A stretch of 64,000 bases of DNA, from contig NZ_JAKCWP010000001.1 of the NCBI RefSeq assembly GCF_028767125.1, positions 124,001 through 188,000 on the forward strand. The letters run 5' to 3'. The notes under the pieces were generated by a model, which was not told the DNA's origin, did not search any database, and worked only from the letters and a program-made list of their open reading frames with translations. Below, one piece after another: positions 1-64,000 of this stretch. Numbering within the stretch: the stretch's first letter is position 1; the number at the start of each line of letters is the position of its first letter. A program made the translations under genes and the position numbers. This DNA is from Chelativorans sp. YIM 93263. GTDB taxonomy: Bacteria; Pseudomonadota; Alphaproteobacteria; Rhizobiales; Rhizobiaceae.

Positions 1-165
1 GACCTGCACAGGGGAAGAAAACCCCCAGCCAAGCAAAGGGTGGCGGGCGAAACCATGACCGATCACAAGCCAGACAAATCCAGCGGGTGAAATCGCAACG
101 TATGACTTGAGGGGGAACAATGCTGTTCGCCGCTCGTTCGGGCGCCATGTTCCCAATGGAGGCGT
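1..165. other. leader region upstream of Mn catalase, with the possible end of an upstream gene
   Basis: Frame 1 of the plus strand is open from the first base to a TGA at 88-90 and could be the C-terminal end of a gene starting outside the window, but 29 codons are too few to identify it. The rest of the stretch holds the catalase Shine-Dalgarno and a short overlapping reading frame described separately. Confidence 0.3.
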
Positions 166-182
166 TTGATGTTCTACACTGA
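120..182 (+). CDS. possible 20-codon leader reading frame overlapping the catalase start
   Basis: ATG at 120 follows a purine-rich AGGGGGAACA, a good Shine-Dalgarno at short spacing. The frame encodes MLFAARSGAMFPMEAFDVLH and stops at 180-182, inside the catalase gene, whose ATG at 169 is in another frame. It could be a translated leader that couples ribosomes to the catalase start, or a chance frame. Nothing in its sequence names a function. Confidence 0.25.
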   Translation: MLFAARSGAMFPMEAFDVLH

Positions 183-993
183 TAACAAACTGCAGTATCC
201 CGTCCGCGTCGAACAGCCCAATCCGGTCTTCGCCCGCGCTCTTCAGCAGGCGATCGGCGGTGTGGAGGGGGAAATCCGCGTTGCGATGCAATACATGTTC
301 CAGGCATGGGGCGCGCGAGGAGATCCGAAATACCGCGACCTCCTCCTCAATACGGCGACGGAGGAGCTGGGTCACATCGAGATGCTCGCGACTGCCGTGG
401 CACTTAACCTGGAGAATGCGCCCCTTTCGATGCAGGAAGAAGCGTCCGCCGACCCGGTGGGCGGCGCCGTTCTCAACGGCATGAACATGCGTCATATCCT
501 GTCGACCGGCCTTGCTGCGCTTCCCGAGAATGCCAATGGCGTACCCTTTAACGCCTCCCACGTCTATGCCTCGGGAAATCTCGGCGCGGACATGTTCGCC
601 AATGTCACGGCCGAAGCGACCGGACGCACCCTGGCGGTTCGCCTCTACAATATGACCGATGATCCTGGCATGAAGGACATGCTGTCTTTTCTGATCGCCC
701 GCGACACCATGCACCAGAACCAGTGGATGGCCGCGATCGAAGAGATGGGAGGACTCGAGGAGGTCATGCCCATTCCCAACAGCTTCCCGCAGGACCAGGA
801 GAACCAGGATTTCAATTATTCCTACCTCGGGTTCCAGCAGGACGGCAGTGAGCCGGTGCAGGGGCGCTGGAGCGAGGGCGAGTCGATCGACGGGAACGGT
901 CAGTTCTCCTCGCAGCCGATGGAACCGGTTGGCGAAGAGCCCCAGCTCGGCCGCGCGCGGCCGAATTCCGGCGCTCAGGCAGAGCAGCTATAG
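169..993 (+). CDS. manganese catalase (non-heme)
   Basis: A dimanganese catalase that disproportionates hydrogen peroxide to water and oxygen in the cytosol. The ferritin-like four-helix core shows the expected metal ligands: Glu35 in GGVEGEIR, Glu66 and His69 in ATEELGHIE, and a later Glu and His in NVTAEATGR and RDTMHQNQW. The polar, low-complexity C-terminal tail of about 50 residues is usual for the family. At 274 residues it has normal length. I start at ATG 169 because GGAGG lies six bases upstream; a TTG three bases earlier is less likely. It heads a stress-type gene set with an exported HIRAN protein and a peroxide-using P450. Confidence 0.93.
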   Translation: MFYTDNKLQYPVRVEQPNPVFARALQQAIGGVEGEIRVAMQYMFQAWGARGDPKYRDLLLNTATEELGHIEMLATAVALNLENAPLSMQEEASADPVGGAVLNGMNMRHILSTGLAALPENANGVPFNASHVYASGNLGADMFANVTAEATGRTLAVRLYNMTDDPGMKDMLSFLIARDTMHQNQWMAAIEEMGGLEEVMPIPNSFPQDQENQDFNYSYLGFQQDGSEPVQGRWSEGESIDGNGQFSSQPMEPVGEEPQLGRARPNSGAQAEQL

Positions 994-1006
994 GAGCCGA
1001 CAAACA

Positions 1007-1405
1007 ATGGATCGACGACTATTTCTCACCGGAATCGGTGGCGGACTGGCCGGCACGCTGACCGGCGTGCGGGCCGAAGAAAAAAACGCACCGGCGGGCA
1101 AGGCATTGCTTTCGACCTATGTGACCAATGTCGGAGACCTCCTGGGAACGGACCCCGTGCCGGTAGGCCGCAACGCGCCTCTCGCGCTGACGCGCGTGCA
1201 CGACCGCGACTATGACAAAACCACAATTGCCGTGGCGACCTTGAAAGGCCGTGTCATAGGCTATCTGCCGACGAACCAATCCCGCATTATGGCGCCGCTT
1301 CTGGATGCGGGAATGCAGGCGAGCGCGCGGGTCGCCGAGGTGAAAAATTATCCGCGCCCCGCTGTTCGCATCGAAATCGCCCTCTCGCCAGCATCGAGTG
1401 CCTGA
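1007..1405 (+). CDS. exported HIRAN-domain protein
   Basis: A 132-residue protein. The N-terminus (MDRRLFLTGIGGGLAGTLTGVRA) has a twin arginine and a hydrophobic run and looks like a Tat signal. The remainder matches the HIRAN fold: a strand with ALTRVHDRDYDKTTIAV, then GRVIGYLP, then a segment ending in APLLDAG. HIRAN domains are best known as DNA-end-binding modules of HLTF-type helicases and also occur alone in bacteria. A signal peptide on one implies an extracytoplasmic role that I cannot define. AGGAG at 992-996 supports ATG 1007; longer upstream frames run antiparallel to nothing and overlap the catalase. The gene starts 13 bases after the catalase stop, so the two are probably cotranscribed. 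Confidence 0.75.
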   Translation: MDRRLFLTGIGGGLAGTLTGVRAEEKNAPAGKALLSTYVTNVGDLLGTDPVPVGRNAPLALTRVHDRDYDKTTIAVATLKGRVIGYLPTNQSRIMAPLLDAGMQASARVAEVKNYPRPAVRIEIALSPASSA

Positions 1406-1468
1406 AGAGGGTAGTCGACCGCGCGGCCGCCGTTCCGCCGCGCGGTCCTGCCTCCCGGATTGGAGTTC

Positions 1469-2722
1469 ATGACGCGATCGCAATCCGCCATCCCCGCCAC
1501 CCGCGAGTTCGACAGCACGTTGGCGTTGCTGAGAGAAGGGTATCTCTTCGTCGGTCGGCGGTGCGAGGACCTTCACAACGATCTTTTCAGGACGCGGCTG
1601 ATGCTTTCCCCGGTGGTCTGTATGCGCGGACCCTCAGCGGCCGGACAATTCTACCGGGAAGGCCGTTTCACGCGGCAGGGCGCGCTTCCGCCCACAACGC
1701 TGACACTCCTGCAGGACCGGGGCAGCGTGCAAACACTCGACGGAGACGAACACCGCCACCGCAAGCAGATGTTCATGGACCTCATGGACAGCGGCAGCCT
1801 GGATCGCGCAGTCACCATCTTTCGAGACGAGTGGAACACGGCGGCCGAATCGTGGGTGGGAAGCAGAATTGTCCTGCATGATGAGGTGCGCGCGATCCTG
1901 ACGCGCACAGCCTTGCGCTGGTGCGGCATTCCGCTCGACGAGGTACAGCCGGAGCAGCGCACCGCGGAGTTCTCGGCAATGATCGAGGGTGCCGGCAGCA
2001 TCGGACCCTATTATTTGCGGGCGCGGCTGCTGCGGGCACGCTCTGAGCGGTGGGCGCAGGGCGCCGTTCAGGCAATTCGCGAAGGGCGGCTGCCGGTGGC
2101 CCGCGGCTGTCCGGCCGAACGTTTAGCGCTTCACCGGGACCTTTCCGGTGAGTTGTTGAACGCCAAGATTGCCGCTGTAGAGTTGATCAACCTCCTGCGG
2201 CCGATGGTGGCAATCGCCCGCTTCATAATCTTCGCCGCCCATGCTCTTCATGAAAACAGGGGCGAGGCCGAGCGGCTCGGCAAAGAGCCGGCGAGCGATG
2301 CCCTGACCGCCTTTGTTCAGGAGGTTCGGCGCTTCTACCCCTTTTTTCCGCTGATCGGCGGTCGCGTACGCGAGCCTTTCACCTGGCGCAGGCACCGTTT
2401 CGCGCCCGGCGACTGGGTCGTGCTTGATCTCTACGGAACCGATCACCATCCCGAGACATGGCACGAGCCGGAAACCTTCCGCTCGCAACGTTTCCGCGAC
2501 TGGAAGGGAAATGCCTACTCTTTCATCCCGCAGGGTGGCGGCGGATTCATGAAAGAGCACCGCTGCCCCGGCGAATGGCTGACGATCGCATTGACCGCAG
2601 AAGCGGTACGGCGCCTGCTTGCGATGGACTACGAGGTACCCGACCAGGATCTGAGCATTCCGATGAACCGGCTGCCGACCCGCCCGAAAAGCGGGTTTAT
2701 GATGGATGTAAGGCCGCATTGA
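1469..2722 (+). CDS. cytochrome P450 of the CYP152 peroxygenase family
   Basis: CYP152 enzymes use hydrogen peroxide directly, without a redox partner, to hydroxylate or decarboxylate fatty acids. Diagnostic features are present. The I-helix reads LLRPMVAIARF, with the family Arg-Pro pair that replaces the usual acid-alcohol pair and binds the substrate carboxylate. The ExxR motif is EVRR, and the heme loop is FIPQGGGGFMKEHRCPGEW with the proximal Cys. Length is 417 residues, normal for the family. ATG 1469 has GGAG just upstream at rather short spacing; a TTG three codons earlier is the alternative. No ferredoxin or reductase lies nearby, consistent with a peroxygenase. Confidence 0.92.
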   Translation: MTRSQSAIPATREFDSTLALLREGYLFVGRRCEDLHNDLFRTRLMLSPVVCMRGPSAAGQFYREGRFTRQGALPPTTLTLLQDRGSVQTLDGDEHRHRKQMFMDLMDSGSLDRAVTIFRDEWNTAAESWVGSRIVLHDEVRAILTRTALRWCGIPLDEVQPEQRTAEFSAMIEGAGSIGPYYLRARLLRARSERWAQGAVQAIREGRLPVARGCPAERLALHRDLSGELLNAKIAAVELINLLRPMVAIARFIIFAAHALHENRGEAERLGKEPASDALTAFVQEVRRFYPFFPLIGGRVREPFTWRRHRFAPGDWVVLDLYGTDHHPETWHEPETFRSQRFRDWKGNAYSFIPQGGGGFMKEHRCPGEWLTIALTAEAVRRLLAMDYEVPDQDLSIPMNRLPTRPKSGFMMDVRPH

Positions 2723-2788
2723 ACGGTGGAACATGCACGCCTTACGGGGGTTCGGTCCGCACGCAATATGGCGCACAGGAGAACTTAC

Positions 2789-3352
2789 ATGTACCGCACG
2801 ATGCTCGCCGCAGGCACGGCTCTGGCCCTTCTCTTCGCTTTTCCGGCGATGGCGCAAGATGACGGGCAGGAGCCCAGCGCTGACGAAACAACCACAGCAG
2901 ACTCCGACGATATCGATACACCCGCGGTTACGGCCAGTACTCCCGAGGAGTTCGTAACCATGGCGGCGCATTCGAACATGTTCGAGATCGAATCCAGCCG
3001 GATCGCTCTGGAACGTGCACAGGATCCCGATATACGCGATTTTGCCCAGCAGATGATCGACGATCATACCACGGCATCCGAGGAACTGACGCAGGCGGCC
3101 GAAGCCGACGGTATCACCGATATTCCGCAGACGCTGGATGAACGCCATCAGCAGCTTATGGAGCGCCTTCAGGACGCATCGGCGGATATCTTCGACAATC
3201 GATATCTCCAGATGCAGATCACCGCGCATGAAGAAGCGATCGCGTTGTTCGAGAGCTTTGCCACCGAAGAAGGTGCACTGGGAGATTTCGCTGAAGCGAC
3301 GCTTCCTACATTGCAGGAGCACCTGGATATGGTCAGTGACTTAGCCTTGTAA
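2789..3352 (+). CDS. DUF4142 secreted ferritin-like protein
   Basis: A 187-residue protein with a clear Sec signal peptide (MYRTMLAAGTALALLFAFPAMAQ), an acidic linker, and a helical DUF4142 domain starting near STPEEFVTMAAHSNMFEIE. DUF4142 proteins have a ferritin-like four-helix bundle and are common in rhizobial stress regulons; their biochemical role is not settled. ATG 2789 is chosen because AGGAG lies seven bases upstream and because it places the signal peptide at the N-terminus. A longer frame from 2726 would bury it. The DUF892 gene follows 27 bases later, so the two probably form an operon. Confidence 0.88.
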   Translation: MYRTMLAAGTALALLFAFPAMAQDDGQEPSADETTTADSDDIDTPAVTASTPEEFVTMAAHSNMFEIESSRIALERAQDPDIRDFAQQMIDDHTTASEELTQAAEADGITDIPQTLDERHQQLMERLQDASADIFDNRYLQMQITAHEEAIALFESFATEEGALGDFAEATLPTLQEHLDMVSDLAL

Positions 3353-3379
3353 ACCTGCGGCAGTAAAGGAGACAGGGAA

Positions 3380-3889
3380 ATGGCAGATATCGATGAACGC
3401 CTGAACCAATGGCTGCGCGATGCACATGCGATGGAGCAGCAGGCCGAGCAGATGTTGGAAGCGCAGGCACGCAGGATCGAGAACTATCCCGAGTTGAAAG
3501 AACGGATCGAGCGGCACATCACCGAGACGCGCTCGCAAAAGGAAAAACTCGAAACGCGGCTGGCCGCGCGGAACACATCCGCATCCGGGATGAAGGACAT
3601 CGCCGGGCAGTTCTCGGCCATGATGCAAGGCGTGGGTGGCGCACTCGCCGACGATGAGGTCGCCAAGGGAATACTGGCCAGCTACACCTTCGAACATATG
3701 GAGATCGGCTCTTACCGAATGCTCGTCGCGGCGGCCGAAGCTGCAGGCGATACTGAAACGGCACGCGTATGCGAAGAGATCTGCCGCGAGGAGGAAGCGA
3801 TGGCATCCTGGCTTGAAGATCACATGTCGGAGATCACGCGTGCCTATCTCATGCGCGAGGAAGTCTCACCCGAAGCGGCGAAACGGTGA
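3380..3889 (+). CDS. DUF892 (YciE/YciF-type) ferritin-like protein
   Basis: A 169-residue cytosolic all-helical protein of the DUF892 family, a ferritin-like fold related to E. coli YciE/YciF and rubrerythrins. Acidic and histidine-bearing helices (ERHITET, EHMEIGSYRML, EEICREEEAMASWLEDH) sit where di-metal ligands are expected. Genes of this family are typically induced by general stress in alphaproteobacteria. AAAGGAGA precedes the ATG at good spacing. It lies between the DUF4142 gene and a SnoaL-like gene that starts five bases after its stop. Confidence 0.87.
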   Translation: MADIDERLNQWLRDAHAMEQQAEQMLEAQARRIENYPELKERIERHITETRSQKEKLETRLAARNTSASGMKDIAGQFSAMMQGVGGALADDEVAKGILASYTFEHMEIGSYRMLVAAAEAAGDTETARVCEEICREEEAMASWLEDHMSEITRAYLMREEVSPEAAKR

Positions 3890-3893
3890 CCGA

Positions 3894-4256
3894 ATGAATC
3901 TGTCGAAGAGATCGACAGCTGAGGTGCTCGAAGACCATCTGCAATGCAGGATGGCCGGTCGTATCGAGGACGACATCGAACGCAACTTCGCGCCCGATGT
4001 CGTCCTTATGACCGCCAAGGGAATGAGAAAAGGACACGACGCCGTGCGTAGCTTCAACCGGATGTTGCGCGAGCATGTTCCGGACGAGTACATCTTCCCC
4101 CTCAAATTGGTTGACGGGCCGTTCGCCTTCATAGAGTGGCGGGCGCGCGAACCCGGCCGCAGCGTCGAAGACGGGGCCGACAGCTTCGTCATCGAGAACG
4201 GGCGGATCATATTTCAGAGCATCCACTACTCGCTCCAGGAAACGATGCCCGGCTAA
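3894..4256 (+). CDS. SnoaL-like (NTF2-fold) protein
   Basis: A 120-residue single-domain protein of the SnoaL/NTF2 cone fold. It starts with helices (TAEVLEDHLQCRM, DDIERNFAPDVVLM), followed by strands around GPFAFIEWRA and the terminal IENGRIIFQSIHYSL. The family holds small-ligand binding proteins and some isomerases; many members next to stress genes have no known substrate. ATG 3894 begins five bases after the DUF892 stop, suggesting an operon. Longer in-frame starts would lie wholly inside DUF892 and are rejected. Confidence 0.75.
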   Translation: MNLSKRSTAEVLEDHLQCRMAGRIEDDIERNFAPDVVLMTAKGMRKGHDAVRSFNRMLREHVPDEYIFPLKLVDGPFAFIEWRAREPGRSVEDGADSFVIENGRIIFQSIHYSLQETMPG

Positions 4257-4373
4257 CACTCGGCACATCCCATCCAGGCGAGCGAGAACGAATCGACTGC
4301 GGGCGAGCATGTTCTTTTTGCGTGCGAACAGGTCTTGCCCTCAGGCCGAAGACACATCATATTCATGCTACGC

Positions 4374-4435
4374 ATGCTGGACTCCCGCCAGCGGCGAGCG
4401 GCCGTGTGGCCGACACCCGACGGGAGAGTAGCAAG
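4374..4435 (+). ncRNA. ybhL-type leader RNA upstream of the Bax-inhibitor gene
   Basis: The stretch begins ATGCTGGACTCCCG and ends CGACGGGAGAGTAGC. The CTCCCG arm at 4382-4387 pairs with CGGGAG at 4421-4426, enclosing a GC-rich inner part. The ybhL motif was described as an RNA element found upstream of ybhL-like genes in alphaproteobacteria, and the gene starting 14 bases downstream belongs to the YbhL/BI-1 family. Position and visible pairing fit; the match to the family consensus is from memory. Confidence 0.65.
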
Positions 4436-4448
4436 AGAAGAGGAATAC

Positions 4449-5180
4449 ATGGCTGATCTTCGTAATTATCAGGCCCGTGTGGCGCCCGGCGCACGCGCGG
4501 ACGCGGCCATAGACGAGGGCCTGCGAGCCTATATGATTCGGGTTTACAACCTGATGGCGCTGGGTCTCACGATCACCGGCGTGGCGGCTTTCGCCACGGC
4601 ACAGATGGCAATGACGAACCCGGCATTCGCACAGGTGATGTATGGAAGCCCGCTACGCTGGGTGGTCATGCTCGCGCCGCTCGGACTGGTGTTTTTCCTC
4701 AGCGCGCGCATTCATAAGATGAGCGTATCGGCTGCGCAGACTTCCTTCTGGGTCTTCGCGGGCGTGATGGGACTGTCGCTGTCCTCGATTTTTCTTGTCT
4801 ATACGGGCGAGAGCATCGTGCGGACCTTCTTTATCACGGCTGCGTCCTTCGGTGCGCTGTCGCTGTGGGGCTATACAACCAAGCGTGACCTTTCGGGCAT
4901 GGGCTCTTTCCTGTTCATGGGGCTGGTCGGCCTGATCATCGCGATGATCGTCAATATGTTTCTTGGTTCCTCGGCACTGCAGTTCGCGATCTCCGTAATC
5001 GGTGTGCTGATTTTCGCCGGCTTGACGGCCTACGATACGCAGCAGATCAAGGAAATGTATTACGAGGGCGACAGCCAGCTCGTCGCCGGCCGCAAAGCCA
5101 TCATGGGCGCACTACGGCTCTACCTCGACTTCATCAACCTGTTCATGTTCATGCTCCAGTTCCTCGGCAATCGCGAGTAA
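4449..5180 (+). CDS. Bax inhibitor-1 / YbhL-YccA family membrane protein
   Basis: A 243-residue inner-membrane protein with about seven hydrophobic segments. It carries the family signature of an N-terminal RAYMIRVYNLMALGL and a C-terminal GLTAYDTQQIKEMYYEG followed by ALRLYLDFINLFMFMLQFLG. BI-1 proteins are proposed pH-sensitive calcium leak channels; bacterial members such as YccA bind FtsH. Start ATG 4449 follows AGAAGAGGAA. The structured leader just upstream suggests post-transcriptional control. A terminator follows, so the gene is probably a single unit. Confidence 0.93.
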   Translation: MADLRNYQARVAPGARADAAIDEGLRAYMIRVYNLMALGLTITGVAAFATAQMAMTNPAFAQVMYGSPLRWVVMLAPLGLVFFLSARIHKMSVSAAQTSFWVFAGVMGLSLSSIFLVYTGESIVRTFFITAASFGALSLWGYTTKRDLSGMGSFLFMGLVGLIIAMIVNMFLGSSALQFAISVIGVLIFAGLTAYDTQQIKEMYYEGDSQLVAGRKAIMGALRLYLDFINLFMFMLQFLGNRE

Positions 5181-5202
5181 TGGCAGGCTGATAATCGGAT
5201 AG

Positions 5203-5233
5203 AAGGGCGGTCTACGGGCCGCCCTTTTCTTTT
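5203..5233 (+). terminator. rho-independent terminator after the BI-1 gene
   Basis: AAGGGCGG at 5203-5210 pairs with CCGCCCTT at 5219-5226 around an eight-base loop, followed by TTCTTTT. It lies 22 bases after the BI-1 stop codon. Confidence 0.85.
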
Positions 5234-5283
5234 GCCGCGACGCGTGCGATGAAGCTGCAAAATCGCAGTTTAGAATAAGCGCC

Positions 5284-5853
5284 ATGCCCATTGTTACGGT
5301 CCGCCCGGCCGAACCGAGCGATATCGATGCCATAACCCGGATCTATGCCGACGCGGTCGAGAATGGCACCGCAAGCTACGAACTCGTCGCGCCGGATCGC
5401 GAGGAGATGAAAGGCCGTTTTGACGGGCTCGTCTCGCGCGGCTATCCCTTTTTTGTGGCGCAGGAGGATAACCGCGTCCTCGGTTACGCCTATGCGGGAC
5501 CGTTTCGGGAGCGCCCTGCCTATCGCTTTATGGTCGAGGATTCGATCTATATAGCCCCGGACGCGCAAGGGCGCGGTATTGGCCGGCGCCTGATGTCGGC
5601 ACTTATCGAAGAGTGCCGGACGCTCGGTTTCCGACAGATCGCCGCGGTGATCGGCGACGGCTCGCCTGAGAGCGCCTCCGTACGCCTGCACGAGGCCCTC
5701 GGTTTCCGCCACACGGGCGTACTCGAAGGTAGCGGATACAAGCACGGCCGCTGGCTCGACACCACCTTCATGCAGCTTGAGCTCAATGGCGGTGCATCGA
5801 AACCGCCGGACCCGGAATCGTCGGCTGACAAGATGTTCAAGCGGCCGCGGTGA
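5284..5853 (+). CDS. GNAT N-acetyltransferase, phosphinothricin-acetyltransferase-like
   Basis: A 189-residue acetyl-CoA-dependent acetyltransferase of the PAT/Bar subgroup. It has the typical start IVTVRPAEPSDIDAITRIYADAV, the FVAQEDNRVLGYAYAGPFRERPAYRF strand region, the acetyl-CoA loop APDAQGRGIGRRLM (Q/RxxGxG/A), and the C-terminal HEALGFRHTGVLEGSGYKHGRW. Relatives acetylate methionine sulfone, sulfoximine or phosphinothricin, so detoxification or amino-acid N-acetylation is likely. Its stop abuts the stop of the convergent DUF2794 gene with no gap. Confidence 0.88.
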   Translation: MPIVTVRPAEPSDIDAITRIYADAVENGTASYELVAPDREEMKGRFDGLVSRGYPFFVAQEDNRVLGYAYAGPFRERPAYRFMVEDSIYIAPDAQGRGIGRRLMSALIEECRTLGFRQIAAVIGDGSPESASVRLHEALGFRHTGVLEGSGYKHGRWLDTTFMQLELNGGASKPPDPESSADKMFKRPR

Positions 5854-6240
5854 TCAGGTCCCCGCAAGCCGCAGCTTGCGGTCGAAGACCGTCAGCACAC
5901 GATCAAGATCGTGCCCACGCTTGAGAATGGCGCCCGATGCTGCAACGACGCTATAGGCGCCCTGCTTGCGTGCGAGTTTCGGGTCCTTGACGATCTGGAA
6001 CAGCGGCACCTCACTCGTTCGGCGGAAAACCGAAAAGACGGCCCTGTCCTTCAAATGGTCGATTGCGTAGTCGCGCCATTCTCCCGCCGCGACCATCTGC
6101 CCGTAAAGTCGGAGGATCTTGTCCAACTCTCGGCGGTGAAATGTAACCGGAACGTTCAGCCGGGCCCGCCGTGCCTCGCTGAACGAGATGAGCTTTGAGG
6201 AATCGTCTCGATCCTCCCCACCGCTTCCAAATTCGGTCAT
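5854..6240 (-). CDS. DUF2794 family protein
   Basis: A 128-residue protein found almost only in alphaproteobacteria. The core from ISFSEARRARLNVPVTFHRRELDKILRLYG through DYAIDHLKDRAVFSVFRR to the C-terminal GHDLDRVLTVFDRKLRLAG is typical of DUF2794. No function is established. ATG 6240 is preferred over a start 20 codons upstream because the family begins close to the SKLISFSEA segment. It ends tail-to-tail with the acetyltransferase gene. Confidence 0.85.
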   Translation of the reverse strand: MTEFGSGGEDRDDSSKLISFSEARRARLNVPVTFHRRELDKILRLYGQMVAAGEWRDYAIDHLKDRAVFSVFRRTSEVPLFQIVKDPKLARKQGAYSVVAASGAILKRGHDLDRVLTVFDRKLRLAGT

Positions 6241-6617
6241 TCCGCATGCCCTTTGACAGTTTTGTAAAGGAAAAGTGACCCGCCATGGGGCGAATTGCAA
6301 CCCCTGCTACAGCGGGTACGACCCCTCCGTTCTCACGAAAGAAAAACGAGGTGTTGGATATGGTGACCGACCTGCCGCATTCTCGCCATTTTCTGTCCAA
6401 GCTCCCGCCTGATTTTGTAGCGACCATCCGCGCGTTGCCTGAGAAGGTTCGATTCGGAAACGGCACCGTACCCCAAGCCCCCCCGCCCACGGGGTCGTGG
6501 CCGGATCGAACCAACTCGGGCATCGCTTCGCTTCTGGCAAGTGATATCGGGCGCCGGTTCAGGACAGTTCCTGGACCGGCGTTCCGGTATGTGCACACGA
6601 AAATGTATGGGATGACC
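6241..6617. other. intergenic region without a recognisable gene
   Basis: This 377-base stretch separates the heparinase-like gene from DUF2794. Open frames cross it on both strands, but they run into the neighbouring genes in antisense and show no family motif. I see no tRNA, terminator or strong promoter. In many Rhizobiales purH follows the heparinase-like gene; it is not here. Confidence 0.4.
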
Positions 6618-8387
6618 CTAGCTAGGCAAGTTGCTGCGCGCCGTGCTCCGATAGGTGCACGTCAACCGCCAAGGCACCTGCGTTCGTTCTACGGCGTTGA
6701 GGTGCAACACAATTTGCCGGCTGCGGCACGGGCCGGCGACGGCGGCGAAAAAGATGGATTCCTCAACCACCGGCTCCAGCCCGTCACAGGAGAAGGACCA
6801 CGTGTCGGTGCCTTCGCCAGCGAGATAAAGCATGCCCTCGTCATCCCGGTAAAGCTCGATATCCGGGTGGATATGAAAACGCAGGGCAACGACCGCACTC
6901 TGTTCCGGCGCGCTGCCATCGGGTCGGTGAAAACGATCCACCCCATCGATCCGCAGGCCATCCGGCGAGAGGGTCAGCCTGCGTTCGTGGATCAGGCCGA
7001 ACCGGTCGGCATAGCCATCGTGGCTGGCGATGAAGCCCAGCATGCCGGCATCGTCGATGCGGCGGCAGGCTACACTGCGGGGACCTTTAACGAGTGGTGT
7101 GCCGATCCAGTCGTCCCAGCCGGCGGGCAGAGCGAAGCGGGCTTGTGAGGTGTCATTGACGGTAGCCGTGGTATGGGCAGCTGTTGCCCGCGCGAGAGGG
7201 CGGAAAGCTTCCTCGCCGAAGCTGTCGACGCCGCAGTTTACGATGAACTGGTGGCGCCCCGACGACATCTCGAAGGACAGACACCCGGCATTGGCCATAC
7301 TGGACAGTTCCGGCGCGGGTGGCGCGGCGGTGTCGGCGATGACCGTCGTGGTGCCGGTGGCCAACCGCTCGTAGCCGGAATAAGGCGCGTGTGACAGCGG
7401 AGCGCCGACCGTATCGTCATGGCGCAGGATGGCGGCCACGCGGTCATGGACCGTCACCCCCATGCCGTTGAAGCGGGCCAGCGTGCCGTCGCGATGGCGG
7501 AAGAACCTGAGGGCCGGCAGCATGCGCTCCACGGCGCCCACGAGGGCCTCGGAGGGCGGCTCCGACTGGTTGGCATAGGTCTGGCGTAGCGGCAGGAGGT
7601 CGGCCAAAAGCTCAATGATGGCGCGGGGATTGCGCGAGCTGTGACCGCCGTCGGGCAGGATCTGCCGTTCAAGCTCGCTGCTCAAATTCCGCGTGGCATT
7701 GCGCAGGGCCGATATCGGGGTCGGTAGCGAGAGGGCGGCGAAGGCAAGGGCCATGCGGGCGCGCAGCTTTTCCTCGCCATCCGGCATCTCCCCTGCAACG
7801 GAGCGCAGAAAGCGAACCTGAATGGCGATCGTTTTGAGAAATTGACGATAGGCGGCCAGATCCGCTCCTTGGAGCACGACGGCCGAATGCTGGAGCCAAG
7901 CGATAATGCGGCGGGCGACAACGGCCGGGTTCCAGGCCACGCCGGAGATCCGCCGGCCGTGAGTACCGATCCAATCGGCAACGAGCGCGCGAGCGTTAGC
8001 AGAAGCAAGATCGCTGCGGGCGGCATTCAGGTGCCGCAGCCAGCGGAAACCATGCAGCTCTTCGAGCCAGGCCTGGTTGCGCACGTCCATTTGGAAGGGC
8101 GATTGACCACCGGTTTCCACCAACTGCCCGGCCAGCAGAAAACGTCCATGATAGATTTCACGCGCGATCTGGGGATCGGCGAGCCGCAAGTCGGGCGGGG
8201 CTATGAGCAGCCTTTCGGGCGTACGTCCGGTATAGCGCCAGCGATAGGCTGGCCCCGCCCGCAGACGACGCCGCACGCGTCGCCATGCCTGGCGGGCCGC
8301 TAGGTCCCACAATTGCGGATTGAAACCGCTGGCCATTCGATAAACCGCACCTAGTGAATGCTGCTCCGCCATGTGCCGCTGGAGCAT
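6618..8387 (-). CDS. heparinase II/III family protein
   Basis: A 589-residue protein of the heparinase II/III-like family (predicted polysaccharide lyase). The N-terminal alpha/alpha-barrel half contains HGFRWLRHL, WNPAVVARRIIAWLQH and DGGHSSRNPRAIIELLADLLPLR. The C-terminal beta-sandwich half contains HDRVAAILRHDD, AGCLSFEMSSGRHQFIVNCG and ERRLTLSPDGLRIDGVDRF. Most rhizobial members beside rsmB have no proven substrate. ATG 8387 is chosen, with GGTGGG just upstream; a TTG four codons earlier is an alternative. It lies 52 bases after rsmB in the same direction and is probably in the htpX-rsmB operon. Confidence 0.87.
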   Translation of the reverse strand: MLQRHMAEQHSLGAVYRMASGFNPQLWDLAARQAWRRVRRRLRAGPAYRWRYTGRTPERLLIAPPDLRLADPQIAREIYHGRFLLAGQLVETGGQSPFQMDVRNQAWLEELHGFRWLRHLNAARSDLASANARALVADWIGTHGRRISGVAWNPAVVARRIIAWLQHSAVVLQGADLAAYRQFLKTIAIQVRFLRSVAGEMPDGEEKLRARMALAFAALSLPTPISALRNATRNLSSELERQILPDGGHSSRNPRAIIELLADLLPLRQTYANQSEPPSEALVGAVERMLPALRFFRHRDGTLARFNGMGVTVHDRVAAILRHDDTVGAPLSHAPYSGYERLATGTTTVIADTAAPPAPELSSMANAGCLSFEMSSGRHQFIVNCGVDSFGEEAFRPLARATAAHTTATVNDTSQARFALPAGWDDWIGTPLVKGPRSVACRRIDDAGMLGFIASHDGYADRFGLIHERRLTLSPDGLRIDGVDRFHRPDGSAPEQSAVVALRFHIHPDIELYRDDEGMLYLAGEGTDTWSFSCDGLEPVVEESIFFAAVAGPCRSRQIVLHLNAVERTQVPWRLTCTYRSTARSNLPS

Positions 8388-8439
8388 TGTCCCACCCAAG
8401 AGTCTAGATGATTCAAGAGTTTGTGCGAAGGAGAATTTG

Positions 8440-9828
8440 TTATTTTGCGCGTTTCAACCGCGCTGCGAAGAAGCCATCCACATTGTTGAGCCGTCCGCGC
8501 TCCTCGTTGCTCACGGGCAGTGTTCGCAGGAAGCCCTGAGGGGTAACGAATTGTTCTGCGCCGGGCAGCTCGGCGGGGTGGACGGGGTCGAGTTCCACAT
8601 CGTTTCGTTCGGCAATAACTTCCGCAACCAGGTTTTCCCCCTCCTCCGGAACAAGCGAGCAGTTTGCGAAGACCACCGTTCCGCCGGGCTTTACCTGCTC
8701 AAATGCCCGCTCGAGCAGGCGCTTTTGCAGGTGCGCCAGCCTGGAAATGTCGTCCGGCGTTTTTGTCCACAGCACATCCGGATGGCGCCGGATCGTGCCG
8801 GTGGACGAACAGGGCGCATCGAGTAGGACCGCATCGAACAGCATTTCCGGCGGCCAATTCAGAATGTCCGCCTTGATGATCTCCGCTTCCAGACCGAGAC
8901 GCGCCAGATTTGACTCGAGGCGTTTCAGGCGGCTTGCGGACTGATCCACGGCAGTCACCTGCGCGCCGGCATGAGCAAGCTCCGCCGTTTTGCCGCCCGG
9001 TGCGGCGCAGAGATCGGCAACTTTCAGGCCCGAAACGTTTCCCAGGAGGCGGGCGGGAAGACTGGCCGCAGCATCCTGCACCCACCACGCGCCTTCCGAA
9101 TAGCCGGCGAGTTCGGGTACAGGCTTGTCCAAACGGTCAAGCCGAACGGACCCGTTTGGCATGACGATCCCGCCAAGACGCTTCGCCCAGATCTCGGGCT
9201 CGGATTTGACCGTCAGATCGATCGGCGCCTCGTGACGGTGGGCTTCTAAAATGGCATCGGTCAACTCGGTGCCGTATGCTGCCTCGAGCCGCTCGATCAG
9301 CCATTGCGGTGCATCGCGCGTTCCCGCCAGCGCTTTTGGCAACGCATCGGCTTTACCGCGCGCGAGATTGCGCAACACGCCATTGACCAGGCTGGCAAAG
9401 CGTACCGTCCGCGGGTCGGCCTTGGCCTGGGTGACGGCCAGATCGACAGCCGCGCTGTCGGGCACGTCGAGGAAAAGGATCTGGGCCGCACCCACATGAA
9501 GAATGTGCGAAAGCGAGCGCGCATTGGCCGGCAATGATCTTTGCAGACGTTCGCTCAACAGTTTGTCAATCGTGGATCGATGGCGCAGCGCGCTAACGAG
9601 AATGGCGCGGACGAGGGCCCGGTCACGAACCTCCAGCGAAAGATAGTGCGGATGCCCATGCTCGCCGTCTGTTAACGCATCGAGAGGCGTATGTGCGTCC
9701 ACCACCGCACTGAGCAGCTTCACCGCCGTCTGACGGGCGCGTAGACCGGCTTTGCTCTCCTGGCTCGGTTGCTGACTGGCGCGCTTCTTCCGGGCGGGCT
9801 GAGCACGGCGGTCCGTTGTCGCGCTCAC
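8440..9828 (-). CDS. rsmB: 16S rRNA (cytosine-C5) methyltransferase RsmB-like (Sun/Fmu)
   Basis: A SAM-dependent methyltransferase expected to make m5C967-type modification of 16S rRNA. The N-terminal NusB-like domain occupies roughly the first 150 residues ([35 protein letters not shown]). The catalytic domain has the SAM loop [26 protein letters not shown], the [16 protein letters not shown] motif with the first Cys, and the second Cys in [15 protein letters not shown] 9828 overlaps the htpX stop (GTGA) and has AAAGG upstream, pointing to translational coupling; an in-frame ATG at 9867 would lie inside htpX. Confidence 0.9.
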
Positions 9829-10754
9829 GACCACGGACCTTTGCGCTGGCGGCGCGCCTGGACCCATGGACCCTCTATTCCGGAACCGCCGGCAGACGGT
9901 GCGCTGGCCGTGCCTCCACCTTGCACCATTGCCTGCAATGCCGCGATCCGGTTGCCCGTGTCGGGGTGTGTTGAGAAGAGATTATCCATGTTCTGGCCCG
10001 ACAGCGGATTGATGATGAACATATGCGCAGTGCTGGGGTTGCGCTCAGCATCTTCATTAACGATTTGCCGTGCGCTGCGCGCGATCTTATTGAGCGCAGA
10101 GGCGAGCCATAGAGGCTGCCCACAGATTTCTGCGCCGCGTCGGTCGGCAGCGTATTCGCGCGTGCGGCTGATGGCCATCTGCACCATCATCGCAGCGAGC
10201 GGGGCCACAATGATGGCGATCAGGACTCCGATGAAACCGAGCGGGTTGTTGTTGCGCCCACCGCCGAAGAACAGCGCGAAGTTGGCAAGCATGGAAATGG
10301 CGCCGGCAATCGTTGCCGTGATGGTCATGGTCAGCGTGTCACGGTTCTGTACGTGGGCGAGCTCGTGCGCCATGACGCCGGCCACTTCCTCGGGCGAGAG
10401 CCGGCTAAGCAGGCCGGTGGTCGCGGCCACAGCCGCGTTTTCCGGATTGCGGCCCGTCGCAAACGCGTTGGGCTGCTGATTCTCGATGATAAAGACGCGG
10501 GGCATGGGCAGCCCCGCATTTCGCGCAAGATCCCGCACGATCCCGTAGTACTCCGGCGCGCTGCGCTCATCCACTTCGCGCGCATGGTGCATTTTGAGCA
10601 CCATCTTCTCGGCATTCCAATAGCTGAACAGGTTCATGCCGGCGGCGACGACAAAGGCGATCATCATGCCGCCCGTGCCGCCCACGAGATAGCCCACGCC
10701 CATGAACAGCGCGGTCATGAACGCCAGAAGCATTGCCGTACGAATCATGTTCAT
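9825..10754 (-). CDS. htpX: membrane zinc metalloprotease HtpX
   Basis: An M48 family inner-membrane endopeptidase that takes part in membrane protein quality control together with FtsH. Two N-terminal membrane segments ([38 protein letters not shown]) are followed by the zinc site [16 protein letters not shown] (HExxH) and two further hydrophobic segments. The third ligand region reads [14 protein letters not shown]. Length of 309 residues is normal. Coupled to rsmB by a GTGA overlap. Promoter not identified; the gene is divergent from the DUF1674 gene. Confidence 0.95.
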
Positions 10755-10920
10755 CCGAGTGGCTCCGAATCACTGCCCGACCGGTTAAAACGCGTGGTGG
10801 GGCGGAAGATACACACCGTTTTGGTCACGAATTGTGACTTGGATTTTGACTTGCCTATATGATGGGAATGCCGTCATGCATATTCAACAAATGGCCGCGC
10901 TTTAAACCAGGTGAAAGACA

Positions 10921-11133
10921 TTGAGCGAGAAAGCCGAGAGAAATGCCGAAACCGCACCTCGCCGTAAGGAGTTGTCCGCGCCGGCAAAGCGGGCGTTGAA
11001 GGAAGCCGAAGAGCGCCGCCGCCATTACGCCGCGCAGGAAACCCAGGCGCCACGCGAGGTGGGCGGACGGGAAGGACCCGATCCCGCGCGCTATGGCGAT
11101 TGGGAGGTCAAGGGGATCGCCAGCGACTTCTAG
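10921..11133 (+). CDS. DUF1674 protein (SDH assembly factor 4-like)
   Basis: A 70-residue protein. The C-terminal half (GGREGPDPARYGDWEVKGIASDF) is the DUF1674 signature, shared with the mitochondrial succinate dehydrogenase assembly factor Sdh8/SDHAF4, which binds the flavinated SDHA subunit. A similar role in bacteria is an inference. The basic, charged N-terminal half is low in complexity. It starts with TTG at 10921 behind AGGTGAAAGA. It is divergent from htpX, as in other Rhizobiales. Confidence 0.83.
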   Translation: MSEKAERNAETAPRRKELSAPAKRALKEAEERRRHYAAQETQAPREVGGREGPDPARYGDWEVKGIASDF

Positions 11134-11233
11134 GCTGGCGTATCCCTCGTCGTACGGGCGCGGGCAGCGCGACGCAAAGAAGATATGTGAACATTCGCTT
11201 GCCTTCGCGCCATAAGAGGAATATTTTCCTGGT

Positions 11234-11680
11234 ATGGCCTGCCGTATTTTCAGTTTGCTCGCGATTGCCGGTTTCGTTTCGAGCGTTGCCGAAGCGCACG
11301 CCTTTGCTGCCGAAGCAATCGCCGGCCCGGTGGAGGCGGAGGTGAAGCGTGTGATAGACGGGGATACCTTCGTTGCCGAGGCGCGAATCTGGCCAGGTCA
11401 CACGGTGATGGTCAGCGTGCGTATTCGCGGCGTGGATGCGCCGGAAGTGAGGACGCGCTGCACTGCAGAAAAGCAGGCCGGGAATAAATCACGAGATGAA
11501 CTGGAAGCACTGATCGGCGAGCGCATCGTGACCATCCGCAATATTACGGGTGACAAATTCTTCGGACGCGTGTTGGCCGATGTGTCTGCACCGGATGGTA
11601 AATCCGTGTCCGGATACTTGCTGGCGAACGCGCTCGCGCGCCCTTATGCGGGCGGCAAGCGCGTCGGCTATTGCGGCTGA
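11234..11680 (+). CDS. secreted thermonuclease-like (SNase) protein
   Basis: A 148-residue staphylococcal-nuclease-fold protein with a signal peptide (ACRIFSLLAIAGFVSSVAEAHAFA). The SNase core shows VIDGDTFVAEARIW, VSVRIRGVDAPEVRTRC with the conserved Arg and Asp-Ala-Pro-Glu, and GDKFFGRVLADV with the second Arg. It probably acts on nucleic acid in the periplasm or outside, although many alphaproteobacterial members have no demonstrated activity. It ends four bases before the convergent TrcR gene, with no terminator between them. Confidence 0.85.
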   Translation: MACRIFSLLAIAGFVSSVAEAHAFAAEAIAGPVEAEVKRVIDGDTFVAEARIWPGHTVMVSVRIRGVDAPEVRTRCTAEKQAGNKSRDELEALIGERIVTIRNITGDKFFGRVLADVSAPDGKSVSGYLLANALARPYAGGKRVGYCG

Positions 11681-11684
11681 GTCC

Positions 11685-12398
11685 CTATTCTTTGTCCTCG
11701 CCCTCGTCGTCGTCCTCGTCTTTTGACTTGAGCGAAGACAGCTTGGCAAAGACCGCGTCTGCGTCGAGCTCTTCATCCTGCGATCCGGAGTCTTCCGGCC
11801 GTCCCTCTTCCATCGGAAGGTCTTCGGTCTCGGAAGCCGGCAGCAGGGTATCACCGGTGGGTGCGGCCGGCGGCTGATTGCGCGCAGCACGGCCGACTTC
11901 CAGGTCGAGATCGATCTGCGAGCACAGACCAAGTGTCACCGGATCCATCGGCACCAGATTGGCCGAATTCCAATGCGTCCGGTTCCGGATCTGCTCGATG
12001 GTCGACTTTGTGGTGCCCACAAGGCGCGAAACCTGCGCATCCTTCAGCTCGGGATGATTACGAACCAGCCAGAGGATCGCGTTCGGCCGGTCCTGGCGCT
12101 TGGAAAGCGGTGTGTAGCGCGGCCCCTTGCGCTTGCTCTCCGGCACCCGCACCTTCGGCTCCGAAAGCTTGAGCTTATGGTCGGGGTTCGCCTCGCCGCG
12201 CGCGATCTCCTCACGCGTGAGCTGTCCCGTCATCACCGGGTCCATGCCCTTGATACCTTGCGCCGCGTCGCCATCGGCAATCGCACTTACTTCCAGCGGG
12301 TGGAGCCTGCAGAAGTCGGCGATCTGATCGAACGTCAATGCGGTGTTGTCCACCAGCCAAACGGCGGTCGCCTTAGGCATAAGAAGCGAATTGGCCAT
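11685..12398 (-). CDS. trcR: TrcR-type (DUF1013) cell-cycle transcriptional regulator
   Basis: A 237-residue protein of the DUF1013 family, restricted to alphaproteobacteria and annotated as cell cycle regulator TrcR. The N-terminal block (LLMPKATAVWLVDNTALTFDQIADFCRLHPLEV) and the central helix-turn-helix-like region (LVRNHPELKDAQVSRLVGTTKSTIEQIRNR) are strongly characteristic. The C-terminal 50 residues are acidic and low in complexity. ATG 12398 is preferred to one 18 codons upstream because the family begins at MANSLLMPKA. It likely binds DNA directly. Confidence 0.88.
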   Translation of the reverse strand: MANSLLMPKATAVWLVDNTALTFDQIADFCRLHPLEVSAIADGDAAQGIKGMDPVMTGQLTREEIARGEANPDHKLKLSEPKVRVPESKRKGPRYTPLSKRQDRPNAILWLVRNHPELKDAQVSRLVGTTKSTIEQIRNRTHWNSANLVPMDPVTLGLCSQIDLDLEVGRAARNQPPAAPTGDTLLPASETEDLPMEEGRPEDSGSQDEELDADAVFAKLSSLKSKDEDDDEGEDKE

Positions 12399-12615
12399 TG
12401 CAAATAATCCTGTGTTCGCCCGCGTCCCCACGCGGGCGGTGGTCATTGCCACCGATATTGGGAATGCCCGCTATATAGGAGCATTCGTTCTTCGAGGCAA
12501 GAAAAGTCTGGAGAGACCTCCACAGGAGTCGTCATCGAAGCGTCATCTATCCGTCGCGCGCCTGCAATCCCCCTCGGCCACTAAGCGCTATTCCATTTAC
12601 TGACGGAGAACATGG

Positions 12616-14817
12616 ATGAGACGACAATCGCTGCTGTGTGCGTTCGTATCGGTGCTTTCGGCAACGACGGCGATGCCGGCCCTGGCCGACACGGCGTTCA
12701 ACCGCATCGCCACCTTTGCGGTGGAGGAGAACCTGCCGGCCGATATGGATCCGGCTACCGAGACCTCCTCCGAGATCATCACGGCGAGCGAGGACGGCAA
12801 TACGCTGATCTATTCCGACAGCCCCCTCGGCGCCATTGGCTTCATCGACATCACCGACCCCGCGACCCCCGAGGCTCTGGGCATCCTACAGGTTGACGGC
12901 GAGCCCACCTCGGTCACCGTAGCCGCCGACAAGGCAATTGCTGCCGTCAACACGTCGGAAAGCTATACCGACCCTTCCGGCAGCCTCCTGGTGATCGACA
13001 TCGCCAATCGCACGGCTGAGCCCTCCTGCGAACTGGCCGGCCAACCAGACTCGGTGGTCACCAGCAAAGACGGCCGCTTTCTGGCCGTCGCGATCGAAAA
13101 CGAGCGCGACGAAGATATGAACGACGGTGTTATTCCGCAGATGCCGGCGGGGGCGCTGCAGATCTTCTCGCTGGAGGAGGGCATGCCGAACTGTGACAAC
13201 GTCAAGACCGTTGCCCTGACCGGGCTGGCCGAGATCGCAAGTGAAGATCCGGAGCCCGAATTCGTTGACTACAACGAGGCGGGCGAGATCGCCGTCACCT
13301 TGCAGGAGAACAACCACATCGCCATTGTCTCGGCGGAGAGCGGCGAGGTGGTGAGCCACTTCTCCGCCGGCGCCGGTAGCATCAAGAATGCCGATATGCT
13401 CGATGATGGCGCGCTGCGCTTCGATCAGTCGGGCGAAGGCATCCGGCGCGAGCCCGATGCCGTGAAATGGCTGGACGACGAGCGCCTGGTAGCGGCCAAT
13501 GAGGGTGATTACGAGGGCGGCTCGCGCAGCTTCACCATTTTCTCCAAGGCGGGCGAGGTGCTCTACGATTCCGGCTCCGATCTCGAGCACCAGGCAGCTC
13601 TCGCCGGCCACTACCCCGACAAACGCTCCGATTCCAAAGGCGCGGAGCCCGAGGGAATGGAAGCGGCGACCTATGGCGACGAGCGCTACTTCTTCGTGGC
13701 CTTGGAGCGCGCCTCGCTGGTGGCTGTCTATCGCGATACGGGTGACGCGCCGGAATTCGTCCAGGTGCTACCATCGGGCGTGGCCCCGGAGGGCGTGCTG
13801 GCAATTCCGGAACGCAACCTTCTGGTGACCGCCAACGAAACGGATCTGGCTGAAGACGGAGGAGCACGCTCGCACGTAATGCTTTACGAGCTGGGCGACG
13901 GTGCGCCCGATTATCCGATGATCAAATCCGTGATGAATGATGGTGCGCCGATTGGCTGGGGAGCGCTCTCCGGCCTTGCCGCCGATCCCGCCGAGCCGGG
14001 CCGTCTCTATGCGGTTTCAGACTCCTTCTATTCCGCCGAACCGGCAATCTTCGAAATCGACGCTACGGATACGCCGGCCACCATCACGCGAAAGATTGTC
14101 GTAAAGCGGGGCGGCGCACCCGCGCAGAAGCTCGACCTCGAAGGTATCGTCAGTGACGGAGAGGGCGGCTTCTGGCTCGCTTCGGAAGGGCGCACCGACC
14201 GCCTCATTCCGCACGCGCTGATGCGCGTCGATGCGGACGGCGAAATCACCGATGAGATTACCCTGCCCGCCGAACTGCTGGCTCATGAGATACGCTTCGG
14301 CATGGAGGGCGTCACTCTCGTTGGCGAGGGCGATGAGCAAATGCTCGTGATGGCCATTCAGCGTGAATGGAAGGACGATCCGAAGGGTCAGGTGAAGCTG
14401 GTCGCCTACAAGCCCTCGAGCGAGGAATGGCTCGCCGCCCGTTACCCGCTGGATGATACGGCCCGTGGCTGGGTCGGGCTCTCAGAGATCACCGCACATG
14501 ACGGTAACCTGTTCATCGTCGAACGGGATAACCAGATTGGCAACCGGGCTGCCATCAAGCGTCTTTACCGAGTCGCGCTTACGGATTTCGAGCCGGCTTC
14601 CCTCGATGCGGAACTTCCGCTTGTGGAAAAGGTGCTGAGCCGCGATCTGCTGGAAGATATGCGCACCGCCTCGAACGGCTATGTCGTCGACAAGATCGAG
14701 GGCTTCGCCATCGATTCGGCGGGGGAGGCATTCTTCGTGACCGACAATGACGGCGTAGATGACTCCTCCGGAGAGACGATCTTCGTCCGTCTCGGCCGGG
14801 TCGATGCTCTGAACTGA
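12616..14817 (+). CDS. secreted esterase-like phytase / choice-of-anchor-I propeller protein
   Basis: A 733-residue exported protein with signal peptide MRRQSLLCAFVSVLSATTAMPALA. The first 430 residues resemble the choice-of-anchor-I beta-propeller (ITASEDGNTLIYSDSPLGAIGFIDI, GEPTSVTV, NEGDYEGGSRSFTIFS, PEGMEAATYGDERYFFVALERAS). The last 300 residues form the esterase-like-phytase domain (GALSGLAADPAEPGRLYAVSDSF, DLEGIVSDGEGGFWLASEG, KIEGFAIDSAGEAFFVTDNDG). The protein is acidic, as expected for calcium-binding propellers. The substrate is unknown, and the phytase label is homology only. A strong hairpin follows the stop. Confidence 0.85.
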   Translation: MRRQSLLCAFVSVLSATTAMPALADTAFNRIATFAVEENLPADMDPATETSSEIITASEDGNTLIYSDSPLGAIGFIDITDPATPEALGILQVDGEPTSVTVAADKAIAAVNTSESYTDPSGSLLVIDIANRTAEPSCELAGQPDSVVTSKDGRFLAVAIENERDEDMNDGVIPQMPAGALQIFSLEEGMPNCDNVKTVALTGLAEIASEDPEPEFVDYNEAGEIAVTLQENNHIAIVSAESGEVVSHFSAGAGSIKNADMLDDGALRFDQSGEGIRREPDAVKWLDDERLVAANEGDYEGGSRSFTIFSKAGEVLYDSGSDLEHQAALAGHYPDKRSDSKGAEPEGMEAATYGDERYFFVALERASLVAVYRDTGDAPEFVQVLPSGVAPEGVLAIPERNLLVTANETDLAEDGGARSHVMLYELGDGAPDYPMIKSVMNDGAPIGWGALSGLAADPAEPGRLYAVSDSFYSAEPAIFEIDATDTPATITRKIVVKRGGAPAQKLDLEGIVSDGEGGFWLASEGRTDRLIPHALMRVDADGEITDEITLPAELLAHEIRFGMEGVTLVGEGDEQMLVMAIQREWKDDPKGQVKLVAYKPSSEEWLAARYPLDDTARGWVGLSEITAHDGNLFIVERDNQIGNRAAIKRLYRVALTDFEPASLDAELPLVEKVLSRDLLEDMRTASNGYVVDKIEGFAIDSAGEAFFVTDNDGVDDSSGETIFVRLGRVDALN

Positions 14818-14824
14818 ACAGCAC

Positions 14825-14861
14825 GCGCCGGGGAGAGACCAAGTCTCCCCGGCGCTCCCTT
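14825..14861 (+). terminator. terminator hairpin after the phytase-like gene
   Basis: A perfect 12-bp stem, GCGCCGGGGAGA at 14825-14836 with TCTCCCCGGCGC at 14844-14855, encloses a seven-base loop. The following TCCCTT is only weakly T-rich. It separates the phytase-like gene from the thiamin leader. Confidence 0.7.
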
Positions 14862-14895
14862 GCGTCACACGCCGCTCCGCTTTATCTTCCCTTCC

Positions 14896-14990
14896 GCTCT
14901 AACGGGGTGCCGGTTTTTAACCGGCTGAGAGGCAGTCAGCCTGCCAACCCGCTGAACCTGATCCGGTTTGCACCGGCGGAGGGATTAGAC
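14896..14990 (+). promoter_or_regulatory. TPP riboswitch (THI element)
   Basis: All conserved parts are present in order: CGGGGTGCC, a short variable stem, GGCTGAGAGG, then ACCCGCTGAACCTGATCCGG and GGCGGAGGGA. TPP binding is expected to lower expression of the thiamin transporter operon that starts about 50 bases downstream; the mechanism may be occlusion of the thiB Shine-Dalgarno at 15031-15037. Confidence 0.95.
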
Positions 14991-15042
14991 GCTTATACTT
15001 TCAAGCGCCTCATTCCCTGGTCTGATGAACAAGGAGGCGCTG

Positions 15043-16047
15043 ATGCGCACGACAACAACGATTCCCGTGGTTGCTTTCGGATTGTTTGCGGCCGCCCTTC
15101 CGGCGGCCGCCCAGGACACGCTGACGGTTTATACCTACGAAAGCTTCACGACCGAGTGGGGTCCGGGACCGGCTATCGAGGAGGCGTTCGAGGCGGAATG
15201 CGATTGCGACCTGGAGTTCGTTTCGGTCGCCGACGGTGTTGCCCTGCTCAATCGGGTCAGGCTGGAAGGTGAGAACACCGAAGCGGATATCGTGCTCGGT
15301 CTGGACACCAATCTGATCAACGACGCACGGGAAACGGGCCTTTTTGCCCCGCACGGAATCAGTCTCGACAATATAGACGTGCCGGGCGGGTTCGAGGACG
15401 AAATCTTCGTGCCCTTCGACTACGGCTATTTTGCTTTTGTCTACGATACGGAGGCGATCGATACGCCGCCGGAAAGCCTGACCGAACTGGTGGAAGCCGG
15501 CAGCGAGTTGGGTATCGCCATCCAGGATCCGCGCACGTCCACGCCGGGACTTGGCCTGCTTTTATGGATAAAGGCCGTCTTTGGCGAAGACGCCGCAGAT
15601 GCTTGGTCTGAGCTGCGGGACAATGTCGTGGCTGTCACACCGGGATGGAGCGAATCCTATGGCTTGTTCACCCGCGGTGAAGTGCCCATGGTGCTTTCCT
15701 ATACCACGTCGCCTGCTTATCACCGTATCGATGAGGATACGGACCGGTACCGGGCGGCTGCTTTTTCGGAAGGGCATTATCTGCAGATCGAGGTGGCAGG
15801 CCGCACGGTGAAGGGGCAGGACAATGCACTCGCCGGAGAGTTCCTTACCTTTATGACGGGCCCGGGCTTCCAGGATGTCATACCGGAGACGAACTGGATG
15901 TTCCCGGCCGGCAGGACCTCCGAACCGCTCAACCCCGCCTTTGACGATCTGGTCGAGCCCGCAGAGACCCTACTCTTTTCGCCCGAAGAAGTGGCGGAAA
16001 ACCGTAACGCCTGGGTTGACGAGTGGCTCTCCATCATGAGCCAGTGA
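15043..16047 (+). CDS. thiB: thiamin ABC transporter substrate-binding protein ThiB
   Basis: The periplasmic thiamin/TPP-binding protein of ThiBPQ. A signal peptide ([20 protein letters not shown]) precedes the mature start [26 protein letters not shown]. Other family blocks are [42 protein letters not shown] and the C-terminal NWMFPAGRT. Length of 334 residues is normal. ATG 15043 has AAGGAGG seven bases upstream; the ATG at 15025 lies before that site. It is under the TPP riboswitch and ends in a GTGA overlap with thiP. Confidence 0.95.
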
Positions 16048-17660
16048 CGGCGTTTCGCGCGCAAAGAGGGCGTCTCGCGGCGGGAGGTGCTGCGCTTGCA
16101 GGCATTGGTCTTCTGCTTGGAGGCGCGTTCCTCGGGCTCGCCTGGGAAGCGGCGGCGAGTTGGGAAGGTGCCCTAGCCGCGTTCGACGGCTATCTTCTGC
16201 GGGTAACACGCTTCACATTATGGCAGGCGGGGCTTTCCACCATCTTGTCGGTTGGTCCCGCCATCCTCGTCGCCCGGGCGCTGGCGCGTCATCCCCGCTT
16301 TTGGGGCCGCGAGTTCATACTGCAGCTTTTCGCCGTCCCCCTGGCGCTGCCAGCCATCGTCGCTGCGCTTGGCGTACTCGCGCTTTATGGACGTTCGGGG
16401 TACTTCGCGCCACTGTTCGCCGCGACCTCGGGCGACATGTGGCCGGGCATCTATGGCCTTTCCGGCATCTTGATCGCGCATGTCTTTTTCAACCTGCCCT
16501 TGGCAACCCGGCTTTGCTTGGCCTCGCTCGAGACCATACCGGCGGATCAGTGGCGGCTCTCGGCGCAGCTCGGCATGGGGGCTTTCGCCTCGTTCCGCTT
16601 CATCGAATGGCCGGTGTTACGCGCGAGCCTGCCCGGCATTGCAGGCCTCGTTTTCATGCTTTGTGCGACCTCTTTCACGATCGTGCTGACGCTCGGCGGC
16701 GGGCCGGGCGCCACAACCCTGGAGGTGGCGATCTACCAGGCACTGCGCTTCGATTTCGATCCGGCGCGCGCCATCGCCTTGACCTTGGTGCAGGTAGCGC
16801 TGACGGGGACGATCGTGCTGGCGCTCGCCCGTCTCGGCGCGTCCACGATGGGGGACGCAAGCCTTCCGGTTGCATCCCGGCGCGCCCTGTTCCCGGGCGC
16901 CGGTGAGAAAGTGCTGAATACAACACTCATCCTGTTGGCGCTCCTCTTTGTCGCCGGTCCCATGCTTGCCACGGTTGTTGCCGGTCTGGCGGCCGACCTT
17001 GTCCGACTTGCGGGGGAGCGCCCGGTTCATCAGGCGACCCTGACGAGTTTTATCCTCGCAAGTCTTGCCGCCGTTCTGTGCCTGATGGTTTCAGGGGCGC
17101 TTATCATGACGCGCCGGGCGCTGGAGCTTGCGCGTGGAGCCCGCATACCCGGTTTTCTCGAGCGTATGTCCGATTCCGGTGCCGCGATGGTTCTGATCGT
17201 ACCGCCGATTGTTATCGGCGCGGGCTGGTTCATTCTCTTGCTGCATTTCGGGGATGTCTTCGCCTTCGCGCCGGCGATGGTGGTGGCGGTCAATGCCGTC
17301 ATGGCCATGCCATTTGCCGTACGGGTTATTCGGCCTGCCTATGATGCCGCAAGTGCCCGGCATGAAAAGCTGTGTCTCGCGCTCGGCATTTCCGGATGGA
17401 ATCGCTTCCGCCTCGTCGACTGGCCTGCTCTGCGGCGTCCGGCGGCTGTCGGATTCGCCTTCGCCATGGCGCTTTCCCTTGGGGATCTCGGCGTTATCGC
17501 GCTTTTCGGCAGTGATGACGTTCGCACCCTGCCTTATCTTCTCCTGCAGCGTATGGGCAGCTACCGTACTGCTGACGCCGCCGGTATCGCACTTTTCCTC
17601 GCCATTCTCTGCCTGGGGCTGATGTTTATCGCCGGGCGATTGGGTAAAAGCCGGACATGA
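16044..17660 (+). CDS. thiP: thiamin ABC transporter permease ThiP
   Basis: A 538-residue permease with about twelve membrane segments in two homologous halves, each with a binding-protein-dependent transport loop contacting ThiQ ([20 protein letters not shown] in the first, [20 protein letters not shown] in the second). I choose GTG 16044, which overlaps the thiB TGA stop, rather than the GTG at 16023 inside thiB. It overlaps thiQ by ATGA. Confidence 0.95.
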
Positions 17661-18400
17661 CCGAATCGAACAAAGCGGGGGCAGGCGTCAAACTTGAAGG
17701 CCTGCTATTTTCATACCCCGGCGGGGCGGAGATGCATTTCGACCTCTCGATCAGCGCGTCGGATCGGGTAGCGCTGATGGGGCCGAGCGGATCAGGCAAA
17801 TCCACGCTATTGAACCTCATAGCCGGCTTCGAGCTTCCTTCGGCCGGGCGGGTGATGATCGACGGCCGGGACGTAACCGGATCGCCGCCGCATCACAGGC
17901 CGGTCTCGATGATCTTCCAGGAGAACAATCTGTTCGCCCATCTCACCGTCGGGCAGAATGTGGGGCTCGGTCGTTCCCCCTCGCTGCGTCTTTCAGCACA
18001 AGACCGTGCCGCCGTCACCGATGCCCTGGCGCGTACCGGCCTCGGAGGCAAGGAGAAGCGCCTGCCGAACGAACTGTCGGGGGGCGAGCGCCAGCGCGTG
18101 GCGCTTGCGCGCGTGCTGGTGCGGGAGCGGCCGGTTCTCCTGCTTGACGAGCCCTTTGCCTCGCTCGGGCCGGCGCTGCGCGACGAGATGCTGGATCTCA
18201 TTGCGGGCCTGAGCGATGAGCAGGCAATGACGATTCTCATGGCCACGCACGATCCAGGCGATGCCGAGCGCCTTTCCGGCACACTGGTCTTCGTCGAAGA
18301 GGGTCGAATTGCGGATTTCGGCCGCACGCAGGCGTTTCTCTCCGGCTGGGAATCGCCCGCGTTCAATAGCTATCTTGGCGCGCGCACGGGTTCGCGATAA
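17657..18400 (+). CDS. thiQ: thiamin ABC transporter ATP-binding protein ThiQ
   Basis: A 247-residue ABC ATPase that powers thiamin uptake. It has Walker [10 protein letters not shown], a Q-loop in MIFQENNLF, the signature [15 protein letters not shown], Walker [14 protein letters not shown] and the switch His in [10 protein letters not shown]. It is the last gene of the riboswitch-controlled operon, translationally coupled to thiP through ATGA. Confidence 0.95.
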
Positions 18401-18572
18401 CTACTTCTTGTTGTCGAACCTGATTCTGTCACTATTTGAATCGAAAACGCACACGGATTCAGCCGGAAGTGTGGCGCGCGGGTGATTGTTTTGTCGTGCC
18501 ATCTGTGGCTACCCTCAACTCGTTCTAAGGCTCGTACCCAAGCCGCTTTTTGATGCGTGAAAGGAAAACGCC

Positions 18573-20075
18573 CTGGTACAGCGTGCTTCGATAGAACCGA
18601 CGAGGACCGGCAAAAGATGTCACGTCCTGACAGCAGCCGCTTTTGCGGGCTTGGCCACGGCTCTGGCCGGCTGCCAGACCGCCGATCTCGGAGAAGCCGG
18701 ATTCAAGCCGTCGGAAAATCCCGTTACGGTGGACACGGTCACGCGCGGCGATCGCCTGGCAACTCTGGCGCGCAGGCAACACCCGAAAATCCTCCAGACC
18801 TATGGGGGCGAGTACTCAGACCCGAAGCTTGAGCGCATGTTGGCCGGTGTGGTCGGAAAGCTGGCACGCAGCCCCGATGCGGCGTCCCAGAGTTATCAGA
18901 TCACGATATTGGATTCGCCCAGCATCAATGCGTTCGCGCTGCCGGGTGGCTATCTCTACATCACGCGCGGGCTGTTGGCACTGGCCAATGATTCGGCGGA
19001 AATCGCGGCCGTTCTGGCTCATGAAATGGCTCACGTGACGGCAAATCACGGGCTGGAGCGGCAGAAACGTGAAGCTGAAGCGAATTTGACCTCTCGTGTG
19101 GTCAACGAGGTGGTGAGCGCCGACAGCAGTGCGCAGGCCGCAGTGGTGCGGGGCAAGCTGAGACTGGCTCAGTTCTCCCGGAATCAGGAACTGGAAGCCG
19201 ACGCCATCGGCATTCGCGCGATTGGAGAAGCCGGCTACGACCCCTTCGCCGCCGCGCGGTTCTTGAGCTCGATGGACGCCTATCAGCGTTTTCGCAGCGT
19301 TGGCGGGGCGCGGGATGCCAGCCTCGATTTTCTCGCGAGCCACCCCAATGCGCCCCGGCGTATCGATCTGGCGCAGCGGCATGCCCGCCAATTCGGTCAG
19401 CAGGGCACGGGCCTGCGTGAACGGGATTCCTTCCTGCAGGGGATCGACGGGCTGCTCTTCGGCGACAGGCCCGACCAGGGTTTTGTGCGCGGACGCACTT
19501 TCCTGCATCCCGAACTCGGCATCTCCTTTGCAGTCCCCGAGGGCTTCGTCATCGACAATTCAGCCGGAGAGGTGGTGGCCGCCGGGCCCGGCGATCTTGC
19601 TTTCCGCTTCGACGGGGTCACACTCGAGCGTTCCGTTTCCTTAACGGATTATCTGCGCCGCGACTGGCTTGCGGGCCTCGATCCCGACTCGGTGCGCACT
19701 TTCACGATCAATAGTCATGAAGCGGCCACAGCCCGGGCCCATGCCGACAATTGGGAGTTCGATGTCACCGTGGTGCGCGTTGGCGACAATGTGTACCGAC
19801 TGCTGACCGGTGCGCCGAGAGGCAGCGATCGCCTTGACGCGGTGGCACGCTCGATCTCCAACAGCTTTCAGGTCCTTAGCCGGTCGGAGATCGACCAGCT
19901 CAAGCCGCTGCGTATTCGCATTGTGACCGTCCAGCCCGGCGACACGATCGCGAGCCTCGCCGGCCGCATGGCTGGAGGAGACCGGAAGCTGGAGCTGTTC
20001 CGCGTGCTCAACGCGCTGGGATCGGGATCAACCCTCTCGACTGGAGATAAGGTCAAGATCATCACGGACAGATGA
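18573..20075 (+). CDS. M48 family metalloprotease lipoprotein with C-terminal LysM domain
   Basis: A putative periplasmic zinc peptidase of the BepA/LoiP-like M48C group. The zinc site is VLAHEMAHVTANHG, with the third-ligand helix in NQELEADAIGIRA. A C-terminal LysM module (VTVQPGDTIASLAGRM to LSTGDKVKII) would bind peptidoglycan. The frame upstream of the first conventional start, TTG 18651, is open and encodes a perfect lipoprotein signal ending LAGC. That requires initiation further upstream, most plausibly at CTG 18573 behind AAAGGA. The Cys then sits at residue 34. Start codon uncertain; product confident. Confidence 0.85.
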   Translation: MVQRASIEPTRTGKRCHVLTAAAFAGLATALAGCQTADLGEAGFKPSENPVTVDTVTRGDRLATLARRQHPKILQTYGGEYSDPKLERMLAGVVGKLARSPDAASQSYQITILDSPSINAFALPGGYLYITRGLLALANDSAEIAAVLAHEMAHVTANHGLERQKREAEANLTSRVVNEVVSADSSAQAAVVRGKLRLAQFSRNQELEADAIGIRAIGEAGYDPFAAARFLSSMDAYQRFRSVGGARDASLDFLASHPNAPRRIDLAQRHARQFGQQGTGLRERDSFLQGIDGLLFGDRPDQGFVRGRTFLHPELGISFAVPEGFVIDNSAGEVVAAGPGDLAFRFDGVTLERSVSLTDYLRRDWLAGLDPDSVRTFTINSHEAATARAHADNWEFDVTVVRVGDNVYRLLTGAPRGSDRLDAVARSISNSFQVLSRSEIDQLKPLRIRIVTVQPGDTIASLAGRMAGGDRKLELFRVLNALGSGSTLSTGDKVKIITDR

Positions 20076-20260
20076 GAAATGGGGCCCAATGCCGCTGGCC
20101 AGGAGCGGTCGGTACAACACTTATTCTCCGCGCACGCGGACACCCTCCAGGCGTTCATCCGGATCCGAGATCTGCTTTGGCCTCGGTTAGGGCGAGCGTA
20201 GGCACATCGCGCTATTCAGCGCGCTCCGGAGAACGGTAAACAGAGTTGGTGTAATCTGGC

Positions 20261-20452
20261 CTAATGGCGGGTTTGCGACACCCGCATTCGTTCCATCTCG
20301 TCCTTGATCGCGAGCTTACGACGCTTGAGTCTGGTGAGCTCAATCTCATCCGTTGAGGGATGCGCCAGAGCTTCGTCTAATTGGCGCTGAAGATCGCCGT
20401 GTTTGCGCTGTAATTCTTCGAGATGCGATTCGAGCGACATGGACATCTCCAT
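20261..20452 (-). CDS. DUF465 (YdcH-like) small protein
   Basis: A 63-residue helical hairpin protein of DUF465: SLESHLEELQRKHGDLQRQLDEAL, HPSTDEIELTRLKRRKLAIKDEMERM. These short coiled-coil proteins are abundant in Rhizobiales and have no assigned function. Start at 20452 (GAGGA five bases upstream) or the ATG at 20440 are both possible. It is divergent from a second, dissimilar DUF465 gene. Confidence 0.82.
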   Translation of the reverse strand: MEMSMSLESHLEELQRKHGDLQRQLDEALAHPSTDEIELTRLKRRKLAIKDEMERMRVSQTRH

Positions 20453-20665
20453 CGGTTCCTCGTAGCCATCCGGAACACGCCTCCGCCCCAATTCCTGATG
20501 ATGACATAAATAGTGTGCCACTGTTTTCGTGCGATGTCGAATATAAGCGTCGGGATTTATCCCCAGGTCGCGATATGATATGAGAGATTTGTGCTTCCTT
20601 TGGCGAAGGGGAGCTATGCTTGCTCGCGCGGAATAGCGTATAGAAGCGGCGCCCAACGGGAGGCC

Positions 20666-20884
20666 ATGCGGACCGTGAGTACGTCGGAACAGGAACAGGC
20701 CGAGATTCGCCTCGAATTTGCCCGTCTGAAACAGGATCATGTCGATTTCGATGCCGCCATCGAAGCGATGATCGCGTACGGTTGCGATCCTTTGCAGATC
20801 CAGCGCATGAAGAAGAAGAAGCTCGCAATGAAGGATCGGCTCCAGCAACTGGAAGACCGGATAATTCCCGATATCATAGCGTAA
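20666..20884 (+). CDS. second DUF465 small protein upstream of purE
   Basis: A 72-residue DUF465 protein of the longer type: EQAEIRLEFARLKQDHVDFDAAIEAMI, then LQIQRMKKKKLAMKDRLQQLED and the terminal IIPDIIA. It shares the KKLAMKDR-like core with the divergent copy but is clearly a separate subfamily. GGGAGG sits very close to ATG 20666; GTG 20675 is an alternative with better spacing. It precedes purE by 64 bases, an arrangement common in Rhizobiales. Confidence 0.8.
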   Translation: MRTVSTSEQEQAEIRLEFARLKQDHVDFDAAIEAMIAYGCDPLQIQRMKKKKLAMKDRLQQLEDRIIPDIIA

Positions 20885-20948
20885 TACGGTTGCGGCTGAA
20901 GCTGCGTTTCGCTAACAGCAGGCATCCGGAACCAAAAGGGGGTTGCGC

Positions 20949-21446
20949 ATGCGCAGCGGGCGCACCGATGTCGCCATTATCATGGGAAGCCAGTCGGACT
21001 GGGAGACCATGCGGCATGCGGCGCATATCCTGGAGGAACTGCAGGTCAGTTACGAATCGCGTATCGTTTCGGCTCATCGTACACCGGATAGGCTCTACAG
21101 TTTCGCAACGGGCGCCAAGGCTGAAGGATTCCGGGTGATCATTGCAGGGGCCGGCGGGGCAGCGCATCTGCCCGGAATGACGGCGGCACTTACCCCGCTC
21201 CCCGTCTTCGGCGTCCCCGTCCAGTCCAAAGCGCTTTCCGGGCAGGATTCGCTCCTTTCCATCGTGCAAATGCCCGCCGGCGTTCCCGTCGGCACGTTGG
21301 CGATCGGCCGCGCGGGCGCCGTCAATGCGGCGCTCCTTTCTGCATCGGTCCTGGCGCTCTCAGACGAGGCTCTCGCCGAGCGCCTCGATGCGTGGCGTAC
21401 CGCGCAAAGTGAAAGAGTGGCCGCTTATCCGACGAAGGAGCCATGA
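20949..21446 (+). CDS. purE: N5-carboxyaminoimidazole ribonucleotide mutase PurE
   Basis: Class I PurE, which converts N5-CAIR to CAIR in purine synthesis. Motifs include [24 protein letters not shown] with the catalytic His, [13 protein letters not shown] and [22 protein letters not shown]. Length is 165 residues. ATG 20949 has AAAGGGGG six bases upstream; the TTG at 20943 is unlikely. It overlaps purK by ATGA. Confidence 0.96.
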
Positions 21447-22558
21447 GGCAACCACTCCCACCCGGCGCCACGATCGGCATTGTAGGCGGCGGTCAATTGG
21501 GCCGTATGCTCGCCATGGCTGCGGCCAGGCTCGGCTACAGCACCGCCGTTCTCGATCCGGACCAGCACGCGCCCGCTGGACAGGTCGCCCAGAAACATAT
21601 CGCGGCCGCATATGACGACGGCAGAGCTCTTGAACAGCTGGCCAGGTCCAGCGACGTCATCACCTATGAGTTCGAGAATGTGCCGGTCGGCGCGATCCGT
21701 TCTCTGGAGGAGTGGCGTCCCGTTCATCCTCCCGCAGAAGCTCTGGAAGCCTCCCAGGATCGCATGTCGGAAAAGATCTTCCTGAACGCGTCGGGCATCT
21801 CGACTGCCCCTTTCGCGGCCGTTGAAAGCGACCGTGACCTTGCCCGCGGGCTCGCCCGCTTTGGGCATTCCGGCGTTTTGAAGACGCGCCGCATGGGCTA
21901 TGACGGCAAGGGCCAGAGAGTTTTCCGAAACGCCACCGCGGAGGAAATCATCGGCTGTTTCGAAGGTATGGGAGGTACGCCGCTCATCCTGGAAGGCCTG
22001 GTGAATTTCGTGCGCGAGGTTTCAGTGATCGCAGCGCGTTCGCTTAACGGCGCGATGGCGGCATACGATCCGGCAGAGAACGAGCATCGCAACGGCATCC
22101 TCGCCCGTTCCGCGGTCCCGGCGGCCATTTCGCCCTCCACTGCCTACACGGTCCGGGAAACTGCCTTCACGATACTGGATGCTCTCGATTATGTCGGCGT
22201 GATCGGGGTCGAGTTTTTTGTGCTGGAGGACGGCTCTGTTCTCGTCAACGAACTGGCCCCGCGCGTTCATAACTCCGGCCACTGGACCGAGGCGGCGTGT
22301 GCCGTCTCTCAGTTCGAGCAGCACATACGCGCTATTACCGGCCTGCCGCTAGGGCGCACCGACCGTCACTCGGACTGCGTGATGGAAAACATCCTGGGAG
22401 GGGAACGCAGGAATATGAAGCGGCTTCTGGAGGAGCCGAACCTGATGCTTCACCTCTATGGGAAACGGGAAGCCCGTCCAGGCCGCAAAATGGGGCATTT
22501 CACAAGACTTACGCCAGCCGGGGCCGGCGGACCGAAGGGCTCCCCTTCGGCGGAATGA
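21443..22558 (+). CDS. purK: N5-carboxyaminoimidazole ribonucleotide synthase PurK
   Basis: An ATP-grasp enzyme that carboxylates AIR to N5-CAIR, the substrate of the upstream PurE. Motifs are [40 protein letters not shown] and [15 protein letters not shown]. The C-terminus [18 protein letters not shown] is typical. Length of 371 residues is normal. Coupled to purE by ATGA. Confidence 0.96.
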
Positions 22559-22603
22559 GCGCATAAAGTCTTCAGGATCGAAGCTTATGGCGGGCGCCCC
22601 AGC

Positions 22604-22632
22604 TTGACACGGCCCGGCCCGTCCTCTAAGAG
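22604..22632 (+). promoter_or_regulatory. sigma-70-type promoter for rpmJ
   Basis: TTGACA at 22604-22609 is separated by 17 bases from TAAGAG at 22627-22632. The start of rpmJ lies about 85 bases downstream. The -10 is imperfect; the -35 is consensus. Confidence 0.5.
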
Positions 22633-22718
22633 CCCCAACCGAATGCGGCGCGCCGAGAGCGCGTCTTTTGTTTAATGCACAGGCGACAATCAGGCCGAAA
22701 GGCCGGCAGGGCAAACCA

Positions 22719-22844
22719 ATGAAGATCAAGAATTCGCTCAAGGCACTGAAAACCCGCCACCGCGAGAACCGCATCGTTCGCCGCAAGGGGCGTGTGTACG
22801 TCATCAACAAGACGAACCCGCGGTTCAAGGCACGCCAGGGCTGA
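22719..22844 (+). CDS. rpmJ: 50S ribosomal protein L36
   Basis: A 41-residue ribosomal protein, [18 protein letters not shown] followed by VVRRKGR-like basic sequence and [12 protein letters not shown]. It is the cysteine-free (C-minus) L36 type normal in alphaproteobacteria, lacking the zinc ribbon of the long form. It stands alone after purK and has its own promoter-like sequence. Confidence 0.95.
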
Positions 22845-22938
22845 GGTAGCGCGGCCTGCTGGGTGTTCATCCCAGAGGATGGACACGGTGGTCCCATTTT
22901 TGCTTTTCTCTCGACGCTGAGGCGGTTACACTCGCCTC

Positions 22939-23511
22939 ATGTGGCGCATCTTTATTTCCATTTTTTTCATTCTGTACCTGCTCCAGGCACCGGCGACGGC
23001 CGATATGCATGGTGCGGCGGCCGAGCCGGAGAGCGACCGGCTGAACGAGCTTTTCTCCGCGCTCAAGGAAGAACACAACACCGTGGCTGCGCGCCGTATC
23101 GCCGATCGCATCCAGCAAGAGTGGAAGCGTTCAGGCGGGGCGACCGCGGACATGCTGATCGATTGGGCTAGGGAAGCCGCGGTCCAGGATAAACATCATG
23201 TCGCCCTCGACTTCCTCGACCAGGTTGTGACGCTCTATCCCGAATATGTCGAAGGCTGGAACAGCCGCGCGCTGGTTCATCTCATGATGAATGACTTCAA
23301 CCGCGCCATGGCCGATCTCTCGCGCACGCTCGCGCTGGAGCCGCGCCATTTCGGCGCCATGAACGGTGTTGCGGGTATATTGCGCGCCACGGGGCGCGAG
23401 GAATTGGCGCTCGGCGTTTATCGCCGCATGCTGGAAGTCTATCCCATGCAGCGCGGCGCCCAGCGTGCGCTCATCAGGCTAACCGAGGATAGCCTCGGTC
23501 AGCGGCTCTGA
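22939..23511 (+). CDS. secreted tetratricopeptide-repeat protein
   Basis: A 190-residue protein with an N-terminal signal (WRIFISIFFILYLLQAPATA) and three or so TPR units: an N-terminal helical pair (LNELFSALKEEHNTVAARRIADRI), then ALDFLDQVVTLYPEYVEGWNSRALVHLMMNDFNRAMADLSRTLALEPRHFGAMNGVAGIL, and a last unit ending VYPMQRGAQRAL. TPR units mediate protein contacts; partner unknown. It converges on pyk. Confidence 0.83.
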   Translation: MWRIFISIFFILYLLQAPATADMHGAAAEPESDRLNELFSALKEEHNTVAARRIADRIQQEWKRSGGATADMLIDWAREAAVQDKHHVALDFLDQVVTLYPEYVEGWNSRALVHLMMNDFNRAMADLSRTLALEPRHFGAMNGVAGILRATGREELALGVYRRMLEVYPMQRGAQRALIRLTEDSLGQRL

Positions 23512-23657
23512 AAACCCTGACCAAAAGTCGCCTAAACCTGCTGCAAAGGCGATTTCCGTGCTTCCAGTGCTCATGTACCAGCACGTACGGCGTCCGGCTC
23601 TCGCAGCCACCATTTTTGCCAACACCCAATCGAGTTTTGACCAGGCTGTAAGAGACT

Positions 23658-25097
23658 CTACAACGCCCCCATGCCGTCCGAGCCGACATAGGCGATGCGC
23701 AGCATGTTCGTCGCACCGGGCGTCCTGAGCGGAACGCCGGCCGTCACAATCACGCGGTCACCGGATTTTGCGAACTGCTCCTCAAAAGCGATGCGGCAGG
23801 CACGATCCACCATGTCGTCGAGATCATGCGCATCCTCCGAGACCACGCAATGGGTTCCCCAGACGAGGCTGAGCCGTCGCGCGGTCCCCACCACCGGCGA
23901 AAGCGCGATGATCGGCACATGTGGGCGCTCGCGGGCGGCGCGCAGTCCGGTCGTACCCGATGAGGTATAGGTGACGATGGCGGAAAGCTTCAGGGTCTCG
24001 GCGATTTGGCGCGAAGCAAGCGAGATCGCATCGGCGCCCGTCGGCTCCGGCTCGGTACGCTGCGCCTCGATTGAGTCGTTATATGTCGGATCGCGCTCGA
24101 CCTGGCTGGCGATGGAACTCATCATGGAGATGGCCTCAGACGGGTACTGGCCGGCGGCCGACTCGGCCGACAACATCACCGCGTCCGCGCCTTCGAACAC
24201 AGCCGTTGCCACGTCGGAAACTTCGGCGCGCGTGGGAACTGGAGCCGAAATCATCGACTCCAGCATTTGGGTGGCGACGACAACCGGTTTTCCCGCCTGA
24301 CGGCATGCCCTGATGATCTGTCTCTGGGTGCCGGGCACGGATTCCAGCGGCATTTCCACGCCGAGATCGCCGCGCGCGACCATGAGGCCATCGGACAATT
24401 CGATGATTTCGGCCAGCCGTTTTACCGCCTGCGGCTTTTCCACCTTGGCCATGAGCGCGGCGCGGCCTCGCGCGATCTTGCGCACTTCGGCAAGATCCTG
24501 CGGCCTTTGGATGAAGGAAAGTGCAATCCAGTCCACCTCACCGGTCGCCAGGACGGCATCGAGATCGCGCCGGTCCTTCTCCGTCAGCGCACTGAGCGGG
24601 AGGTCCGTATCGGGCAGGCTGACGCCCTTACGGTCGGATATCTTGTTGCCAGCGACCACACGGCAGACGATGGAACGCCCATCGTTCCGTAATGCTTCAA
24701 GCTGCAGGCGGCCATCATCGATCAGCAGTCGGTGGCCGGGCTCGACGGCCTGGAGAATTTCAGGATGCGGCAGGTGAACCCGCGCGGTGTCTCCCGGCTC
24801 GGGGTTATCGTCCAGTATAAATTCCTGCCCGGCTGTCAGTTCCACGCGGCTCCCGGCAAAGGTGCCGACGCGCAGCTTCGGCCCCTGCAGGTCGGCGAGA
24901 ATCCCGATGGGTCGAGCCGCCTGGCGTTCGACTTCGCGGATACGCGCAATAAGCGTACGCATCGTATCATGGTCGGCGTGACTCATATTGATGCGAAAAG
25001 CGTCCGCGCCGACTTCATGCAGCCGGGTGATCATTGCTTCTTCCGAGGAGGAAGGACCCAGTGTGGCCAGGATCTTCACCTTGCGTCCGCGCTTCAT
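23658..25097 (-). CDS. pyk: pyruvate kinase
   Basis: Catalyses phosphoenolpyruvate plus ADP to pyruvate plus ATP, the last step of glycolysis. Motifs are KILATLGPSSS, FRINMSHAD, ILADLQGPKLRVG, the catalytic ALSFIQRPQDL, LMAKVEKPQA, VARGDLGVEMP and KPVVVATQMLESM, with ADAVMLSAESAAGQYP following. The C-terminal domain covers the last 120 residues. Length of 479 residues is normal. The start overlaps the DUF1036 stop by ATGA. Confidence 0.96.
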   Translation of the reverse strand: MKRGRKVKILATLGPSSSEEAMITRLHEVGADAFRINMSHADHDTMRTLIARIREVERQAARPIGILADLQGPKLRVGTFAGSRVELTAGQEFILDDNPEPGDTARVHLPHPEILQAVEPGHRLLIDDGRLQLEALRNDGRSIVCRVVAGNKISDRKGVSLPDTDLPLSALTEKDRRDLDAVLATGEVDWIALSFIQRPQDLAEVRKIARGRAALMAKVEKPQAVKRLAEIIELSDGLMVARGDLGVEMPLESVPGTQRQIIRACRQAGKPVVVATQMLESMISAPVPTRAEVSDVATAVFEGADAVMLSAESAAGQYPSEAISMMSSIASQVERDPTYNDSIEAQRTEPEPTGADAISLASRQIAETLKLSAIVTYTSSGTTGLRAARERPHVPIIALSPVVGTARRLSLVWGTHCVVSEDAHDLDDMVDRACRIAFEEQFAKSGDRVIVTAGVPLRTPGATNMLRIAYVGSDGMGAL

Positions 25098-25573
25098 GGA
25101 TTGGAAGCTCCCGAAAAAGCGGCCGCATCCTTGGCCGGAGAACTATCCGTAAGCTGAACCATCCAATTCTCCTGTTGGCCCGTATCATATTCCTGAAAAC
25201 CGGCGCGTTCGAAACCGCGGGCAAAACAATCATTTACACCGGCAATTTTGAATTCCTTGTCGGCCACGCACATCTGGATCGGCCCTTCCCACCGGCCTCC
25301 CCGCGTGGCGTCCTCTGCATAAAGATAATAATAGCGCGATTGGAGAGATCCTTCGATGAGCGTTTTACAGCTCGATCCCTCTACGTGCCACCATCCTTCA
25401 CTGATCCAGCCGCTGCGCGCCCGATATCCGATGGCGACGCCGACCAGGTTCTGCGTAGCGTTGCAGACCCGGAAATCCGCGTAAGCGGGCACGGCATCAT
25501 AAAGGAAAAGGCCCGCCATGGAGGCCAGCGCCAGAACGGTATTGCGAATCAGCATATGCCCGGTGAACGGCAT
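25094..25573 (-). CDS. DUF1036 exported protein
   Basis: A 159-residue exported protein with a signal peptide (LIRNTVLALASMAGLFLYDAVPAYA) and a DUF1036 domain starting DFRVCNATQNLVGVAIGYRA, then WISEGWWHVEGSSCKTLIEG, RYYYLYAEDA and MCVADKEFKI. Conserved Cys residues may pair. The function is unknown, but the pairing with pyk is conserved in Rhizobiales. ATG 25573 fits the signal peptide; longer frames have no family support. Confidence 0.83.
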   Translation of the reverse strand: MPFTGHMLIRNTVLALASMAGLFLYDAVPAYADFRVCNATQNLVGVAIGYRARSGWISEGWWHVEGSSCKTLIEGSLQSRYYYLYAEDATRGGRWEGPIQMCVADKEFKIAGVNDCFARGFERAGFQEYDTGQQENWMVQLTDSSPAKDAAAFSGASNP

Positions 25574-25734
25574 GGTCAAAACCTGCCATGAAAAGTCAGC
25601 GTGATGCTCCTTTTCGATAAACTCTACCGCCGTGTCAACGCATCCTGCGTTGCGTTGTCGACCACGACGCCATTGCATGATGCGCTTCTTCATGGGAAGA
25701 GGGGCTCTTTCCCTTTCCGCCTTTCCAAAACAAG

Positions 25735-26526
25735 ATGGTCCGAAACGCATCCTTCACCCCCTTTGAAATGATTGATGGCGAGCCGACGAAGGGCATCGTC
25801 CTCATCGCCGATCATGCCTCCAATGCCCTGCCGGAGGAATATGGCGATCTCGGGTTGCCTGAGGCTGAATTCCAGCGTCACATCGCGTACGATATCGGGG
25901 TGGAATCCGTTACCCGGCAACTGGCTGCGCTCACCGGCGCTCCGGCCGTCATGGCCGGATTTTCCAGGCTTCTCATCGATCCTAACCGCGGAACGGATGA
26001 TCCGACACTCATACGTCAGCTCTATGACGGCACAATTGTGCCGGGCAACTACCCGATTGAGCCGGCGGAGCGCGAGAAGCGGATCGAGGCCTATTACGAA
26101 CCCTATCATGACGCAGTGGCCCGGCTTGTCCACGAGGTGAAAAATGCTTCCGGTGCGGCACCGCTTGTAATTTCCATCCATTCTTTCACACCTACCATGC
26201 AGGGGCGGCCGCGGCCCTGGCATGTCGGTGTGCTTTGGGATAGCGACGACCGGGCGGTGAAGCCGCTCTTCCGAGCTCTCCGTGCCGATTCGAGGCTCGT
26301 GGTCGGAGATAATGAACCATACGACGGAGCCATGGGCGGCGATACGATGAATCGGCATTGCACCGTGAATGGCTACGCGCACGCGCTGATCGAAATCAGG
26401 CAAGATCTGATCACGAAGGAAAGCGGTGCGGTCGAGTGGGCAGAGCGCCTTGCACCGGTCCTTGAAGCCATCAATGCGCACCCCGATATGCATGAGGTGC
26501 GATTTTTCGGTTCGCGCGCACTGTAA
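25735..26526 (+). CDS. N-formylglutamate amidohydrolase family protein (core copy)
   Basis: A 263-residue zinc-dependent amidohydrolase of the HutG/N-formylglutamate deformylase superfamily. Key segments are VLIADHASNALPEEYG with the first His, RHIAYDIGVESVTRQLA, FSRLLIDPNRG, LVISIHSFTP and HALIEIRQDLI. Its neighbours here (pyk, DUF1244, gapR) are core genes rather than hut genes, so the true substrate is not certain. A second, divergent paralogue lies at 43158-43928. Confidence 0.88.
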   Translation: MVRNASFTPFEMIDGEPTKGIVLIADHASNALPEEYGDLGLPEAEFQRHIAYDIGVESVTRQLAALTGAPAVMAGFSRLLIDPNRGTDDPTLIRQLYDGTIVPGNYPIEPAEREKRIEAYYEPYHDAVARLVHEVKNASGAAPLVISIHSFTPTMQGRPRPWHVGVLWDSDDRAVKPLFRALRADSRLVVGDNEPYDGAMGGDTMNRHCTVNGYAHALIEIRQDLITKESGAVEWAERLAPVLEAINAHPDMHEVRFFGSRAL

Positions 26527-26547
26527 CGACGGAGGAGGCATATTGTC

Positions 26548-26853
26548 ATGACGGACCTTTCCAACGAACAGAAGCGGGACCTCGAGGCGGCCGCTTTTCG
26601 CCGGCTTGTCGACCATCTGCGCGAGCGGTCGGACGTCCAAAACATCGATCTGATGAATCTCGCCGGCTTCTGCCGCAATTGCCTGTCCAACTGGTATCGC
26701 GAAGCCGCGCAGGATGCGGGCGTTCAGCTTACCAAGGACGAGTCGCGCGAGATCATCTACGGCATGCCCTACGCCGAGTGGCGCGAAAAATACCAGACCG
26801 AGGCGAGTGGACCGCAACAGGCCGCCTTCGAGAAGAACCGCCCCGATCACTGA
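26548..26853 (+). CDS. DUF1244 family protein
   Basis: A 101-residue protein of the DUF1244 family. The conserved centre reads AFRRLVDHLRERSDVQNIDLMNLAGFCRNCLSNWY, with a CRNC pair, followed by IIYGMPYAEWREKYQ. The fold is known from structural genomics but the role is not established. It follows the amidohydrolase by 21 bases, with a good GGAGG upstream, and precedes gapR. Confidence 0.88.
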   Translation: MTDLSNEQKRDLEAAAFRRLVDHLRERSDVQNIDLMNLAGFCRNCLSNWYREAAQDAGVQLTKDESREIIYGMPYAEWREKYQTEASGPQQAAFEKNRPDH

Positions 26854-26969
26854 GGCCGGGCGGCGTTCGCGCTTTTGCCACCTTGACGTCTTCATCAGCC
26901 TAAGGCATCGAACCGGCGATCCCATTCCGCCCCGAGTCGGGGCGCACCCGATCCTATCCGGAGTAGAGC

Positions 26970-27233
26970 ATGGCCGAAGACATCACCAAGGAGAGTTCTG
27001 AAACTGTCGCCGCTGGGCAGTTGCGTTCGTTCATCGAGCGCATCGAGCGGCTCGAGGAGGAAAAGCAGACCATCGCGGACGACATCAAGGAAGTCTATGC
27101 CGAAATGAAGGGCACCGGCTTCGATACGAAAGCGGTGCGCACCATCGTACGATTGCGGAAAAAAGATCAGGCCGAACGGCAGGAGGAAGAGGCCATGATC
27201 GACCTCTACAAATCCGCGCTTGGGATGGCTTAG
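26970..27233 (+). CDS. gapR: GapR / DUF2312 nucleoid-associated protein
   Basis: An 87-residue coiled-coil protein nearly identical in pattern to Caulobacter Gap[34 protein letters not shown], then [15 protein letters not shown] and [14 protein letters not shown]. GapR tetramers bind AT-rich, overtwisted DNA and help replication and transcription. It is a strong alphaproteobacterial marker. Confidence 0.93.
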
Positions 27234-27347
27234 TCGTCGCGCGGGCGGCCCGGTCTTGCATTAACCAAATTCGTATTCCCTCCCACGTTCTTGATACATT
27301 TTGGGGTGCCGATCGGCTAAGATCCGGTAAAGCGCGCGAGGGTATGC

Positions 27348-28460
27348 TTGGTCAGCATGGACATTACAGGGCGGCAACGTGTAGACTGGGTCGATGCCGC
27401 CAAGGGTATGTGCATCATTATGGTCGTCATGATGCACTCGACACTTGGCGTCGAGATCGCTGCCGGACGCGAAGGTTTCATGCACCAGTTGGTCGCCTTC
27501 GCGCGACCGTTCCGGATGCCGGATTTCTTCCTCATCTCCGGCCTCTTCCTCGGGCTGGTGATCGACCGCCCGTGGCGGCGCTACATCGACCTGAAGGTCA
27601 TCCACTTCGCATATTTCTATATTCTCTGGCTCACGATCCAGTTCGCCTTCAAGGCACCAGGTATTGCCGCCGAAGCAGGATGGGGCGGAGCGCTCCAAGC
27701 CTACCTGATCGCCTATATCCAGCCCTTTGGCACGCTCTGGTTCATTTATCTTCTACCGGTGTTCTTCCTCTTCACGCGGCTGGTCAAGGCACTGCCGGTC
27801 TGGCTCGTCTTTGCATGGGCGGCGGTGATGGAGGCGCTGCCGCTGCACTTCGGCTCGGTTCTTCTGGACGAGTTTTTTAACCGCTACGTATATTTCTTCG
27901 CGGGCTACGCTTTCGCAACGCATGTATTCGCATTTGCCGCCTGGGTTCGGCGCAGGCCAGGCGTTTTCCTCGCGTTTTGCTCGGTCTGGGCAGTGGTGAA
28001 CGGTCTGCTGGTGTTCATGCCCGCGCCCCAGGCTGCGTCCGCCTGGCTGCAGCCCGCATTGGCCAATTCGGGCGCGACGGGCGGCTATTCGGAACTGCCG
28101 ATCATCTCACTCCTGCTCGGGATAGCCGGTGCAATGTTCATCGTCGGCGCTGCAGCGCTGTTATCGCTCCTGCGCCCCATGCAATGGTTGACGTGGCTGG
28201 GCGAGCACTCGATCGTGGTCTATCTCGCCTTCTTCCTGCCCATGGCGGTCACGCGGGTCATCCTGCTGAAAACCCAGGTCGTGACCGATATCGGCCTGAT
28301 TGCGCTGCTTGTCACACTGGCCGGCGTCTGCGGTCCAGCCGTGCTTTACGGCCTCGTTAAATGGTCGGGATACGGCAGATTCCTCTTTGAGCGGCCTGGC
28401 TGGGCGCGAATCGAGAAGCCCGTCGCGAAATCGAAACCTGCGGATGTGCCGGCCGAATAG
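27348..28460 (+). CDS. acyltransferase family 3 membrane protein
   Basis: A 370-residue integral membrane protein with about ten hydrophobic segments, belonging to acyltransferase family 3 (OafA/OpgC-like). The N-terminal RVDWVDAAKGMCIIMVVMMHS carries the conserved Arg-Asp-x-x-Lys-Gly and His. FRMPDFFLISGLFLG is the next family block. Such proteins O-acylate surface polysaccharides or glucans; the acceptor here is unknown. TTG 27348 has GAGGG at good spacing; ATG 27357 is the alternative. It is the last clearly core-type gene before the accessory stretch. Confidence 0.85.
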   Translation: MVSMDITGRQRVDWVDAAKGMCIIMVVMMHSTLGVEIAAGREGFMHQLVAFARPFRMPDFFLISGLFLGLVIDRPWRRYIDLKVIHFAYFYILWLTIQFAFKAPGIAAEAGWGGALQAYLIAYIQPFGTLWFIYLLPVFFLFTRLVKALPVWLVFAWAAVMEALPLHFGSVLLDEFFNRYVYFFAGYAFATHVFAFAAWVRRRPGVFLAFCSVWAVVNGLLVFMPAPQAASAWLQPALANSGATGGYSELPIISLLLGIAGAMFIVGAAALLSLLRPMQWLTWLGEHSIVVYLAFFLPMAVTRVILLKTQVVTDIGLIALLVTLAGVCGPAVLYGLVKWSGYGRFLFERPGWARIEKPVAKSKPADVPAE

Positions 28461-28748
28461 GCGTCTGACAAAAATTTTTCGGACCTAAACACGATGTCGG
28501 AGAGAGAGTCCACCTAGTCTCCTTACTCGGACATACGACGTGTTCCACTAACTTTGATGGAATAGCTTCTAGCAACGCGCAGTATCGGCCACTACTGTCC
28601 GAAGCATCTGACAGCACGCGATTATCAGGGCGCGCCGTCAGATAGCAATGAGCATTAATCGGCTTGCCGAAAAGCGGAAGCGTCGCGCTCACGTCCCACG
28701 TTCGGCAAATGCACCGCAGGAGCGGCGCCATGATGCTGAACGCTTGCT
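28461..28748. other. junction between core genes and accessory island
   Basis: This 288-base stretch is more AT-rich than the genes to its left. An open frame on the minus strand (from 28731) crosses it but runs into the acyltransferase gene in antisense, and I recognise no family. There is no tRNA or obvious attachment repeat. Confidence 0.35.
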
Positions 28749-30065
28749 TCAGGCGCCGTCTTGCTCTTGAGCCACGACCGAAACCGCCTCCTGCATCGCA
28801 GCGATAGTGGCGTCGATCACTTCGTCATCATGCTCGGTCGACAAGAACCAAGCACCGCGCTCCAGCGCCCGAACCCCTCGCTGCAAGAGCGCCGTCGTCA
28901 AGCGGACATATCGGGAACGGTCGATCGCGACGGTGTCGCGGTAATTCACCGGCGGCTTCGCCAAGCCTAACCCGATGTGGAAAATTTGGGGGAAGCCAGT
29001 TACTGTGGCGGCCATGCCGGCATCTCGGAAAGCCGCTTCAAAGCCATCCATCAGGCGTCTGCCCCGTGTCTCCATGCGATGGTAGACCTGCGGATTGGAA
29101 AGCCGCCTCAGCGTTGCAACAGTCGCGGCCATGGCTACGGCCTGGGCGTTGTATGTGCCACCATGTAAAACGCCACCAGCCCCGAGCCCTGCCATGATAT
29201 CGGAACGTCCGGCCACGGCAGCGACCGAGAAGCCATTGGCGATCGCCTTTGCAAAAACGGCGACATCTGGAGTGACTCCAAGCCGCTCCTGGGCACCGCC
29301 TGGGGCCACTCGGAAACCGGTGATGACCTCGTCGAAGATCAACACGGTCCCCGTCTTGGTACATGCTTCGCGGACCGCCTCGAGATAGCCAGGGAGCGGC
29401 GTGATCGCGCCGCTGTTGCACATTGCGGCTTCCATGATCACTGCAGCCACGTCGCCGCGCGCGAGCCGCTCCAGCACCTGCTCGGCACGATTCCATGACA
29501 GCACTTCTACGTTGGTGCCCGCGCCAAGGTCCTGGCCCGCGCTCCCCGCACATGGACACGGACTTTCTTCCGGACCCATTGCCGCTGAGTGTGGGGCCAC
29601 ACTCCAAAGGACGTTATCAAGCCAGCCGTGGTAGTGCCCCTCGAACTTCAGGACTTTGTCTCGGCCCGTGCTTGCGCGCGAGAGACGCAGCGCCAGTTGC
29701 ACAGCCTCCGAGCCTGACGACGCAAACCTCACCCGTTCGGCACACGGCACCATGTTGCAGATCAGACGTGCAGCTTCGAACTCCAGTTCGCTCTGACCGC
29801 CGTAGAGGATCCCTCGATCCAACTGCTGCTTGGTGGCCTCGATGACCTCTCTGGGGCTGTGGCCTAAAATCATCGGACCAAGCGCCATGTAATAGTCGAT
29901 CAGACGGTTGCCATCGATATCATGGAGATAAACCCCCTGTGCTTTCTCGAAGACCAGCGGCGTCGGCGAGACCCCGGAGCGGAAATGGCTACTGACGCCG
30001 CCGGGCATCCACTCCGCTGCCTCGTGGATGCGCTGCTTTGATCGCGCGAACGAAAGAGAATGCAT
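28749..30065 (-). CDS. class III PLP aminotransferase, glutamate-1-semialdehyde-aminomutase-like
   Basis: A 438-residue fold-type I PLP enzyme. Family features are GGVSSHFRS, DIDGNRLIDYYMALGPMILGHSP, RFASSGSEAVQLALRLSRA, the FDEVITGFRVAPGGAQ block, and the PLP lysine in VAFAKAIANGFS. It is closest in style to glutamate-1-semialdehyde 2,1-aminomutase but probably does not serve haem synthesis: it sits at the end of a TRAP operon facing sugar-acid enzymes. It may move an amino group on a four- to six-carbon amino acid or amino sugar acid. ATG 30065 has AAGGAGAT at ideal spacing. Confidence 0.82.
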   Translation of the reverse strand: MHSLSFARSKQRIHEAAEWMPGGVSSHFRSGVSPTPLVFEKAQGVYLHDIDGNRLIDYYMALGPMILGHSPREVIEATKQQLDRGILYGGQSELEFEAARLICNMVPCAERVRFASSGSEAVQLALRLSRASTGRDKVLKFEGHYHGWLDNVLWSVAPHSAAMGPEESPCPCAGSAGQDLGAGTNVEVLSWNRAEQVLERLARGDVAAVIMEAAMCNSGAITPLPGYLEAVREACTKTGTVLIFDEVITGFRVAPGGAQERLGVTPDVAVFAKAIANGFSVAAVAGRSDIMAGLGAGGVLHGGTYNAQAVAMAATVATLRRLSNPQVYHRMETRGRRLMDGFEAAFRDAGMAATVTGFPQIFHIGLGLAKPPVNYRDTVAIDRSRYVRLTTALLQRGVRALERGAWFLSTEHDDEVIDATIAAMQEAVSVVAQEQDGA

Positions 30066-30151
30066 TATGATCTCCTTGTCTTTAGGTGTCATCGCGCGAC
30101 ACAGGGTCAGCTCGCGACACAGCTCCCCAGCACGTATTCCGCTGTCGTTGG

Positions 30152-31435
30152 TTAAGACCCGAAACCCAGATAGCGTGGCAGCCATAAGCTGATGATCGGC
30201 ACGTAGGTTATAATCATAAGCGCTGCGACCTTGACCAAGTAGAAAGGAAGCAATGCCTTCGTGACCTCGCCCACACGCAGTCCCGCAATACCTGATATTA
30301 CCAGGAGATTGGTTCCAATCGGTGGAGTGTTTACTCCAACCATCAAGTTAACGATCACGATGATTGCGAAGTGAATAGGATCCAGGCCGAATGCGACAGC
30401 TGCCGGCTGAAGTATCGGCACAAATATCAGGATGGCGGGAACCGTATCCAGTACACAGCCCACCAGCAGCAGGAATATATTGACTATGAGCAGGAACACG
30501 TAGCGGTTTTCCGTTATCGCATCCAACATCGCCCGCGTCGCCTCGGGAACATTCTCAATCGCCAGGTACCAAGCAAAGATGGAGGACGTACCAATCATCA
30601 GCATGATGGATGCGGTCGTCAGGACACTGTCGTGTAGGATCCGAACGAGGCCAGATACTTTGAGGCTGCGGTGCAGCACCATTGTCAGGAACAAGGCGTA
30701 TGCAACGAGAACCGCCGCCGCCTCGGTGGCTGTGAAAATACCTCCCCGAATTCCGCCAACCAAGAGGACCGGTGCTACCAGGACCGGCAAGGCATCAACA
30801 GTCGCTCTGAGCAGCCCCTGAGGATTCTCTTGCCTCTCACTAAGAGGGTGATGGCGACATGCGTAGCGAACGTAGATCATAAACGAAACAGATATCAGGA
30901 TGGCTGGCACAACCCCGGCGAGAAACAAAGCTCCGATAGAGAGCCTGGTTGGAATGGCATAGATGACCATGATCAAGCTGGGCGGTAAAATAGGTGCAAC
31001 AATGCCCGCTGACGTGGTCAGTGCAGCCGCGAAAGCAGATGAATAATTTCGCGCCGACATCATGGGAACCATCACAGACCCCAGAGCCGCCGTATCCGCA
31101 GTGGCCGACCCAGAAACCCCCGCCATCATCAAGTTAGACAGCACGTTGACTTGGGCCAGACCGCCTCGCACGCGCCCGACCAGGAGGTCGGCAAAGACGA
31201 CGAGTCTGCCAATCACACCACCCGCAACCAGTATATTCCCAGCGAGAAGGAACAACGGCAAGGCAAGCAGCGCATAGCTGTTCATCCCGGCAAAAATTCG
31301 CTGCGCAGCCACCGCGGGAGTTCCGATTCCGCTGGACAGGAGACCGGCAACCGCCGTAACGCCCATACAGAAGGCCAGCGGCAGTCCGAATACGCTTAGG
31401 ACCACGAACAGAGATATGAGAAGCAGAGCAGTCAT
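30152..31435 (-). CDS. TRAP transporter large permease DctM
   Basis: A 427-residue membrane protein with about twelve segments, the ion-coupled subunit of a TRAP importer. Characteristic blocks are GLPLAFCMGVTA, AGMNSYALLALPLFLLAGNILVAGGV, GVSGSATADTAALGSVMVP, GIVAPILPPSLIMVIYA and VNLMVGVNTPPIGTNLLV. ATG 31435 overlaps the dctQ stop (ATGA). Confidence 0.92.
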   Translation of the reverse strand: MTALLLISLFVVLSVFGLPLAFCMGVTAVAGLLSSGIGTPAVAAQRIFAGMNSYALLALPLFLLAGNILVAGGVIGRLVVFADLLVGRVRGGLAQVNVLSNLMMAGVSGSATADTAALGSVMVPMMSARNYSSAFAAALTTSAGIVAPILPPSLIMVIYAIPTRLSIGALFLAGVVPAILISVSFMIYVRYACRHHPLSERQENPQGLLRATVDALPVLVAPVLLVGGIRGGIFTATEAAAVLVAYALFLTMVLHRSLKVSGLVRILHDSVLTTASIMLMIGTSSIFAWYLAIENVPEATRAMLDAITENRYVFLLIVNIFLLLVGCVLDTVPAILIFVPILQPAAVAFGLDPIHFAIIVIVNLMVGVNTPPIGTNLLVISGIAGLRVGEVTKALLPFYLVKVAALMIITYVPIISLWLPRYLGFGS

Positions 31436-31911
31436 TCGCTTGTACTCGTGTTGATAGGGCTGCCCCGCCAAGCAACAGCCAAGAAATAAACGACCATCAG
31501 GGCGCAGGAGACTGGCACGATCAGGTAAATCATTCCGAGTGGGATACGCATGGCCGTCGATGGACGTGACCACGCAGACTCTACAAGCTCAAGACCGCCG
31601 ACGCCGACGTAAGCTACGAAAGCTGCCGCAGCCAGAAATGCCAGCCTGCGGACGGTCTTGCAGAAAGAACCCGGAGCTCTCGCCGGCCACATGTTCAGAC
31701 CGATGTGACGCCCGTGCTCCAAGGCACTCCAGCTTCCAAGAAACGTGAGACCGACAAGCAGGAACTGAGACAGTTCCTCGGGCCACGGTAGGGCACTGTG
31801 GAATACATACCGCATCACCACCTGCAGACACAGCACCACAGCTATGATGGCGAGTGCGGAAACCAGCAGACCGTCAACAATTCGCCGGACTGAAAGCGCT
31901 AATAGTCTCAT
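31432..31911 (-). CDS. TRAP transporter small permease DctQ
   Basis: A 159-residue protein with four membrane segments and the DctQ pattern: VVMRYVFHSALPWPEELSQFLLVGLTFLGSWSALEHGRHIGLN. It supports the large permease. ATG 31911 is preferred over 31947 because GGGGGAGGGG lies just upstream and because the longer start would fall within the intercistronic hairpin. Confidence 0.88.
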   Translation of the reverse strand: MRLLALSVRRIVDGLLVSALAIIAVVLCLQVVMRYVFHSALPWPEELSQFLLVGLTFLGSWSALEHGRHIGLNMWPARAPGSFCKTVRRLAFLAAAAFVAYVGVGGLELVESAWSRPSTAMRIPLGMIYLIVPVSCALMVVYFLAVAWRGSPINTSTSE

Positions 31912-31932
31912 AATCGCCCCTCCCCCTGCGTG

Positions 31933-31960
31933 GGCAGGGGCTTTCATCCGAGCCCCTGCC
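31933..31960 (-). promoter_or_regulatory. intercistronic hairpin between dctP and dctQ
   Basis: GGCAGGGGCT at 31933-31942 and AGCCCCTGCC at 31951-31960 form a perfect 10-bp stem with an eight-base loop, ten bases after the dctP stop on the minus strand. No T-run follows, so it more likely protects the dctP transcript end or attenuates than terminates outright. Binding proteins are usually made in excess over their permeases. Confidence 0.6.
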
Positions 31961-31970
31961 AATCTTGAGA

Positions 31971-33002
31971 CTACATAGCCTTGGCTGCCCGAGCTTCTCG
32001 GATACGGTCCAGCTCCTCGTAAGTCTCGGTCACGAACGTCTCCCCGAGCTCCTCGGTAAGGAAAGCCTTCACAGGTTCTTTCGCCGCATCCCGAAAGGTC
32101 GCTAGCTCTTCTGGTGTTGGGAAATAGACTTCCATTCCCTTCTCCTCGAGCTGCGATACCGCACTGACGCGGCTCTGGTAATTCCGCTCACCATACTCAG
32201 TAGCCGCGGCCATCTCAGCCCCTACCAAAACTGCTTCGCGAAGCTCGATGGGGAGGCTTTGGAAGAACGACTCGTTGATCACCATGAAGTTCAGGCCAAT
32301 CTTGTGATTATCCACCGTCAGATACTTCTGGACCTCCGAAAACGAGTAGTCGTTGATGAGGCCGATCGGGTTCTCCTGGCCGTCCACGACACCCTGTTCC
32401 ATCGCCCCGTAGAGCTCTTCCCACGGAATCGGCGTCGGATTCGCGCCCATCGCCTTGATCATCTCGATGGAGAGCGGGCTCGGAGGGACACGAATACGCA
32501 GACCCTGGAGATCTTCGACTGTCTTGATCGGCCGAACATCGTTCGTAAGAGAACGGAAGCCATACGAAGCTGCCGTCAATACACGCAGGTTGGATTCTTC
32601 GATCATCCCACGGCGCATTTTGTCGAAGTAATCGGACGCTATAAAGGCTTTTGCCTCCTCATCATCTGCAAAGAGATATGGAGCGCCCAAGATCATCATC
32701 GGCTTGTGAAAAGGATCCAAGGTACTCTCGTCGGCCTGCGCGACCTGAATGATGCCGAGCGAAGTCTGCTCCAGCGTCTCGTTCAGCCCGCCCAACTGGC
32801 TCGCCGGCAGTATCGTTACCTCTATTCGGCCTCCACTCGCGTTCTCAACGAATGCCTCGAACACGGACCATCCACGATGGACGGCGCTGTCGGCTGCCTC
32901 AACGTGGCTTGCACGGATTTCGAATTCCGCTGCCGAACTGGGCGAAGGCAGCAGGGTCAGCGCTGCACCGGCCATCAAAAGCCCGAAAATTCCGTTCCTC
33001 AT
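31971..33002 (-). CDS. TRAP transporter substrate-binding protein DctP
   Basis: A 343-residue periplasmic receptor with signal peptide (MRNGIFGLLMAGAALTLLPSPSSA). Family blocks are IRASHVEAADSAVHRGW, VTILPASQLGGLNETLEQ, GAPYLFADDEEAKAF, LRIRVPPSPLSIEMIKAMGANPTPIPWEELYGAMEQGVVDGQENP, where the Arg binds a carboxylate. The context suggests an organic or sugar acid ligand. GGGAG lies upstream of the ATG, and the promoter region carries two operator copies. Confidence 0.92.
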   Translation of the reverse strand: MRNGIFGLLMAGAALTLLPSPSSAAEFEIRASHVEAADSAVHRGWSVFEAFVENASGGRIEVTILPASQLGGLNETLEQTSLGIIQVAQADESTLDPFHKPMMILGAPYLFADDEEAKAFIASDYFDKMRRGMIEESNLRVLTAASYGFRSLTNDVRPIKTVEDLQGLRIRVPPSPLSIEMIKAMGANPTPIPWEELYGAMEQGVVDGQENPIGLINDYSFSEVQKYLTVDNHKIGLNFMVINESFFQSLPIELREAVLVGAEMAAATEYGERNYQSRVSAVSQLEEKGMEVYFPTPEELATFRDAAKEPVKAFLTEELGETFVTETYEELDRIREARAAKAM

Positions 33003-33058
33003 CGTCTAGCTCCCACTGTGTTAATTGGCTCGAGCGCTTCAGACGCACCAAGCGCTGT

Positions 33059-33088
33059 TATCACTGCATGTGATCACAAAATTGTCAA
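33059..33088 (-). promoter_or_regulatory. promoter of the TRAP-aminotransferase operon
   Basis: On the minus strand TTGACA (33088-33083) is followed after 18 bases by GTGATA (33064-33059). The spacer is filled by one copy of the ATGTGATCACAAAAT operator, so a bound regulator would block polymerase. Confidence 0.55.
33068..33082 (+). promoter_or_regulatory. operator copy 1 (ATGTGATCACAAAAT)
   Basis: The 15-base sequence contains the perfect 10-bp palindrome TGTGATCACA at 33069-33078. It is repeated in inverted orientation at 33152-33166. It probably binds the GntR/FCD regulator encoded at 34427-35224. Confidence 0.7.
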
Positions 33089-33151
33089 GAGAGTGTTGTT
33101 GGTGTCATGCGCATCCGCCTGCATTACTTACGAGCAAGCATTAAATATCAC

Positions 33152-33166
33152 ATTTTGTGATCACAT
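33152..33166 (-). promoter_or_regulatory. operator copy 2, inverted
   Basis: The complement reads ATGTGATCACAAAAT, identical to copy 1, with palindrome TGTGATCACA at 33156-33165. The palindrome centres are 87 bases apart. It lies immediately upstream of TTGACC (33170-33175), a possible -35 for the rightward dehydratase operon. Confidence 0.7.
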
Positions 33167-33227
33167 TAATTGACCCATCGTGAGCGTCGTGCTACGGAGC
33201 GATTATTAGGTGTGAAAGGACTGACGA

Positions 33228-34430
33228 GTGCAAATAAGCAAGGTCGAGGCGATTCGAATCGCAGAGCCTCAGTGGGAAGATATGCCGTGGTGGTGCACGG
33301 GCCCTACCGACGCCTTGGCAGGCGGTCCCCAGACGTTGCGGGAACGGCAATCGGGGTTATTCAACCGCCGGCCTGGTGGTCCGAAGGACGAGGTCTTTGC
33401 GGTCATCGTGCGTGTGTCTACGACGGATGGACTGCATGGCTTGGGGTGTATTGCCCTGGGTTCGGAGGCTGCTGCCACTATTGTTGAGCGCCACTTAGCC
33501 CCCCTCGTACTCGGGGCGAGTCCGTTCGACACGGAGTTTCTTTGGGAGTTGATGTTCCGCAGCTCCGTCAATATCGGCCGACGCGGATTGGTGCTTGCTG
33601 CCATAAGCGGCATCGATATTGCGATATGGGACATCCTGGGGAAGGCGCTTGGACAGCCCGTTTACAATCTCATTGGCGGCCGCACGCGTTCGTCGATCAG
33701 AGCCTATCTCAGTTCGGGTTATGCGATGGAAGATCTCGATCGGCTCGGCGAAATCGCACGCACGCACCTCGCAGACGGCTATACAGCCATGAAAATGCGC
33801 TTTGGCTACGGCCCTGTGGATGGGCGAGCTGGAATGCGAAAGAATGTCGAATTGGTAAAAACCCTAAGAGACGCTATCGGCGACGACGTGGATCTGATGG
33901 GGGACGCCTACATGGGGTGGAACCGACAGTATGCGATCGAGATGATCCGGATGCTGGAAGATTACAACCTCGCGTGGGTGGAGGAGCCTTTGATGCCGGA
34001 CGACATCGATGGCTACGCCGCCGTGAAGGCGGCTTCGCGGACCGCCATCGCTGCAGGTGAACATGAAGCTACCCGATGGGGATTCCGCGCCATGATTCAA
34101 TCAAAAGCAGTTGACTACATTCAGTTCGACGCTAACCGCGTCGGCGGCCTAACTGAATCTAGAAAGATTATCGCTCTGGCTGCAGCGCACGATCTCCCTT
34201 GCGTACCGCATGGTCCGAATTACCACAACGCGCATCTGGTCATGGCCAACACGCATATGCCTCTGATTGAGATGTTTCCACGCGACTACCGCGATGGTGA
34301 TACCTTCATTGCAGAGCTGTTTACGGGGGATCCGGTAGCTCGCGGTGGACAAGTAACCCTATCGGAGCAGCCGGGCATGGGTGTCAAGCTGAACATGGAC
34401 GTCGTCGAGAAGTACAGGGTTCGCAGATGA
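33228..34430 (+). CDS. enolase-superfamily sugar acid dehydratase A (rhamnonate-dehydratase-like)
   Basis: A 400-residue enzyme of the mandelate racemase/muconate lactonizing group of the enolase superfamily. Expected catalytic elements are the Lys-containing TAMKMRFGYGP, metal ligands Asp in DLMGDAYMGW, Glu in LAWVEEPL and Glu in AAGEHEATRWG, then Asp in IQFDANRVGG and His in CVPHGPN. The KMRFGxGPxDGRxGM stretch resembles L-rhamnonate dehydratases, so a six-carbon aldonate is likely; substrate unproven. It starts with GTG behind AAAGGA and overlaps the regulator start. A 60-70 percent similar-looking paralogue follows at 36419. Confidence 0.86.
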   Translation: MQISKVEAIRIAEPQWEDMPWWCTGPTDALAGGPQTLRERQSGLFNRRPGGPKDEVFAVIVRVSTTDGLHGLGCIALGSEAAATIVERHLAPLVLGASPFDTEFLWELMFRSSVNIGRRGLVLAAISGIDIAIWDILGKALGQPVYNLIGGRTRSSIRAYLSSGYAMEDLDRLGEIARTHLADGYTAMKMRFGYGPVDGRAGMRKNVELVKTLRDAIGDDVDLMGDAYMGWNRQYAIEMIRMLEDYNLAWVEEPLMPDDIDGYAAVKAASRTAIAAGEHEATRWGFRAMIQSKAVDYIQFDANRVGGLTESRKIIALAAAHDLPCVPHGPNYHNAHLVMANTHMPLIEMFPRDYRDGDTFIAELFTGDPVARGGQVTLSEQPGMGVKLNMDVVEKYRVRR

Positions 34431-35224
34431 TGAGAAAAGCCGCCTTTCCGCTACCAGGCGATCAAAAAACGGACCCGCGGGAGCGAATTCCGAGGGTTCA
34501 TAGCGTCGACAAGCAGCCGGATGAGCGCCGTACCGAAGACGGCCCGAAGGCCGCCCTGTACGATGGGCTTAAGGAAGCGCTCGCTAGCGGCCTCGTCATG
34601 CCCGGGCAGACGATTACAATACGATCCGTCGCTCAAGCTTTTGGCACCAGTACAATGCCTGCACGGGAGGCTCTGAATCGCCTACGTGCCGAAGGCGTTC
34701 TCAGCGCCGGCGACGGCAAGTCTTTGATGGTGCCGGTGCTGTCGCAAGCCGACCTCGACGAGATCTACTGGATCCGCCGTGCAATAGAAGGTCAAGCTGC
34801 CGCGCTCGCTGCGGAAAGGATTACGCCGCCGGAGATCAAGCGGCTGGCAGGGCACTTCCGTGCCATGGAGCGGCTGGAGGGCTCCAGCTCTTCAATCAAA
34901 GACCGCCAGGAATTCCTAAGGCTGAATAGAAGCTTCCACTTCGGGATATACGGGGCCTCTCATGCTCAGAATGCCGTGAGGATCATTGAGGGCCTGTGGA
35001 CCCGCATCGGCCCCTATTTCCACCTTCTATCCCTCCACAAGTCTCAGAACTACGGCCAAGAGAACCACAACAGAATGCTTGAGGGGGTCAGAACCGGCAA
35101 CGCGGATGCTTGTCGCCGTGCAGTAGAGGACGACATCGACGGGGGATGTGCCCTGCTCAGAGAACTTATTCGAGACCTTGAAAACTTTCCCGGACTCAGC
35201 AGGGCGACAGCATTCGGAGACTAA
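34427..35224 (+). CDS. GntR family (FCD-type) transcriptional regulator
   Basis: A 265-residue regulator. The winged HTH spans about residues 45-105 (TIRSVAQAFGTSTMPAREALNRLRAEGVL), with the C-terminal FCD ligand domain containing IRRAIEGQAAALAAE, LNRSFHFGIYGAS and HNRMLEGVRTGNADACRRAV, including metal-binding Asn/His positions. A 40-residue charged N-terminal extension is unusual. The ATG at 34427 overlaps the preceding stop. It likely controls both divergent operons through the TGTGATCACA sites. Confidence 0.88.
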   Translation: MMRKAAFPLPGDQKTDPRERIPRVHSVDKQPDERRTEDGPKAALYDGLKEALASGLVMPGQTITIRSVAQAFGTSTMPAREALNRLRAEGVLSAGDGKSLMVPVLSQADLDEIYWIRRAIEGQAAALAAERITPPEIKRLAGHFRAMERLEGSSSSIKDRQEFLRLNRSFHFGIYGASHAQNAVRIIEGLWTRIGPYFHLLSLHKSQNYGQENHNRMLEGVRTGNADACRRAVEDDIDGGCALLRELIRDLENFPGLSRATAFGD

Positions 35225-35396
35225 TGCTGTTCGCCTTTCACCGTGACGAAGCCGTCTCAGTGAACACGTCCGCTTTCCTAACAAATCGGCCTCCGTTCAA
35301 TGCGGCGGTCAGAGGACCACAGCACGGCCGTCAATGCTCATTCGAGTAATCGACGCGCGGAGACCGGCGGTAGCCACAGACTTGTTGGAGGAATAC

Positions 35397-36392
35397 ATGC
35401 GCTTGGTACAAATAATGACCGAGGACGGAGAGCGCCGCGTCGGCATGGTCGAACCTGCGGCGGGCAGCATTCGCCTGATTGATGGGTCCCATACCGTTCT
35501 CGGGTTGGCAGAACGCGCGATCGCGAAAGGGCAAAGCCTGGCCGATCAGGTGCAGGCGCAACTTGGTTCGGATCTGATCGACTACAGCGACGCACTATCG
35601 GCGGGCAGAGTGTTGGCGCCAGTGGATCATCCGGAGCCGGCCCGCTTCTGGATCACAGGAACCGGACTGACGCATCTCGGCAGTGCTCAGGTGCGTGACC
35701 GCATGCACGAGATCGCCCGCAGCAGCGACGGAGAGTTGACCGACTCCATGAAGATATTCCGCATGGGCGTCGAGGGGGGAAAACCCGCAGAAGGTGAAAT
35801 CGGTGTACAGCCGGAGTGGTTCTTCAAGGGCGTCGGAACCTGTGTGGTCCCGCCCGAAGCCCCACTCGTGATGCCGGAATTCGCCTTGGCCGGTGCGGAA
35901 GAGGCTGAGATCGTAGGCCTCTATCTCAATGACCCGGACGGCAACCCGTGGCGTCTTGGTTTCACTTTGGGCAATGAGTTTTCGGATCACGTAACCGAAG
36001 CCATAAACTATATGTACGTCGCACACTCGAAGCTGCGGGTTTGCTCTATTGGCCCAGAGTTGTTGGTTGGCGACCTGCCCTCGCACGTAGAGGGGACTGT
36101 TCGTATCATGAGAGACGACCAGCCGCTTTGGCAGGGGCAGTTCTTGAGTGGCGAGAACAACATGAGCCACTCGCTTCGCAATTTGGAGCATCATCACTTC
36201 AAATACTCCATGTTCCGGCGGCCAGGGGATCTACATGCGTTCTTCTTTGGCGCCGACGTCATGAGTTGTGCCCATGGCGTGAAGACGAAAGCTGGTGATC
36301 GTTTCGAGATCGACGTGCCGGTGTTCGGTCGCCCGTTGAGGAACACTCTGACGCAGGCGTCAGAAGAGACGTTTCTCATACGCTCCCTCTAA
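35397..36392 (+). CDS. GguC / AraD1 family protein (FAH fold)
   Basis: A 331-residue protein matching the GguC/AraD1 family of the fumarylacetoacetate-hydrolase fold. Blocks seen are RFWITGTGLTHLGSAQVRDRMHE, PEWFFKGVGTCVVPPE, AGAEEAEIVGLY, LGNEFSDHVTEA and SCAHGVKTKAGDRFEI. The Glu/Asp residues in EEAEIV and NEFSDH are probable metal ligands. Members occur with pentose and sugar-acid genes, where a 2-keto-3-deoxy-acid dehydratase or hydrolase role is proposed. ATG 35397 has GGAGG upstream. Confidence 0.82.
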   Translation: MRLVQIMTEDGERRVGMVEPAAGSIRLIDGSHTVLGLAERAIAKGQSLADQVQAQLGSDLIDYSDALSAGRVLAPVDHPEPARFWITGTGLTHLGSAQVRDRMHEIARSSDGELTDSMKIFRMGVEGGKPAEGEIGVQPEWFFKGVGTCVVPPEAPLVMPEFALAGAEEAEIVGLYLNDPDGNPWRLGFTLGNEFSDHVTEAINYMYVAHSKLRVCSIGPELLVGDLPSHVEGTVRIMRDDQPLWQGQFLSGENNMSHSLRNLEHHHFKYSMFRRPGDLHAFFFGADVMSCAHGVKTKAGDRFEIDVPVFGRPLRNTLTQASEETFLIRSL

Positions 36393-36418
36393 GTCAGCCC
36401 CGCAATAAGAGTTCGATC

Positions 36419-37615
36419 ATGCGCATAGAACGCGTCGAAGCACTTCGTATCAAAGAACCCGAGTGGGACACGCCGGCATGGTGGTGTACCACGCCTCTCG
36501 ACGGATTGTTCGAGACCGGCCGACGGCTGCGCAACAGCCCGATGGGTCTTTTCAGCAAACCGGTCGGGCACGATGCTGACCCGGTTTTTGCCGTGATCGT
36601 CCGCATCACCACGGACGCCGGTTTGACCGGCATCGGGACGATCGGACTGGGTTCTCAAGCGGCTGCCAGCATTATCGAACAACGTCTTGCGCCGTTGATC
36701 CTCGGGATGAGCCCGTTCGACGTAGAGCTCATATGGGAACTCATGTACCGCAGCACGATCAATATCGGACGTAAGGGCCTTCTGCTCGAAGCAATCAGCG
36801 GGATAGACATTGCCCTCTGGGACATCATGGGCAAAGCGACCGGGCGCCCCGTCTACGACTTGCTCGGTGGGAGGACGCGTGAGCGCATTCGCGGATACGC
36901 CAGCGCCGCCTACGCAATGGAAGACCTCGACCAGGTCGTCGAAATGGCGCGCGGCTACAAGAAGAACGGCTTTACTGCGATGAAGATGCGGTTTGGCTGG
37001 GGTCCGTCTGACGGCCGACCCGGCATGCAGCGAAATCTTGAGATGGTCCGCCGGATCCGTGAAGCGATCGGAGACGACATGGAGCTCATGTCGGACGCCT
37101 ATATGGGCTGGTCAACCCAATATGCTATTGAGATGCTGCCGCTGCTCGAACCCTATCAACTGGCTTGGGTCGAGGAACCGCTGACGCCAGACGACTATGA
37201 CGGCTACACCCGCATCCGCCAGTCGAGCCGAACGGCGATTGCTGCAGGCGAACATGAATTCACCCGCTATGGCTTCAAAGAACTCATCACCCGCGGCTGC
37301 GTCGACATCGTTCAATTGGACGTAAACCGGTGCGGCGGCATCACCGAAGCCAGAAAAATCGTTGCTCTGGCACAGTCTTTCAATCTACCGGTTGTCCCGC
37401 ACGCGCCGGACATTCATAACGTCCACCTCATCATGGCGCAGCACAACATTCCCCTGGTTGAGGTGTTTCCGGATCATGGTCGGGACGGCGACACCTTTAT
37501 CCGCGAGTTGCTCACGGGCAATCCGCCTGTTGCCGACGGGCACATGACGCTTTCGGAGGCGCCAGGCCTGGGCGTGGATATCAATCATGAGATTGTCGAC
37601 CCCTTGCTGGTCTGA
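36419..37615 (+). CDS. enolase-superfamily sugar acid dehydratase B, paralogue of A
   Basis: A 398-residue enzyme closely related to the protein at 33228, sharing EALRIKEPEW, FAVIVRITTDAGLTGIGTIGLGSQAAASIIEQRLAPL, AMKMRFGWGPSDGRPGM, DAYMGWSTQYAIEM, AWVEEPLTPDD and AAGEHEFTRYGF. All metal and catalytic positions are kept: Asp, Glu, Glu, a later Asp in VQLDVNRCGG, and His in VVPHAPD. The two copies may handle epimeric substrates, since both are complete. It is last in the operon after GguC. Confidence 0.86.
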   Translation: MRIERVEALRIKEPEWDTPAWWCTTPLDGLFETGRRLRNSPMGLFSKPVGHDADPVFAVIVRITTDAGLTGIGTIGLGSQAAASIIEQRLAPLILGMSPFDVELIWELMYRSTINIGRKGLLLEAISGIDIALWDIMGKATGRPVYDLLGGRTRERIRGYASAAYAMEDLDQVVEMARGYKKNGFTAMKMRFGWGPSDGRPGMQRNLEMVRRIREAIGDDMELMSDAYMGWSTQYAIEMLPLLEPYQLAWVEEPLTPDDYDGYTRIRQSSRTAIAAGEHEFTRYGFKELITRGCVDIVQLDVNRCGGITEARKIVALAQSFNLPVVPHAPDIHNVHLIMAQHNIPLVEVFPDHGRDGDTFIRELLTGNPPVADGHMTLSEAPGLGVDINHEIVDPLLV

Positions 37616-38023
37616 GTACCGCAGGCAGTTGCGAACGGAATGCTTCGAAGCCGTCCGCTAATGGGAGAAATGGGCTTGGAAGAGACGACCCGATCCGCGT
37701 TACGGTGAGAGATAAGCCCGCACCCTGCCCGCTCGATCAAATCACCGCCGGTCCTAGCCTTCGACGCGGGACAGGGTTTCTGCCCCCTAGCGGGTGTCGC
37801 CAAGTGCATGAGAACATACGTGTAGCTAAGAGCCTGAATGAAAGTGTTGTGCTCAGGGTTGTACCCGTAGAAGCCTCGCACGCTTCCCTTCCCGGAGCAG
37901 CCGTTTGGAGCTGCGGCGGTCTGCAAATCGCCGGGTTGGCGCATTATAGGTTTGATTGCCCACCCGTCCTATGATGTAGATAACGCCTCTTTGAGGCCAG
38001 AACGCCGGTTCACGAGATTGATC
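37616..38023. other. intergenic region without a recognisable gene
   Basis: A 408-base gap between the sugar-acid operon and the VWA gene. No open frame has family support, and no tRNA, terminator or repeat was seen. It marks the boundary between two accessory blocks. Confidence 0.4.
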
Positions 38024-39190
38024 ATGGTGCAACCGACAACGACACGACATGAAATCCGGTTGGCGGCGGCATTCTGCCTCGCGGCGCTTCCCGTATCCGC
38101 GAGTGCGCAGGACGCGATGGAGGACGCACTTCTGGCAGACCGCAGCGAGGCTGCGATCGAAGCCTACCACGCCTTTATCGATGAACGAGGCCGGGATTTC
38201 GAGGCCTGCTTTCGGGATCTTCCGGATTTGCGCGACGAGGGGCTGGGGCTCAGCTTGCGCAAGGGGGAGGAGTTTCCCGTCGAGCCGGTGCGTGTCGTCG
38301 TCGCGATGGATGCGTCCGGTTCGATGGCGGGCAGCGTAGGTGGCGAGATTAAGATGGGTGCTGCCAAATCAGCAGCCGAACGCTTTATTTCCCGCCTGCC
38401 CAAGGATGTCGAAATCGGTCTTCTTGCCTTCGGCCACACCGGCAACAATCAGGAGAGCGGTCGCGCCGAGAGTTGCCAGGGCGTAGAAATGATCGCAGAG
38501 ATCGGCAGCGGCCGGGAGGCGATCAGTCAGTCACTGGCTGGCTTGTCAGCGACGGGTTGGACGCCGCTCGCATCCGCGATCGAGCAGGCTGGCGGAAGCT
38601 TCTCCCCATCCGAGACACCCGGGGAACAGGTGGTCTATGTGGTTTCCGACGGCGAGGAAACCTGCGACGGCGATCCGATCGCCGCGGCGCGGAGGCTTCA
38701 CGACAGCGATGCCAGGGCGATCGTCAACATTATCGGCTTCGATCTGGCCAAGGCCGATCGCGCGCAGTTGATGGAGGTGGCGGAAGCCGGAGGCGGCAGC
38801 TTTGTGGAGGCCCGGACGGGTAACGAGTTGCGCCAACTCATGTCGGACATTCAGACTCAGTTCGCCAATTCCAGTGCGATGACGCGCACTCGGTTCAACA
38901 CCGTCATGGGTCAGTCCCTCAACAACTTGGCCACCAACGGTATGCTGACACGGACCCAGCTCTGCATAGGCACGGCCGGTTCGCAGGAAGCCATCGGAGT
39001 GGCGACATTCACGCGTCAGAGCGGCTTGGACCGGGAGACCGCTTCCGAGGTCACCGAGATCGTGCGTGCCCGCCGCGACCTCTATCAGGCGCGGCTTGAT
39101 GAGATCAAGGCGACTGCCGAGGCCGCACGCGACGAAGCGAATGAAATGTTGCAGGACGATCTCGACCGTCTGGAAAGCGAGAGCCGGTGA
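38024..39190 (+). CDS. secreted von Willebrand factor A domain protein
   Basis: A 388-residue exported protein: signal RLAAAFCLAALPVSASAQ, a short helical region, then a VWA domain of about 190 residues starting VRVVVAMDASGSMAGS (MIDAS DxSxS), with GWTPLASAIEQAG (MIDAS Thr) and VVYVVSDGEETCDGDPIAAA (MIDAS Asp). The C-terminal 100 residues include a long charged helix (ARRDLYQARLDEIKATAEAARDEA). It probably binds a metal-dependent partner in the periplasm. It has no obvious functional link to either flanking island. Confidence 0.83.
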   Translation: MVQPTTTRHEIRLAAAFCLAALPVSASAQDAMEDALLADRSEAAIEAYHAFIDERGRDFEACFRDLPDLRDEGLGLSLRKGEEFPVEPVRVVVAMDASGSMAGSVGGEIKMGAAKSAAERFISRLPKDVEIGLLAFGHTGNNQESGRAESCQGVEMIAEIGSGREAISQSLAGLSATGWTPLASAIEQAGGSFSPSETPGEQVVYVVSDGEETCDGDPIAAARRLHDSDARAIVNIIGFDLAKADRAQLMEVAEAGGGSFVEARTGNELRQLMSDIQTQFANSSAMTRTRFNTVMGQSLNNLATNGMLTRTQLCIGTAGSQEAIGVATFTRQSGLDRETASEVTEIVRARRDLYQARLDEIKATAEAARDEANEMLQDDLDRLESESR

Positions 39191-39263
39191 GCAATGCTCA
39201 GGCGGCCAACCGCGGCGGGGACAAATCGCGGAGAGCCGTCATTCAACTAAACCCTCCAGTGCT

Positions 39264-40409
39264 TCAAAACACCGTTTCAAACAGAGCCCTCAAATTCTGC
39301 TGATTTAGCGGAACCGGGTTGCCTCCGCAGGACGGGTCTTCCAGTGCCATAGCCACCAGATCATTGATCCGTCCAGCATCCGCACCGATCTCCTTGAGGC
39401 TGTGCGGAATGGCGAAACTGTCATTGAACGACTGCACGAAGGCGCGGAAACCGTCAAAACCACCGGTAATCCCCAGATATCCGGCCGCCCGGTCGAAGCG
39501 GTCGCGAATGGCAGGTGCATTCAGATCGAGCACGGCGGGCATGCAGATAGCGTTGGTGGTGCCATGATGGGTGTTGAACAGCGCACCGACCGGATGGCTC
39601 ATTGCATGAATGGCGCCAAGCCCCTTCTGAAAAGCGGTCGCACCCATCATGGCGGCCGACATCATATGCGCGCGCGCTTCCAGATCGCCACCTTCCGCAT
39701 AGGCACGCGGCAGATTTTCGATGACCAGCCGCATGCCCTCCAGCGCGATACCCTGACTCATCGGATGGTAGTGCGGACTGGAGAAGGCTTCAACGCAATG
39801 CGCAAATGCATCAAGTCCCGTACCGGCCGTGATGAAGGGTGGCATGCCAATTGTCAGCTCCGGATCGCAGATGACGACCGTGGGCAGGACCTTGGGATGA
39901 AAGATAATCTTCTTCACATGGGTCTGCGAATTGGTGATGACGCTTGCGCGACCGACTTCCGAGCCGGTGCCGGCGGTGGTCGGTACTGCGACGATGGGGG
40001 CGATGGCATCTGCATCGGCCCGCGTCCACCAATCGCCGATATCCTCAAAATCCCAGATTCGATGCGTCTGCCCCGCCATGAAGGCCACCATCTTGCCAAG
40101 ATCGAGCCCAGAGCCGCCGCCGAAAGCGATGACCCCATCATGCCCCCCGGCTTTAAAGGCCTCGATGCCGGCCTCCACATTCTTCTCGTTGGGGTTGGGG
40201 TCAACGTCACTGAACACCGCCCGGCCAAGACCTGCATCCTCCAGAATGTCGAGCGCGTGGGCGGTGATCGGCAGGCCAGCGAGCCCCTTGTCGGTCACCA
40301 GAAGCGGACGCTCGATCCGCGCTTGTGCGCAAGCCTCCGGAAGTTCGGCGATCCTGCCAGCCCCGAACTTGATTGTTGTGGGATAGGACCAGTTTCCGGT
40401 TAAATTCAC
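39264..40409 (-). CDS. iron-containing alcohol dehydrogenase
   Basis: A 381-residue group III alcohol dehydrogenase. NAD-binding motifs are AFGGGSGLDLGKM and VPTTAGTGSEVGRASVI; metal ligands lie in GTGLDAFAHCVEAF, AIHAMSHPVGALF and NTHHGTTNA. GTG 40409 overlaps the aldehyde dehydrogenase stop (GTGA), with AAGG upstream; the longer frame is antisense noise. It is last in the DeoR-TRAP-enzyme operon, where it likely oxidises the alcohol group of the imported or glutamylated substrate. Confidence 0.9.
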   Translation of the reverse strand: MNLTGNWSYPTTIKFGAGRIAELPEACAQARIERPLLVTDKGLAGLPITAHALDILEDAGLGRAVFSDVDPNPNEKNVEAGIEAFKAGGHDGVIAFGGGSGLDLGKMVAFMAGQTHRIWDFEDIGDWWTRADADAIAPIVAVPTTAGTGSEVGRASVITNSQTHVKKIIFHPKVLPTVVICDPELTIGMPPFITAGTGLDAFAHCVEAFSSPHYHPMSQGIALEGMRLVIENLPRAYAEGGDLEARAHMMSAAMMGATAFQKGLGAIHAMSHPVGALFNTHHGTTNAICMPAVLDLNAPAIRDRFDRAAGYLGITGGFDGFRAFVQSFNDSFAIPHSLKEIGADAGRINDLVAMALEDPSCGGNPVPLNQQNLRALFETVF

Positions 40410-41785
40410 GATGTGACCTTCTTCAGATGGTAGGATTTGGGACGGGTAAGATTGTGGTAGCCGATGATAGAAAGCCCGCCACCTCGGCCGGTGTTCTTGC
40501 AGCCGGTCCAGCAAAGGCCGGGGTCGAGGTAATCGGCGCGGTTCATGAACACGGTGCCTGTCTGGATCTGGTCGCCAATCCTCGCCGCTCGTTCTTGGTC
40601 GCGCGTCCAAAGGCTGGCGGTCAGGCCGTAATCGCTATCATTCATCAGGTCGATCGCTTCCGCGTCGTCCTTGACCGCCATGATGCCGACAACCGGGCCA
40701 AAGCTTTCATCGCGCATGACGCGCATCCGGTGGCTGACATTGGTCAAAATCTGCGGTGTCAGATATGTCCCGCCATCGTCTTCGGCAAACCGGTCAATAT
40801 GGGCATGGGCACGGGCGGCTACCGCCTCGTCGATCTGCGCGCGCACCTCAGCCGCAAAGCGGGAATGGGCCATAGGCCCAAGCGTCGTTTCGGGGTCCAG
40901 CGGGTTGCCAAGCTTGTAGCCGTTGACGATGGCTACGGCTTTCTCGACGAAAGCATCGAACAGGCTTTCATGCACATAGATGCGCTCGATTCCGCAGCAG
41001 CACTGACCGGAATTGAACATGGCCGCATCGATTAACCCTTCGACGGCCGCATCAAGGTCGGCGTCGTCCATCACATAGCCGGGATCCTTGCCGCCCAATT
41101 CTGTGCTGACGCCGGTAAAGGTACCAGCCGCCGCGCGTTCCATCGCAGCACCTCCGCCAACCGACCCGGTGAAACTGATGAAATCGAAAACATTCTCGGC
41201 AATGAGTGCGGATGTGGTGCCATGATCGAGGAAGACGTTTGCAAATACATCTTCCGGCACGCCGGCCGCGTGGAACGCCCGGGCCATACGCTCGCCGGCA
41301 AGCAGCGTCTGCGTGGCATGTTTCAATACCACCGTGTTGCCAGCGATCAAAGCAGGCGCGACGGCGTTGATCGCCGTCATATAGGGATAGTTCCAGGGCG
41401 CCACGACAAAGACCACGCCATGCGGCATGCGCTTGATATAGCGCTTGAAGGTGGCATCTTCGCCCACCTGGATGTCGGCCAATGCGCTTTCGGCAATTCC
41501 GGCCATATAGCTGGCCCGCTCGTTGAACCCGCCGAACTCGCCACCATAGCGCACCGGTCGGCCCATCATGCGCGCCAGTTCCGGTACGATCTCGTCATTC
41601 TGTGCGCCCACGGCGGCGACACCGGCCATGACAAGCTCGATGCGTTCGGCGAGCGGGCGCGCAGCCCAATTTGCCTGTGCCGCGCGCAGTCGTGCGATAT
41701 CAGCACGGGCGGCGTCTAACGACAAAGTTTCGCGCTCGGCGAACACCGAACCGTCGATGGGTGAAATACAGCGCAGCATCGTCAT
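40406..41785 (-). CDS. aldehyde dehydrogenase family protein
   Basis: A 459-residue NAD(P)-dependent aldehyde dehydrogenase. Motifs are VVAPWNYPYMTAINAVAPALIAGN, ISFTGSVGGG, the general base Glu in STELGGKDPGYV, the nucleophile region FNSGQCCCGIERIYVHE, and SFGPVVGIMAV. It overlaps the GS-like gene upstream and the alcohol dehydrogenase downstream by four bases each, so the three are made together. It could oxidise a gamma-glutamyl amino aldehyde. Confidence 0.9.
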   Translation of the reverse strand: MTMLRCISPIDGSVFAERETLSLDAARADIARLRAAQANWAARPLAERIELVMAGVAAVGAQNDEIVPELARMMGRPVRYGGEFGGFNERASYMAGIAESALADIQVGEDATFKRYIKRMPHGVVFVVAPWNYPYMTAINAVAPALIAGNTVVLKHATQTLLAGERMARAFHAAGVPEDVFANVFLDHGTTSALIAENVFDFISFTGSVGGGAAMERAAAGTFTGVSTELGGKDPGYVMDDADLDAAVEGLIDAAMFNSGQCCCGIERIYVHESLFDAFVEKAVAIVNGYKLGNPLDPETTLGPMAHSRFAAEVRAQIDEAVAARAHAHIDRFAEDDGGTYLTPQILTNVSHRMRVMRDESFGPVVGIMAVKDDAEAIDLMNDSDYGLTASLWTRDQERAARIGDQIQTGTVFMNRADYLDPGLCWTGCKNTGRGGGLSIIGYHNLTRPKSYHLKKVTS

Positions 41786-43161
41786 GCCCGTTCAAATCCT
41801 CTGGCAATTTCCCAATCTGTGACCACCTTATCGAAGGCTTCGAGCTCCACTTCCGCAGTGCGGCAATAGTGTTCGACTACCTCATCACCCATCGCCGCGC
41901 GCAACATCCGTGAGCCGCGCAGCGCCTCACGCGCGTCGCGCAGACTTGCCGGAATGCTGCCGGTGTCGCCCTGATACACATCGCCAGTGGCGGGGCGATC
42001 CAGCTCCAGGTTTTCCTCTATGCCAGCAATCCCCGCTGCCAGCTGGGCGGCAAGCGCCAAATAAGGATTGAGGTCTGAGCCGCCTATGCGGCACTCCATC
42101 CGCACCGCTTTCGTTCCTGCCCCGCACAAGCGGAAACCAGCCGTACGATTATCGACCGACCAGATAATCCGGGTCGGCGCAAAGGTGCCCTTCACGAAGC
42201 GCTTATAGCTGTTGACATAGGGGGCGAGAAAATAGGTGCAGTCGGACGCATATTTGAGCAGGCCCGCCGTATAACTCTTCATAAGCGCGCTCATGCCAAG
42301 CGGATCGGCAGCGTCATGAAACGCGTTCTCTCCATCCTTCCACAGGGATTGATGCACATGGCTGGACGAGCCGACACGGTCATGGTGCCACTTGGGCAGG
42401 AAAGAAGCTGCGTGGCCCTGCGCATTGGCTATTTCCTTGACCGCGTGTTTGGCGATGGTGTGATGGTCTGCTGTAGCAAGCGCTGCGGCATATTTGATAT
42501 TGAGCTCTTCCTGCCCCGCTTCCGCCTCTCCCTTCGAATTCTCGACCGGGATGCCCGCCTGCCAAAGGTGATTGCGGATCGGCCGCATGACATGCTCTTC
42601 CTTCGTGGTCTGAAGGATGTGGTAGTCCTCGTTGTAGCCACTGATCGGCATCAGGTCGCGGAAACCCGATTTGCGGATTTCGTCGTAGCTCTTCTCGAAC
42701 AGGAAGAATTCGAGCTCCGTCGCCATCATCGCGTCGAAGCCGAGTTCCGCAAGGCGCGCCACCTGGCGCTTTAGGACCGCGCGTGGCGCGTGGGAAATCT
42801 CTTCATGGCCATGGTGATCCAGGATATCGCAAAGCACGATGGCGGTGCCGTCCAACCACGGTACCGGGCGTATCGTGGAAAGGTCAGGCTTCATCATGTA
42901 GTCGCCATAGCCACCCTCCCAGGAGGTCGCGGCGTATCCGTCCGGTGTCGCCATCTCCAGATCCGTGGCAAGCAGATAATTGCAGCAATGGCTCTCTTTG
43001 TAGGCGCCGTTAACAAAGTGGGCTGCCACGAAGCGCTTCCCCATCAGGCGGCCCTGCATGTCCGGGAAGCAAACCAGGACAGTGTCGATCATACCGTTTT
43101 CGACGTGGGATTTGAGCGCCTCGAAAGTCATCGTGTGCGTCATGGGGAAGGCTTTCTTCAC
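41782..43161 (-). CDS. glutamine-synthetase family enzyme, probable gamma-glutamyl-amine synthetase
   Basis: A 459-residue protein of the GS superfamily resembling PuuA/GlnA-like gamma-glutamylamide ligases rather than housekeeping GlnA. The metal and ATP residues are present: MATELEFFLFE, GEAEAGQEELNI, SSSHVHQSLW, FAPTRIIWSVDNRTAGFR, MECRIGGSDLNPYLALAAQ. Such enzymes ligate glutamate to an amine using ATP. GTG 43161 overlaps the upstream stop; ATG 43143 is possible. Position between an amidohydrolase and aldehyde and alcohol dehydrogenases fits a glutamylation route. Confidence 0.85.
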   Translation of the reverse strand: MKKAFPMTHTMTFEALKSHVENGMIDTVLVCFPDMQGRLMGKRFVAAHFVNGAYKESHCCNYLLATDLEMATPDGYAATSWEGGYGDYMMKPDLSTIRPVPWLDGTAIVLCDILDHHGHEEISHAPRAVLKRQVARLAELGFDAMMATELEFFLFEKSYDEIRKSGFRDLMPISGYNEDYHILQTTKEEHVMRPIRNHLWQAGIPVENSKGEAEAGQEELNIKYAAALATADHHTIAKHAVKEIANAQGHAASFLPKWHHDRVGSSSHVHQSLWKDGENAFHDAADPLGMSALMKSYTAGLLKYASDCTYFLAPYVNSYKRFVKGTFAPTRIIWSVDNRTAGFRLCGAGTKAVRMECRIGGSDLNPYLALAAQLAAGIAGIEENLELDRPATGDVYQGDTGSIPASLRDAREALRGSRMLRAAMGDEVVEHYCRTAEVELEAFDKVVTDWEIARGFERA

Positions 43162-43928
43162 TGGACGGAGAGGACGGCGCGGAGGCTGCTCGACAGCAGT
43201 GCAAGGATGTCCGCGCGCTTGTCCGGGTTGGTCAAAAGATCGTTGCGCACCTCGATCATCGCGTAGGGGAACGGTCCGTCGGCGAGATGACGGTCGATCG
43301 TGTGCAGCACACCATCCTTCGGGGCGTAGGGTTCATTCAGGCGAACATCATAGCCGGAGCGCGCGCGGCAGTCTGCCGCCAGATCTTGGGCCAACGTCCC
43401 GTCCTCGCCGTGCAGGAACCCGATCTCGACTTTGCGGGCGACACCGTGGAACACCGGCGTGAAGCTGTGGATGGTCAGCATCACCGGCACCTGGGTGCCG
43501 TTCCGCCGGGAAACCAGCGTTTCAGAAACCGCCCGATGGAAGGGTCCGTAGAGTGCCTGTGCGCGCGCGTCGCGCTCCGCCGGAGAAACTTCCCTGTTGC
43601 CAGGGACCAGACATACCTCGCTTTCATACGGAATGGCCGAGGGAGCGTGAGGCGGGCGGTTGCAGTCATAGACAAGTCGCGAAAACCGAGCCGCCACCAA
43701 AGGGGCATCGAACGTTTCACTAAGCTCCAAGGCGAGATCGCGTGCGCCAGGGTCCCAGCCGACATGGCTGTTGAGCTGATCGGGTGCCAGTCCGAGATTT
43801 CCGAGCTGCACGGGAACGCGACTGGAGGCATGTTCGCAAACCAGAACGACAGGACTTTCTCCACGAGGGTTTATCACCTCGAACGGGGCGCCGTCGGCTT
43901 CGGTGAGTACGGGTTGTCGGGCGAGCAT
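43158..43928 (-). CDS. N-formylglutamate amidohydrolase family protein (island copy)
   Basis: A 256-residue zinc amidohydrolase, diverged from the core copy at 25735. Shared blocks are VVLVCEHASSRVPVQLGNLG, HVGWDPGARDLALELS, FSRLVYDCNRPP, VMLTIHSFTPVFHG and YAMIEVRNDLL. In this operon it follows TRAP genes and precedes the GS-like gene, so I infer it releases glutamate from a gamma-glutamyl or N-acyl intermediate, not N-formylglutamate from histidine. Confidence 0.86.
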   Translation of the reverse strand: MLARQPVLTEADGAPFEVINPRGESPVVLVCEHASSRVPVQLGNLGLAPDQLNSHVGWDPGARDLALELSETFDAPLVAARFSRLVYDCNRPPHAPSAIPYESEVCLVPGNREVSPAERDARAQALYGPFHRAVSETLVSRRNGTQVPVMLTIHSFTPVFHGVARKVEIGFLHGEDGTLAQDLAADCRARSGYDVRLNEPYAPKDGVLHTIDRHLADGPFPYAMIEVRNDLLTNPDKRADILALLSSSLRAVLSVQ

Positions 43929-43983
43929 ACCAGAGCCTTGCAGGGAAAGGCCGGGCAGGCAAGTCCCCGCCCGGCCAGAACCA

Positions 43984-45027
43984 TCAGCTGTAACGATAGG
44001 GCACGCCGGCCTTTTCCATCACTGTCTGATATTTCTTAAAGATGTCGACCACCTTCGCCGCGCGTTCGTTACGCGAAGCCAGTTCGTCCCAAAAGGACGC
44101 ACTGTCGGCGACGACGCCTTCCCACTCCTCGGCCGGAATGGTGGTCAGTTCCAGCTTATCGCCATTGACGCGCAGATCGGCTTCGCCGCCCCAGTACCAG
44201 ACCTGACGATAATAATGAGACTGGTCCATGGTGATCTTGAACAGTTCCTGCAGATGCGGCGGCACTTTCGCCCAGCTCTCGCTATTAGCGAAATAGCTTC
44301 CACACCATGCGCCGGTGACATTGTTCAGCAGAGCGTAATTGCAGATGTCCGCCCAGCCGACTTCATAGGCTTCGGTGAACCCGCACCAGGCGACGCCGTC
44401 GAGCTCACCGGTCTGCAATGCAACCTCAACATCTTCCCACGGCACCGTCACCGGGATCAAACCATAGCGTGCGAGGAACCGGCCAGCTGTCGGCACGCCG
44501 AAAACGCGCAGGCCGGCCATGTCCTCGACCGACCGGATCGGCCTGTCCACCGTGAAGATGTGCAGTGGATCCCAGGCCCCGGCACCGAGCCATTCTACGC
44601 CTTCGATCTCGTCATAGGCTTCCTTCCAGATTTGGTTTAGGCCGTAGCGCTCGAAAAGAACAGGCAGGTCAAGGCTGTAGCGGGTCGAAAACGGAAAGTA
44701 GCCGCCGAAATCGGCCACGTCGGCCGGTGAGGCCATGGTTGCGTCGTCCGATTGTACTGCATCGAGCGTGCCATTCTGCAGCGCCCGGAACAGCTCATTG
44801 GTCGGCACGAGCTGGTCCGCATAGAACAGCTCGATTTCCATCTCGCCGTTGGCGGCTTTGTTGAAGGCGTCGATCTGCGGCTTGATGACATGAGCCCCGA
44901 GCGGCGGGCCGGAATAGGTCTGCAAACGCCACTTGATGGGAGATTGCGCCCGCACGATGTTCGGCGTGGCGAGGGCGGCGGCGCCACCAATGCCTGCGGC
45001 AGTTATGAATTTGCGTCTTGTCGTCAT
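43984..45027 (-). CDS. TRAP transporter substrate-binding protein (Tat-exported)
   Basis: A 347-residue receptor with a Tat signal (MTTRRKFITAAGIGGAAALATPNIVRA). Family blocks are IKWRLQTYSGPPLGAHVI, IELFYADQLVPTNELFRALQNGTLDA, GLRVFGVPTAGRFLARYG, VTVPWEDVEVALQTGELDGVAWCG. It belongs to the DctP group whose members often bind 2-oxo acids or amino-acid-like ligands. It is downstream of the permease genes. Confidence 0.9.
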   Translation of the reverse strand: MTTRRKFITAAGIGGAAALATPNIVRAQSPIKWRLQTYSGPPLGAHVIKPQIDAFNKAANGEMEIELFYADQLVPTNELFRALQNGTLDAVQSDDATMASPADVADFGGYFPFSTRYSLDLPVLFERYGLNQIWKEAYDEIEGVEWLGAGAWDPLHIFTVDRPIRSVEDMAGLRVFGVPTAGRFLARYGLIPVTVPWEDVEVALQTGELDGVAWCGFTEAYEVGWADICNYALLNNVTGAWCGSYFANSESWAKVPPHLQELFKITMDQSHYYRQVWYWGGEADLRVNGDKLELTTIPAEEWEGVVADSASFWDELASRNERAAKVVDIFKKYQTVMEKAGVPYRYS

Positions 45028-45066
45028 GTTGTTCTCCTCTGTCGGTTTTTGATTTTTGGTATTTTT

Positions 45067-46389
45067 CTAACGCCCATAAACATAGTTGGGCAGCCACATC
45101 GCGAGGTCGGGGAAGACCATCACGAGGGTCAGCGCGAGCATCATCACCATAACGAAGGGTGTAATGGACGTATAGATGTCCTTGAGCTTGATCTCCGGCG
45201 GCGCCATGGCCCGCATGAGAAACAGATTATAGCCGAAGGGCGGAGTCATGTAGGCGATCTGCGTGGTGATGGTGTAGAGCACGCCGTACCAGATCAGGTC
45301 GAAGCCGAGCGCCTTCACCAGCGGCACATAGAGCGGCGCCACGATAACCAGCATCGCCGTATCGTCGAGGAATGTTCCCATCAGGATGAAGGAGAGCTGC
45401 ATCAGGATCAGGATTACCCACGGATTGAGGCCCAACTGATCGGTAAACAGCCCGTCGATTGCCCTGACGGCCCCGAGCCCGTCAAACACCGCGCCGAAGC
45501 CGAGCGCAGCCAGCACGATCCACAGGAACATGCAGGAAACGCCGAGTGTCTGCTTGAGCGAGGTTTCGAGGACCTGCCAGGTCATGCGGCCCTTCAGCAC
45601 GGCTGCAACAAATGCCGCCATTGCGCCAATGGCAGAGCTCTCGACCAGCGAAGTCCAGCCGTTGAGAAAAGGCACCATCATGGAGGCGAAGATGCCGACT
45701 GGTAGTAATCCCGCCAGAAGCAGACGGTATTTCTCCGCCTTGGAGATGTCGGCATCGGCCGACTTGATCGCAGGCCCGAGCTGAGGCTGTAACTTGCAGC
45801 GGATGTAGATGTAAAGGACAAAGAGCGCCGCCATCATCAGGCCCGGCACAACCCCGGCGAGCCACAGTTGCCCGACCGGCTGGCGGGCGATCATCGCGTA
45901 GAGCACCAGCACCACTGAAGGTGGCACGAGAATTCCGAGGCTCGACCCTGCCTGGATCACCCCCGTCACCATGCGCTTGTCGTAATTTCGCTTAAGCAGT
46001 TCCGGCAGCGCAATGGTGGCACCAATGGCCATGCCTGCCACGCTCAGACCATTCATTGCCGAAATCAGCACCATCAGGCCAATCGTGCCGATCGCCAACC
46101 CGCCTTTGACCGGCCCCATCCACACATGGAACATCCGGTAGAGATCGTCGGCAATCTTGCTCTCGCTCAGCACGAAACCCATGAAAATGAACATGGGCAA
46201 GGTCAGCATCGGGTACCATTTCATGAGCTTCATGACGGCGGAGAACGGAATCTCCGACCCGCCCGGACCCCACAGGAGCAGCGCAGCGATCGTGGCGATG
46301 CCGCCGATGGCGCCGAAGACGCGCTGGCCGGTCATCAGCATCGCCATCATCGAGGCGAACATTAACAGTGCGATCATCTCATAGGACAT
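45067..46389 (-). CDS. TRAP transporter large permease DctM
   Basis: A 440-residue permease with about twelve membrane segments: MTGQRVFGAIGGIATIAALL, YPMLTLPMFIFMGFVLSESKIADDLY, MNGLSVAGMAIGATIALPELLKR, SSLGILVPPSVVLVLYAMIARQP and YMTPPFGYNLFLMRAM. ATG 46389 shares a base with the dctQ stop. The long loop WMGPVKGGLAIGT is usual for the type. Confidence 0.9.
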   Translation of the reverse strand: MSYEMIALLMFASMMAMLMTGQRVFGAIGGIATIAALLLWGPGGSEIPFSAVMKLMKWYPMLTLPMFIFMGFVLSESKIADDLYRMFHVWMGPVKGGLAIGTIGLMVLISAMNGLSVAGMAIGATIALPELLKRNYDKRMVTGVIQAGSSLGILVPPSVVLVLYAMIARQPVGQLWLAGVVPGLMMAALFVLYIYIRCKLQPQLGPAIKSADADISKAEKYRLLLAGLLPVGIFASMMVPFLNGWTSLVESSAIGAMAAFVAAVLKGRMTWQVLETSLKQTLGVSCMFLWIVLAALGFGAVFDGLGAVRAIDGLFTDQLGLNPWVILILMQLSFILMGTFLDDTAMLVIVAPLYVPLVKALGFDLIWYGVLYTITTQIAYMTPPFGYNLFLMRAMAPPEIKLKDIYTSITPFVMVMMLALTLVMVFPDLAMWLPNYVYGR

Positions 46390-46898
46390 CAGATTTCGGC
46401 CCCGCGAAGTTTCGCAATATCCTTGAGAAGCTCTGAGAACGCCTGCAAAAGCATGAGAAAGATACCGAAGCACATGACCGATTTGATAGGCCACATCAGC
46501 GGCCGCCAAAGGCTCGGGCTGCGCTCCTGGTAATCGATCGCATACATGGTGGAACTGATGGCGCCGTAGAGCAGTACGCCGAGATACAGGATCAGGAGGA
46601 GGACGGTGAAACTGTCGAAGACCGCTTTCTTGCGCGTACTCCAGTTTCCGTAAAACAGGTCCATCCGAACATTGGAGCCCATCTGGATTGAATAGGCCCC
46701 CCCGACGAGATAGTAGGCGACCAGCGCAAACTGGGCCATTTCAAGCGTCCAAAAGGCGGGAATCGTGAACATCGCCTTGGAGATGGTCGACCACAGCAGG
46801 ATAGCGACGATTATAAAAAAGCCGTACATCATCAGCCGGCCGGCATAATAGTTGAAGCCGTCGACATAGCGGACATAGGCTCTGAAAAATCGTGGCAT
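46389..46898 (-). CDS. TRAP transporter small permease DctQ
   Basis: A 169-residue membrane protein with four segments and the DctQ-like pattern ALVAYYLVGGAYSIQMGSNVRMDLFYGNWSTRKKAVFDSFT. It is coupled to the large permease and follows the DeoR gene by 18 bases. Confidence 0.85.
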   Translation of the reverse strand: MPRFFRAYVRYVDGFNYYAGRLMMYGFFIIVAILLWSTISKAMFTIPAFWTLEMAQFALVAYYLVGGAYSIQMGSNVRMDLFYGNWSTRKKAVFDSFTVLLLILYLGVLLYGAISSTMYAIDYQERSPSLWRPLMWPIKSVMCFGIFLMLLQAFSELLKDIAKLRGAEI

Positions 46899-46916
46899 TG
46901 AAGCGGGCTCCAGAGT

Positions 46917-47708
46917 TCAGTGAATGCTCACTTGCGCCGCCCTCAATGCTGCGGCCAGATCGGCGTCGGGTGAGCGATTAAGAAAAGCATGTCGCACCTG
47001 AGTCAAATCGCACACCTTATGGGTGGCAGTCCGGTTGAGTTTGGAGTGATCGACGACGAGCGAAAGATTTCCGGCATTCCGGACCATAGCACGCGCTATC
47101 TGGGCCTCCTCGTAAGATACGTCATAAGCGCCGCTCGCATTCAACGCACTGACCGTTAGTACCACGTGGTCAGTCCGGTATTCGGCAATCTCTGCGCAGG
47201 TTTTAGCACCGTAGGTCTGATCATTGCCGACACGGTAGGCACCACCCAGAAGGATGGCGCGCGAATCGTTGCCGGCATTGGCTATGGTGTGGGCGATCCG
47301 GGTCGAGTTGGTGATTACGGTCAGATCCCTGAGCCTGGCCAGGGCTTCCGCGCATAGCAGGGTGGTTGATCCCGTATCGATCATCACGGACTCCCCCGGT
47401 TGAACCGTTCTCGCCAGCTTCTCAGCAATCTCCCTCTTGGCCTGCGTGTTTTCGGCCAATCGATCCTCGAAACGGCCCTCACGCAACCCGGCCTGACGCA
47501 CGGCCCCACCATGAATCTTGCGCACCCGCCCCTGCTCGGCCAGCACATTCAGATCTCGACGCACCGTTTCCACCGAAGCGCCGTATCTCTCAGCAATTTC
47601 TTCCACGGTTGCCCGGCCACGCTTCTCGACCAGTTCATAGATCGCCGCCTGCCGCACGGACGGCCGCATCGATTTGCCATTCAACCCAGTGGACTGGTGT
47701 CTCCCCAT
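46917..47708 (-). CDS. DeoR/GlpR family transcriptional regulator
   Basis: A 263-residue repressor-type regulator. The N-terminal HTH reads AIYELVEKRGRATVEEIAERYGASVETVRRDLNVLAEQGRVRKIHGGAV. The C-terminal DeoR sensor contains GESVMIDTGSTTLLCAEAL, LTVITNSTRIA, AILLGGAYR and SLVVDHSKLNR. Such regulators usually sense a phosphorylated sugar or polyol, here plausibly the product of the divergent FGGY kinase. It is first in the leftward operon. Confidence 0.92.
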   Translation of the reverse strand: MGRHQSTGLNGKSMRPSVRQAAIYELVEKRGRATVEEIAERYGASVETVRRDLNVLAEQGRVRKIHGGAVRQAGLREGRFEDRLAENTQAKREIAEKLARTVQPGESVMIDTGSTTLLCAEALARLRDLTVITNSTRIAHTIANAGNDSRAILLGGAYRVGNDQTYGAKTCAEIAEYRTDHVVLTVSALNASGAYDVSYEEAQIARAMVRNAGNLSLVVDHSKLNRTATHKVCDLTQVRHAFLNRSPDADLAAALRAAQVSIH

Positions 47709-47943
47709 ATCGGTAGCCTATTCACGACGCGAGATATGTCCATATGGAAATTTCAATTCGGTCAAAAAATTTGATATTTTTATACATTACAACTACTTAC
47801 CTGCCCCTTTAATGCACAACAATGCCGCCCTAACGGTCAAAAGCACTGATTGGGCGCTTGATGCGAGACGCTGCACGCGACATAGTGAAAATCGAAACTC
47901 GCGTTCCGTACGGAGCGTAATATCGCTTGAAGGCCGAGGCTCA
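47709..47943. promoter_or_regulatory. AT-rich divergent promoter region with an inverted repeat at 47765-47781
   Basis: The gap between the DeoR gene and the FAD oxidoreductase is strongly AT-rich in its left half. AAAAAT (47765-47770) and ATTTTT (47776-47781) form an inverted repeat around TTGAT, and CCATATGG lies at 47740-47747. These are plausible DeoR binding sites for both operons, but no consensus promoter is clear. Confidence 0.45.
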
Positions 47944-49332
47944 ATGCCCGCAATTTCCAACGCAGGACAATCCTACGACGTCGCCATCATCGGCGCAGGA
48001 ATAGTTGGCTGTGCACTGGCCCGCCGCTTCACGCTGGATGGTGCGCGCGTGGTTGTGCTCGAAAAAGCGCTCGACGTGCTGGATGGGGCATCGAAGGGCA
48101 ACAGCGCGATTCTGCATACGGGTTTTGACGCACCGCCCGGCTCACTCGAACAGGCCTGCATTGCTGCCGGCTACCGGGAGTATCTGGAAACCGCGGAAAA
48201 ACTTGGCCTGCCGGTTCTGAAATCCGGCGCGATGGTTCTTGCCTGGAACGAGGAACAGGCGGGTCAATTGCCGCAGCTGATCGAAAAGGCTTGCGAAAAT
48301 GGCGTTCACGATGTTGCGCCTTTGACCCGCAGCCAGATCCTGAAACGTGAGCCGAACATTTCCGACACGGTTCTCGGCGGGTTTGAGATCCCGGGCGAAC
48401 ATCTCATCGACCCGTGGGCCACCGCCCATGCCTACATGCTTCAGGCGCTTGCCAATGGGGCGGAACTCATACGCGATGCGGAAGTGCTTTCAGGCCGCTT
48501 TGACCGGCACTGGACGCTGACGACGACCCAGGGCGAGGTGGTGGCCGGCCACGTCGTCAATAGCGCGGGGCTTTATGGAGACGTGGTGGATGAACGCCTG
48601 CTCGGGCGCAAGAGCTTTTCCATCCGACCGCGAAAGGGTCAATTCCTGGTGTTCGACAAGGCCGCTTCCAACCTCGTCTCCACCACGATCCTTCCGGTCC
48701 CTACAAAGACCACAAAGGGTGTGGTCATCTGCCGGACCATCTTCGGCAACGTCTTGGTCGGACCGACGGCGGAAGACCAGGAAAGCCGAACGGACGCCTC
48801 CACCGATCGCAGCACGCTGCAGATTTTGCGGTCCAAGGGGGTCGCCATGCTTCCGGGACTCGCGTCGTGCGAGGTGACGACCGCCTATGCAGGGCTTCGC
48901 CCCGCATGCGAATACCAAGATTACCAGATCGCCTACCACGCCGACCATGCCTGTGTGACCGTCGGTGCCATTCGCTCCACCGGGCTCAGTTCAGCACTCG
49001 GCATTGCGCAGCATGTGGCGGGGCTTCTTGGCCTCTCCGGAAAACCACTTTGCAACCCGGTCATTCCGCAGGTCGACCGACTTTCAGAATACCACGCCCG
49101 CGACTGGCAGGAGGAAGGGAACGACGGAATCGTCTGCCACTGCGAACTGGTGAGCCGGCGCGAGATTGAACGGGTTCTGGACGGGCCCATGCCGCCGGCG
49201 ACGATACAGGGGCTTAAGCGCCGCACGCGCGTGATGATGGGGCAGTGCCAGGGGTTTTACTGTACGGCGGAACTCGCCGAAATGACCAGAGGCAAGCTCA
49301 AGCGCCCGCTGGGATGTGACCATGACGGATGA
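47944..49332 (+). CDS. FAD-dependent glycerol-3-phosphate-dehydrogenase-like oxidoreductase with Bfd-type iron-sulfur domain
   Basis: A 462-residue DAO-fold flavoenzyme. The FAD motif is AIIGAGIVGCALARRF, and KGNSAILHTGFDAPPGSL is a typical substrate-side loop. The C-terminal 60 residues are a BFD-like [2Fe-2S] domain with cysteines in IVCHCELVSRREIERVL and MMGQCQGFYC. The architecture matches GlpA-type dehydrogenases of anaerobic glycerol operons. ATG 47944 (GAGG upstream) fits; the longer frame covers the promoter region. It overlaps the next gene by 11 bases. Confidence 0.87.
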   Translation: MPAISNAGQSYDVAIIGAGIVGCALARRFTLDGARVVVLEKALDVLDGASKGNSAILHTGFDAPPGSLEQACIAAGYREYLETAEKLGLPVLKSGAMVLAWNEEQAGQLPQLIEKACENGVHDVAPLTRSQILKREPNISDTVLGGFEIPGEHLIDPWATAHAYMLQALANGAELIRDAEVLSGRFDRHWTLTTTQGEVVAGHVVNSAGLYGDVVDERLLGRKSFSIRPRKGQFLVFDKAASNLVSTTILPVPTKTTKGVVICRTIFGNVLVGPTAEDQESRTDASTDRSTLQILRSKGVAMLPGLASCEVTTAYAGLRPACEYQDYQIAYHADHACVTVGAIRSTGLSSALGIAQHVAGLLGLSGKPLCNPVIPQVDRLSEYHARDWQEEGNDGIVCHCELVSRREIERVLDGPMPPATIQGLKRRTRVMMGQCQGFYCTAELAEMTRGKLKRPLGCDHDG

Positions 49333-50548
49333 ACGCTGCACAGTAGCCGTTGTCGGCGGCGGTACGGCGGGGCTTGCATTGGCACGCGAACTGATGCGGG
49401 TCCAGGTGGGACGCGTTGTCGTTCTGGAACGCGAAGCCGAGGCCGGCGGAATTCCTCGTCATTGCGGCCACTATCCGTTCGGCCTGCGGGAATACAGGCG
49501 CCTGATGAAAGGTCCGGACTACGCCCGGCTCAATCGGGAACGGGCAAAGGCCGCGGGCGCCGAGATCCGCACCGGAACAACTGTAACGCGGCTCTTGCCC
49601 GGCGGACGACTGGAGCTTTCGACTCCCTGCGGCCCCTCTTCCCTTGCCGCAGAGCGCGTGGTGCTATGCACCGGCGTGCGCGAAAGTTCGCGCGCGCAGC
49701 GCCTCGTGAGCGGCGACCGACCGGGCGGTGTTCTTTCCACCGGCGCTTTACAGGGCTCGGTCTACCTGAAAGGCATCAAGCCCTTTCAGCGGCCGGTGAT
49801 TTTCGGCTCGGAGCTGGTCTCCTTCTCCGCCTTCCAGACCTGCGCGCATCTGGGCATCTCGCCTGTTGCCATGGTCGAAGAGGAAAGCCGCATTGTCGCG
49901 CGAAAACTCTTCACTCCCTACCTCTGGCTCAAACGTGTGCCGCTCTACACAGGCGTCTCCAGTCCGCGCATTCTGGGGAAGAACAGGGTCGAAGCACTGG
50001 AATTCGAGGATTGCAACGGGGCGCTGCAGACTTTCGAGACGGACGGCATCATCATGTCCGGCCGGTTCCGCCCCGAATCCGCTCTCTTGCGGCGCAGCCA
50101 TATCGCCATCGATCCAGGTACGGGCGGCCCCGTGGTCGACCAGTTTGGACGCTGTTCGGACCCCACCTATTTCTGCGCCGGCAATCTGCTGCGTCCGGCA
50201 GAGACCTCCGGCTGGTGCTGGACTGAGGGTATCGAGACCGCGCGGCGTGTGGCTAGGGATCTGGGCCAGCCTGCTCCCTCTACCTCTGTCCCGCTCGTCA
50301 CGAAGGATGCGCGGCTTCGCTTTGTCGTTCCACAGCGCCTGACCGCGACCCAGCTGGAGGATGGCATGGAACATATGTATCTTGGCCTCGAAACGGCCGT
50401 GAACGCCACTGTTATGGCGCGCTGCGGCGACAGGGTGCTGTGGAGCGGCTCTTTGCGCGGCAGGCCCGTGCGCCGGATCACCTTGCCACTCGGCGAGATC
50501 CTGCGCGCCCGACCTGACGCGCCGGTGGAACTGACGCTAGAAGGTTGA
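49322..50548 (+). CDS. NAD(P)/FAD-dependent oxidoreductase partner (GlpB-like role)
   Basis: A 408-residue flavoprotein with VAVVGGGTAGLALARELMR at the N-terminus, PRHCGHYPFGLREY, VVLCTGVRESSRAQRLVSGDRPGGVLSTGALQ and the C-terminal FAD contact PTYFCAGNLLRPAETSGWCWTEG. An extra C-terminal region of about 90 residues follows. In glycerol operons of Firmicutes a comparable flavoprotein follows the GlpA-like one, probably passing electrons on. It is translationally coupled to that gene and lies six bases before the kinase. Confidence 0.83.
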   Translation: MTDERCTVAVVGGGTAGLALARELMRVQVGRVVVLEREAEAGGIPRHCGHYPFGLREYRRLMKGPDYARLNRERAKAAGAEIRTGTTVTRLLPGGRLELSTPCGPSSLAAERVVLCTGVRESSRAQRLVSGDRPGGVLSTGALQGSVYLKGIKPFQRPVIFGSELVSFSAFQTCAHLGISPVAMVEEESRIVARKLFTPYLWLKRVPLYTGVSSPRILGKNRVEALEFEDCNGALQTFETDGIIMSGRFRPESALLRRSHIAIDPGTGGPVVDQFGRCSDPTYFCAGNLLRPAETSGWCWTEGIETARRVARDLGQPAPSTSVPLVTKDARLRFVVPQRLTATQLEDGMEHMYLGLETAVNATVMARCGDRVLWSGSLRGRPVRRITLPLGEILRARPDAPVELTLEG

Positions 50549-50554
50549 CTGCGC

Positions 50555-51973
50555 ATGATCCTCGCCGGTATCGACCAGGGAACGACAAGCACCCGCATCC
50601 TGATTGCGCGGACAGACGGGACCATCGAGGTCGCGCATGCGGTACAACACAAGCAATATTATCCCGAAGAAGGCTGGGTGGAGCACGATCCCGACGAGTT
50701 GATCGTGAATATCCGGGCATGCGCCGACGCTGCCAGCGGGGCGCTTGCCCTTGGCATCGACAATCAGGGTGAGAGCTGCCTCGCATGGGATGCGCGGACC
50801 GGGGAGGCATTGTCCCCTGTTCTCGTCTGGCAGGACAAAAGGACACTGGACGCGTTGGAACGGCTCAAGGCCGAGGATGCGGAGGCGGAAACCCTTGCCC
50901 GCGCTGGTCTTCCGCTCGATCCATATTTCTCCGCCAGCAAGCTCGGCTGGATTCTCGAACACCTGCCGGCGGCGCGCGAAGCTCGGAAGCGTGGCACCCT
51001 GCGGCTCGGCACGACCGACGCGTTCTTTCTCGACCGCCTGACCGGACGCTTTGTCACCGATGTCACCACCGCCAGCCGCACCTGCCTGATGAACCTCGAA
51101 ACGCTTGAATGGGACCCGGTTCTTTGCAGGCTTTTCGGCGTGCCGGTGGATTGCCTGCCGCAAATCGTGCCGACCACCGGTGATTTCGGTGGCCTGAAAA
51201 CCGCGAGCGGTTCGCTTCCCGTCACCGCCAGCGTGGTGGATCAGCAGGCCGCGCTCTACGGCTTCGGCTGCCGCGCGAAAGGCGAAATGAAGATCACTTT
51301 CGGCACCGGCGCGTTCGCGCTGATGGTGACTGGAGAGGAGATCATTAACAAGCCGGAGCTGGGCCTGCTGCCCACCGTGGCCTGGCAACGCGCCGATGAG
51401 GCACCCGTCTATGCGCTTGATGGCGGCGTGTTCACCGCCAGCGCCGCCCTCAACTGGGCAAAGGAGATCGGTCTCTTTTTGGATTTCTCCGCGATAAAAT
51501 CCTTCACCGCCTTCTCGGCCGTGGAAAGCGGGCTCGTCTTCGTGCCGGCGCTTGCTGGCCTCGGGTGCCCGCATTGGGATTCGAGGGCGCGCGGCGTCTG
51601 GTCGGGCCTCTCCCTCGATCATGGGGCGGAGATCATGGTCCAGTCCATCCTCGAAGGCATCGCCTACCGCGCGTCCGAAGTGATTGCGGCCATGGATCAG
51701 TGCGTCCGCTTGTCGGATGCGGTCCACATCGACGGTGGCATGAGCCAGAATGCCTATTTCGCACAGTTTCTCGCGGACATTTCTGGGCGCAGCATTTGCC
51801 CGGCCCTAATGCCGGAACTGACCGCGCTCGGAACCATCGAACTGGCGAGCCACGCCACAGGCGAAAGCTTCAATCCAAAGGTGGAGTTCGGACGGACGAT
51901 GCCGAAGCGGGATCTGAGCGCCATGGTCCCCCGTTTCGAAGCGGCCATCTCGGCATCTATCGCAGCTCGATAA
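50555..51973 (+). CDS. FGGY family carbohydrate kinase, glycerol-kinase-like
   Basis: A 472-residue kinase of the FGGY family: AGIDQGTTSTRIL at the phosphate-binding N-terminus, LGIDNQGESCLAWD, LVWQDKRT, TFGTGAFALM, GLGCPHWDSRARGVW and IDGGMSQNAYFAQFLADI. It resembles glycerol kinases but is shorter and lacks some of their substrate loops, so the substrate may be a related polyol. It is the last gene of the divergent operon. Confidence 0.87.
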   Translation: MILAGIDQGTTSTRILIARTDGTIEVAHAVQHKQYYPEEGWVEHDPDELIVNIRACADAASGALALGIDNQGESCLAWDARTGEALSPVLVWQDKRTLDALERLKAEDAEAETLARAGLPLDPYFSASKLGWILEHLPAAREARKRGTLRLGTTDAFFLDRLTGRFVTDVTTASRTCLMNLETLEWDPVLCRLFGVPVDCLPQIVPTTGDFGGLKTASGSLPVTASVVDQQAALYGFGCRAKGEMKITFGTGAFALMVTGEEIINKPELGLLPTVAWQRADEAPVYALDGGVFTASAALNWAKEIGLFLDFSAIKSFTAFSAVESGLVFVPALAGLGCPHWDSRARGVWSGLSLDHGAEIMVQSILEGIAYRASEVIAAMDQCVRLSDAVHIDGGMSQNAYFAQFLADISGRSICPALMPELTALGTIELASHATGESFNPKVEFGRTMPKRDLSAMVPRFEAAISASIAAR

Positions 51974-51989
51974 ATTCAACGCGGTATCG

Positions 51990-52302
51990 GAGGTCTTCTT
52001 CCATTGGCGGTCCACCGCCTAACGCCGATGAATAGCAGCGCCTGATAGGTTTCTCCCGGATCGCCTTCGTCGGGGCCACCTCAAGGCACAGCTTATCCGA
52101 CACAGCCTCGCGCAGCCCGGTCGTTCTCTTTCTCAAGCTCGTTCAGGCGCTTCACCTGATCGCCCTTCAAGCCACCGAATTCCTTTTGCCGGCGATAGCA
52201 CGTGAACTGCGTCGCCTCGATTGAATGAACCGCCAACCGATCGGCCTTGCGACAACAGAACAGCGACCTAGCGCGTTTCGCGACGATCTCTTCGGGTTTG
52301 TG
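51990..52302 (-). pseudogene. IS3-family transposase OrfA remnant
   Basis: Read on the minus strand, fragments of an IS3 OrfA follow in order: HKPEEIVAK, then HSIEATQFTCYRRQKEFGG, LKGDQVKRLNELEKEN. After a frameshift comes LREAVSDKLCLEVA. The usual family sequence is VTEVTYYRWRxEFGGLKxDQVKRLKELEKENxRLRxAVSDLTLDK. There is no OrfB or terminal repeat, so it is a relic of a past insertion near the tct operon. Confidence 0.7.
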
Positions 52303-52533
52303 TCCAACGTCCTCTCTAACGGCTACTAGCCTAATTCAGGGAGGCCACTCTTCGGGGCAACCAACTAACCTTCGCTCGCCTGGGGTATCGAGGCCGGAGG
52401 ATAGAAAATGCGGCCAAGAGAATTCGCATCCTACAGCAACGCTGAGGGTCAAATTCGCTTCACCAGTGTCTGAGCGGACAAATCCAGCCAGAAGTGCGGC
52501 ACCCACGGTGCCGCATCCAATTCAAGAGGACGT
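52303..52533. other. gap between the IS remnant and tctA
   Basis: No gene is visible in this stretch. Its right end holds the hairpin at 52495-52515. Confidence 0.4.
52495..52515 (-). terminator. hairpin after tctA, possible terminator
   Basis: A 9-bp perfect stem, TGCGGCACC with GGTGCCGCA, with a three-base loop lies 18 bases beyond the tctA stop on the minus strand. The following bases are not T-rich, so termination may be Rho-assisted. Confidence 0.5.
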
Positions 52534-54051
52534 TTATGATGCGGCCTCTGCTCTTCCACGCTTCACCGCTGGTCGAATGCGCAACAGCCACACGAATAGC
52601 AACGTCAAACCAAGCAGCACAAGGCTAGCAGGGCTGCGCAGGAAGATCGTCGGATCACCTTCAGAAACGATCAGTGACCGGCGCAAAAACTCTTCGAGAT
52701 AAGGTCCCAGGATGATCCCCATGAGTGTGGGCACCACTGGATATCCAAACGTTCGCAGCAGGAACGCCAGCACGCCGATCGCCAATGCCATCCACATCTG
52801 AAACAGCGAGTACGAGGAGGCGTAGACGCCCACCATCGAGATCATGGCGATAAAGGCGTACAGGAAGCCACGATTGATCTGCGACAGCCGCAGATAGACG
52901 GGCCCGAATGCCATCATTGATAGGAAAATGAAGATGGACGCCATGAACAGGGCTGCGAACATCGGCGCGATTACATGAAAATTTTCACCCAGCAGGGCTG
53001 GGCCAGGTACCAGCCCGTGGATCAGCAGCACTCCGAAGATGATTGCAGTAACCGCATCCCCCGGGATGCCCATCGTAAGTAGCGGTATCACCGCGCCGCC
53101 GCACATCGCGTTGTTGGCCGATTCAGAAGCAGCCAATCCTTCATAGGATCCTTGACCAAAGGCCTCAGGGTGCCGCGACCCGCGCTTGGCTTCCGCATAA
53201 GCTATGAACGACGCCATAGACGCACCGCCCCCAGGCAGCATGCCGATCAAAACCCCGATAATGGCGCTCTTGAGGAAGGTGAAAAGTCCCACCTCGCGGA
53301 TCTTTTCGCGGCTGGGTAAAAAGTCCCTGCGCCGCGGACGGTCGATTGTCGCTACGGCCACAGCCTTGCCCAGGCTGGCGGGGATGGATGATTGCGCGAT
53401 CAACTCGCACACAGCAAACAAACCGATAACCGCCGGAAGCAGGCTGATGCCTTCCACCAGATGGTAGCTGCCGAAATCGAACCTGCCCACTGGAACCATG
53501 GGGTCGATGCCAACGGTGGAGATCATCAGTCCGAGTGCCATCGCCACCACCGCCTTGATCAAAGGACCAGATGCGACAATGGTTACCGTCACCACCGCCA
53601 GCAATACGAGGGAGAACTTGTCAGGTGTCTGAAACTGCAGCGCCAATGCGCTGATCGGCTGCGCAAGCGCGACAAGGATGACGACCCCGACAAGCCCACC
53701 AATCGCGGAAGACAGAGCACTCATACCCAGTGCCTGGGTGCCCTCGCCCCGCTTCATGAGTGCATGACCATCCAAGGTCGTAATCGCACCAGATGGTGCA
53801 CCTGGAATATTGAGCGTGATCCCGGTGATGGAACCCGAATAGATGCCAGCCATGTAGATGCCGGCAACCATGATCAGAGCATCTGCGACGTCCATTCCGA
53901 ATGTGAAAGGCAGCAGAAGCGCGATGGCCAATGTCGCCGTCAGCCCCGGGATGGCGCCGAACACGAGTCCAAGCAGGAAGCCGCCGACGAGATGCAGGAA
54001 GCTGAGTGGTTGCGCGAGAGCAAGGAAGCCGTCTCCCAGTTGGCTGATCAT
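52534..54051 (-). CDS. tripartite tricarboxylate transporter large permease TctA
   Basis: A 505-residue membrane protein with about twelve segments. Family blocks are FGAIPGLTATLAIALLLPFTFGMD, GIYMAGIYSGSITGITLNIPGAPSGAITTLDGHALMKRGEGTQALG, MLPGGGASMASFIAYAEAKRGS, and GVYASSYSLFQMWMALAIGVLAFLLRTFGYP. TctA carries the substrate pathway. ATG 54051 follows the tctB stop by one base. A C-terminal scrap of another TctA lies at 58344. Confidence 0.92.
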   Translation of the reverse strand: MISQLGDGFLALAQPLSFLHLVGGFLLGLVFGAIPGLTATLAIALLLPFTFGMDVADALIMVAGIYMAGIYSGSITGITLNIPGAPSGAITTLDGHALMKRGEGTQALGMSALSSAIGGLVGVVILVALAQPISALALQFQTPDKFSLVLLAVVTVTIVASGPLIKAVVAMALGLMISTVGIDPMVPVGRFDFGSYHLVEGISLLPAVIGLFAVCELIAQSSIPASLGKAVAVATIDRPRRRDFLPSREKIREVGLFTFLKSAIIGVLIGMLPGGGASMASFIAYAEAKRGSRHPEAFGQGSYEGLAASESANNAMCGGAVIPLLTMGIPGDAVTAIIFGVLLIHGLVPGPALLGENFHVIAPMFAALFMASIFIFLSMMAFGPVYLRLSQINRGFLYAFIAMISMVGVYASSYSLFQMWMALAIGVLAFLLRTFGYPVVPTLMGIILGPYLEEFLRRSLIVSEGDPTIFLRSPASLVLLGLTLLFVWLLRIRPAVKRGRAEAAS

Positions 54052-54052
54052 C

Positions 54053-54547
54053 TCAAAGCTCCCAGACCGGAAGGTAGAGGCCAAACAGCTTTACGAAGAA
54101 GAGCCACCCGAAAAGCGTCACCGTGAAGGCTGTAATCAGTGCGATAAGGGAGGATCGCTTCAAATCGCCGCTCTTCTCGTAGTTGAAGAACAGCGACACG
54201 ATGAAGGTGAAGACCGCCGCAGAAACGAGATAGCCAAAATAGAAGAACGTTACGATAAAGAGTGCTGTCGCACTAATCGTTAGTGCAGGCCCTATGAGAG
54301 CGATCCTGGAAATCACGTCTGACTGTGGAGCAGATTCGCGCGCTGCGGCAGCAGTGCGGAATTCCCCGACGACTATGATGATGCTGGCGACATACATGAA
54401 GCCGCACAGGATAAGTGGCAGGAACGCAGGCCCTGGTTCTCCATTTGCGAATGGCCGGTCCATCTGCAGAAGTTGGCTGGCATAGACGGTGTTCAATGCC
54501 GCAAGGCCAAGCGCGAAGACGACCTGTCCCCTCAATAGGCGCGTCAT
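54053..54547 (-). CDS. tripartite tricarboxylate transporter small permease TctB
   Basis: A 164-residue membrane protein with four hydrophobic segments, fitting the poorly conserved TctB subunit: FALGLAALNTVYASQLLQM, GPAFLPLILCGFMYVASIIIVVGEF and IVSLFFNYEKSGDLKRSSLIALITAFTVTLFGWLFF. GGAG lies eight bases before the ATG. It sits between the binding protein and TctA, as in typical tct operons. Confidence 0.85.
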   Translation of the reverse strand: MTRLLRGQVVFALGLAALNTVYASQLLQMDRPFANGEPGPAFLPLILCGFMYVASIIIVVGEFRTAAAARESAPQSDVISRIALIGPALTISATALFIVTFFYFGYLVSAAVFTFIVSLFFNYEKSGDLKRSSLIALITAFTVTLFGWLFFVKLFGLYLPVWEL

Positions 54548-54634
54548 TTTTGGAGCTCCCTTTGCATGACCGTTCCCTGGTTGCCGGCGGCTTAAGGGTC
54601 GGGCCGGTCTTTCGCCGACTCCGACCCAATAGAT

Positions 54635-55624
54635 TCACTTCTTGTCGAGGACACCCTCAGCAACAAGCTGGTCCATGAGGGCGAAGGCTTTTTCCTGCGA
54701 GTTCTTGATGAAAGCCGCGACTTCGTCGCTGCCCATCCAGACCGCGCCCATGCCCGTCTCTTCATCTGCTTCCTGAAATTTCGGATTGTCGAAGACCGAG
54801 GCAAAGGCCTTTTCCAGGGTCGCCTTCTTTTCATCGTCAACTGCCGCCTGCGTGGCTATCAAGCGAAACCCGCCCCAGACGACATCATAGCCAGCCTCTT
54901 TGAAGGTCGGCACATCGGGAAAGTTCGGGTCGCGTTCATCTGCCATTACCCCAAGCACGCGCGCCTGGCCGGCTTCGATTGCTGCATAGGCGGCGGAAAT
55001 GCTGGTAGATGCAGCGTCAGTTTCACCTGAGAGGAGCGCCTCGCGCTGCGGGCCCGATCCCTTCGGATAGGGTACGTGCTGAACCTCGATCTCCGCCTGC
55101 TTAGCAAAATCGAGTGCAGGCAGATGCCAGACACCGCCGGTACCGACATTGGAAATCTTCAGTGTGCCGGGCGCTTCCTTCGCGGCAGCGACGAACTCCT
55201 CAAGCGTCTGCCATGGTGCGTCGGCGCGCACCACGATCGCGGTTGGATGAACCGTCACCGATCCAAGATAAGCAAGCTGTTCCGTGTCGTAACCCGGCAC
55301 CAGCTCATAATAGGGAACGGTGATGACACTGTCCCAGGTCAAAGAGCCTATCGTGTAGCCGTCTGGGCGCGACTTCATAAGTCGCAGTGTTCCCACGCCA
55401 CTCTGGGCGCCCGTGATGTTCTGGGTATTAATGCCTACACCGAGCGGTTCTTCCGCAAAATTCATGAAGGTGCGCATGACGGTGTCGGTACCGCCACCAG
55501 CGCTCCAGGGCATCACATGCATGATGTCCTTGGTCGGATAATCCTCAGCCATAGTTGCCTGGCTGAAAGCAGCTCCGATGGCCAATGTGGCGGCGGTGAT
55601 GCGGGTGAGTTTACGGATGTTCAT
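54635..55624 (-). CDS. tripartite tricarboxylate transporter substrate-binding protein TctC
   Basis: A 329-residue Bug-type receptor with a signal peptide (LTRITAATLAIGAAFSQATMA). Blocks are IMHVMPWSAGGGTDTVMRTF, NITGAQSGVGTLRLMKSRPDGYTIG, GTLKISNVGTGGVWHLPALDFAK, VQHVPYPKGSGPQREALLSGETDAA, VPTFKEAGYDVVWGGFRL. These bind carboxylates through two water molecules; the ligand here is unknown. Probably cotranscribed from the promoter upstream of the ThDP enzyme. Confidence 0.9.
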   Translation of the reverse strand: MNIRKLTRITAATLAIGAAFSQATMAEDYPTKDIMHVMPWSAGGGTDTVMRTFMNFAEEPLGVGINTQNITGAQSGVGTLRLMKSRPDGYTIGSLTWDSVITVPYYELVPGYDTEQLAYLGSVTVHPTAIVVRADAPWQTLEEFVAAAKEAPGTLKISNVGTGGVWHLPALDFAKQAEIEVQHVPYPKGSGPQREALLSGETDAASTSISAAYAAIEAGQARVLGVMADERDPNFPDVPTFKEAGYDVVWGGFRLIATQAAVDDEKKATLEKAFASVFDNPKFQEADEETGMGAVWMGSDEVAAFIKNSQEKAFALMDQLVAEGVLDKK

Positions 55625-55669
55625 ATTCCCCTCCTTTATCGTTGTGGAAGTTGGATTTCGGGCGGTTGG

Positions 55670-57388
55670 TCAGTAGAAGTAAGGAAGCTTCTTTTCCTTC
55701 GCGGCCTCCACCCAAGGCGGCACGAAAGGCACGATCTTGTCTTGTGAGGGCACCATCATCTCGATGAAGTTGGCCCCAGGGTTGCCGATCGCTGCGGCGA
55801 GTGTTTCCTCAATCTGATCTTCGGAAGTGATCCGCGCGGTCTGGAAGCCGAACCCTTCAGCAACCTTGACATAGTCGACTGCGCCGAAATCGGTGGTCCA
55901 TGGCGCATCGACATCATCGAGCAGGATCGCTTCACCACGTATCCAGCCGTAATTGTCATTGCGGGTGAGGATGACGGTCACATTCTTGCCGCTGCGTTTG
56001 ATGGTTTCGAAGTCACCAAGCACGAAGGCCAGCGAGCCATCGCCCGTGAAAGAGATGACAGGACCATCAGCCGCGAATGCAGCTCCGATACCTGCCGGCA
56101 CCGAATAGCCCAGAGCGCCCATGGAGTAGTTGGTAATGTAGCGTCGACCAGCCTCTCTTACCGACAGCAAGGCAGAAGGATAGATCGCACTCACCCCCGG
56201 CTCTGAGGTGACGATGGCATTCGATGGCAGCAGCTTGTCCAGCGCCTGGGTCAGCTTCACGGGCGAAACCGTGCCTTCAGGCATCGGAATGTTGGAGTTG
56301 AACACCGCATTGAGCGCAGTGGTCTTCATCTCCGTGAGATCGACACGCGGCCGATCCAGGCCCGGGTGCTCTGCCTGAATCAACTCGATCATGTACTCAA
56401 GGCTAGCACGGGCATCGCCCACCATCCCGACCTTGAGCGGAAAATTGTTGCCGACATGCGCTTCGGCGATATCGAGATGGAGAAACGCCTTGGTTTCCGG
56501 ATCTCCATAGAGCTTCCAGTGATTGGTCGAGCTGGAATCGGTATTCGTTCCCACAAAGAACACCGCGTCAGCATCTCTTACGTAATTGTTTGAATATTCC
56601 ATTCCGCCCCGCGCACCGATGACACGCAGCGCGAGAGGGTGGGTTTCGGCAATCGTTCCCTTTCCGGGCGTGGTTGTACCGACCGGAATCTGAAGCAGCT
56701 CGGCAAGCTCCAGCACCTTTTCGCCCGCCTTTGAAATCAAGGCCCCCTGTCCGCAAATAATGACAGGCTTGTTTGCGGCGAGCAGTATCTCGATCGCCTT
56801 CCGGATCTTGCCGTGATCGGCAACGGGCCGATGTGCCGGATACTCCTGATAATCAGGGTCGGCATAAAGGTCGGTTATCTCTGCCTCGTCGTGGAAGATA
56901 TTGATCGGAACGCGAATATGCACCGGCGCAGGGCGTCCAGATGTTGCCACGCGAAACGCGCGCCGCATGAGGAACGGGATTTCCTTCACATTGGTCAGGT
57001 AGAAGCTTTCCTTGCAGATACTCTCATACAAGGCTGTTTGATCCACGCCCGTCAGGCCGTGCTTCTTGTCCTGGTTGATCGGGATATCGGAGCTGAAATA
57101 GATGACCGGAACAGATGAGAGATAGGCTTCGGTGATACCGGGCGTACAATGGGTAACGCCAGGGCTTGGTGCCTCAAGCACCGCCGGCTTCCCCGTGATT
57201 TTCGCGTATGCCTCCGCAGCATAGGAGGCGGTGCGCTCATCGCGCGTCAGAACGTACTCAATGCCCGAGGACCTCTGCCACTCCTTGTACCAGCCAATGG
57301 TGGTTTCTCCCGGCAGACCAAAAACATGCTGCACGCCATGAAGCTCCAGCATCCTCAGGATGACTTCGGCGCCGTTCATTCTTCTCAT
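55670..57388 (-). CDS. thiamine-diphosphate-dependent enzyme (acetolactate-synthase/decarboxylase superfamily)
   Basis: A 572-residue ThDP enzyme in the POX/ALS-like order. The N-terminal Pyr domain has GVQHVFGLPGETTIGWY and the catalytic Glu in TRDERTASYAAEAYAKITGKPAV. The middle domain contains ANKPVIICGQGALISKAGEKVLELAELLQIPV. The PP domain has the ThDP motif ISFTGDGSLAFVLGDFETIKRSG ending near NDNYGW. The substrate is probably a 2-oxo acid or 1,2-dione brought in by TctABC; I cannot say which. ATG 57388 has GGAAGAG upstream. Confidence 0.85.
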   Translation of the reverse strand: MRRMNGAEVILRMLELHGVQHVFGLPGETTIGWYKEWQRSSGIEYVLTRDERTASYAAEAYAKITGKPAVLEAPSPGVTHCTPGITEAYLSSVPVIYFSSDIPINQDKKHGLTGVDQTALYESICKESFYLTNVKEIPFLMRRAFRVATSGRPAPVHIRVPINIFHDEAEITDLYADPDYQEYPAHRPVADHGKIRKAIEILLAANKPVIICGQGALISKAGEKVLELAELLQIPVGTTTPGKGTIAETHPLALRVIGARGGMEYSNNYVRDADAVFFVGTNTDSSSTNHWKLYGDPETKAFLHLDIAEAHVGNNFPLKVGMVGDARASLEYMIELIQAEHPGLDRPRVDLTEMKTTALNAVFNSNIPMPEGTVSPVKLTQALDKLLPSNAIVTSEPGVSAIYPSALLSVREAGRRYITNYSMGALGYSVPAGIGAAFAADGPVISFTGDGSLAFVLGDFETIKRSGKNVTVILTRNDNYGWIRGEAILLDDVDAPWTTDFGAVDYVKVAEGFGFQTARITSEDQIEETLAAAIGNPGANFIEMMVPSQDKIVPFVPPWVEAAKEKKLPYFY

Positions 57389-57421
57389 CAAGCTCTTCCC
57401 GCCACAGTTTTGCATTCCTAT

Positions 57422-57443
57422 CGGTATACAGAACTATACACCG
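57422..57443. promoter_or_regulatory. palindromic operator before the ThDP enzyme gene
   Basis: CGGTATACAGAACTATACACCG is an imperfect palindrome with perfect arms GTATA and TATAC six bases apart. It overlaps the -10 of the leftward promoter and lies about 85 bases upstream of the GntR gene, so it is the likely binding site of that regulator. Confidence 0.6.
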
Positions 57444-57460
57444 CTTGGAACACATATCAA
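57433..57460 (-). promoter_or_regulatory. promoter of the ThDP-tct operon
   Basis: On the minus strand TTGATA (57460-57455) is separated by 16 bases from TATAGT (57438-57433). The start codon lies about 45 bases downstream. Confidence 0.55.
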
Positions 57461-57527
57461 TTGCCTCTTTTCCGCAAGGGTGCTTTAAGGAACTGACCTT
57501 TGGGCCAGAGAGGGCGTAAGACCGAAC

Positions 57528-58211
57528 ATGGGTGAGACAGAGGGAACGGTAGAACGCACCTATCGCCGCTTGAAAGAGATGGCTGCGAGCTATGAGTTCA
57601 AGCCGGATTCGCGGCTGAACGAGAGTGAATTGGCGAAGCGACTGGACACCAGCCGCACCCCCTTGCGCGAAGCTTTGAACCGTCTCGTGGCCGAAGGCTT
57701 CCTGACCTTCCGCAGCGGCAAGGGCTTTTTCTGCCGCTCACTCAAACCCGCGGAGATCATGGATCTTTATGAGGCTCGTGCCGCAATAGAATGCGAAGCG
57801 GCAAGCCTCGCCGCTCTACGTGCAGACCCCAAGGATATCGCTGCCTTGGAAGAGTTTTTGGAAAGTTCAAAGCCAGACTACAAGCCGGGAACATCACCGG
57901 TTGAGCTCGTCCGCCTGGACGAGGAGTTCCACACCCGGGTCACTGCGCTTTCCGGCAATTCGGAAATGGTACGCATGCTAGGGAACATGAATGGTCGCAT
58001 TCATTTTGTCCGCCTGATCGACCTCAAGACGCTTTGCGAGAAGAACGGCCCCGACGTCGTGACGACTGAGCCCCACAAGCGGATCCTTGATGCGGTAAAA
58101 CAACGCGATTCTGAAGCTGCGCGAGCCGAAATGGCAAAACATATCGAGCGCAGGCTGGAATCGATCACAGAGAATGTCCGGAATGCATTTGCCGAGCTCT
58201 ATACGCCCTGA
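57528..58211 (+). CDS. GntR family (FCD-type) transcriptional regulator
   Basis: A 227-residue regulator, with the winged HTH at residues 10-75 (LNESELAKRLDTSRTPLREALNRLVAEGFLTFRSGKGFF) and an FCD sensor domain (IMDLYEARAAIECEAASLAALR, LVRLDEEFHTRVTALSG, EPHKRILDAVKQRDSEAARAEMAKHI) with the His and Asp positions that bind metal or ligand. Divergent from the ThDP-tct operon, which it probably represses via the palindrome between them. Confidence 0.9.
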   Translation: MGETEGTVERTYRRLKEMAASYEFKPDSRLNESELAKRLDTSRTPLREALNRLVAEGFLTFRSGKGFFCRSLKPAEIMDLYEARAAIECEAASLAALRADPKDIAALEEFLESSKPDYKPGTSPVELVRLDEEFHTRVTALSGNSEMVRMLGNMNGRIHFVRLIDLKTLCEKNGPDVVTTEPHKRILDAVKQRDSEAARAEMAKHIERRLESITENVRNAFAELYTP

Positions 58212-58343
58212 AGCCTACACAGCCCTTACAGCCGATAGCTGAACCGCTGATTTCAGCCCATCCTTCCGACATTGATCAACCTTCGTCGCTATATGAGGTG
58301 CGCAAAGGCCGGGGCAGATCAGTTACCGCCGCTCCCTGTCACG

Positions 58344-58475
58344 TCACCGCTCGCTCTTCCCTGTTCCTCCGAAGGACAGGATCAGAGCGATCGAAAGCAT
58401 GATGGCGGTCACGGCGTAAAGCCCGATAGCCGTTGGGCTCTGAAACAGAAACCCAAAGTCACCGCCTCAGCCCTT
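58344..58475 (-). pseudogene. C-terminal scrap of a second TctA-like permease
   Basis: The minus strand reads GDFGFLFQSPTAIGLYAV then TAIMLSIALILSFGGTGK and a stop at 58344-58346. This is the end of a TctA-type permease (a soluble GD.xxLFxSPxA turn and one last membrane segment). Upstream, a TGA and a frameshift break the frame. It is unlike the end of the intact TctA at 52534, so it comes from another copy. Confidence 0.5.
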
Positions 58476-59007
58476 GCCGCGCTGCACTGACCGGCGTCAA
58501 CTGTGAAATCGGCACACACCGTCTCATCGCGCCCAGATGCGGTTAACCTGATAACGCCGTTCGAAGAAGGCGACTTCGATTGTCAGGGGCTGATAGCTGG
58601 CACGGTTTCTCGCGCCTGCTGCAGAAAGGCCTCGCGCTTGCTCCACCGTGCGCCGGTCAAGCTTGTAGGCTGGGACAAACTTGACGCCCCGGAAATCAAT
58701 GTGCCGGAGCCTGCATACCCCTCTCGGTCTCAGCTGCGCGAGGGCGAACAGGCATGAGCCGCCATGTCAGGTTCCGGCGAAAAATCGTCAGCGGAAAAGG
58801 TGCTTGGTCGCAGATTGGCGGAGAGGGAGGGATTCGCATGACTTTTTAGCATCTTGCAAATGCTGAGTTTGTGCGGCGAGATGTTACACAGTTTGTTACT
58901 CAGCGATGGCGACAGATGAGTGTCGACCGCAAGTTGGCTGCCAAGGCCTACGAGCTTAGCCCGTCGGGAATGAAGGGGAAGGCAATCGGTCTGAACCTCG
59001 GTATACC
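58476..59007. other. degenerate region with an unidentified open stretch on the minus strand
   Basis: On the minus strand, roughly 58750-58535, about 70 codons stay open and end in a stop. The product contains IDFRGVKFVPAYKLDRRTVE and QPLTIEVAFFERRYQVNRIW, which look protein-like. I do not recognise the family, and no start or 5' half is visible. It is probably the tail of a lost gene. The rest of the stretch shows nothing. Confidence 0.35.
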
Positions 59008-59515
59008 GACGAATCGGGCAAACCGGCTCGCCAGTGTTGGCGCGTAGAGGCGATCTCGCCAATATCGACGTCTCTGCCGAAAAGGATGCCATCTTCGTCC
59101 TTCGCTGTCCCACCATCTCCAAAGCGATGGAGCGCCTCCGCAGAGGCGGACGGGGAGCTATGTGGGTCGGGATCCGGCAAGTCCGAGCTAGTATGCCACT
59201 CGTAAGAATAGGCCAATCGATCGGTAAATCGCTCACAAGAACGCAATACGCTCGTTGAGAATCTAGCCAGTATGGTGTCGCCATTCTCTTGATGAGGAGC
59301 CGACGGAGATTGCAACCTGCCGGACCCGCCAGAGCGCAGGAAAATGACCGAGGGCCTGGCCTTCACCGTCGAACCATTCCTCTCTTTGAGAGCGGGCTGG
59401 GCCGAGGGTGGCGATGATCATGGACACTGTCCGGTTAACCTCACGCGCCGACCGTGCAATACGAGCACACTGTTGTCGCCACTCGAGATGGTGCTCCTGT
59501 CGTTACCTTCCTAGT
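59008..59515 (+). pseudogene. decayed type I methionine aminopeptidase (map)
   Basis: Fragments in the correct family order are scattered over the three plus frames: LARRGDLANIDVSAEKD (the metal Asp block), AMWVGIRQVRASMPLVRIG, NTLVENLAS, HSLDEEPTEI (from a HEEP-like turn), NLPDPPERRKMTEGLAFTVE and PFLSL, then PTVQYEHTVVATRDGAPVV at the end. At least three frameshifts and one stop interrupt it. The early N-terminal part is lost or too degraded to trace. It is a redundant copy, as the essential gene must lie elsewhere. Confidence 0.75.
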
Positions 59516-59822
59516 TGATGACTTTCAATTGCCCGGTAGCTCTTCCAATCGAACTAAGCGACTGCTTTCCCCAAGCTGAGACATTCTCTCTGCGCTAACA
59601 CCGCACTTGTCTTCTGATTGCTGCACTTCACTCCTGAAATTGACAACCGCTCTCCACCATCGCGTTACGGCTGTTCCGGGGCCGGTATCGGACAGTCAGG
59701 CAGCTCGAACGTCTAGCTGCCATTCAGCTCTCGACCTCAACCCGGTCACAAGGGCGAGCGATGAGCTTTCCTGCAAGTGGACACTGGACGCGTAATCAAT
59801 ACCCCTAGGAGTGCAGCGCCCC
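59516..59822. other. intergenic region, nothing recognised
   Basis: About 300 bases between the broken aminopeptidase and the end of ialB. No supported open frame, RNA or repeat was seen. Confidence 0.4.
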
Positions 59823-60383
59823 TTAGTTGGCCCCCAACGCCTCGACCCTATCGAGTCCGGCCGAGAAGCCGTTGAGCGAGATGGTAAAGGCGACGTCCTG
59901 TTCGGTATCGCTGGCTTTGGCCGTGAGGGTAAGTGTGGTGCCGGCGCGCAGCGCATCGACGCTGGTCTGATCCAAACCGATCGGCACGACGCAGCCGGCA
60001 GGCAGGCAGGTGCGGATGGGCAGCTCGGTCATGGTCGGCTGTTCATCGATTTGTAGCGTGATGCCGGCATCGAGCAGAAGGAAGGGTAGGACCAGATTGC
60101 CAGTGACCGCGTTGTCCGGACCGGCTTACAGTTTTATGGCAAGCACGCGCTGGCCATCTTGCCGGGCCTGTTGTTGGGACAGCGCACAGCGTTTCGTCGC
60201 CTCGGCGATCCGACAGGTGACACGCCAGTCCCGATAGGATTCCTGGAGGGAGGATGCCCCGCCCGGAAGGGACGGAGCATCCTGGGCGAGCACTGCAGAG
60301 GTTGAGGGCAACACGGTGCTGGCGATGAGCAGGACCGTGAGGCGGAAGACCCGGCTCAACGTCCTGTGTAAAGACACTCCCAT
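59823..60383 (-). pseudogene. invasion-associated locus B (IalB) family gene with an internal stop
   Basis: Reading from ATG 60383 gives a signal peptide (RLTVLLIASTVLPSTSAVLA), QESYRDWRVTC, RCALSQQQARQDGQRVLAIKL, then TAA at 60126-60128. The same frame continues without a shift: NLVLPFLLLDAGITLQID, RTCLPAGCVVPIGLD, FTISLNGFSAGLDRVEAL and a normal stop. These are the two halves of one IalB protein of 186 codons. The only lesion is one nonsense codon. The gene starts two bases after the autotransporter stop, so it is in that operon. Confidence 0.85.
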
Positions 60384-60385
60384 CC

Positions 60386-63300
60386 TCAGAACCGCACGGC
60401 GAGGTTTGCCTTGAAGCCGTGATCGTAAGCATCGGAGGCGATCTGTCCCTGGTAGGAGAAGCCGAAGGTCGCTTCGGGTGTCAGGTTGAGATCAAGACCG
60501 GCCTCTATGACGGCGCTGTTGCGAGCGATTGGCGCTCCGGCAATGGTGAGAGCGTCGCCAGCCGAGAAGGCGTGTATGCTTTCGGGCGTCGTATCGCCGA
60601 AGGCATGTCGCCACCCGATTATGCCGCGCAAGGTGGCATCGACCGTTCCGAGCGCGACGTTGTGTTCGCCCCTCACGCCGAGCGTGGTGAAGGTCACACC
60701 CGTCGTGCCGCTCTCGACGGAAAGTGCCGCTGCGCCGCCCTGTTCGGTAGACCCGTTCGTATGCAGGTTGACATGGGCAAGATTGACGAAGGGCTCTAGG
60801 CGGGTGTCGGTTCCGAGGTCGAGACCATAGCCCAGTTCTCCGAATGCCTGGAAGGTGCCGGCAGTATAATCTGCCGAGAGGTTGTCGGTGAGGCCCGGAA
60901 TGGAGACGGAACGGCTGGTCTCGATATCGTGCCAGGTGTAGGCCGCGCCGGTACGAAAGGCGAGATTGCCCCACTCGGTGCCGCCGTAGAGACCGAGGTG
61001 ATAGTTGCTGCTCGCCCCCGATGAAGCGCGGTCCTGCGCGTCGAAGCTGGAGTGGCTGTAGCCGGCCAGAAGGCCGACACGCCAGTCACCGACAAGGCTG
61101 TCCGCGCCGATCAGCAAACCGCCCGACGAGCGGTCGAGTTCGGCGGCATTGGCGTCGCTGTCGGTCGAGCCCCAAGAGCCAAAACCGTGCGACCAGAACA
61201 CCGGCCCACCATGATCGGCGGAGACCAGCACAGGCGTGTCTCCCGGCCCGTAGGCCAGCACCGGGGCGTAGGAGGCCGCCGCCGTGGCAAACGCCGCGCG
61301 GATGCGATCGTTGGCGGCGTTGCGCACAAACCGGCTGTCCTCGATCAGTGCCGTCTGTGCCGATGCATGGATCTCGCCCGACAGTGCATCGAAGCTGGCG
61401 TGAATGAGGTCGTCATCGTCGGCAAGCTGGGCAATCGCATCATAAACCGAGTGACCGGCAACAATACCGATGCTCTCGATGCCGCCCGCCGTTGCGATCT
61501 GGTTGCGTGTCAGCGCTGTGGAGGCAAAGTCAATGTCGTTGCGCGCAAGTTTGAGATCGACCGTGCCGGCATCATAGTCATAGATCAGATCGGGATTGAG
61601 AAAGGCGAAGTCGGAGGTGACGCTCTCGAACGCACCGTCCAGTTCTCCTGCCGAGAGGACCGTATAGGTCGAACGCAGATCGTAATTGCCATTGGCGCCG
61701 ATATGAGCGACCGCGCCGCCATTGAGTGTGGCGGTGCCGGTCACCGCAACAAGATCGCTTTCCCAGCCTTCCGGGTTCACCTCCACGGCGAGGCGCGAGC
61801 CGGCCGCGAAGATGAGATCGCCATCCACCGTCAGCGTGCCGATCGAATTGCCAGGCGAAAGCGAACCGCCGGTGGCAACCGTCACCGAAGAACCGGCGCC
61901 GGAGCCGATCGTGCCTGAACCGCCAATCGTTGCGCCGTCCAGAACATGGAGGCTGCCGCCAAGCGCGCCATTGCCGTTTGCATCTCCCACGAGCAGCATT
62001 CCAGCGTTGATCGCGGTGCTGCCGACAAAACCAGCGCTGTCGCCGGTCAAAAGCACCGTTCCCTCCCCATCAAGCGAGAAATGGCCATTGCCTGAGATGG
62101 TCCCGTCATAGGCAGCATTGTCGCTATCAGCAAAGCTGAGCGCCGTTCCCGCGCCGTCAAGTTGAACGTTGCCGCCAAACCGGGCTGCTTCGGTTTCAAG
62201 TCCGCCTTCGGAAACAGTCCAGTCAAGGGTGGAGACGCCGTCGAGCGTAAGCGTCCCCGCGTCCTGCTTAACCATCTGGCCGTTGGTTCCGCCCAGCCCG
62301 CCGATATCGCCGGCAAAGGCCGCATCATCGGCCTGGTCGAGCACGAGGGTCGCGCCGTTGCCGATACTGCCCCGGATCGAGGCCACATTGGCCACGAGCG
62401 TGCCCGCCTCCACCAGCGTATCGCCTTCATAAGCGTTCGTGCCGGTCAGGACCAGAGTGCCCTCGCCCCGCTTGAGCACATCGCCTGCGCCTTCGATCGT
62501 GCCGGATAGGCCAAGCGCTGTATCCGACGCCACGTCGAAAGCACCGGTGCCCGCCAGGGTAACCGAACGGGCACTGTCCATAGCGGCAGACGTTACGAGC
62601 GTGCCACCATTGAGGCTGAGACCTCCACTTGCAGCGCCGAGATTGGCGTCCTCGGAGATCTCCACACTTCCCCCGAGAATGGAAGTGCCGCCGGTGTAGG
62701 TGTTCGCTCCACTGAGGGTCAACTTGCCGGTGCCTGTCTTAATCAACGAACCGCCCGTGCCACCGAGAATGCCACCATCCTGAATGACGCCGCCGATCTC
62801 CCCGTCATTGCCAAGCGCGCCAATGGCGAGATCATTGCCGCCCAGATACACATCGCCGTTGCCCGACAGCGCGCCGATGCCCAGGTGACCAGAATGTCCC
62901 GACAAGTCGATGCCGCCGCTCGCCTCGTTGACGATCATGGCACCGTCGGCGGTACTTTTGCCGATAAAGCCGACCAGACCGCCGCTTCGGTTGACGATCG
63001 TGGCGCTGGCAACGGTGCTGCTGTCGACAAATACGAGTTGGCCGCCCCTTTGGTTCTCAAAGGTGGCGGATCCGGCCGAGGCGTCGTCCGTAAAGCCAAT
63101 GACGTCCTGGTTCGTAATGGTGGCACTCGCGGCGGAGGAGGAGGAGCCGAACTCCAGGGAGCCGTTATGAACCGTTATGTTTGAAGTTCCGGCGGTTGAG
63201 GCGACGAAAGTCGCCCCCGAAGTATCCTGATCGATGACGATCGTGGAGCTTCCGGCGCTAGCGCCGTTTCGGAAGAAGACCAGTCCGTCGTCGATATTGA

Positions 63301-64000
63301 GTTCGATATCACCCGCGCTGGCCCCGTCAAAGAAGAGCCTGGTCCAAGCGCCCCCGCCGTCGACACGAACAGGACCGGTGCCAAGTGCACCGTCGGCCTG
63401 CACCTCCAGTATGCCTTCAGCAACCATGGTGCCGCCGGTGTAATCGCTCTGGGCGGTCAGGATGAGGTCACCCGTACCGGTTTTGGTGAGTCCGCCAGTC
63501 CCGGTGATCGATCCGCCGAGTGTCGTTGTCGTCCCCACACCAGCAACAGTGAATGTGCCGCCCGCGGCCTCGAGCACGATGGCGCGTTCGATGGTCGACG
63601 TTGCCGTTGTCTGCAAGCTGCCGCCAGAAAATGTCAGCGATCCGTCCTGGTCTCCAAGCTGGGCATCCGAGGATATCGACAGCGTGCCTTCGTGTAGCGT
63701 CCAGGGCGTCACCTCGGTCGTCTCATTGGTCAGCGTCCACACGCTGGCGCCGGTCTTTTCGAACGCATCGAAACCGACGAACCACCCGTCCTCGGTTGAG
63801 GGCGCATCGGTCAGCGTGGAGACATCGAAGCTGGCGTTATCGTCACCGCCCAGGGCGAGGGTGCCAGTTGCGCCGCTTTCCACCACCACATTGCCCGTGA
63901 AATCAAAGCCGTCACGCAGTTCCAGTCGGTTGGTGCCGCCGGTGAAGGTGATGGCGTTCGTCTGGCCGGAATAGCCGGTTCCACCGGCGATCAGGCCGCT
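60386..64000 (-). CDS. autotransporter outer-membrane beta-barrel protein (5' end outside window)
   Basis: At least 1205 codons are visible and the frame stays open to the window edge, so the N-terminus and signal peptide are missing. The passenger has autotransporter-associated beta-strand repeats (for example LTKTGTGDLILTAQSDYTGGT, LIKTGTGKLTLSGANTYTGGT) and a run of about 20-residue repeats. The last 280 residues are the barrel: VFWSHGFGSWGSTDSDANAAE, GLLAGYSHSSFDAQDRA and the final NLAVRF with terminal Phe, as required for BAM insertion. It would be a surface protein, perhaps an adhesin. Strongly biased to Gly, Ser, Thr and Ala. Confidence 0.9.
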   Translation of the reverse strand, partial: SGLIAGGTGYSGQTNAITFTGGTNRLELRDGFDFTGNVVVESGATGTLALGGDDNASFDVSTLTDAPSTEDGWFVGFDAFEKTGASVWTLTNETTEVTPWTLHEGTLSISSDAQLGDQDGSLTFSGGSLQTTATSTIERAIVLEAAGGTFTVAGVGTTTTLGGSITGTGGLTKTGTGDLILTAQSDYTGGTMVAEGILEVQADGALGTGPVRVDGGGAWTRLFFDGASAGDIELNIDDGLVFFRNGASAGSSTIVIDQDTSGATFVASTAGTSNITVHNGSLEFGSSSSAASATITNQDVIGFTDDASAGSATFENQRGGQLVFVDSSTVASATIVNRSGGLVGFIGKSTADGAMIVNEASGGIDLSGHSGHLGIGALSGNGDVYLGGNDLAIGALGNDGEIGGVIQDGGILGGTGGSLIKTGTGKLTLSGANTYTGGTSILGGSVEISEDANLGAASGGLSLNGGTLVTSAAMDSARSVTLAGTGAFDVASDTALGLSGTIEGAGDVLKRGEGTLVLTGTNAYEGDTLVEAGTLVANVASIRGSIGNGATLVLDQADDAAFAGDIGGLGGTNGQMVKQDAGTLTLDGVSTLDWTVSEGGLETEAARFGGNVQLDGAGTALSFADSDNAAYDGTISGNGHFSLDGEGTVLLTGDSAGFVGSTAINAGMLLVGDANGNGALGGSLHVLDGATIGGSGTIGSGAGSSVTVATGGSLSPGNSIGTLTVDGDLIFAAGSRLAVEVNPEGWESDLVAVTGTATLNGGAVAHIGANGNYDLRSTYTVLSAGELDGAFESVTSDFAFLNPDLIYDYDAGTVDLKLARNDIDFASTALTRNQIATAGGIESIGIVAGHSVYDAIAQLADDDDLIHASFDALSGEIHASAQTALIEDSRFVRNAANDRIRAAFATAAASYAPVLAYGPGDTPVLVSADHGGPVFWSHGFGSWGSTDSDANAAELDRSSGGLLIGADSLVGDWRVGLLAGYSHSSFDAQDRASSGASSNYHLGLYGGTEWGNLAFRTGAAYTWHDIETSRSVSIPGLTDNLSADYTAGTFQAFGELGYGLDLGTDTRLEPFVNLAHVNLHTNGSTEQGGAAALSVESGTTGVTFTTLGVRGEHNVALGTVDATLRGIIGWRHAFGDTTPESIHAFSAGDALTIAGAPIARNSAVIEAGLDLNLTPEATFGFSYQGQIASDAYDHGFKANLAVRF
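62914..63337 (-). repeat. seven degenerate 19-21-residue repeats in the autotransporter passenger
   Basis: Units begin LFFDGASAG, VFFRNGASAGSSTIVI, ATFVASTAGTSNITV, LEFGSSSSAASATITN, IGFTDDASAGSATFEN, LVFVDSSTVASATIVN and VGFIGKSTADGAMIVN. The pattern is hydrophobic-x-Phe, a polar stretch ending in Ser-Ala-x-x, then a beta strand ending in Asn. The period fits one rung of a beta-helix. Confidence 0.75.

Follow-up and report, generated by a model that had tools for sequence, protein, structure and literature searches.

Gene content of the locus

The window (the whole stretch of DNA analysed, 64,000 nucleotides from Chelativorans sp. YIM 93263) contains one leftward operon of eight genes, all present as the first-pass annotation had described, and a divergent operon on the plus strand (47953–51973) that the annotation omitted. 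The divergent operon, which codes for GlpO-like, FAD and kinase proteins, has an intergenic region in common with the DeoR gene. The features of the two operons are:

46917..47708, minus strand: DeoR/GlpR-family regulator (PF00455, 134.6 bits; PF08220, 65.7 bits), divergent from the GlpO-like/FAD/kinase operon
46389..46898, minus strand: TRAP small permease DctQ (PF04290, 67.3 bits)
45067..46389, minus strand: TRAP large permease DctM (PF06808, 222.4 bits; 81% identity to the Chromohalobacter israelensis homologue)
43984..45027, minus strand: TRAP receptor DctP of a second putative ethanolamine-receptor type, 'type A' (4uab, 462.6 bits; separate clade, group-specific positions)
43158..43928, minus strand: FGase-family amidohydrolase, probable gamma-glutamylglycine hydrolase (PF05013, 142.8 bits; 2odf, Atu2144, 240.7 bits)
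41782..43143, minus strand: GS-superfamily ligase, probable ethanolamine gamma-glutamylase (5dm3, 764.8 bits; ATG start, GTG at 43161 possible)
40406..41785, minus strand: aldehyde dehydrogenase (ALDH), probable gamma-glutamyl-aminoacetaldehyde dehydrogenase (PF00171, 374.6 bits; 78% identity to the C. israelensis homologue)
39264..40409, minus strand: iron alcohol dehydrogenase (FeADH), probable gamma-glutamylethanolamide dehydrogenase (GTG start; PF00465, 165.7 bits; 80% identity to the C. israelensis homologue)
47953..49332, plus strand: GlpO/GlpA-like FAD oxidase with a C-terminal BFD [2Fe-2S] domain (PF01266, 193.9 bits; PF04324, 29.8 bits; 4x9m, 130 bits)
49316..50548, plus strand: FAD/NAD oxidoreductase partner (PF07992, 46.9 bits)
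50555..51973, plus strand: FGGY kinase, glycerol-kinase-like, with Arg-to-Gly in NQ(R/G)E (GlpK model, 411.2 bits, cut-off 590.35)

The Pfam matches of the operon genes far exceed their cut-offs (e.g., 142.8 versus 28.9 bits for FGase and 326.5 versus 24 bits for Gln-synt_C). The four-base overlaps described earlier hold at the GS-ALDH and ALDH-FeADH junctions, but the one between FGase and GS requires translation to begin at a GTG at 43161. If it begins instead at the ATG at 43143, the point from which the ligase aligns with 5dm3, 14 bases separate it from the FGase gene.

The probable glutamylation cassette and its relatives

The window ligase, over query residues 1–452, matched PDB 5dm3 (764.8 bits), a protein that we take to be Csal_0679. 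The label 'PuuA-like' given to it in the first pass is a loose one, as the ligase scored 201.5 bits with the PuuA model (NF045547) against a curated cut-off of 650. We therefore rejected a PuuA gamma-glutamylputrescine synthetase, a difference from the Puu pathway. The Puu (E. coli) and Ipu (Pseudomonas) pathways glutamylate, oxidise and then remove glutamate, with other substrates. Nor is the ligase the highest-scoring GS of the genome; a GS of 466.9 bits sits elsewhere. In the ligase tree, built with FastTree only, it falls in a clade of 58 rows, 44 of them linked to canonical receptors and 12 to none in reach. The ligase of locus L187, outside these 44 and 12 rows, is a close relative in the same clade.

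As citing papers relate, Vetting et al. reportedly described in 2015 an ethanolamine glutamylation system in Chromohalobacter salexigens. The Eto operons of Phaeobacter sp. MED193 and C. salexigens have in common with the window a TRAP transporter, a GS-like ligase, an aldehyde dehydrogenase, an alcohol dehydrogenase and an amidohydrolase, with receptor and ligase in the families of 4uab (Csal_0678) and 5dm3. C. israelensis has the gene order FGase-DctQ-DctM-DctP-GS-ALDH-FeADH; its ligase matches the 452 letters of the 5dm3 query with 100% identity, and its FGase homologue is 49% identical to that of the window. In Paracoccus denitrificans PD1222 the order is RpiR//FGase-TRAP-GS-ALDH-FeADH. 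Whereas the TRAP genes of the Eto operon lie between FGase and GS, those of the window precede the four-enzyme cassette, and DeoR stands in place of the RpiR regulator of MED193 and P. denitrificans. The window also differs from the Eto operon in its second type of receptor and its divergent kinase/FAD operon. In Phaeobacter MED193, the Eto proteins corresponding to window genes rise on phosphorylethanolamine, and EtoX binds ethanolamine with a Kd of 7.9 uM (PMC10132767).

The FGase-family amidohydrolase of the window was rejected as a HutG N-formylglutamate deformylase, since it scored only 23.7–26.2 bits with TIGR02017 (cut-off 278.75); a HutG above this cut-off (386.5 bits) is encoded elsewhere in the genome. 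The first-pass annotation saw in this family an unusual occupant of the hydrolase slot. However, related operons regularly include an FGase-family gene, and the accessible text on the GlnA4 pathway of Streptomyces coelicolor already proposes the family for gamma-glutamylglycine hydrolysis (PMC6529630), so that the novelty of the slot falls away. As far as that text goes, the GlnA4 pathway also resembles the window in its ethanolamine glutamylation followed by two oxidations, but has a short-chain dehydrogenase instead of the iron alcohol dehydrogenase, another putative transporter (no TRAP is named there) and another regulator (PMC6529630). Among the papers listed by our literature search, none treats FGase, GS and the dehydrogenases jointly, to judge by title.

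Co-occurrence across genomes had been put forward in the first pass as a check on the cassette. Of 110 GS loci flanked on either side by 5 kb or more, 95 have FGase, ALDH and FeADH genes, all three within 6 kb and on the same strand (53/60 and 42/50 in two sets that are not fully independent, as L116 and L136 look like one genome). The grouping of the three genes with GS is thus not due to chance. Ligase neighbourhoods were taken for 60 of the 127 ligase-bearing genomes (ranks 2–41 with the first, G067 included, plus 20 chosen).

The sequence data establish which genes are present, how they relate to the receptor and ligase of known structure, that synteny is conserved and that enzymes of ethanolamine use co-occur across genomes; the substrate, every catalytic step, the order of steps and control by DeoR are inferred. 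The TRAP transporter would import ethanolamine, and the GS-like ligase would use ATP to join glutamate to it, yielding gamma-glutamylethanolamide. Two oxidations of the hydroxymethyl end, by the iron alcohol dehydrogenase and then the aldehyde dehydrogenase, would give gamma-glutamylglycine, which the FGase-family amidohydrolase would split into glycine and glutamate, with DeoR controlling the operon genes. Ethanolamine is the best substrate candidate; the earlier annotation, whose proposal of gamma-glutamylation of an imported amino alcohol finds good support in homology to the ethanolamine pathway and in the synteny kept with it, had named none. We consider it likely that the operon is controlled by DeoR, and that it takes up ethanolamine, or else an amino alcohol very similar to it, and degrades it via glutamylation.

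A second type of TRAP receptor and its partners

The window DctP matched 4uab with 462.6 bits over residues 28–346, and the next PDB sequence scored 61.7 bits. It is not simply EtoX, as it belongs to a clade distinct from the canonical type (27 versus 113 sequences) with 24 group-specific positions, defined by a threshold of 85% for the window type and of 80% for the canonical one. This distinct subtype had escaped the first-pass annotation. The window type ('type A') was collected at 70% identity or more (tblastn) or 72% identity to the window receptor, and the tree then gave one clade. Eight of the 24 positions fall in three motifs that presumably line the binding pocket (SDDDS to SDDAT, FTFPT to FGVPT and WSGITEDYT to WCGFTEAYE, from canonical to window type). 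One of these motifs carries a glutamate conserved in at least 95% of both types (window E219, equivalent to E225 of L047, residue 220 from its Met, and to Glu220 of Csal_0678), to which PMC12410723 assigns a platform role. The remaining binding-motif residues do not all match those of EtoX. Because of these group-specific positions, the ligand of the window receptor may differ from ethanolamine itself.

All 22 genomes with a window-type receptor carry the ligase or EutB, versus 202 of 297 genomes overall, where 'ligase' admits putative ligases down to 48% identity. EutB is present in all four of the genomes that lack the ligase. The odds of such co-occurrence were 1.4e-4 for the 22 genomes and 0.036 for the four, with relatedness ignored. 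Such company speaks for ethanolamine, or an amino alcohol close to it, as the probable ligand. Five genomes have a canonical receptor but neither ligase nor EutB.

Partners of the window-type receptor vary between the glutamylation cassette, ethanolamine ammonia-lyase and the kinase operon alone, and 14 of the 22 receptors have no ligase gene within 4 kb. EutB adjoins the receptor module at three loci (L239, L198 and L190), and Chelatococcus CO-6 is one of three genomes with EutB beside this receptor type; the window differs from these EutBC systems, as EutB had no match in its own genome. The kinase operon accompanies this receptor type. On the best 29-row receptor tree, the switching of partners between ligase cassette and kinase operon takes at least 7 and 6 changes, but the tree is weakly resolved; if well supported branches alone are counted, no more than 3 changes are required in the kinase group and 1 in the ligase group. 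The contexts of all 22 matches were taken except G114 (contig end), and locus L235 was left out as it came without annotation. Loci L172 and L177 rest on tblastn, their genes being hidden under antisense frames by the ORF picker, and a missing kinase in L152, L159 and L195 proves little because these loci run to contig ends.

The kinase operon and the exact ligand

The families nearest to the divergent operon are glycerol kinases (GlpK) and glycerophosphate oxidase (type 2 glycerol-3-phosphate oxidase). However, the window kinase stays below the curated GlpK cut-off (TIGR01311; 411.2 versus 590.35 bits) and reads NQGES in every one of 17 copies, with Gly at a site that is Arg in two glycerol kinases of known structure. 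The Arg of NQRE contacts glycerol in E. coli GlpK. The GlpO-like enzyme keeps the HTG, GxRP and S-x-GL motifs aligned with glycerophosphate oxidase; a literature search on GlpO active-site residues gave an off-target match only.

Two alternatives concern the companion operon and the exact ligand, and both are compatible with ethanolamine glutamylation. One transporter could feed two modules, glutamylation for ethanolamine and the kinase with the GlpO-like oxidase for glycerol, both compounds coming from phosphatidylethanolamine head groups. We regard this as possible though doubtful: the nearest families of kinase and oxidase, the GlpR-like window DeoR and a rise of GlpR on phosphorylethanolamine in Phaeobacter (Table 2 of PMC10132767) agree with it, but a GlpK above the cut-off (705.6 versus 590.35 bits) is encoded elsewhere in the genome, the Arg of NQRE is missing from every kinase copy, and some operons of the RpiR type (L156 and L192) contain the receptor although no kinase operon was found in the stretch examined. 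The altered kinase site reads differently if the imported compound is an amino alcohol larger than ethanolamine (serinol, alaninol or 3-amino-1,2-propanediol) for which the kinase operon provides a second, phosphorylation-based route, as the loss of a positive charge could make room for an amine. The three altered receptor motifs, constant while partners switch between ligase cassette and kinase operon, point the same way. Yet this is rather unlikely, given that the window ligase clade is mostly linked to canonical receptors (44/58 rows), that the oxidase retains its glycerophosphate oxidase motifs, that few of the partner changes are forced by well supported branches, and that a receptor taking both ethanolamine and glycerol would yield the same pattern.

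The names of the families, if taken at face value, would have the ligase make glutamine only and the FGase act on N-formylglutamate in a fortuitous grouping. This is very improbable in view of the GS (466.9 bits) and HutG (386.5 bits) encoded elsewhere, the low HutG score of the window FGase and the recurrence of FGase, ALDH and FeADH with the ligase at full-flank loci. Glutamylation of ethanolamine, or of an amino alcohol very similar to it, remains our preferred reading, and the locus most likely represents the known ethanolamine route joined to a variant importer and kinase-type genes in a new hybrid arrangement.

The kinase substrate is possibly an amino alcohol. A literature search covering few subscription journals found no paper on a TRAP transporter with glycerol kinase and DeoR, or on a glycerol TRAP, which suggests, within that coverage, that the kinase operon is undescribed. 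A more speculative proposal, to which we give little credence, is that the receptor with the DeoR, FGGY-kinase, GlpO-like and FAD genes forms an undescribed phosphorylation pathway: the kinase would phosphorylate an amino alcohol and the GlpO-like enzyme would oxidise the product, perhaps at the amine carbon, so that the window would hold two routes for one compound that other genomes carry separately. The neatest case of such chemistry would be the conversion of serinol phosphate to dihydroxyacetone phosphate. The available part of a TRIS pathway paper (PMC10848231) was of no help in finding a cluster for serinol or a similar compound.

As the glutamylation pathway is already known, the main contribution of the finding is to extend it. 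If the second receptor type proves to import ethanolamine, surveys that rely on the first may underestimate ethanolamine use. The changing partners of the receptor (glutamylation cassette, ammonia-lyase or kinase operon) make its ligand a question testable with purified proteins. Should amino alcohols be the substrates of the kinase operon, microbes would have a further way of using them, and genes now annotated as 'glycerol kinase', 'FGGY family carbohydrate kinase' or 'FAD-dependent oxidoreductase' would gain a testable function.

Layout of the operon and its surroundings

The leftward operon proposed in the first-pass annotation was borne out as DeoR-DctQ-DctM-DctP-FGase-GS-like ligase-ALDH-Fe-ADH, where FGase is an N-formylglutamate-amidohydrolase-like protein (PF05013). 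Two of the three four-base overlaps it had described are present (GS-ALDH and ALDH-FeADH), but the third holds only if the GTG start at 43161 is used, the FGase-GS gap being 14 bases otherwise. Divergent from DeoR, on its right, is a second operon whose products are a GlpO-like FAD oxidase bearing a BFD domain, an FAD/NAD oxidoreductase and an FGGY kinase. FGase immediately precedes the ligase in 14 of the 114 fetched loci having FGase near the ligase; among these 14, only L187, from a genome of the window's genus, has a TRAP receptor close by, like the window.

25735-26526 (+): second FGase-family gene (PF05013, 162.3 bits), adjoining DUF1036 and pyruvate kinase genes
28749-33002 (-): class III aminotransferase adjoining another TRAP system (DctM and DctP)
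33228-37615 (+): two genes of the enolase superfamily (MR/MLE), a GntR regulator and a 352-aa protein lacking a Pfam match at 1e-5
47708-39264 (-): predicted ethanolamine glutamylation operon
47953-51973 (+): kinase operon
52534-57415 (-): thiamine-diphosphate enzyme and TctA and TctC transporter genes
57528-58211: GntR regulator by the TctA/TctC group
60386-63889 (-): large autotransporter with passenger repeats

Relationship to the known ethanolamine pathway

The window ligase matches PDB 5dm3, which we take to be Csal_0679 of C. salexigens, with 764.8 bits; for the receptor, the score to 4uab is 462.6 bits, against 61.7 bits for the next PDB receptor. Named genomes were scanned with the 5dm3 letters, and among the best 80 of 586 relatives retained was a Chromohalobacter israelensis ligase 100% identical over those letters. 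The gene order in this species is FGase-DctQ-DctM-DctP-GS-ALDH-FeADH, and identities with the window are 49% (FGase), 47% (DctQ), 81% (DctM), 59% (DctP), 73% (GS), 78% (ALDH) and 80% (FeADH). Two papers citing the original work describe Csal_0678 as an ethanolamine-binding TRAP receptor without the usual Arg147 (PMC4646407) and ethanolamine as held by its Glu220 in structure 4UAB (PMC12410723).

The MED193 report describes a Phaeobacter operon with RpiR, a gamma-glutamylglycine amidohydrolase, EtoVWX, an ethanolamine gamma-glutamylase and two dehydrogenases, from which some proteins are raised on phosphorylethanolamine; it gives EtoX a Kd of 7.9 uM for ethanolamine and traces the pathway to earlier studies of C. 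salexigens and Agrobacterium tumefaciens (PMC10132767). The MED193 hydrolase was likened to FGase from its description. Paracoccus denitrificans has the same operon, and its hydrolase is annotated as N-formylglutamate amidohydrolase. An FGase in the hydrolase slot, which the first-pass annotation had considered unusual, is therefore not new. The co-occurrence of FGase, GS-like, ALDH and Fe-ADH genes that it had proposed to check was seen in most of the 110 ligase loci whose flanks span 5 kb or more on either side: FGase, ALDH and Fe-ADH lie together near the ligase in 95, with the receptor present as well in 74 (46/60 and 28/50 in two locus sets) and no FGase nearby in 10.

By eye, an APC-type amino acid permease sits between FGase and ligase in L149 and L150, where other operons place the TRAP genes, and a Na/Pi cotransporter-like protein directly precedes FGase-GS-ALDH-FeADH in Ruegeria atlantica (L070, 7558-9258). 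HutG was ruled out as the identity of the window FGase (26.2 bits vs. a cut-off of 278.75); a HutG above cut-off (386.5 bits) is present elsewhere in the genome, which has six PF05013 matches in all. The same genome carries a second GS-like ligase and FGase pair, about 4.3 kb apart (L012, G000:C23:70000-89999), possibly another glutamylation pathway. Judged by eye, the neighbouring genes resemble those for an RpiR regulator, a branched-chain-type ABC transporter and two hydrolases of the isochorismatase family.

Two receptor clades and their genomes

The receptors split on a fully supported FastTree branch into clades of 27 sequences, including the window's, and 113 (canonical, as Csal_0678 and EtoX). 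Between them 24 positions are group-specific and conserved in each (thresholds, 85% and 80%), eight of which fall in three motifs, and the platform Glu is kept in both. The three motifs probably line the pocket, judging by the Glu220 report and the usual contacts of TRAP receptors rather than by coordinates.

Receptor motifs, canonical versus window-type
Motif 1: SDDDS versus SDDAT
Motif 2: FTFPTAG versus FGVPTAG
Motif 3: WSGITEDYT versus WCGFTEAYE

A window-type receptor that imports ethanolamine would be expected in genomes that also carry an ethanolamine-using enzyme. Among 297 genomes of the order, with the ligase called at E <=1e-120 (identity down to 48%), 127 have the ligase, 79 have EutB of ethanolamine ammonia-lyase, 4 both and 202 either. 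The two families are nearly mutually exclusive (4/297 genomes with both, ~34 expected if independent). Window-type receptors occur in 22 of these genomes (ligase 18, EutB 6, both 2, neither 0), and all four without ligase have EutB; hypergeometric odds, ignoring relatedness, are 1.4e-4 (22/22) and 0.036 (4/4). Six further window-type genomes were examined at class level: EutB is present in three, a fourth encodes a 66% ligase elsewhere, and in the remaining two the sole ligase is a distant one within the receptor operon (46% and 33%). Of 68 canonical receptors, 58 have a ligase within 4 kb; of the other ten, five have one elsewhere in the genome and five belong to genomes lacking both ligase and EutB (G006, G057 and G094, all of one genus, and G047 and G199; completeness 94, 83, 97, 91 and 71%, in that order). 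These five genomes speak against a strict receptor-enzyme rule.

Partner genes and the kinase operon

Partners of the 27 window-type receptors were tallied over the fetched stretches: four have a whole or partial ligase cassette plus kinase operon (window, L187, L172, L177), six the ligase without kinase operon (L152, L156, L159, L192, L206, L207; the L206 and L207 ligases are distant, at 32% and 46%), 13 the kinase operon without ligase and four neither. L192 holds a full RpiR-type ethanolamine operon, yet with a window-type receptor, and by tblastn the same applies to L156. On a 29-row tree, ligase presence changes at least seven times and the kinase operon at least six while the receptor motifs stay constant; the tree is weakly resolved, its well supported branches by themselves force only three changes for the kinase group and one for the ligase group, and some absences fall at contig ends. 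Both modules lie on a Paracoccus albus plasmid (the glutamylation one as ligase, ALDH and Fe-ADH, with FGase absent from the genes listed), and the kinase operon is on plasmids in Tistrella mobilis, Rhizobium ACO-34A and Chelatococcus CO-6, the last with EutB and EutC adjoining DeoR. EutB is also near the window-type receptor in L198 and L190, coming after DeoR in L190.

The window kinase has glycerol kinases as its nearest matches (2dpn, 315.5 bits) but scores under the GlpK cut-off (411.2 vs. 590.35); a separate GlpK above cut-off is encoded elsewhere in the genome. Across the 17 kinases aligned from operons of this type, NQGES is invariant where 2dpn and 6k78 have NQRET, the Arg of which contacts glycerol in E. 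coli GlpK. The other glycerol contacts of E. coli GlpK (Glu, Trp, Tyr, Asp-Gln, Phe) are conserved. In its alignment to glycerophosphate oxidase 4x9m, the oxidase retains the HTG and GxRP motifs. The operon may be a glycerol branch or an amino-alcohol kinase route. In two Litoreibacter species (L081, L087), the FAD pair is divergent from DeoR-FGase-GS-ALDH-FeADH, with kinase and TRAP genes not found within the fetched stretch; thus, the FAD pair also accompanies the glutamylation cassette in loci that lack the kinase. A polyamine-type ABC transporter (by eye) adjoins both loci.

The window operon is a new member of a known pathway and a hybrid in its layout, combining a receptor of the second type with an accompanying kinase operon.
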